A stretch of 22,597 nucleotides of DNA from a virus. The stretch lies in IMG/VR virus record IMGVR_UViG_3300044645_002177, positions 1 through 22,597 of that record. The stretch is one strand, 5' to 3'. Below the pieces are notes generated by a model. The model did no database searches. It saw only the letters and a list, made by a program, of their open reading frames with translations, and had not been told where the DNA came from. Both the position numbers and the translations under genes were made by a program. Position 1 is the first letter of the stretch. Each line of letters starts with the position of its first letter. Below are positions 1 through 22,597 of this stretch, piece by piece.

Positions 1-3000
1 TTCAAACGAAGCTCCTGTTGGAGTGATGAAGAATTCGATGTCGATGAATTCTAACGCCTTCGTTGGTTTTAAGTATATCTTACCTGTTAATGTGTTTCTA
101 TCTAAGTCTTCAGGTGTTGAAGAAACTGTTACACGGAAATCGTATAAACCTCTGTCTCTTCTGATTGAGTCTAAGATAGGGTTAACACTATCCAAGAATT
201 GTTGTCTAACGATTTGGTCGTTTTGTTCGAACAATAATCTTACCGCTACCGCTGAAATCAACTTACGAGCTTGAAGTAATAATCTTCTTACGTTCAATCT
301 GTTAAGTGCTGTGTCAGCAACTTGTAACGTTTTGTTACCCCAAATTACAGTTCCTACATCAGAGAAAGTTGCGATAGGGTTGATTCTACCTTGGTACAAT
401 GTGTCTCTATCTTCTTGAGTTAATTTAACTCTCGCTTTGATTGAGTTTACAAGACCTCTTGTGTAACCCGCTGATGCGAACCATGGGAATGCAATGTTAT
501 CTGTTAACGCTAAGTTTCTACAAACTTCACCTGTTGGAGGTAAGTAGATTTGTGTATTGTTTACAGTATCTCTTACTAAAATCCATGGGTAGTAAGTTGC
601 CGTGTAGTTAGAGTCAATTCCTGTGTTATCTAAGTTATCAACCGCCTCTTGTGGGTAGATGATATCTAATGAGTTTGTTCCATCAGGAGTAAACATTAGG
701 TAATCAGGAGTTGTTGCGATATACACAGAATCAGCTCTTGAGTATTGTACCATGTCGATAGCCTCCTCAACAAGGTTTGAGTTATTTACATAATCAATTG
801 CTGAAGTTGCGAATACGTTAATGTTAGTTGACTCGGGGTTAGCAAATGTTAAGATACCAAGTAAGTAAGCGTAATAGTCAGTGTTTGCAAAATCTTGAGT
901 ATTGTTTTGAACAACGATTCTCTTGAATAAACCTTGACCTGTCGCTGTTGGGTATCTTGCTGATACAGAAGCTCCCGCTAAATAACCTGTAGAACCTAAT
1001 TGGAATCTATCTAAGTTTGTTCTTGATTCTCTATAAATGTCCCAACCATCAAATCCACCCGCAAAACATACTGTGTATTTTCTTGAGTAAATAAAGTAGT
1101 AAGGGTTTTCTTGTGTTTCTGGGTCTCTTGTAAAGTTAGCAACGCCACATTCAAAAGCAGTTTCACCACTTGTTAAGAATGAGTTTGATATTGTACAAAC
1201 AGTTGCACCTGAGTCCATGTGGAAACCTTTACTTAAGTAATTCCAAGGTGTTCCGTCTACAGGTAAAGCTGATGCCACCCAGTTAGATGGATTTTGTGTT
1301 CCTTTATATTGTAAGAATGAATCATCAATCCCAAATTGACTTGAGAAACCTAAGTAACTTCTTCTTATGATGTCTCCAGCTGATTCGGTTGCATTTGCCG
1401 CTGAACCAAATGGAGGGTTGTATATTGTTTCTCCAGGGTAGTAATATTTTGTTTTAAATTGAGGTACTGGTGATGGGTTCAATACTGAAGCATATTCTCT
1501 TTGAGTATATCCATAGAATCCACAAGGAATTGCATCAATTGGTGCTTCATCCGCCATCTCAACCATTATATATCTTGATACTAAAGCGTACTCTCCATTA
1601 GATGAACCAATTTTCTTAGCCACAAAGTTGTTAGAACCTGGGTCCATATTACAGTTTGTGAATTTCTCAATAACCACAGGGTTAGCGTCAGTGTCAAAGA
1701 AATTTCTTACTAAGACATCAAATGTCATGTTATTAAATGAAAGGTTTGCGATAGACACTTTAACTTCAGTGTTTGCTGCGTCTCCATCAGATATTGAGAT
1801 GAATTTGAATAAGTTATAAACCTTATTACCTCTTAATTCTGAAACTAAGAATGGTGTACTTGGTGATTTATATTGTGTTACGTTATAAGCAATAGACTGT
1901 GGGTCTTGACTTCTAGCACCTTCAAGTGCAATTAAATCACAACTTAGACCACGAATGTAACCTTGGTTGTAAGCGTAATTTAAAGAACCAGGATAAATTT
2001 CTTCAACATATACTGGTACCTCATTTCTTGATTTACCAAAGTTATCAATTCCTAAAACTTTAGTAATATATTTAGATGAAGCTGCAGACATAGAAGTTTC
2101 AAAAGAGAAATTATCTCCGTCTTTAGTTACACCTGATAGTAAGAATGTTTCAAATGGTAATTGAGTAACTCCTGAATATTGTTCAGTACAAACCATTTGT
2201 AAGTCAGTTAATCCACTAACTTCATAAACAGGACCGTGTAAATCAGTTTCTGTACTATTACTATAAAGAGAGATACCTCTTGAACGTAAAGTCGCAATAA
2301 CCATATTATTATAATCTGTGTAAGCAGTACCAGAATAAACATATGAGTTACCTGTAATTGTTCCTGTGTAATTACCGTTACCTAAAGACACCAAGTTAGA
2401 TACTACATAATAAAACGAGTATCCTGAATACGCATTACCTGAAGTAATATCAAAGTTTGCGTAATACCAAGGGTCGTTATTATCAGAACTTAAATCGTTT
2501 GATGTTAAATTAACAGATTCAACTCCATACTCATTTACAATATTAGAATATGATAAAGATAAATTATCATAATCGGTTTCAGGGATTGAACCGTACACTA
2601 CAGCAGTTGTTGCGGATAATGACGGGTCATCCATTACAGAATCCAAATTAGTAGTAAAATCTAAACTTAAAGAAGATGTACTTCCATCAGATAATCTATA
2701 TTGATTATTTAAATTAACTGTTACAGGTCCAGGTAATGAACCAGACGTGAATATAAATGTATTACCACTTGACGTTCCTGAAAATTCAGCGATAAACGGA
2801 GAACCAGTAGATGGATTAGTTCCGATAGTTAGTGGGTCTACGTTTGCCGTTACCTTGATGCTCCAAGACGGACCAGCGTCGTATCCTGACAATCCTAAAA
2901 TTCTCGTTACGAAAAGTTGATTAGATTGTTGTAGATAAGATTTGGCGATGTACGCCGCTTCGTATTTAGGGATTTGTGTATTAACAAATTTTGTAGGTTC

Positions 3001-3192
3001 TGTTCCCCCAAAATATGCTTGAAACTCATCGTAATTTGTGATAAATATAGGTTCGAAAGCGGGACCTTTAATTGTTTCCCCTACCAATCCTAATGTAGTT
3101 ACACCCACACTCTGAGCAACAAATGATAAGTCGGTTTCAGACGTGTATACTCCAGGTGATACATATACCTTTTGATTTACTTGTGTTGCCAT
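1..3192 (-). CDS. 18: Contractile tail sheath protein, gp18-like (3' end beyond window)
   Basis: This is the polymer that surrounds the tail tube and contracts to drive the tube through the host envelope. The frame is open for all 1064 codons from the ATG at 3192 to the window edge. The N-terminus (VSPGVYTSETD, then a GxxxxGPAFEP segment) and the C-terminus (PWFASAGYTRG, LTQEDRDTLYQGRINPI, LNRLNVRRLLLQARK, RDRGLYDFRV, EFFITPTGASFE) match the conserved ends of T4-type sheath proteins, so only a few residues are missing. At over 1060 residues it is much longer than T4 gp18 (659). The extra length lies between about residues 110 and 650 and reads as Ser/Thr/Gly/Asn-rich beta-type sequence, probably surface-exposed insertion domains. 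A TATTTAT element lies 35 nt before the start. The tail tube gene would be expected just beyond position 1. The family call is nearly certain; the nature of the insertions is inferred. Confidence 0.95.
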   Translation of the reverse strand, partial: MATQVNQKVYVSPGVYTSETDLSFVAQSVGVTTLGLVGETIKGPAFEPIFITNYDEFQAYFGGTEPTKFVNTQIPKYEAAYIAKSYLQQSNQLFVTRILGLSGYDAGPSWSIKVTANVDPLTIGTNPSTGSPFIAEFSGTSSGNTFIFTSGSLPGPVTVNLNNQYRLSDGSTSSLSLDFTTNLDSVMDDPSLSATTAVVYGSIPETDYDNLSLSYSNIVNEYGVESVNLTSNDLSSDNNDPWYYANFDITSGNAYSGYSFYYVVSNLVSLGNGNYTGTITGNSYVYSGTAYTDYNNMVIATLRSRGISLYSNSTETDLHGPVYEVSGLTDLQMVCTEQYSGVTQLPFETFLLSGVTKDGDNFSFETSMSAASSKYITKVLGIDNFGKSRNEVPVYVEEIYPGSLNYAYNQGYIRGLSCDLIALEGARSQDPQSIAYNVTQYKSPSTPFLVSELRGNKVYNLFKFISISDGDAANTEVKVSIANLSFNNMTFDVLVRNFFDTDANPVVIEKFTNCNMDPGSNNFVAKKIGSSNGEYALVSRYIMVEMADEAPIDAIPCGFYGYTQREYASVLNPSPVPQFKTKYYYPGETIYNPPFGSAANATESAGDIIRRSYLGFSSQFGIDDSFLQYKGTQNPSNWVASALPVDGTPWNYLSKGFHMDSGATVCTISNSFLTSGETAFECGVANFTRDPETQENPYYFIYSRKYTVCFAGGFDGWDIYRESRTNLDRFQLGSTGYLAGASVSARYPTATGQGLFKRIVVQNNTQDFANTDYYAYLLGILTFANPESTNINVFATSAIDYVNNSNLVEEAIDMVQYSRADSVYIATTPDYLMFTPDGTNSLDIIYPQEAVDNLDNTGIDSNYTATYYPWILVRDTVNNTQIYLPPTGEVCRNLALTDNIAFPWFASAGYTRGLVNSIKARVKLTQEDRDTLYQGRINPIATFSDVGTVIWGNKTLQVADTALNRLNVRRLLLQARKLISAVAVRLLFEQNDQIVRQQFLDSVNPILDSIRRDRGLYDFRVTVSSTPEDLDRNTLTGKIYLKPTKALEFIDIEFFITPTGASFE

Positions 3193-3227
3193 TCTTTAAA
3201 TTATTCTATTGCAGATTTATTTTATTG

Positions 3228-3234
3228 ATAAATA
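3228..3234 (-). promoter_or_regulatory. TATTTAT element, candidate late promoter of tail sheath gene
   Basis: On the minus strand the heptamer TATTTAT ends 35 nt before the sheath ATG and is preceded by AA. It matches the element found before nine other genes here. The implied leader is about 30 nt, without a Shine-Dalgarno sequence. Its promoter role is inferred from recurrence. Confidence 0.45.
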
Positions 3235-3271
3235 TTAGTATCTGAATGAAAAAACTTGACTTTTGAATATC

Positions 3272-3278
3272 TATTTAT
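3272..3278 (+). promoter_or_regulatory. TATTTAT element before the small RHH gene
   Basis: The plus-strand TATTTAT ends 35 nt before the ATG at 3314. With the following A, the octamer reads TATAAATA on the minus strand, the classical T4 late-promoter word, about 79 nt from the sheath start. It could serve either direction. A TTGACT at 3256-3261 lies only 14 nt from the TATAAA at 3276, short for a sigma70-type pair. Confidence 0.35.
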
Positions 3279-3313
3279 AAACAGTATGAATTAATTCTGC
3301 CTTTTTTCTACCT

Positions 3314-3475
3314 ATGAAAACAACTAAAGAAATAAAGAACATTAAAATATCCCCTGAAGTACACGAGGTACTAAAAAAGTACTGTGATAAACGTGGGATA
3401 AAGATTTATAAATTTTTGGAAAATCTGATACTGGAAAAGTGTAAAGAAAAAAAAGATATATACGGAGAGAATTAA
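3314..3475 (+). CDS. Small ribbon-helix-helix (Arc/CopG-like) protein, 53 aa
   Basis: A short gene encodes 53 residues: a basic N-terminus, a beta-strand segment (KNIKISPEVHEVL), a helix, a turn at KRGI, then a second helix (YKFLENLILEKC). This strand-helix-turn-helix order and length fit the Arc/CopG/MetJ fold, whose dimers bind DNA in the major groove as repressors. It is the only plus-strand gene within the minus-strand tail module. Its stop codon overlaps the stop of the convergent gp15-like gene by 4 nt (TTAA serves both strands), so neither stop can drift freely. A TATTTAT element lies 35 nt upstream and there is no Shine-Dalgarno sequence. A regulatory role, perhaps on the neighbouring tail promoter, is inferred. 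The fold call rests on pattern, not on a search. Confidence 0.6.
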   Translation: MKTTKEIKNIKISPEVHEVLKKYCDKRGIKIYKFLENLILEKCKEKKDIYGEN

Positions 3476-4512
3476 ACTAATTGGGAATCAAACTGAATTG
3501 AAGCCTCTTGGGTATTGTCCGTTTTAATAATATCAATTCTTAATACGTCGTTTGTCGTTATTTGTATTTCTTGAACATCACTACCAAAATAATCGTCGTT
3601 AATATAAACATCATAACTTTCAACATTTGTTGAATTAGTAAATGTCATATTAGCAGTGAAATCAATTACATCGTTTAAACTAGTGTTTCCAACAACGTAT
3701 AAAAAGTTTGATAAAAATTCATCTGGATTTTTTGGATACTTGTTTTTTCTATTCTTTAAAAGAGTTGTATCTAATTCCATAATCTGTGATACTCTGGCAA
3801 TTGCAGGTTTTACTTGAAATTCTTCTTCGTCAATCAAATAACCCAACATTGTAAAGTCATAGTTTTGAACAAAATATTTTCTTGAATCCATATTCATTTG
3901 AGATTCATCAGAAATGTTATTCAATACAATTGGAACGTATTGTCCTTTTATAAATGTATAGGCTTGTCTTGATGAAAACTTCTGCATAATCACTTTGTTT
4001 AGTTGATTAAGCTCTCTCATTCTATTACAAATGATTTTAACACTGTAATTTATATCTACAGGTACGGGTTGGGGTATTGTATAAATGTCCATACCTTGTT
4101 CGTTTCCATTCCAAGTTGGAACTGAGGCATAATAGAATTGTTTTCTATTTGGTATTGTGTACTGTAATGATGGATTTGTTCCAAACTTAACTTCAGGTTG
4201 TCTCACCACAGTAATGAATGGAGGTTCGGGGTTGTAATCCAAATTAGTAAACAATGCGGTCTCAACATACTGAGTCCAGTTTTGAGTTGTTATAATAATA
4301 TCAACCATAGGTACAATCTTACCTGATGTTATAACCTGTAAATCTTCCTTAACAAAATCCAACATACCTCTATCCAAATCAGCATGTAATACCGACTTAG
4401 GAAGATAAGTTCCGTCTTCATTAATGTACTCAAGTAATTGTTCTCTACGAGCAGACAATGTCTTTTTTGGTACTAAAGGTAATGTAGGTTTAACCTGTTT
4501 TGGTAACGGCAT
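3472..4512 (-). CDS. Putative tail sheath stabiliser / tail completion protein, gp15-like
   Basis: In T4, gp15 caps the tail tube and sheath and forms the interface to the neck. The central part of this 346-residue protein follows the order I recall for gp15: a PVPVDINYSVKIICNRMRELN segment (T4: P-x-x-M-Y-E-L-S-I-F-T-R), then helix-like LNKVIMQKF, a loop ending in YVPIVLNNISDESQMN, then YDFTMLGYLIDEEEF near a conserved end. The C-terminal 80 residues are an extra beta-rich extension with no recognised motif. T4 gp15 is 272 residues, so this protein is longer at both ends. Its ATG follows the previous stop by one base (TAATATG), implying translational coupling. Location upstream of the sheath gene supports the call. 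Similarity is remote, and another structural role remains possible. Confidence 0.55.
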   Translation of the reverse strand: MPLPKQVKPTLPLVPKKTLSARREQLLEYINEDGTYLPKSVLHADLDRGMLDFVKEDLQVITSGKIVPMVDIIITTQNWTQYVETALFTNLDYNPEPPFITVVRQPEVKFGTNPSLQYTIPNRKQFYYASVPTWNGNEQGMDIYTIPQPVPVDINYSVKIICNRMRELNQLNKVIMQKFSSRQAYTFIKGQYVPIVLNNISDESQMNMDSRKYFVQNYDFTMLGYLIDEEEFQVKPAIARVSQIMELDTTLLKNRKNKYPKNPDEFLSNFLYVVGNTSLNDVIDFTANMTFTNSTNVESYDVYINDDYFGSDVQEIQITTNDVLRIDIIKTDNTQEASIQFDSQLV

Positions 4513-4513
4513 A

Positions 4514-5050
4514 TTATTTTTTAACTACAAATAATTTATTAGTTGAATTTATCATATCAACCTCTTTGGCTGAGTATATTGGTTCTCCACCTTTTTTATA
4601 TACAAATGAATCGTGTTTATATGGGTTATATGTTATGATATTATCTGATGTTTGAGAAGGAATCTCTTTACAAGGGTGTTCACAATAATCTAATAAATCC
4701 CCAATCACAAACGCGTGAACGTTTTTGGATTTCTCAGCACGCACTCTATCTTTACCTCCTGGTCTAACTCTAAACTCAACATCACCTAACTTAACAAAAT
4801 CTGCGTGTAGTATTACTTTAGATTTATAAGTAACTGAGAATGTGTGTTTATGTAAGTTATAATAAACCATAACTCTTTTTCCTATATATTCTTTTTCAGA
4901 GTTATCATGTCCGCACTTGTGACAGATGTAAGGGTCATCTCCTCCATCCGAAAGTTCCCAAGACCAACCACAACTATCGCAGATAACTTTACCATCGGTA
5001 ATAGTCTCTACAATTTTTCTTAATTGTGATTCTGTAACAATAACTTTCAT
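4514..5050 (-). CDS. Zinc-ribbon protein with MKVIVTES leader, unknown function
   Basis: This 178-residue protein has three visible parts. Residues 1-15 are a short amphipathic leader, MKVIVTESQLRKIVE. Residues 22-50 form a four-cysteine zinc ribbon with C24-x2-C27 and C43-x2-C46 around an acidic Asp/Gly loop. Residues 55-120 are a basic, beta-rich domain (VMVYYNLHKHTFSVTY, RVRPGGKDRVRAEKSKNVHAFVIG) of a kind I have seen in uncharacterised phage proteins. The start shares a base with the upstream stop (TAATG), and the next gene starts one base after this stop, so it belongs to the neck/tail operon. The leader ends in I-V-E, which fits the [LI]-x-E site cut by T4 prohead protease; packaging into the virion is a hypothesis. 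No enzyme activity is evident. Confidence 0.6.
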   Translation of the reverse strand: MKVIVTESQLRKIVETITDGKVICDSCGWSWELSDGGDDPYICHKCGHDNSEKEYIGKRVMVYYNLHKHTFSVTYKSKVILHADFVKLGDVEFRVRPGGKDRVRAEKSKNVHAFVIGDLLDYCEHPCKEIPSQTSDNIITYNPYKHDSFVYKKGGEPIYSAKEVDMINSTNKLFVVKK

Positions 5051-5562
5051 TATATACCTCTAAATTCGTTTTCACTAACATAATTTGCGGTAATAGACCT
5101 ATAGAAAGGTTTGTAACCACCATACGTGTGTTTATTATCAGATTTTACAAATCCATCATCTGAAACAACATAATACCTAACTCGGTCTTCTGTTTCGTAG
5201 TATCCTATATAATCCCCTTGGAAAATTTCAACTCCCATATCATCCAAAGTTTTTTGATATATAGAAAACTTCATGTTACCAGGTTCTTGAATTTCAACCT
5301 TAGAACTACCGTAAGTTTTTTGTGTTGGAGCCATGACTTGAACCAAACCTTTTAATTCAACAGGGGCCAAGAATTGTATTCCATCTTCCAAAACCTCACC
5401 ATACACATCATCAGTTTTTGTCTTTCTTCTATCAATACGATAAAGAACTATGGTAAAGTTCATGTCACCAAGTAACCACTCTTCACCCATACCGATGTCA
5501 AGGTCATAATCCTCCGCCCCGAAGAACTTACCTAATCTTGTTATTGGAACTAATTTTTGCAT
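5050..5562 (-). CDS. Putative neck structural protein (possibly gp14-like), 170 aa
   Basis: First gene of the minus-strand neck/tail operon, encoding 170 residues without signal peptide or membrane segment. It has beta-rich segments (NFTIVLYRIDRRK, DGIQFLAPVELKGLVQVM), a DDVYGE motif, and a stretch reading MKFSIYQKTLDDMGVEIFQGDYIGYYE, then a strand and a C-terminal NEFRGI. The pattern of a YG motif, a methionine-rich strand, a loop and a GD-Y/I-type strand resembles T4-type gp14 neck proteins, and its place upstream of gp15-like and gp18 genes agrees. The resemblance is weak and any small virion protein is possible. The start is fixed by a TATTTAT element 6 nt upstream and the absence of an earlier in-frame ATG in the short divergent gap. 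The stop shares one base with the next start. Confidence 0.5.
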   Translation of the reverse strand: MQKLVPITRLGKFFGAEDYDLDIGMGEEWLLGDMNFTIVLYRIDRRKTKTDDVYGEVLEDGIQFLAPVELKGLVQVMAPTQKTYGSSKVEIQEPGNMKFSIYQKTLDDMGVEIFQGDYIGYYETEDRVRYYVVSDDGFVKSDNKHTYGGYKPFYRSITANYVSENEFRGI

Positions 5563-5568
5563 ATATTG

Positions 5569-5575
5569 ATAAATA
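5569..5575 (-). promoter_or_regulatory. TATTTAT element 6 nt before the neck-operon start
   Basis: The minus-strand heptamer lies 6 nt before the ATG of the first gene of the neck/tail operon, in the 55-bp divergent gap with the helicase gene. If it acts as a -10 element, transcription would begin at or next to the AUG. The remaining gap shows only AT-rich sequence; the helicase start has just a one-mismatch version (TATTTAA near 5591). Confidence 0.45.
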
Positions 5576-5617
5576 CTCTGCTTATAACTATATTTAAGTC
5601 AAATATTTTTCTTATAG

Positions 5618-7369
5618 ATGGATGTAAGTTTAGAATCTAAAGCATTGTCTCTGTTGGAATCTTATGAAGGTGGAAACAACTACATACTTGAACTTAAAAG
5701 AAAGTCACAAATAAATAAGAAGTTTTACCCAACAAGAAGTCAATCAGAGTACATTATAAATAACCATGACAAACAACCTAAGGTTGCCAAGAAGTGGGTT
5801 ATTTTAGATGCGTATTTTGCCAAAAAATTGGCAGACGATAAACTAATGACCGAAATACCAGAAAAGGTTTGGGTTGAAAAGTTACTTGCTGATAAAGAAA
5901 AGGCATATCACATTTGGGGTAAAATTACAGAAACACAAGAACTCCACGACTTTTGGTTACCAAAGGCGGCAATTATAAAAGACAACACGGTAAAAGATGT
6001 TGTTATTAGTTATGACAAATACTCTCACCGCCCCCCGTTAGAGCACCAAAAAGAAGCAATTCAAAAACTTGTTGAAAATAAAAAGTTTATCTTGGCCGAC
6101 GACATGGGTCTTGGTAAAACCACCTCAACAATTATTGCCGCTTTAGAAACAGGTGCTAAAAAAGTTTTGATAATTTGTCCAGCAACTTTGAAGATTAACT
6201 GGAAACGTGAAATTGAAAATTACTCTGATAAATCAATATTCATTTCAGAAGGAAAAAGTTTTAGTACAGAACACGATTTTGTTATCATAAACTATGACAT
6301 TATAAAAAACTTCCATGATAGTAAGAAAAAAGATGAATCTCAAATTTTTATTGCCAATTTTGATTTGGTGGTTGTTGATGAAGCACACTATATCAAAAAT
6401 CCTACGGCGCAAAGAACAAAACTAATTAACGATATTGCAAAAAAGGTTGACAGATTGTGGTTACTAACTGGTACCCCAATGACATCAAGACCCATGGACT
6501 ATTTCAACTTGTTGAGCCTTATTGAATCACCCGTTGCAAAAAATTGGATGGCTTACGCCATTAGATATTGTAATGGATATCAATTTAATGTTGGGGGTAG
6601 AAAAGTATGGAATGTAACAGGTTCATCCAACTTGGAGGAATTAAGAGACAGAACATCTCCTCTTGTATTAAGACGATTAAAAGAAAATGTTTTGGACCTT
6701 CCAGATAAAATTATTACACCAGTTTACCTTAGATTAAAATCAAAGGCTTATGAAGAGGTTATGGGTGAGTATTATGATTGGTATGATAAAAACCCTGAAG
6801 AATCTAAATCGTTGACGGTACAATTTACAAAGCTTACAAAAATTAGACAAATAATTGCTGATGAAAAAATTAATCAGACAATTGAAATTGCTGAAAACAT
6901 TATCGAACAAGATAAGAAGGTTATTATATTCTGTAACTTTACTGACTCATTAAATAAAATTTGTCAACATTTTGGTAAAACCGCAGTAAAGGTTGATGGG
7001 TCCATGACAAAACCAGAAAGACAACACAGTGTTGACTCTTTTCAAGAAAATGAAAAAGTTAAAGTTTTTGTTGGTAATATTAAAGCGGCTGGAGTTGGGC
7101 TAACACTGACCGCGGGGGAGGCTGTTATTATGAACGACCTATCTTTTTTACCGTCAGACCACGCTCAAGCAGAAGACAGAGCGTATAGATATGGACAGAA
7201 AAATAATGTTTTGGTTTATTATCCAATATTCGAAAACACCATTGAAGGTATTATCTACGATATCCTAAACAACAAGAAACAAGTCATCGCAACTGTAATG
7301 GGTGACAATCAAAATACATCAGATGCCGCTGAAGAAATTTTGAAGAGAATCAATGAAAGTAGAAAATAA
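5618..7369 (+). CDS. SNF2-family DNA helicase/translocase
   Basis: An ATP-dependent double-strand DNA translocase of helicase superfamily 2. Residues 1-130 form an N-terminal region without clear motifs. The first RecA-like lobe has Walker A ADDMGLGKTT (K167), the Walker B box DEAH at 254-257 and motif III LLTGTPM. The second lobe carries VIIFCNF, KVDGSMTKPERQ, a GVGLTLTAGEAVIMNDL segment and motif VI QAEDRAYRYGQ with R521 and R524. The layout and 583-residue size fit the compact SMARCAL1/phage type, which anneals or remodels replication forks. In T4 a different SF2 helicase, UvsW, handles stalled forks and recombination; a similar role here is inferred. All motifs are intact. It is the first gene of the plus-strand block and is divergent from the neck operon; no Shine-Dalgarno sequence precedes it. 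Confidence 0.93.
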   Translation: MDVSLESKALSLLESYEGGNNYILELKRKSQINKKFYPTRSQSEYIINNHDKQPKVAKKWVILDAYFAKKLADDKLMTEIPEKVWVEKLLADKEKAYHIWGKITETQELHDFWLPKAAIIKDNTVKDVVISYDKYSHRPPLEHQKEAIQKLVENKKFILADDMGLGKTTSTIIAALETGAKKVLIICPATLKINWKREIENYSDKSIFISEGKSFSTEHDFVIINYDIIKNFHDSKKKDESQIFIANFDLVVVDEAHYIKNPTAQRTKLINDIAKKVDRLWLLTGTPMTSRPMDYFNLLSLIESPVAKNWMAYAIRYCNGYQFNVGGRKVWNVTGSSNLEELRDRTSPLVLRRLKENVLDLPDKIITPVYLRLKSKAYEEVMGEYYDWYDKNPEESKSLTVQFTKLTKIRQIIADEKINQTIEIAENIIEQDKKVIIFCNFTDSLNKICQHFGKTAVKVDGSMTKPERQHSVDSFQENEKVKVFVGNIKAAGVGLTLTAGEAVIMNDLSFLPSDHAQAEDRAYRYGQKNNVLVYYPIFENTIEGIIYDILNNKKQVIATVMGDNQNTSDAAEEILKRINESRK

Positions 7370-7382
7370 ACAACTTACGGAT

Positions 7383-7389
7383 TATTTAT
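7383..7389 (+). promoter_or_regulatory. TATTTAT element 6 nt before the SOD-fusion start
   Basis: It sits in the 26-nt gap between the helicase stop and the superoxide dismutase-fusion ATG, 6 nt before that ATG. This could give the second gene of the block its own start of transcription. No Shine-Dalgarno sequence competes with it. Confidence 0.45.
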
Positions 7390-7395
7390 AATCAA

Positions 7396-8949
7396 ATGAA
7401 TAATCCAAAGATGAATAAAATAGAAGAAAAGATTCAACAACTCGAGACACAAATTGTAGAACAAAAAGTGACAAGAGAAAAAGAGTTGTTAATCACAGAA
7501 ATGAAAAAAATCGGAATAGAGAAATTACCCTATTCTTACTCAGCCCTGAAACAGTTCATTGACCAAGAGACGATGGACTTCCACTACAACAAACATTACA
7601 AGGGGTATGTAGACAAGTTAAACGCCGCTTTAGCCAAGAAAAAATACGGAGACTTAGAGTTAGAACAGATAATCAAAACAATCAGTCGTTTTGATAAAAC
7701 AATTAGAAATAATGCTGGTGGTGCATTTAACCACGCGTTATTTTGGAACATGTTAACCCCACAACCAAAAAAACTTCAAGGGGAATTATATAAGAAAATC
7801 ACAAAAGAGTTTGGAAGTTTTCCAGCATTTAAGAAAAAGTTTGAGACAATTGCCAAAGACAGATTTGGGTCAGGTTGGGTTTGGTTGGTATTAACCGCAA
7901 AGAACGGTCTTAAAATTATGTCTACACCAAACCAAGACAATCCATTGATGAATGTTATTGAAGGTGGTGGGTTTCCTCTTTTAGGTTTGGACCTTTGGGA
8001 ACACGCATACTATTTGAAGTATAGAAACAAAAGGGACGAATACATTACAAACTTTTGGAAAGTTGTTAACTGGGATTTTGTTTCTAAATTATATGAAATG
8101 AAAACCGAAACAAAACTTTTAGAGTCGGTTGAAATGGCAAAAATAATAACCGAATCAAAGGAGGCTGAATTTTGTGATAACAAAGAAGTTCAGTTCTACA
8201 GAGAATTAATTAACAATCCAAAAATTAAAAGAGTATACCAAGACGGGGTTACCAGTGTATTAAAACAAGTGTTTCACCAATTTTGGGTTGAAAGTACCAA
8301 CGAAGAAATGTCAGGTTTCTATGGTGTTGAATCTAAAGAAGGAAGGTCAATATTAAATAACCTAAACACAAACTTCAACGCATTCTGTTTGTTAACCAAA
8401 GCGGTGAACAATCAAATTGAGAACATAGGAAAACCTGAAAAGAAATTTGATTTTAGTAAAAAAGAAAAAAGAAACATAAGTGAGGTTGCCAGATTAATTA
8501 AAGCTTTAGACCATTTCAAGAAAGATATTTTTACAAAAAACAATCAAGATTTTATAAACATAATTAAAGTTTTAAAAAAACTTTGGGATAGAGGACAAAA
8601 GTCAGAAGACGATGTGTCGTCAAAAATTACAAAATATTTTGGTTCAGAATCTTCTGTTGAAAAGATTAGTGGTCACGGAGAAAAAAACGATGCGTTTAAA
8701 GGAATTGATTTAATTGTGAATATTGGTGAAAGAAAATACACCGCACAAGTTAAACCGTTTTCTAATATGAAAAACGAAGATGGTAAAATAACTGTATATG
8801 ATACGGGTAACGTAAAACCATACAACGTAAATTGGTTGATATTTATTAACACGAAATCTAATAAGATTTTAATTTTTGAAAATAATCCAGTGAAGGACCA
8901 CCATCAATATGTGTTTGATGAATCGTCTTTAATACACGAAATAGAATAA
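7396..8949 (+). CDS. Mn-type superoxide dismutase fused to a putative PD-(D/E)xK nuclease domain
   Basis: Residues 1-35 are a charged, coiled-coil-like leader. Residues 40-235 are a complete Fe/Mn superoxide dismutase, which converts superoxide to oxygen and hydrogen peroxide. All four metal ligands are present: H63 (DFHYNKHY), H113 (FNHALFW), D199 and H203 (DLWEHAYY), plus gateway Y71. G109 at the helical position and Q180 in STPNQD are the manganese-type combination. Bacterial SODs end near 200 residues, but this protein continues to 517. Residues 247-400 are helical; 425-500 read as an alpha/beta core with GIDLIV (D438), then KYTAQVKP (Q451, K453), consistent with a PD-(D/E)xK-type active site in its QxK variant. 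M247 begins MAKIITES, resembling the leader of the zinc-ribbon protein at 4514-5050, so the C-terminal part may once have been a separate gene. The SOD call is secure; the nuclease call is tentative. Confidence 0.85.
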   Translation: MNNPKMNKIEEKIQQLETQIVEQKVTREKELLITEMKKIGIEKLPYSYSALKQFIDQETMDFHYNKHYKGYVDKLNAALAKKKYGDLELEQIIKTISRFDKTIRNNAGGAFNHALFWNMLTPQPKKLQGELYKKITKEFGSFPAFKKKFETIAKDRFGSGWVWLVLTAKNGLKIMSTPNQDNPLMNVIEGGGFPLLGLDLWEHAYYLKYRNKRDEYITNFWKVVNWDFVSKLYEMKTETKLLESVEMAKIITESKEAEFCDNKEVQFYRELINNPKIKRVYQDGVTSVLKQVFHQFWVESTNEEMSGFYGVESKEGRSILNNLNTNFNAFCLLTKAVNNQIENIGKPEKKFDFSKKEKRNISEVARLIKALDHFKKDIFTKNNQDFINIIKVLKKLWDRGQKSEDDVSSKITKYFGSESSVEKISGHGEKNDAFKGIDLIVNIGERKYTAQVKPFSNMKNEDGKITVYDTGNVKPYNVNWLIFINTKSNKILIFENNPVKDHHQYVFDESSLIHEIE

Positions 8950-8955
8950 TAAAGA

Positions 8956-8962
8956 TATTTAT
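8956..8962 (+). promoter_or_regulatory. TATTTAT element 5 nt before the gp13-like start
   Basis: It fills most of the 18-nt gap between the SOD-fusion stop and the gp13-like ATG. A promoter here would separate expression of the virion gene from the upstream enzyme genes. Confidence 0.45.
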
Positions 8963-8967
8963 TAGAT

Positions 8968-10095
8968 ATGGCAGTATTACCAGAACCAGAAAGAAGTAGA
9001 ATATATACGAGAATCAAACATCAATTGGGTGCTCCACTTAGAAGTGTTGAACTTGAGGATGAAATGATGGACTCGTTGATGGAATTAGCGATTGGGGATT
9101 ATGAAGAATATATCCTTCAATGGTTAATTGATTCTCAATGGGTTAACCTTGTGAATTTAAACATGAACGAAAGGTCTGTAGCAAGAGCTTTGGTTACAAG
9201 AACTATGGATTTTGAACAACAGTTCAGTTATTCGTATTCTAAAATTGTCGGACTTCAAACCGAAGGACCATGGGTTTTAAAGAAAGATTACTTTATATTA
9301 AGTGCCAACACTCAAACTTACGAAATACCTGCGGGCAGAGAAGTTAACGAATTACTATGGTTTTCTAACCAAGCTTGGACCGCATTTGGTTTAGGTGGAA
9401 TGGGTGGATTCGGTATGGGTGGTGTTGGATTAGGGGCTAATGAAGCGGGATTTGCCCAAATGGGATATCAAGGCTCTTATTTTATGATGTCAGGTTTTGA
9501 TTACCTGATTAGAATGCAAGAAGCAAACATTTTAAATAGAATTTTAGGTGGTTCATTAACTTATAGAATTACAGGATTACCTGATGGTAAAAAGTTAATA
9601 CACTTATATAACACACCTGGTGGTAAGTTTAATTGGGCTAACTATAACCTATACGTTGGTAAAGCTGTTTGGTATTGGTATTACGATGTGGAACCTGATA
9701 GTAGAGGAGATTGTCTTAAAAATAATCCTGATATTATTAAATTACCTACGGATGTTCCAATTGAAGAATTGACTTGGACCGACTTAAACGTACCAGGGCA
9801 ACAATGGGTGAGAAGATGGTTTACCGCATACTGTAAAGAAACACTAGCAAGGGTTAGAGGTAAGTACAGTGGTAACTTGAAAACACCTGACACAGAAATT
9901 ACAATGGACTATCAAAGTTTATTGACCGAGGCAAAAGACGAAAAAACCAAATTGATTGAAGAATTAATTGGTGCTGAAGGTTGGTTAACAAGAATGAGAC
10001 CTGATAAAGTAATGGAGAGAGAAGCCTTAATTGCTGAAAACTTAAATAAGCAAATGAAATTTAGGGCTATGCCTCGTCAAATATACGTAATATAA
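8968..10095 (+). CDS. 13: Neck protein, gp13-like (head completion)
   Basis: In T4, gp13 with gp14 seals the filled head and provides the docking site for the tail. This 375-residue protein has an acidic helical N-terminus, a beta-rich middle, and a conserved-looking end: QQWVRRWFTAYCKETLARVRG, then TEITMDYQSLLTEAKDEKTKLIEEL. That end matches the T4-like gp13 pattern of an aromatic/basic helix, a T-M-x-Y/G segment and an EAK helix. Residues 140-169 are an unusual Gly/Met-rich insertion (GLGGMGGFGMGG) within the middle. T4 gp13 is 309 residues, so the insertion accounts for part of the extra length. It is on the opposite strand from the gp14/gp15-like genes, so the neck genes are split. A small virion-type gene follows after 4 nt. 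The family call is probable, not certain. Confidence 0.62.
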   Translation: MAVLPEPERSRIYTRIKHQLGAPLRSVELEDEMMDSLMELAIGDYEEYILQWLIDSQWVNLVNLNMNERSVARALVTRTMDFEQQFSYSYSKIVGLQTEGPWVLKKDYFILSANTQTYEIPAGREVNELLWFSNQAWTAFGLGGMGGFGMGGVGLGANEAGFAQMGYQGSYFMMSGFDYLIRMQEANILNRILGGSLTYRITGLPDGKKLIHLYNTPGGKFNWANYNLYVGKAVWYWYYDVEPDSRGDCLKNNPDIIKLPTDVPIEELTWTDLNVPGQQWVRRWFTAYCKETLARVRGKYSGNLKTPDTEITMDYQSLLTEAKDEKTKLIEELIGAEGWLTRMRPDKVMEREALIAENLNKQMKFRAMPRQIYVI

Positions 10096-10099
10096 ATTT

Positions 10100-10435
10100 A
10101 TGGCAATAGTAAAATCGATACCTTCAAGAAGAATTATCAACGGGGTGTCAATCAATACATCAGAAATATCTGTAGTTTCAGAATTAGATTATAGAACACA
10201 AGGTGAAAGTTGTGTAATTATTAGAGGTGTTACACAATCTTTTGTAACATTAGATTCATCAACTACTGACCACATTGTTGTTAAATCAATGACAAACCTC
10301 ACCATAAGACCTGATGTCGGTAAAATCGACGAGGAATATGATGAGGTTGTTGTAGATAAGTTTGCTTGTATTGAATTTAGATTTGTTGGTGGAAACTGGT
10401 ATATCCTTTCATCCGACGGACTTAAACAGTCATAA
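10100..10435 (+). CDS. Small virion-type beta-rich protein, 111 aa, unknown function
   Basis: A 111-residue protein starting MAIVKSIPSRRIINGVSINT and ending GGNWYILSSDG, with alternating strands and short loops and no helix-forming stretch. Similar small proteins with a WYILSSDG-type end occur beside structural genes in marine phages (my recollection, unverified), so a decoration or attachment role is plausible but unproven. It starts 4 nt after the gp13-like stop, so the two are very likely co-transcribed. The upstream TATAAATT overlaps the gp13 stop; no TATTTAT element is present. Its last 14 nt overlap the 3' end of the convergent DNA polymerase gene, leaving no room for a terminator between them. 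Confidence 0.65.
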   Translation: MAIVKSIPSRRIINGVSINTSEISVVSELDYRTQGESCVIIRGVTQSFVTLDSSTTDHIVVKSMTNLTIRPDVGKIDEEYDEVVVDKFACIEFRFVGGNWYILSSDGLKQS

Positions 10436-13145
10436 GTTTTTGTTCCCAACCTTCTTCAGCTAACTCATACATATAATGAGGGTCAAGTCCTCTTTTCTCC
10501 CAATATTTAAGTTCTTGCTCTGTAATATCTAATACGTCTTTTTGTAAATCGTCTTGGTCTCCTTGTCCTAATGGATGTCCATTTATTAATTCACATTGAG
10601 CCGCAGTAAATATACCACGTTTTTCAGGGTCGGCAACAATAAGTCCATTTCTAACATCGTCTTTAAATACAACCATAAGAGGTTCAATTCTTTTATTGAA
10701 GGTAACAACCGCTCTTGGTACATTATAATCACCAGTCAAATTAGGGTCATTGTCTAATATATCTTTATCTAACATATAACAGTTAAGTTGTACACCATCC
10801 CCTTTCTTTTGTACATCCCCATGAGATGCCTTAAGTCCATTGTTAACATACATTATAACGTCACCCAAATTAACATTTAAATTGTTTTCTATTGCAAGTT
10901 CCATGTGTGCCATTCTTGACATACTATTACCTGATTTAGTTTTTGTATTCAAACGTTTCTTGTAGTCATCAAGAGATAATTTAACTTTAGCTCGCTGTGC
11001 AATCTTGGATAGCGGTATTTGTTTATCAAAAATCTTTTGTAGGTATTCATAATAATATTCGACAAATTCTTTACCCTCACCCTTTAACAACATCTTAATA
11101 CCCTTATCAAGGAACTCCTCAATATAGATTGGAAGTTTCTTAGATTTAATACTATTACCTGTTAGTTTAATTTTACCCTTGGCATCCATAACCGCATAGT
11201 TCTTACGAGCCAAGTTAATACATGAAGGCCAAACACCGTCGGTGTCCAAAGCCATTTCACCCCTCATGAATATATCGTTGTACTCTGCAACATCTGCCTC
11301 AGGGCCATAATATTCTTTACCTAATTTAACTTTCCAATTCAATCCACGACCAACATACACTCTGTCTTTAGCTTCAGGTGGTGTCGAGAAGTTCACACCG
11401 TCCGTATCCATAACCAATGGAACATATCCTTTGGTCATAAAGAATCTAATCATTTGTCTAAGGTATTGTCTACCTGTACAAGTAATCTGTTCACCCATAT
11501 ACATGTCACCCCAAGCATAAACCTGTGGGGCGGATAATGCACCGAACATAGAGTTGATAAAGATTTTGATAGGTAATTGTTTATTACCGTATGATTCTGA
11601 TTTCTTCTTATCAATCGTATAGAATTCTTCCGCAAGGTTCTTGTATTTGATACGAGTATCACGGAACCATTTTAACATTCCCTTCATCGCACCCGTAACA
11701 TCACAGTCAGGGAAAACGTCGTGTACTAATTGAATAGAGGGGTATAGAGACGAAAAGTCGAGCTTAAGTACGTCTTTACTATATCCAACCTTAAGTAGTC
11801 TAGAAAGACCTCCTACGAAGTCTGTTTTTGATTCTTTCGCAGGTATTGCAAGGCTATGTTTATAAGACCACGCCAACATCAACATTTTCCATAATGTTGC
11901 GGTACCCATTGTTGAAACCCTTTCATATGTTGTTGGAATCATCGCAGCCAACAAGAATGAACCTTGGTTGAATTCTGAGTCAACCTTAAGGGTTTCATCT
12001 AAGTCATCATCAAGATATCTCTCAACAAGATTGTCTCCTGTGGTTTTAAGATATACGTCGGTTCTATTCTCACAGATTGCATCAATCTTTGGGTCCTGTC
12101 CAACCTTACGGTAGTTACCGTTTTGAGTATTTAACCAAAACTCTTCTTTCTTAGTATAGAACGGACCAATGTCTAAGTGGTCAATGTAAACTCGGTCAGG
12201 TGCTTCGGCATTAATAAATTGTGTAATGTATTTCAAACCCGCAGATTTAATACTTGAATTAATTGCTTGAGCTCTACGAACCGCGTGAATAATATCAATA
12301 ACGTTATAACCCCAAATAGAAGTTTGAGTATATGGCTCAACTTCGTTTGCAAGTTTCAACATACTCTCTTTTCTTGTAAACGAATGTTGTGGATGTAATG
12401 ATTTACAAATCTTTTTAGGGTCAATATTCAAAATAGAACATCTTTCAAATATCCAATGCCAGTCAAAGTTTGCCGAGTTATAACCACCAATAATACTTGG
12501 TTTTAGTTGGTCTATAATATCAAAAAATTCTATGATAGCGCCACGTTCCTGTGACTCATCAATACATTCAATAACTTTATGATACCCTTTATTTGTTTTG
12601 ATTCCAATCATGAATATACGACCGTCTTTTGGTTCCAACGAGGTCGTCTCCAAGTCAAACACCAATCGGGTAACTTGATTATAATCTTCAAATCCTTTGA
12701 ATAATCTTTTTTCTTTTGAAATAAGGTATTGTTCTACGGGAGGTAGAATCATAACTTTATCTTTAGTCCTTTCCCCCCAAGGGTCACAACCACCTTCTCT
12801 AAAAAACTGTACTAATTCACGATAACCTTTTAAAGACTTAACCATAAATGTTAAACCTTTTTCTAATCTTTCGTTGTCGTAAGTTTGTAGTTTTTCAATC
12901 ATGATACCATGTTTGGTCATGGCTTCTTTCTGAGCGGCTTTGGAACCACCATAGAAATTAATATCTCGTAAATCACCAACCCAAGCAAATGGAGTAAATG
13001 TGTCTTTACGGATTTCTTTTCCCTTACCTGGGATTTCCTTAACTTTAAAAATGGAGTTTGATGCATAGTCGAACTCAATGGCGACTATAAATTCTTCAGG
13101 GTCGTTTCCGTGTAGGAACGATTCAATTTCTTGTTCTGTAAACAT
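10422..13145 (-). CDS. 43: Family B DNA polymerase with 3'-5' exonuclease, gp43-like
   Basis: The replicative polymerase. At 907 residues it is close to T4 gp43 (898). The proofreading domain shows Exo I FDLETT (D164, E166), Exo II GYNSANFDW (D228) and an Exo III candidate Y-x3-D at Y377-D381. The polymerase core has motif A LDFSSLYPS (D463), motif B KIFINSMFGALS (K527 onward) and motif C MDTDGVNF (D580, D582). Motif C has Gly where most relatives have Ser (DTDG instead of DTDS); both catalytic aspartates are kept, so it should be active. The gene has a 96-nt upstream gap with a TATTTAT element, a 6-bp hairpin and a 10-bp palindrome, suggesting a structured leader. T4 gp43 represses its own translation through such a hairpin, so autoregulation is plausible. 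The 3' end overlaps the convergent virion gene by 14 nt. Confidence 0.96.
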   Translation of the reverse strand: MFTEQEIESFLHGNDPEEFIVAIEFDYASNSIFKVKEIPGKGKEIRKDTFTPFAWVGDLRDINFYGGSKAAQKEAMTKHGIMIEKLQTYDNERLEKGLTFMVKSLKGYRELVQFFREGGCDPWGERTKDKVMILPPVEQYLISKEKRLFKGFEDYNQVTRLVFDLETTSLEPKDGRIFMIGIKTNKGYHKVIECIDESQERGAIIEFFDIIDQLKPSIIGGYNSANFDWHWIFERCSILNIDPKKICKSLHPQHSFTRKESMLKLANEVEPYTQTSIWGYNVIDIIHAVRRAQAINSSIKSAGLKYITQFINAEAPDRVYIDHLDIGPFYTKKEEFWLNTQNGNYRKVGQDPKIDAICENRTDVYLKTTGDNLVERYLDDDLDETLKVDSEFNQGSFLLAAMIPTTYERVSTMGTATLWKMLMLAWSYKHSLAIPAKESKTDFVGGLSRLLKVGYSKDVLKLDFSSLYPSIQLVHDVFPDCDVTGAMKGMLKWFRDTRIKYKNLAEEFYTIDKKKSESYGNKQLPIKIFINSMFGALSAPQVYAWGDMYMGEQITCTGRQYLRQMIRFFMTKGYVPLVMDTDGVNFSTPPEAKDRVYVGRGLNWKVKLGKEYYGPEADVAEYNDIFMRGEMALDTDGVWPSCINLARKNYAVMDAKGKIKLTGNSIKSKKLPIYIEEFLDKGIKMLLKGEGKEFVEYYYEYLQKIFDKQIPLSKIAQRAKVKLSLDDYKKRLNTKTKSGNSMSRMAHMELAIENNLNVNLGDVIMYVNNGLKASHGDVQKKGDGVQLNCYMLDKDILDNDPNLTGDYNVPRAVVTFNKRIEPLMVVFKDDVRNGLIVADPEKRGIFTAAQCELINGHPLGQGDQDDLQKDVLDITEQELKYWEKRGLDPHYMYELAEEGWEQKLMTV

Positions 13146-13148
13146 ATT

Positions 13149-13189
13149 TCGTATACGAGTGGTTTATTGGCTTTCACACTGTCGTGAAA
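13149..13189 (-). promoter_or_regulatory. Structured leader of the DNA polymerase gene: palindrome plus hairpin
   Basis: Two elements lie between the TATTTAT at 13209-13215 and the polymerase ATG at 13145. The perfect palindrome TCGTATACGA occupies 13149-13158, ending 3 nt before the start codon. An inverted repeat TTTCAC/GTGAAA (6-bp stem, 6-nt loop) occupies 13172-13189, ending 26 nt before it. In T4 and RB69, gp43 binds a hairpin just upstream of its own start to block translation. The same logic is possible here, but no sequence match to the T4 operator was seen. Confidence 0.4.
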
Positions 13190-13208
13190 TTTACCTTCCT
13201 CATCGTAT

Positions 13209-13215
13209 ATAAATA
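13209..13215 (-). promoter_or_regulatory. TATTTAT element upstream of DNA polymerase
   Basis: The heptamer lies 63 nt before the polymerase ATG, the longest spacing in the window. It would yield a leader of about 57 nt containing the hairpin and palindrome. If the element is a late promoter, this enzyme gene would also be expressed late. Confidence 0.4.
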
Positions 13216-13241
13216 TTAAACAAAATTTTTGAGTAATCAAA

Positions 13242-13619
13242 TTAGCAACAAGCAGTTTCTGAAATAAAACTATCTTGGATGTTGATATAAAGTTCTTCTC
13301 TAATTGGTAAAATTAAATTTCCTTCGTCGTTCTTAATTAAGAATTGTCCTTGGTATCTACCAGGGGTGTTTGTATCTCTTGCAGTAAACTTGAAATAAAT
13401 GTAATACTCAGGAGCCGCACCCAATGGTAGGATTAAATTCACGATTTCACATGGGGCAGAGACAATTTTAGGAATTCCTGTTTCCACGTCAATCATAGTA
13501 AAAAATATTGTGGAAACTTCCAGGTCCTCCATAAGTTGTTGGTACCCAGCTCTTCCATCTTTTACAACCTGCATTTTTAACACAGGAAGAGTTGCATTCT
13601 TCTTAATATAAAATTCCAT
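13242..13619 (-). CDS. Small virion/baseplate-type protein, 125 aa, unknown function
   Basis: A 125-residue protein beginning MEFYIKKNATLPVLKMQVVKDG and continuing with alternating beta strands (AIFFTMIDVETG-like, EYYIYFKFTARDT, GRYQGQFLIKNDEG, LILPIREELYINI), ending in CC. The strand pattern and the G-x-Y-x-G-x-F-x-I step resemble the N-terminal beta-sandwich of phage baseplate upper proteins (BppU type) and small proteins in marine phage structural clusters. I have no motif that proves this. It has a TATTTAT element 4 nt before its ATG and lies between the glycosyltransferase operon and the polymerase gene, transcribed in the same direction. The 96-nt gap to the polymerase contains a separate TATTTAT, so it is probably not strictly coupled to it. 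Confidence 0.55.
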   Translation of the reverse strand: MEFYIKKNATLPVLKMQVVKDGRAGYQQLMEDLEVSTIFFTMIDVETGIPKIVSAPCEIVNLILPLGAAPEYYIYFKFTARDTNTPGRYQGQFLIKNDEGNLILPIREELYINIQDSFISETACC

Positions 13620-13623
13620 AACA

Positions 13624-13630
13624 ATAAATA
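13624..13630 (-). promoter_or_regulatory. TATTTAT element 4 nt before the 125-aa gene
   Basis: The heptamer lies in the 16-nt gap between the last glycosyltransferase gene and this ATG, with only 4 nt to the start. As a -10 element it would place the first transcribed base at or inside the start codon. Confidence 0.45.
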
Positions 13631-13635
13631 TACTG

Positions 13636-15312
13636 TTATGACTCTTTACGAAGGTCTCTACTATAATGTTCGAATCTATCGTGTTCTGTTGGCGTTAGAA
13701 GTAATAAACCAGGATACAATTCGTCTTTCTTTACAAGTTGATACATATGACTCATCCATGTCTGTTCAAACGGATGTGCCCATGTTGTATCTAAAAACAT
13801 TTTTTGATTTCCTATTCTACTAACAATCTGAGGCCAGTTACAGTAATAAACTTCACCAATAGCATATGGTAATCCTTTGTGAGATAAAACTGCGTGGAAT
13901 TCTGTTTTTGGAGCATTAGGGTCTAACCCCATTTCAGGTAATCTATTTTTACCTGGCCAAAACTCTTCTCTCACATGTTGAGGTACGTTATACCAAGACC
14001 ATTGTGTTCCGTTGTCACCATAAAACTCACTATAGTTTAACTTTAAAAAATCAAAGTTTTCTTTTTTAATAATATCTAACGATTTAGTATATAAGTTTGG
14101 AACATATCTATTAAATCCGTTTCTACAAACAGACCCTTCGTTAGGATAAAAGAACATGTCGTCTTCAAAGAAAAGGTAATAATCTAAATCGGTTTCTTTT
14201 TGAAAATGTTCTGCAATCCATTGTCTACCACCACAAATACCTAAGTTATCTTTTTTGATGTGTTCAAAATCAAACTCTTCACAGATTTGCTTATACTCTT
14301 CGGTTGTCGATAAATCACTTGAGTTATCCAATAAAAACTTTTTTGTTTTATAAACATAGTCCTTGTCGTAGGCAATCATTGAATCAATTAAAGTTCTAAA
14401 CTGTTTTGGACTATTAAATGTTATAACATACAACCCAACCTTATTTGTGTCTAAAGAGTTATCAACTTTAATAGTGTTTTCATTTTTAACTTTAAGGGAA
14501 TCGTTTTTTAAATCTTCAAAAAACCTTCCAACCAATCCATTAGACTCTATTTCAAAATAATTAATTAAGTCAGAATGTTTGTAACACATAATACTGAATA
14601 TAGATTCTTCAGTTCCCATATATCCATCATCTAAAGTACTTTTAAGTAATCCATAATAGATTCCGTTCATATCCCCAATAGTATGTTTAGGTCCTCCAAA
14701 AAATCCACCTCGGGCAACTTTATTAACCTTAGCTCCCGCCAAAGAATTTAATTTGTTATATTCAAAACCATGAATTTCTTTTTCAGCACCATAAGGAAAA
14801 CATATGAATGAGAATTTAGAAATATATTTTGATAGGTTATCTAAAACTTTATCGTGAGTAAAATAACCAGGGTGAACAGTATTGGTTAATCCTCCGTCAA
14901 TCCAAAACATATATTCGGAGTTGAACTGGTCCATGATTTTTGCATCGTGTAACAAAAACATTTTTGACATTACAAGGGGATTATAATTTTCTAATCTTGC
15001 TTGTGTGGATTCTTTTAACCAACCAACTTGGTCATACCAATTAGAATTAGTCCTAATCTTTTGTATCATTGGAAAAAACTCAGAATTAGTAAACCAACTT
15101 AATGGTCTTGTAATAAACTGCGTGTTTTCTGAAGTTCTATGTTTGAATACAAATTCTTTTAATTCTTCATCTCCAAATACAATAAGGTTCTCTTCAACCT
15201 TTAACAGTTGTTCAAACTTATCCAAATAATGTTGAAAAGACCTACTCCATCCTTCAGTCAATTCTCCTCTACCAATATCCCAAATACCTGTTACTAAAGT
15301 TATGTTACTCAT
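13636..15312 (-). CDS. HtrL/YibB-like glycosyltransferase fused to a GT2-like domain
   Basis: A 558-residue two-domain protein. Residues 1-270 match the HtrL/YibB pattern: LVTGIWDIGRGE at the start, NLIVFGDEEL, YNPLVMSKMFLL, MFWIDGGLTNTVH (137-146), GGFFGG and GTEESIFSIM. After a charged linker, residues 290-558 form a GT-A-type domain beginning GLYVITFNSPKQFRTLIDSM, with LLDNSS, GICGGRQWIAEHF and a metal-binding acidic triad EDD at 383-385. Both domains probably use nucleotide sugars and build glycosidic bonds in the cytoplasm; acceptors cannot be read from sequence. It is the last of four overlapping genes (8-nt overlap with the preceding one). The N-terminal domain is paralogous to the 293-residue neighbour, suggesting duplication followed by fusion. 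Modification of host surface glycans is the alternative to modification of phage fibres. Confidence 0.8.
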   Translation of the reverse strand: MSNITLVTGIWDIGRGELTEGWSRSFQHYLDKFEQLLKVEENLIVFGDEELKEFVFKHRTSENTQFITRPLSWFTNSEFFPMIQKIRTNSNWYDQVGWLKESTQARLENYNPLVMSKMFLLHDAKIMDQFNSEYMFWIDGGLTNTVHPGYFTHDKVLDNLSKYISKFSFICFPYGAEKEIHGFEYNKLNSLAGAKVNKVARGGFFGGPKHTIGDMNGIYYGLLKSTLDDGYMGTEESIFSIMCYKHSDLINYFEIESNGLVGRFFEDLKNDSLKVKNENTIKVDNSLDTNKVGLYVITFNSPKQFRTLIDSMIAYDKDYVYKTKKFLLDNSSDLSTTEEYKQICEEFDFEHIKKDNLGICGGRQWIAEHFQKETDLDYYLFFEDDMFFYPNEGSVCRNGFNRYVPNLYTKSLDIIKKENFDFLKLNYSEFYGDNGTQWSWYNVPQHVREEFWPGKNRLPEMGLDPNAPKTEFHAVLSHKGLPYAIGEVYYCNWPQIVSRIGNQKMFLDTTWAHPFEQTWMSHMYQLVKKDELYPGLLLLTPTEHDRFEHYSRDLRKES

Positions 15313-16186
15313 ATATTCTATTAAATTCTTCTAATATTTTATAAAAACTTTTATTTTGTTGAAACAACTCTTCGGATGTTCCTCTTGGCGCATTATCTCT
15401 GCACCACCATATATCAAAATGCTTTCTTTCAAAAAGTTCTTTATGGTTATAAAACATGAGGGTCATAATGTGTTCTTCATGTGGTATACCTTTATCTTCA
15501 TTTATAATTTTCTCTACATAATCTTCAAATAAAGAAACAACTTCGTCCCACTTACTTTTGTGACCTCCAAAAAGACCACCAATTATATGAAGTCCTCTAT
15601 CGTATTCTTTATACCATTTTCTATCCACAGTACCAGACCAATAATTTCTATCGTTTTCTTTACCAAGAATTAAAAATTTGTCACCAGTATCTTCAATTAC
15701 ATTATTTAAAAAATTGTTGTTGAATAATGAACTTTCATAATACCTTTTAACCAAACCATTATCAGTAAGATATTTTAATGGTATTAATCCACAATGTGAT
15801 AAACCAGCATCAATCCAATAATAATAGTCATAAGATTTATCCTCATTCCACCACCAGTGAAATTTGGAATATTGAATCTCGATACATCTATCAGATTTTT
15901 TAGTTTCATCAATATTTTTATACTGATTAATCAAATCTTTAAACTTAGTTTGAGATATATCAAATACCTGAAACTTAAGTTTTTCAGGTGAAATATTATT
16001 TTCATTATAGAAAAACTCAATCAAAGAATCTAATTCTCTGTCTGAGGTATAACACAGAAAATCTGCGTCCGTCATTTTTAACAACGATAATAAACTGTAT
16101 CTGTAGTGGCCTCCTCTATTAACTCTACCCCCATATTCGGTACCATAAAGGTCACTATAGATTGATGTGATGAATTTAATTGACAT
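15305..16186 (-). CDS. HtrL/YibB-like putative glycosyltransferase
   Basis: A 293-residue single-domain relative of the N-terminal half of the next gene. Shared landmarks are FITSIYSDLYG at the start, YYYWIDAGLSHCG (121-133), IIGGLFGGHKSKW (201-213) and PHEEHIMTLMFYNH (236-248). The WIDAG/WIDGG motif probably supplies the metal- and sugar-nucleotide-binding acid. HtrL/YibB proteins occur in lipopolysaccharide and capsule loci, and their biochemistry is poorly defined. No signal peptide or membrane segment is seen. The gene overlaps its upstream neighbour by 11 nt and its downstream neighbour by 8 nt, so the four transferases are translated as a coupled set. The substrate is unknown; the location near Thr/Pro-rich fibre proteins makes virion glycosylation a reasonable guess. 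Confidence 0.72.
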   Translation of the reverse strand: MSIKFITSIYSDLYGTEYGGRVNRGGHYRYSLLSLLKMTDADFLCYTSDRELDSLIEFFYNENNISPEKLKFQVFDISQTKFKDLINQYKNIDETKKSDRCIEIQYSKFHWWWNEDKSYDYYYWIDAGLSHCGLIPLKYLTDNGLVKRYYESSLFNNNFLNNVIEDTGDKFLILGKENDRNYWSGTVDRKWYKEYDRGLHIIGGLFGGHKSKWDEVVSLFEDYVEKIINEDKGIPHEEHIMTLMFYNHKELFERKHFDIWWCRDNAPRGTSEELFQQNKSFYKILEEFNRIYE

Positions 16187-16922
16187 AGTAAAATTTATGA
16201 TGTTCGTTTTTGTCTTTCATTTCTTGAACTTTATATTGGTCCATAAACTCATTTGGTATTTTTCGTGGACACCACCTGTTCCAGTTATAAGTTTGCATGT
16301 ACCAATTATTATATACTCCTTCAGATATGTTTGAGTAGTTTGTTTTTTGTGGTGCGATAGGCAAAACAGGACAATAACTTTGATGTTTTTGTACTATGAA
16401 CCTATACGTATAATCATCTAAAGCAAAATAATATTCTCCACTTGTTGTGAACGCGGTTAGTGAAATATCAAATATTGTATCATAGATTGACTCATCATAG
16501 ATTACCATATTAGCACCATAAATTCCTCTACTTTCTTCGGGTGCTTCAGGAGTATTTGTCATATCAAATAACAAGTCATGTTTATCGCTAACATTGATTG
16601 GTCTATTTTGAGTTGGGCCCAAATTAAACATTGCAAATTTTAAGTCAGGACAATCATTTTCTATTTGTTCTAATAAATCTTTAGAATACGGCATAAACCC
16701 GCAGTCATCTTCAATAATCATAACTCTTGGGTACCCTCTTTCTTTTGCAATTTTAATAACTTCAAAAGTTGATTTAGTAATACCCATGTAAGAATTTGTA
16801 TCTATTGCCGAAAACCTTTCAAAGTCCCAACCAATATATTCCATTTCTTTTGTTATGGATTCCAGTCTGTCGGGTCTTCTATCAAGATTTATAACAAATT
16901 TTGGTATTTCTGAAAACTTCAT
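16176..16922 (-). CDS. GT25-like glycosyltransferase
   Basis: A 248-residue protein with the GT25 opening IPKFVINLDRRPDRLESI (residues 6-23), AIDTNSYMG, and the acidic motif VMIIEDDCGFMPYS with EDD at 71-73, then GANMVIYDESIYD. GT25 enzymes include lipooligosaccharide galactosyltransferases of Gram-negative bacteria and eukaryotic collagen galactosyltransferases. They are inverting GT-A-fold enzymes that use UDP-sugars. Length and motif spacing agree with the family. Its ATG shares a base with the stop of the GT60-like gene (TAATG), and its 3' end overlaps the HtrL-like gene by 11 nt. In the proposed scheme it would extend a glycan started by the GT60-like enzyme; this is inference from gene order. 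Donor and acceptor are not determined. Confidence 0.82.
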   Translation of the reverse strand: MKFSEIPKFVINLDRRPDRLESITKEMEYIGWDFERFSAIDTNSYMGITKSTFEVIKIAKERGYPRVMIIEDDCGFMPYSKDLLEQIENDCPDLKFAMFNLGPTQNRPINVSDKHDLLFDMTNTPEAPEESRGIYGANMVIYDESIYDTIFDISLTAFTTSGEYYFALDDYTYRFIVQKHQSYCPVLPIAPQKTNYSNISEGVYNNWYMQTYNWNRWCPRKIPNEFMDQYKVQEMKDKNEHHKFYYVN

Positions 16923-18184
16923 TAACTAACGTGATTGTGATTTAGTTGACCAGTTAATCTGTCACACCATCCTTTAGATTCTGAGTGTGGCCAAACAACC
17001 CAATATGACGGTAACATTGTTGTTGGAAACTCTCTCCAAACTTTACAATACTTATCAGGGTCTCTCATAAATCCAGCAATCTCATTCTTGTCGGCATCTT
17101 TTCTATATAAAGTTTCATCATTTGGACCATGGAATGCAACTACCCAAAAATCATAATCTGTTTCAGGAACACTTGAATAACCAACATCAATACAATGTTT
17201 GTAGATAGTAGAGAAACTGTTTTTCCATTCTGTCTCGTCTTCAATAACGGGACTTGGTGGATATTTCTTATCCAAACAATGTTGGTCTACCGCTCTTTTT
17301 TCAAATAACAAACCTGAATATCTTTCATATTCTTGAAGAGTACGAACAGTTCCGAAACCAAATGGACCTTCATGACCCTCTTGAGTTTCTCCATCCATTC
17401 CAAATAATTTTCTATTTGTTAAATGAGAATGTTTGTTTTTATCTCCCCATGTTTTGTCGTCATCCCACTGTTTGGTTCTACCCTTACGAGTGTACTCATG
17501 GTAAACCACAGGCATATGTGGATGGAATAAATCATAACCCCATGTGTAAGCTCTTGCTGCAATTGAAATCTCTTCTCCGTGGAAATAATATTCAGGGTTA
17601 TGTTGAACTTCGGTTGAGAACTCACCTAATGTAAAACAAAAGTGGGCAGAATAGAATCTTGACGGAACAGGTTTTGTCATTTCTCTCCAACCTGGAATTG
17701 TTTCAGGTAAAAAGAATACCGCACCTTCAGGAATAAACCTATCAAACGCCATTCTCCAAGCATCTGTTGCTCTTCCCGCTGGGTCATTTTCGGGGTCAAA
17801 AGATGGGACATAACCCGTAAGTAGAGGTTTCTTATGCCCATCTTTTTGAAGCCCCTTAATCATTTTAATTAACACATCATCCCAATCCTTAATGAACCTC
17901 ATGTGAGAATCAATTTGAAGTGTGTATGTTTCTCCGTCATAAAGTTGTTGTGTTAGGTTTCTTGCCCAACAAACTCCTTTGGCTTCTTCATATGGGATAT
18001 TTAAAATTTTAAAACGTTTGTCGTTTCTAAACTCGTCTAAATTATCGAATCCATCGGATTCACTGAATTGTCTTGCAATTGCAAAAACCAAGTTCTTAGG
18101 TTTCTTTGCATTTGCAATCATGTCTTTTATGGTTGGAACTAACTGAGGGTCCCTGTAAGATGCGATTTGAATAAAAATTTTCAT
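16922..18184 (-). CDS. GT60-like polypeptide GlcNAc-transferase (Skp1 GnT1 / mucin GlcNAcT type)
   Basis: A 420-residue transferase. The start IFIQIASYRDPQLVPTIKDM (residues 3-22) is the signature of the GlcNAc glycosyltransferase family (GT60). The metal-binding triad is DSH at 92-94 (LQIDSHMRF), followed by FYSAHFCFTLGEF, YYFHGEEISIAARAYTWGYDLFHPH (199-223) and the VVYHEYTRKG segment. Characterised GT60 enzymes add alpha-GlcNAc to hydroxyproline of Skp1 in Dictyostelium and to threonine of trypanosome mucins; both acceptors are polypeptides. That makes it the likely chain initiator of this operon, and the next genes upstream encode Thr/Pro-rich proteins. A terminator lies 28 nt upstream of the ATG, so expression needs readthrough or an unrecognised promoter; no TATTTAT is present. 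The family call is good; donor, acceptor and site are inferred. Confidence 0.82.
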   Translation of the reverse strand: MKIFIQIASYRDPQLVPTIKDMIANAKKPKNLVFAIARQFSESDGFDNLDEFRNDKRFKILNIPYEEAKGVCWARNLTQQLYDGETYTLQIDSHMRFIKDWDDVLIKMIKGLQKDGHKKPLLTGYVPSFDPENDPAGRATDAWRMAFDRFIPEGAVFFLPETIPGWREMTKPVPSRFYSAHFCFTLGEFSTEVQHNPEYYFHGEEISIAARAYTWGYDLFHPHMPVVYHEYTRKGRTKQWDDDKTWGDKNKHSHLTNRKLFGMDGETQEGHEGPFGFGTVRTLQEYERYSGLLFEKRAVDQHCLDKKYPPSPVIEDETEWKNSFSTIYKHCIDVGYSSVPETDYDFWVVAFHGPNDETLYRKDADKNEIAGFMRDPDKYCKVWREFPTTMLPSYWVVWPHSESKGWCDRLTGQLNHNHVS

Positions 18185-18253
18185 TTAAAATATATTTTGT
18201 TATAAAAATAAAAAACCCTCCACAAAAGTAGAGGGTTTTATTTATATTATTTT
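18182..18253. repeat. 72-bp intergenic duplication, copy A
   Basis: Identical at 68 of 72 aligned positions to 19809-19880. The segment runs from the ATG complement of the GT60-like gene through an AT-rich spacer and a terminator hairpin to the AT-rich flank. Both copies lie in the same orientation, each just downstream of a Thr/Pro-rich protein gene, so a larger unit was probably duplicated. Confidence 0.9.
18212..18239 (-). terminator. Rho-independent terminator after the 484-aa mucin-like gene
   Basis: On the minus strand an 8-bp stem, CCCTCTAC/GTGGAGGG with one G-U pair, closes a UUUU loop; flanking A/T pairs extend it and a run of seven T follows. On the plus strand the same position is a C-A mismatch, so the hairpin favours minus-strand RNA. 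It lies 22 nt past the mucin-like stop. Confidence 0.85.
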
Positions 18254-18261
18254 TTTTAATT

Positions 18262-19716
18262 TTAAACACAACCGTTAGGGTCTGATGAAGTAATTTGTCC
18301 TGCTCCACCTGTTACTTGGTACCAAGCGGTTCCATTAGAATAGAATCCATTAGGAACTACATCTGTAAGAGGTCTTCCAGTGGTTTCGTATAAGTATTCA
18401 CCTATGTTAGGTCCTACACCACCTGCAACTGAACCATAGATTGTTTGTGGAGAAGCTGAGAATGCTAAACAAGCGTCGTTAGCCGTTGCACCTGTACCTA
18501 AACTATATGTATACCATGCAAATGTTGATGTTGGAGTTTGAGTTGCAGTATTTGTTGGAGTTTGTGTTGGAGTTTCTGTTGGTGTGTTGGTTGGAGTTTC
18601 AGTTTGAGTAATTGTTGGTGTTGGAGTTGGTAATAATGAACAAAGTGTATAACCACCCGTTTCAAAACCTCCTGAAGTTAATTGTACAACATCTGAACCA
18701 TTACTATAGAATCCTGCCAAATCAATTGTAACAATTCCTGACGGGTCATTATAGAATTGAGAATTTTCGTTGAATATTGCCGTAAATGCATATAATGTTA
18801 CCGATACTCCCGCCTCACAAGCCTCATTAGAAGTTGTTCCTGAGAACACATTAAATGATTGAAGTGGTGATGTTGGAGTTGGGGTTGGAGTTGCGGTTAA
18901 TGTTGATGTTGGTGTTACTGTTGGTGTGCTAGTCGGAGTTGCTGTTGGTGAAGGACATACTGTAGTTCCAATAACGGTTGCACCCGATAAACATCCTGTT
19001 GGACCATCACAATCACTTAGCTGGTAAGTTATTCCATCAACATTATAAAATCCAACAGCATTACCTGTATTACCTTCAGAACTTGACCAGAATAAAGTTG
19101 ATGATGCAAAAAGTGGATTATTTCCAAAAAGAGTTGAAGTGTCTACACAACCACAAGCTTCAAGAGGGTCTACCTCACTTTTACAAACACTATTAAACTG
19201 ATATCTCACAACATTTGTTGGTGTTGGAGTGTTAGTTGCCGTTACACTAGGTGTTGGAGTTAGAGTTGTGGTTGAGCTAGGTGTTGGAGTTAGAGTTGTG
19301 GTTGAGCTAGGGGTTGGTGTATTAGTTGGAGTTTCTGTTTGCGTGTTAGTTGGTGTGGGTGTTGGAGTACCTGTTTCCGTGTTAGTTGGAGTTGGAGTAT
19401 TAGTTGCCGTATTAGTTGGAGTTGGAGTATTAGTTGCCGTAACACTTGGTGTTGGCGTATTTGTTGGGGTAGCAGAAGGTGTTTGCGTCGGAGTTGGAGT
19501 TATCGCAACTGGAGGAAACACTCCTTGATTTACTAATGAAATTACGTTTTTAAATGATGGTGCAATTGTATAAGTACCATTAATTACCCAAATATTTTTT
19601 CTTTGATTTGGTGTAAGCTCAACTTGATAATCCCATAATGCATCGTCACATCTTTGGTAACTAAAATTTACGGTAGTTGAACCCGTATTTGTAAGTGTAT
19701 ATTTGCTACATGCCAT
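18262..19716 (-). CDS. Mucin-like Thr/Pro-rich fibre/appendage protein with three small globular domains
   Basis: A 484-residue beads-on-string protein. Residues 1-70 are a small N-terminal domain (ACSKYTLTNTG, two early Cys). Three Thr/Pro tracts (72-168, 255-284, 363-398) consist almost wholly of T and P with N, S, E, Q. They separate three domains, each about 70-85 residues: 170-254, 287-359 and 399-484. The last two share an EAC/DAC motif, a T-x-Y-A/G strand, a GFYSNG turn and QLT/QVTGG; the first has a related GFYNVDGITYQL. No signal peptide is present, as expected for a virion protein assembled in the cytoplasm. The tracts resemble mucin O-glycosylation regions, and a GT60-like gene follows, but glycosylation is inferred. 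A TATTTAT lies 19 nt upstream and a strong terminator follows. Fibre, whisker or head decoration are all possible. Confidence 0.8.
   Translation of the reverse strand: MACSKYTLTNTGSTTVNFSYQRCDDALWDYQVELTPNQRKNIWVINGTYTIAPSFKNVISLVNQGVFPPVAITPTPTQTPSATPTNTPTPSVTATNTPTPTNTATNTPTPTNTETGTPTPTPTNTQTETPTNTPTPSSTTTLTPTPSSTTTLTPTPSVTATNTPTPTNVVRYQFNSVCKSEVDPLEACGCVDTSTLFGNNPLFASSTLFWSSSEGNTGNAVGFYNVDGITYQLSDCDGPTGCLSGATVIGTTVCPSPTATPTSTPTVTPTSTLTATPTPTPTSPLQSFNVFSGTTSNEACEAGVSVTLYAFTAIFNENSQFYNDPSGIVTIDLAGFYSNGSDVVQLTSGGFETGGYTLCSLLPTPTPTITQTETPTNTPTETPTQTPTNTATQTPTSTFAWYTYSLGTGATANDACLAFSASPQTIYGSVAGGVGPNIGEYLYETTGRPLTDVVPNGFYSNGTAWYQVTGGAGQITSSDPNGCV
19247..19306. repeat. Perfect 30-bp tandem duplication in the Thr/Pro tract
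   Basis: Two identical 30-bp units, 19247-19276 and 19277-19306, each encode ten residues reading STTTLTPTPS in cyclic order. Exact identity including silent positions points to a recent duplication. Confidence 0.9.
19381..19440. repeat. Second 30-bp tandem duplication in the Thr/Pro tract
   Basis: Units 19381-19410 and 19411-19440 differ at a single base and encode two copies of a ten-residue T/N/P/A repeat. Together with 19247-19306 this shows 30 bp (ten codons) as the preferred expansion step. Confidence 0.88.
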
Positions 19717-19735
19717 CTTATTTCTTATTTATCTA

Positions 19736-19742
19736 ATAAATA
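19736..19742 (-). promoter_or_regulatory. TATTTAT element before the 484-aa mucin-like gene
   Basis: It lies 19 nt before the ATG, followed by the A-rich stretch ATAAATAAGAAATAAG that ends at the start codon. This gives a short unstructured leader of the kind that supports initiation without a Shine-Dalgarno sequence. Confidence 0.45.
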
Positions 19743-19790
19743 CTAAGATTTTGGCTAATTTATTCAAGAAGAGTAAAAAAATATTTTTTG

Positions 19791-19811
19791 TTAAAAGTTA
19801 AATATCTTCAT
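19791..19811 (-). pseudogene. Relic start of a GT60-like gene (six codons then stop)
   Basis: Copy B of the 72-bp repeat includes the same ATG as copy A. Reading on gives MKIFNF and a stop, against MKIFIQ in the intact GT60-like gene; the first 13 bases agree except at two third positions, after which similarity is lost. It looks like the stump of a second transferase gene that was deleted or replaced. The stretch is short, so chance cannot be excluded on this part alone. Confidence 0.4.
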
Positions 19812-19880
19812 TTAAAATGTATTTTGTAATAAAAATAAAAAACCCTCCACGAAAGTAGAGGGTTTTAGTTATATTATTTT
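19809..19880. repeat. 72-bp intergenic duplication, copy B
   Basis: Partner of 18182-18253 with four mismatches. It lies between the 420-residue and 484-residue mucin-like genes and retains the terminator and a now useless start codon. With copy A it brackets the 484-residue gene, so recombination between them could delete or amplify that gene. Confidence 0.9.
19839..19866 (-). terminator. Rho-independent terminator after the 420-aa mucin-like gene
   Basis: Same stem as copy A on the minus strand (CCCTCTAC/GTGGAGGG with a G-U pair), with loop UUUC instead of UUUU, and followed by seven T. It begins 21 nt past the stop. The stem is unchanged between copies while the flanks and loop vary, suggesting selection for function. 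Confidence 0.85.
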
Positions 19881-19887
19881 AATTTTA

Positions 19888-21150
19888 TTAATCAGTAAAA
19901 ATGATTTCTATCAAGTCACTTTCCGAATATGGAGAACTAAATTCGTAATTTTGCGTTAGGGGTAGAGGACCCGAGAAACCTGGAGAAATTTGAGAACCAT
20001 TAGCACTGATATACATTTGGAAATTTCCTGTTCCTGCCATAATAACATTTATGGTCGTACCGCTAATGATATTTTCATGGAACGCGTTTCTAGTTGTACC
20101 ACTTGTTATTGGGTAACCGCCAACGGGACCAAGTACAGGAATTGTTCCACTAATTCCTGAAATTTCTTTATCACCAGTTGCAGTATTCACGAATCGGAAA
20201 TTTCTATATTCAGTTGGTGATGGTGTTAGAGTATTTGTTGGTGTATTGGTAGGAGTTGGTGTTGAAGTATGGGTTTCTGTTGGAGTAGGTGTTAATGTTG
20301 CCGTCTCTGTTGGAGTAGTGGTATTAGTTGGTGTTACAGTTGGTGTTGGTGTTGCTGTTTGTGTTGTTGTTGGTGTTGGTGTTGGACTAACACATCCTGT
20401 ATATCCTCCTGTTTCAGAACCATTCGAAAGTAATTGAACAACTAACCCATCATATGAGTAGAATCCAGTCATGTCTGTTGTAACAGGACCAATAAAATTA
20501 TTATAGAAGAATAAGTTTTCGTCAAACTGACTATTGTCACCATAGATTGTTGTTGGGATATTAATCTGAGAACACGCCTCTTCAAATGAAGAACCTGTGT
20601 AAACCGCAAATCCAAATCTATTGTGAGTTGGTGTTGGTGTCTGAGTTGGCGTTGGTGTCTGAGTTGGTGTTTCAGTGTTAGTTGGAGTTGGGGTACTTGT
20701 TGACGTTTCGCTCGGAGTATTTGTTGGTGTTTCAGTGTTAGTTGGAGTATTAGTTGGTGTTTGAGTATTAGTTGAAGTATTTGTTGGAGTTTGAGTTGGA
20801 GTTTCCGATGGTGTATTTGTTGGCGTTTCTGTATTTGTAGGTGTAGGTGTTGATGTTGTGGTATTAGTTGGAGTTATTGTAACGGTGTGAGTATTAGTTG
20901 GAGTTGGCGTAGGAGTTTCAGTATTAGTCGGAGTTGGTGTAGGTGTTGGTGCTGGAACTACAACAGTGTATGTATACGCATAAGTTGGGACATAACAATT
21001 ATATGTTCCGTAAAAATAATCCGCAACATAACTGAATGGAAAAACTTGTTCTCCCAAATCAACAGTTCCACCTGTCTGAGGTAAAAAGGTAACTTCGGTT
21101 GTTAAACCACTTAAACTTACACTAAAAATTGATACACCACAATCTGCCAT
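19888..21150 (-). CDS. Mucin-like Thr/Pro-rich fibre/appendage protein with two long tracts
   Basis: A 420-residue modular protein. Residues 1-64 are a small N-terminal domain ([15 protein letters not shown], aromatic-rich [22 protein letters not shown]). A 110-residue Thr/Pro tract (67-176) leads to a globular domain at 178-254 ([50 protein letters not shown]) closely related to the second domain of the 484-residue neighbour. A second tract (256-313) leads to a different C-terminal domain of about 105 residues, beta-rich with a [20 protein letters not shown] core. No signal peptide or membrane anchor is present. A TATTTAT element lies 4 nt before the start, and a terminator follows. Probably a flexible virion spike or fibre that is a target of the downstream transferases; both statements are inferred. 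Confidence 0.8.
20623..20952 (-). repeat. Thr/Pro tract (residues 67-176 of the 420-aa protein)
   Basis: About 110 codons built from T-P-T-N-T-E/Q steps, the longest tract in the window. Repeat units are less exact at DNA level than in the neighbouring gene, so this tract looks older or more diverged. Confidence 0.85.
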
Positions 21151-21154
21151 GTTT

Positions 21155-21161
21155 ATAAATA
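21155..21161 (-). promoter_or_regulatory. TATTTAT element 4 nt before the 420-aa mucin-like gene
   Basis: It lies in the 30-nt gap after the 188-residue gene, with AAAC between the element and the ATG. Such close spacing implies a leaderless or nearly leaderless mRNA if it is a promoter. Confidence 0.45.
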
Positions 21162-21180
21162 TTCAAAAAATTTTATTTAA

Positions 21181-21747
21181 TTAACACACACCAACATTTA
21201 TTACCAAGGTTCCGCTTAACTGAACAAACTTGGCTCCATCGGATATTGTAAACTTACCACCGATTGGCGGAATTGTTAATTCTCTATTACCATATACATG
21301 GTCCCCAACTTCTAAAGTGTTGAATGGTTTTGTGGTAAAGACCTTAACATTTGCAGGATTTGCAATCATATTAACCGACTCGCAAACATTTTGATACCAT
21401 CCACCACCTCTGAGATTTCTTTCATAAATTGGTGACGGGGTGTTTGAAGGTGTTGCCGTATTTGTGGGTGTTGGAGTTTGTGTAATTGGGGTACAAGATA
21501 AACTAACCGTTGGAGTAATTGTTGGAGTGATACTTGGAGTTGGTGTATTTGATGGACACAAACCCATATTCACAATACTTAATGGACCACTATAACTTTC
21601 TTTAACTAAGTCGTCAGCACAAACATATTGAGTGTCTAATGGAGATATACTTGAAACACTGATAATACCAGTACATCCTGTAAATCTATAATAACCGTCT
21701 TCAACACTGTTATAATTTGTTATTCGATATTGATTACAAAAACTCAT
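21181..21747 (-). CDS. Small mucin-like Thr/Pro-containing virion-type protein, 188 aa
   Basis: A shorter member of the same set. Residues 1-65 are an N-terminal domain whose start (FCNQYRITNYNS, several Cys) echoes ACSKYTLTNTGS of the 484-residue protein. Residues 66-107 are a Thr/Pro/Ser tract (SNTPTPSITPTITPT, TPTPTNTATPSNTPSP). Residues 110-188 form a C-terminal domain (GGGWYQNVCESVNM, VFTTKPFNTLEVGDHVYGN, FTISDGAKFVQLSGT) of the general C-x-x-V ... V-x-L-S type seen in the larger proteins but divergent. The gap to the upstream fibre-like gene is 23 nt and contains no TATTTAT, so it is probably co-transcribed with it. Role is presumed structural; no function is recognised. Confidence 0.68.
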   Translation of the reverse strand: MSFCNQYRITNYNSVEDGYYRFTGCTGIISVSSISPLDTQYVCADDLVKESYSGPLSIVNMGLCPSNTPTPSITPTITPTVSLSCTPITQTPTPTNTATPSNTPSPIYERNLRGGGWYQNVCESVNMIANPANVKVFTTKPFNTLEVGDHVYGNRELTIPPIGGKFTISDGAKFVQLSGTLVINVGVC

Positions 21748-21770
21748 TTTTTATAGTCCGTATTTTGATT

Positions 21771-22280
21771 TTAACTTATTTTAATATATCCGTAATTAAC
21801 CGTAATACCTGATGCCGTATTATTTTGAATACCGAATACAAATGTATTTGTTGATGTAACAACTGTTGAATCGGTGGATATTGCACCTGCAGTTCCTATA
21901 ATCTGTGCAGGTATGCTTGTAAACAATATTGGACTACCCCCACCAGTATAATTCCACGCATACTGAACACCAATTACGGGTACATTAGTATTACTAACAC
22001 TTACTGTGGCATTATAAACTATTATACCATTTGGTATATTTGCAAGAGCCCATAAGTTATATGTGTTATTAATATCAACTGTAAAACTGTAGTTATTAGT
22101 CCCTGGAGTCACCGTCCAACTACCTGAGACTGGTGACACCACATTTGTTGAATATCCACTAAATAATGTTTCTTTTGGAACTTTAAAGGTTTCGGTTAGA
22201 CCACTATTATCCATAACAAGATAAACACCCGTGGTGTCTCCCGTAAATGTTGGTAACTGACTTATTTTTGTATTTGCCAT
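21771..22280 (-). CDS. Short tail-fibre-like protein, 169 aa
   Basis: The start MANTKISQLPTFTGDTTGVYLVMDN followed by a TFKVPKETLF helix is typical of phage fibre and appendage proteins, where this N-terminal segment attaches to the virion or begins a trimeric stalk. Residues 45-169 are beta-rich with Ser/Thr/Asn/Gly (SWTVTPGTNNYSFTVDINNTY, TSIPAQIIGTAGAIS, NNTASGITVNYGYIKIS) and could form a small distal domain. No enzymatic motif is visible. It follows the partial LamG gene and precedes the mucin-like genes on the same strand, which supports an adhesion or appendage cluster. A TATTTAT element lies 13 nt upstream with an A-rich stretch AAAATAAAAAGAA before the ATG. Confidence 0.72.
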   Translation of the reverse strand: MANTKISQLPTFTGDTTGVYLVMDNSGLTETFKVPKETLFSGYSTNVVSPVSGSWTVTPGTNNYSFTVDINNTYNLWALANIPNGIIVYNATVSVSNTNVPVIGVQYAWNYTGGGSPILFTSIPAQIIGTAGAISTDSTVVTSTNTFVFGIQNNTASGITVNYGYIKIS

Positions 22281-22293
22281 TTCTTTTTATTTT

Positions 22294-22300
22294 ATAAATA
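22294..22300 (-). promoter_or_regulatory. TATTTAT element before the short fibre-like gene
   Basis: It lies 13 nt before the ATG, just past the stop codon of the LamG-like gene. The A-rich 13-nt leader has no Shine-Dalgarno sequence. Confidence 0.45.
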
Positions 22301-22303
22301 TTT

Positions 22304-22597
22304 TTATACGAATCTTGGAGCCAAGTAATTGTATTGTTGTGTTATTTCTGCAAGGTTTAATTGTCTGTTATAGAAATACATGTTGGCAACATGTCCCCAA
22401 GGTTGAGCTACAACATCATTATTGCCCCATCCCCAATGTGTGGTTCCACCAGCACCCGCACTGATTGTGATACCCACTTGGGAACCATTTATGTAGAATG
22501 TTTGAGATGTATTTGTTCCAACTACAGCATACTGAACCCAAACTTCAGCTGAAGATGCAACATCATATCCCGAACTTTTGAAAGAAGTATCCCAATA
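22304..22597 (-). CDS. LamG/concanavalin-like lectin domain protein, C-terminal 97 residues only
   Basis: The frame is open from the right window edge to a stop at 22304-22306, so only the C-terminus of a longer gene is visible. The 97 residues include AEVWVQYAVVGTNTSQTFYINGSQVG, a GGTTHWGWGN loop, and the end GHVANMYFYNRQLNLAEITQQYNYLAPRF. The last part, Y-N-R-x-L-x-x-x-E-I-x-x-x-Y-N, is the hallmark of LamG-type (Laminin_G_3) jelly-roll domains, which bind glycans or proteins. In phage appendage clusters such domains sit on fibres and contact the host surface. The start, full length and N-terminal domains lie outside the window. Confidence 0.8.
   Translation of the reverse strand, partial: YWDTSFKSSGYDVASSAEVWVQYAVVGTNTSQTFYINGSQVGITISAGAGGTTHWGWGNNDVVAQPWGHVANMYFYNRQLNLAEITQQYNYLAPRFV

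What the first reader, a model, noticed from the sequence alone, without database searches (positions are those of the whole stretch)
16922..21747. Candidate phage-encoded mucin-type O-glycosylation system
Seen: three consecutive proteins with almost pure Thr/Pro tracts (up to about 110 residues) lie next to a GT60-like transferase followed by three more overlapping glycosyltransferase genes. Known: characterised GT60 enzymes glycosylate polypeptides (Skp1 hydroxyproline; threonine in trypanosome mucins), unlike most phage transferases, which act on DNA or lipopolysaccharide. Inferred: the phage initiates GlcNAc on its own fibre tracts and extends it with the GT25-like and HtrL-like enzymes, giving glycan-coated virion appendages for adhesion, protease resistance or immune/antibody masking. 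Coupling a mucin-like acceptor and a polypeptide GlcNAc-transferase in one phage locus would be a new type of system if confirmed.
Basis: partly seen in the sequence, partly recalled or inferred. Interest (0 to 1): 0.88.

Follow-up and report, generated by a model that had tools for sequence, protein, structure and literature searches.

The report
Phage-made mucin-like protein sugar coating
Many very large aquatic phages carry an enzyme that looks like those starting mucin-type sugar chains in animals and protists, together with virion-like proteins full of the threonine/proline stretches such enzymes modify, so these viruses probably sugar-coat their own fibres.

Summary
Three consecutive genes carry Thr/Pro-rich tracts; directly downstream lie a GT60-type transferase (PF11397, 224 bits, cut-off 21) and three overlapping transferase-like genes. 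The AlphaFold model of the transferase (pLDDT 92.7) matches polypeptide GalNAc-transferases, the mucin-initiating enzymes, in all 29 best PDB entries (Z 19.0-22.2; next entry 16.6). A DSH motif and a distal His are invariant in 75 aligned homologues.

The pairing recurs. All 34 GT60-bearing records of at least 100 kb that I tested contain Thr/Pro-tract codons, against 0 of 14 random contigs and 0 of 6 GT60-less jumbo relatives of phage XacN1. Conversely, 11 of 18 large contigs picked only for Thr/Pro codons carry GT60, against 0 of 14 random ones. The Thr/Pro gene lies upstream of GT60 in some clades, downstream in another. XacN1 has both, and its authors reported at least two virion glycoproteins.

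Best reading: a phage-encoded, cytoplasmic, mucin-type O-glycosylation pathway acting on the phage's own fibre or adhesin tracts. Acceptor, donor sugar and benefit are inferred. Seven of 18 Thr/Pro-rich contigs lack GT60, and several GT60 contigs under 100 kb show no tract, so the pairing is not strict. Phage virion glycosylation is known; this mucin-type version appears new.

The parts
16922..18184 (-). GT60-type polypeptide HexNAc-transferase (420 aa); GT-A domain about 1-305, C-terminal beta-rich part about 317-413; invariant D92-S93-H94, E205, H229
   Evidence: PF11397 224.4 bits; phrog_24687 glycosyltransferase 543 bits; invariant columns; model pLDDT 92.7; best 29 PDB entries all polypeptide GalNAc-transferases
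18262..19716 (-). T/P-tract protein 1 (484 aa), three tracts between small domains; proposed acceptor, next to GT60
19888..21150 (-). T/P-tract protein 2 (420 aa), two tracts; proposed acceptor
   Evidence: phrog_15511, unknown function
21181..21747 (-). T/P-tract protein 3 (188 aa), one tract of 46 aa; proposed acceptor
   Evidence: phrog_15511, unknown function
16176..16922 (-). GT25-like transferase (248 aa), possible extending enzyme
   Evidence: PF01755 36.1 bits, cut-off 24, best stretch residues 7-44
15305..16186 (-). GT-A-fold protein without Pfam match (293 aa), possible extending enzyme; nearest folds LARGE1 first domain and GT6 enzymes
   Evidence: model pLDDT 95.8; Z 14.8 and 14.4, tied
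13636..15312 (-). HtrL_YibB-like protein (558 aa; match at 3-252), possible extending enzyme
   Evidence: PF09612 82.3 bits; found in 6 of 7 GT60-bearing contigs tested, 1 of 7 T/P contigs without GT60, 0 of 7 random contigs
22304..22597 (-). C-terminal part of a lectin-like (Laminin_G_3) gene cut by the window edge, probable adhesin
   Evidence: PF13385 25.2 bits, below its cut-off of 27.6; phrog_8510 virion structural protein, E 9e-4

Best explanation
The phage encodes a mucin-type protein O-glycosylation pathway that acts in the host cytoplasm on its own virion fibre or adhesin proteins. Proposed steps: beads-on-a-string T/P proteins are made; the GT60 enzyme, a metal-dependent GT-A polypeptide HexNAc-transferase, moves a sugar (GlcNAc by analogy) from a nucleotide sugar onto threonines of the tracts; the overlapping GT25-like, GT6/GT8-like and HtrL-like enzymes may extend it; the glycoproteins join the particle as stiff, protease-resistant stalks that carry lectin-like domains. 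Shown here: the genes, the enzyme family and fold, the invariant residues and co-occurrence beyond controls. Inferred: acceptor, donor sugar, extension, virion location in this phage, benefit.
For: GT60 family 224.4 bits against a cut-off of 21. D92-S93-H94, E205 and H229 invariant in the 75-row alignment. Fold: Foldseek's first 40 chains and the 29 best VIA entries are polypeptide GalNAc-transferases, Z 19.0-22.2, next entry 16.6. Neighbours: T/P gene ends within 1 kb upstream of GT60 in 70 of 71 close loci with enough flank (the one left is a scoring artefact, see Tried and rejected); on a tree of 75 rows the T/P gene is upstream in 28, downstream in 15, on both sides in 2; 37 of 62 non-redundant GT60 genes lie within 1 kb of a T/P gene, 13.6 expected from other ORFs of the same loci. 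Whole records of at least 100 kb with GT60: T/P codons in 34 of 34 tested against 0 of 14 random contigs and 0 of 6 GT60-less jumbo relatives of XacN1. Reverse: 11 of 18 T/P-selected contigs carry PF11397, 0 of 14 random, Fisher p 0.0004; 0.008 against the 7 random ones of at least 100 kb. XacN1, with a 44.8%-identical GT60 and T/P proteins, is reported to have at least two glycoproteins (PMC5852040). T/P proteins of relatives match virion structural families or carry LamG domains. Published GT60 enzymes start mucin-type O-glycans in protists (passages of PMC8724618 and PMC6939170).
Against: No chemistry was seen. 7 of 18 large T/P contigs lack PF11397, so tracts occur without it. 10 of 21 GT60 contigs that I chose for having no T/P gene nearby have no T/P codons anywhere, as does one of 39.7 kb; all 11 are below 100 kb. 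In the XacN1-like set only 2 of 19 GT60 genes have a T/P gene next door upstream. One T/P-positive GT60 contig also has 19 hits to the reversed pattern. XacN1's glycoproteins are not identified in the text read and could come from its other transferase or the host. Many GT60 contigs are close relatives, so counts are not independent.
Confidence: 0.75

Rival explanations
1. The transferases modify host surface polysaccharide (for instance LPS) to block superinfection, and lie beside fibre genes because both concern the cell surface; the T/P tracts are plain unmodified spacers.
For: GT25 and HtrL_YibB are named after or linked with LPS genes (Pfam description of GT25; HtrL link recalled). T/P tracts occur without GT60 in 7 of 18 large contigs.
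Against: The GT60 fold is nearest to polypeptide-acting enzymes, not LPS enzymes. GT60-bearing phages have T/P tracts even when the two genes are far apart, which surface modification does not predict.
Confidence: 0.13
2. The GT60 enzyme is a polypeptide transferase, but its main target is a host protein (an effector-like role); T/P tracts are stalks that happen to accompany it.
For: Known GT60 enzymes can be specific for one cellular protein, such as Skp1 (PMC6939170 passage).
Against: Genome-wide co-occurrence with T/P tracts and repeated adjacency on either side.
Confidence: 0.07
3. The transferase cluster decorates hypermodified phage DNA, as in T4.
For: Weak matches of two cluster proteins (16176-16922 and 13636-15312) to phrog_842, a DNA-glucosyltransferase family (E 2e-3 and 7e-4).
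Against: GT60 itself has no such match and its fold points elsewhere. Base-modification genes were not searched for.
Confidence: 0.03

Closest known systems
GT60 polypeptide alpha-GlcNAc-transferases of protists (Dictyostelium, T. cruzi, Skp1 Gnt1)
   Same: Same Pfam family; T/S/P-rich acceptors described for the mucin-type members (passages of PMC8724618); cytosolic activity reported for Gnt1 (PMC6939170 passage)
   Different: Encoded by a phage with its putative acceptors as neighbours; extra C-terminal beta-rich part; activity untested
GT27 polypeptide GalNAc-transferases (mucin-type O-glycosylation of animals)
   Same: Fold of residues 1 to about 305, Z up to 22.2; DxH motif (described in PMC6939170)
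   Different: No sequence match found to solved chains; no ricin-like domain found by Pfam; secretory-pathway enzymes there, presumably cytoplasmic here
Xanthomonas jumbo phage XacN1 (PMC5852040)
   Same: 44.8%-identical GT60 (ORF334), relatives of 15305-16186 and of HtrL downstream of it, many T/P proteins; at least two glycoproteins reported
   Different: GT60 not next to a T/P gene; the parts of the paper read (1-3 of 5) do not mention GT60 or T/P tracts
Glycosylated mycobacteriophage virions (Freeman et al. 2023)
   Same: Phage virion proteins carrying glycans
   Different: Glycans at C-termini of capsid and tail-tube subunits, not T/P tracts, as told by PMC12619734 (passage); the paper itself was not held

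Membership tests
GT60 (PF11397) | Profile match above the curated cut-off | tested here: met
   224.4 bits against 21; also over cut-off in 13 of 18 records and 11 of 18
GT60 (PF11397) | GT-A domain related to polypeptide GalNAc-transferases | tested here: met
   29 best PDB entries, Z 19.0-22.2
GT60 (PF11397) | DxH metal motif and distal metal-binding His | tested here: inconclusive
   D92-S93-H94 and H229 invariant; that they superpose on the metal ligands was not seen (no coordinates) and rests on spacing and recalled GalNAc-T2 numbering
[quoted passage not shown]
   No ricin family in Pfam at E<=0.1, but a beta-rich C-terminal part of unknown fold exists and was barely tested
GT60 (PF11397) | Transfers GlcNAc from UDP-GlcNAc to a polypeptide | not testable with these tools
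   needs an enzyme assay
Mucin-type O-glycosylation system | Acceptor proteins with dense Thr/Ser/Pro-rich domains | tested here: met
   three neighbours with tracts
Mucin-type O-glycosylation system | Alpha-HexNAc on Thr/Ser of those domains | not testable with these tools
   needs glycoproteomics; XacN1 glycoproteins reported but sites not given in the text read
Phage DNA glucosyltransferases | Match of the GT60 protein to a DNA-glucosyltransferase family | tested here: not met
   No such family for GT60 in Pfam or PHROGs at E<=0.1; two other cluster proteins match phrog_842 weakly (E 2e-3, 7e-4)

The most novel reading that the evidence does not exclude
A complete phage-encoded, cytoplasmic mucin-type O-glycosylation pathway (GT60 initiator, GT25-like, GT6/GT8-like and HtrL-like extenders, and mucin-like acceptors) is a widespread virion-armouring strategy of large aquatic phages. 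It makes bottle-brush glycosylated fibres and would explain why such phages devote so much coding to Thr/Pro tracts.
Probability: 0.55. Interest if true: 0.9.

Novelty: new variant of a known kind. Interest (0 to 1): 0.82.

Why it matters
Mucin-type O-glycosylation is usually discussed as a eukaryotic trait. If this is confirmed, phages are a large reservoir of cytoplasmic polypeptide HexNAc-transferases with their acceptors alongside. The idea is directly testable, because the same pair exists in sequenced cultured phages (XacN1, RAS14) and virion mass-spectrometry data for XacN1 are stated to be deposited (PMC5852040). It would also suggest a reason for the T/P tracts of jumbo phages and add a form of virion surface chemistry relevant to adhesion, stability and recognition.

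Tried and rejected
PDB by sequence: the single protein (E<=1) and the 72-row profile (E<=10) found nothing; only the fold comparison placed it. NCBIfam gave nothing at E<=0.01 for the GT60, GT25-like or 15305-16186 proteins.

Another transferase beside T/P genes where GT60 is missing: of 80 listed T/P loci (119 fetched) 10 hold GT60 in the short stretch held and 70 do not. 102 of 214 neighbour ORFs of those 70 were scanned. Among the 25 families shown, of 36 found, transferases were few: GT4-type families 2 members, HtrL 1, GT9 1. No clear substitute.

Polymerase loci (80): L153, L154 and L160 show neither GT60 nor a T/P gene in the stretch held. In L154's contig both turned up farther along; L153's and L160's contigs (37.7 and 21.7 kb) have neither; L129 (19 kb) has T/P codons but no GT60, against the pairing; L152 and L162 (16 and 22 kb) have neither.

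The one exception's closest set, L069, is a scoring artefact: a T/P ORF ends at 1992 and the tblastn match starts at 2072, but the mechanical ORF start lay earlier.

Rows left out: the non-redundant set took 193 GT60 ORFs of 380-480 aa, reduced to 74, so shorter and longer ones are missing. The T/P whole-record test left out L051, L055, phage CM1 and GT60-bearing contigs reached only through the polymerase search (such as L086, L108, L139, L156). One contig (G049) counts in both directions of the test.

Controls: the reversed T/P pattern gave only 5 loci, so an arbitrary 14-base pattern was used (80 of 120 loci listed); I tested the 14 listed loci with contigs of about 52 kb or more.

Literature: 'phage'+'GT60'+'glycosyltransferase' 0 papers; 'polypeptide alpha-N-acetylglucosaminyltransferase'+'bacteriophage' 0; six terms with 'mucin-like' 2 papers, from title and abstract start neither on this; searches listed no title on the pairing. 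Only openly licensed PMC papers are searchable, so absence here is weak. Whether this phage is a 'moraphage' (PMC12619734; abstract, section 12 and passages read) was not tested.
Full report
What is there. The window is a 22.6-kb viral record. It carries a protein with a tail-sheath match at 1-3192, a helicase at 5618-7369, a DNA polymerase at 10422-13145, and a minus-strand block that runs from a lectin-like gene at the window's edge through three Thr/Pro-tract genes to GT60 and three more transferase-like genes. The last four overlap by 1, 11 and 8 bases, as in one transcription unit. The T/P proteins are beads on a string: segments of 54-102 residues separated by tracts of 40-127 residues. 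Thr is the main residue (79, 88 and 14 in the three genes against 14, 10 and 6 Ser) and all four Thr codons are used, so the tracts look kept as protein, not merely as a DNA repeat. None of 200 base-shuffled windows gave such an ORF.

The enzyme. PF11397 (GT60) matches with 224.4 bits against a cut-off of 21. An alignment of 75 rows (74 different), 38-100% identical to the window protein, keeps D92-S93-H94, E205 and H229 in every row. The model (72-row alignment, pLDDT 92.7) was compared with PDB. Foldseek's first 40 chains are polypeptide GalNAc-transferases. In the VIA-align second look the best 29 entries are all such enzymes, Z 19.0-22.2; for 28 of them rmsd is 3.2-3.9 A over 253-282 residues, and rank 29 is looser (7.0 A over 310). 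The next entry stands at 16.6. Neither the single sequence nor the profile finds any solved chain by sequence, so this link rests on fold. PMC8724618 (passages) describes GT60 as polypeptide alpha-GlcNAc-transferases that differ mainly by lacking the ricin-like domain of the animal GalNAc-transferases. PMC6939170 (passages) places Skp1 Gnt1 and a T. cruzi enzyme in GT60 and notes a DxH motif for divalent-ion binding in GalNAc-transferases. That H229 matches the distal metal-binding His is my inference from spacing and recalled GalNAc-T2 numbering.

The other enzymes. 16176-16922 is GT25-like in residues 7-44, 13636-15312 is HtrL_YibB-like, and 15305-16186 gives a confident GT-A-like model (pLDDT 95.8) whose best VIA matches are LARGE1 (first domain) and a GT6 enzyme, Z 14.8 and 14.4, tied; Foldseek's own list for it also holds nucleotidyltransferases such as IspD, so its activity is open. 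Relatives of it (L082:15709-16566) and of HtrL also lie downstream of GT60 in XacN1, next to a protein with a below-cut-off NodU match, annotated as carbamoyl transferase.

Does the pair recur? Four searches of viral contigs, seeded with the GT60s of the window, XacN1, L180 and L198, gave 80, 17, 68 and 38 loci, partly overlapping (the first kept the best 80 of 363). With at least 1 kb upstream, a T/P gene ends within 1 kb upstream of GT60 in 70 of 71 loci of the window set, 2 of 19 of the XacN1 set (two phage records included), 10 of 61 of the L180 set and 19 of 35 of the L198 set. In the L180 set 36 of 68 loci instead have a T/P gene beginning within 1 kb downstream (my count of the rows). 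On a tree of 75 rows the states are: upstream 28, downstream 15, both 2, within 10 kb 9, none within 10 kb 15, short flank 6 (short search, many open forks). Of 62 non-redundant loci with flanks, 37 GT60 genes are within 1 kb of a T/P gene, where other ORFs of the same loci would give 13.6.

Whole-record test. The DNA pattern for T-P-T-x-T-P-T was counted on both strands, with its reversed form as control. GT60-bearing records of at least 100 kb: 6 of 6 (14-90 sites, control 0-1), 6 of 6 (3-116 sites; one of 187,644 bases also has 19 reversed hits), 22 of 22 (4-74 sites, control 0). Together 34 of 34 tested; several are near-copies, and two have only 3 sites. Below 100 kb, 10 of 21 contigs, chosen mainly for having no T/P gene nearby, have none, nor does a 39.7-kb GT60 contig. 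Controls: 0 of 14 random contigs of 52-395 kb, and 0 of 6 complete jumbo phages of the XacN1/RaK2 group as drawn in PMC5852040 (Atu_ph07, SCTP-2, RaK2, 121Q, CBB, GAP32), all without PF11397, while XacN1 and RAS14 have both. RAS14's place in that group was not tested.

Reverse test. Of the 80 listed loci I took the 18 with contigs of at least 100 kb: 11 have PF11397, against 0 of 14 random contigs, Fisher p 0.0004, or 0.008 against the 7 random ones of at least 100 kb. The 7 without it show that tracts can exist without this enzyme. INPHARED gave only 3 of 50,697 phage records with a relative of the window GT60 at E<=1e-5.

Link to virions. A T/P protein of a relative carries LamG lectin domains (130.9 bits, L004) and matches phrog_8510, and XacN1's ORF370 matches phrog_12736, both virion structural families; other T/P proteins match only families of unknown function. 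In XacN1 the T/P genes ORF369 and ORF370 stand next to the sheath and sheath-completion genes. [quoted passage not shown] The other (ORF328) or the host could also make them; the supplementary figure was not available. This is the nearest experimental support, and it limits the novelty claim: virion glycoproteins in such a phage were already suggested.

Mechanism and confidence. I judge it 0.75 likely that GT60 O-glycosylates the phage's own T/P tracts. The sugar, the role of the three further enzymes and the benefit (stiff, hydrated, protease-resistant fibres; adhesion; masking) are inferred. The main rival is that tracts are plain spacers and the cluster acts on host surface glycans.

Verdict. 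Real, not chance, recurrent, and best read as a phage version of mucin-type O-glycosylation: a new variant of a known kind.

Noticed in passing
Contig of L219 (G047), 10086-12240: Two GT60 genes side by side in one T/P-rich contig, suggesting duplication and perhaps division of acceptor sites.
   Followed up: no
L225:508-13224: An open frame of 4239 aa that is T/P tract over 4183 residues, without GT60 in the 13-kb stretch held.
   Followed up: no
XacN1 AP018399.1, about 216551-223508: The GT60 relative is followed by a carbamoyltransferase-like gene, a relative of 15305-16186 and an HtrL-like gene; the glycan might be carbamoylated.
   Followed up: partly
XacN1 AP018399.1, 272200-280671: A 2823-aa T/P protein (395 tract residues) carries a glycerophosphodiester phosphodiesterase domain (GDPD, 60.7 bits).
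   Followed up: no
Contig of L258 (G053, 323 kb): T/P-rich, without PF11397, but with an HtrL_YibB match: a possible different initiating enzyme.
   Followed up: no
window 16922-18184, residues about 317-413: A confident beta-rich C-terminal part of the GT60 protein with invariant W398 and W406, where animal GalNAc-transferases have a lectin domain; its fold was not identified.
   Followed up: no
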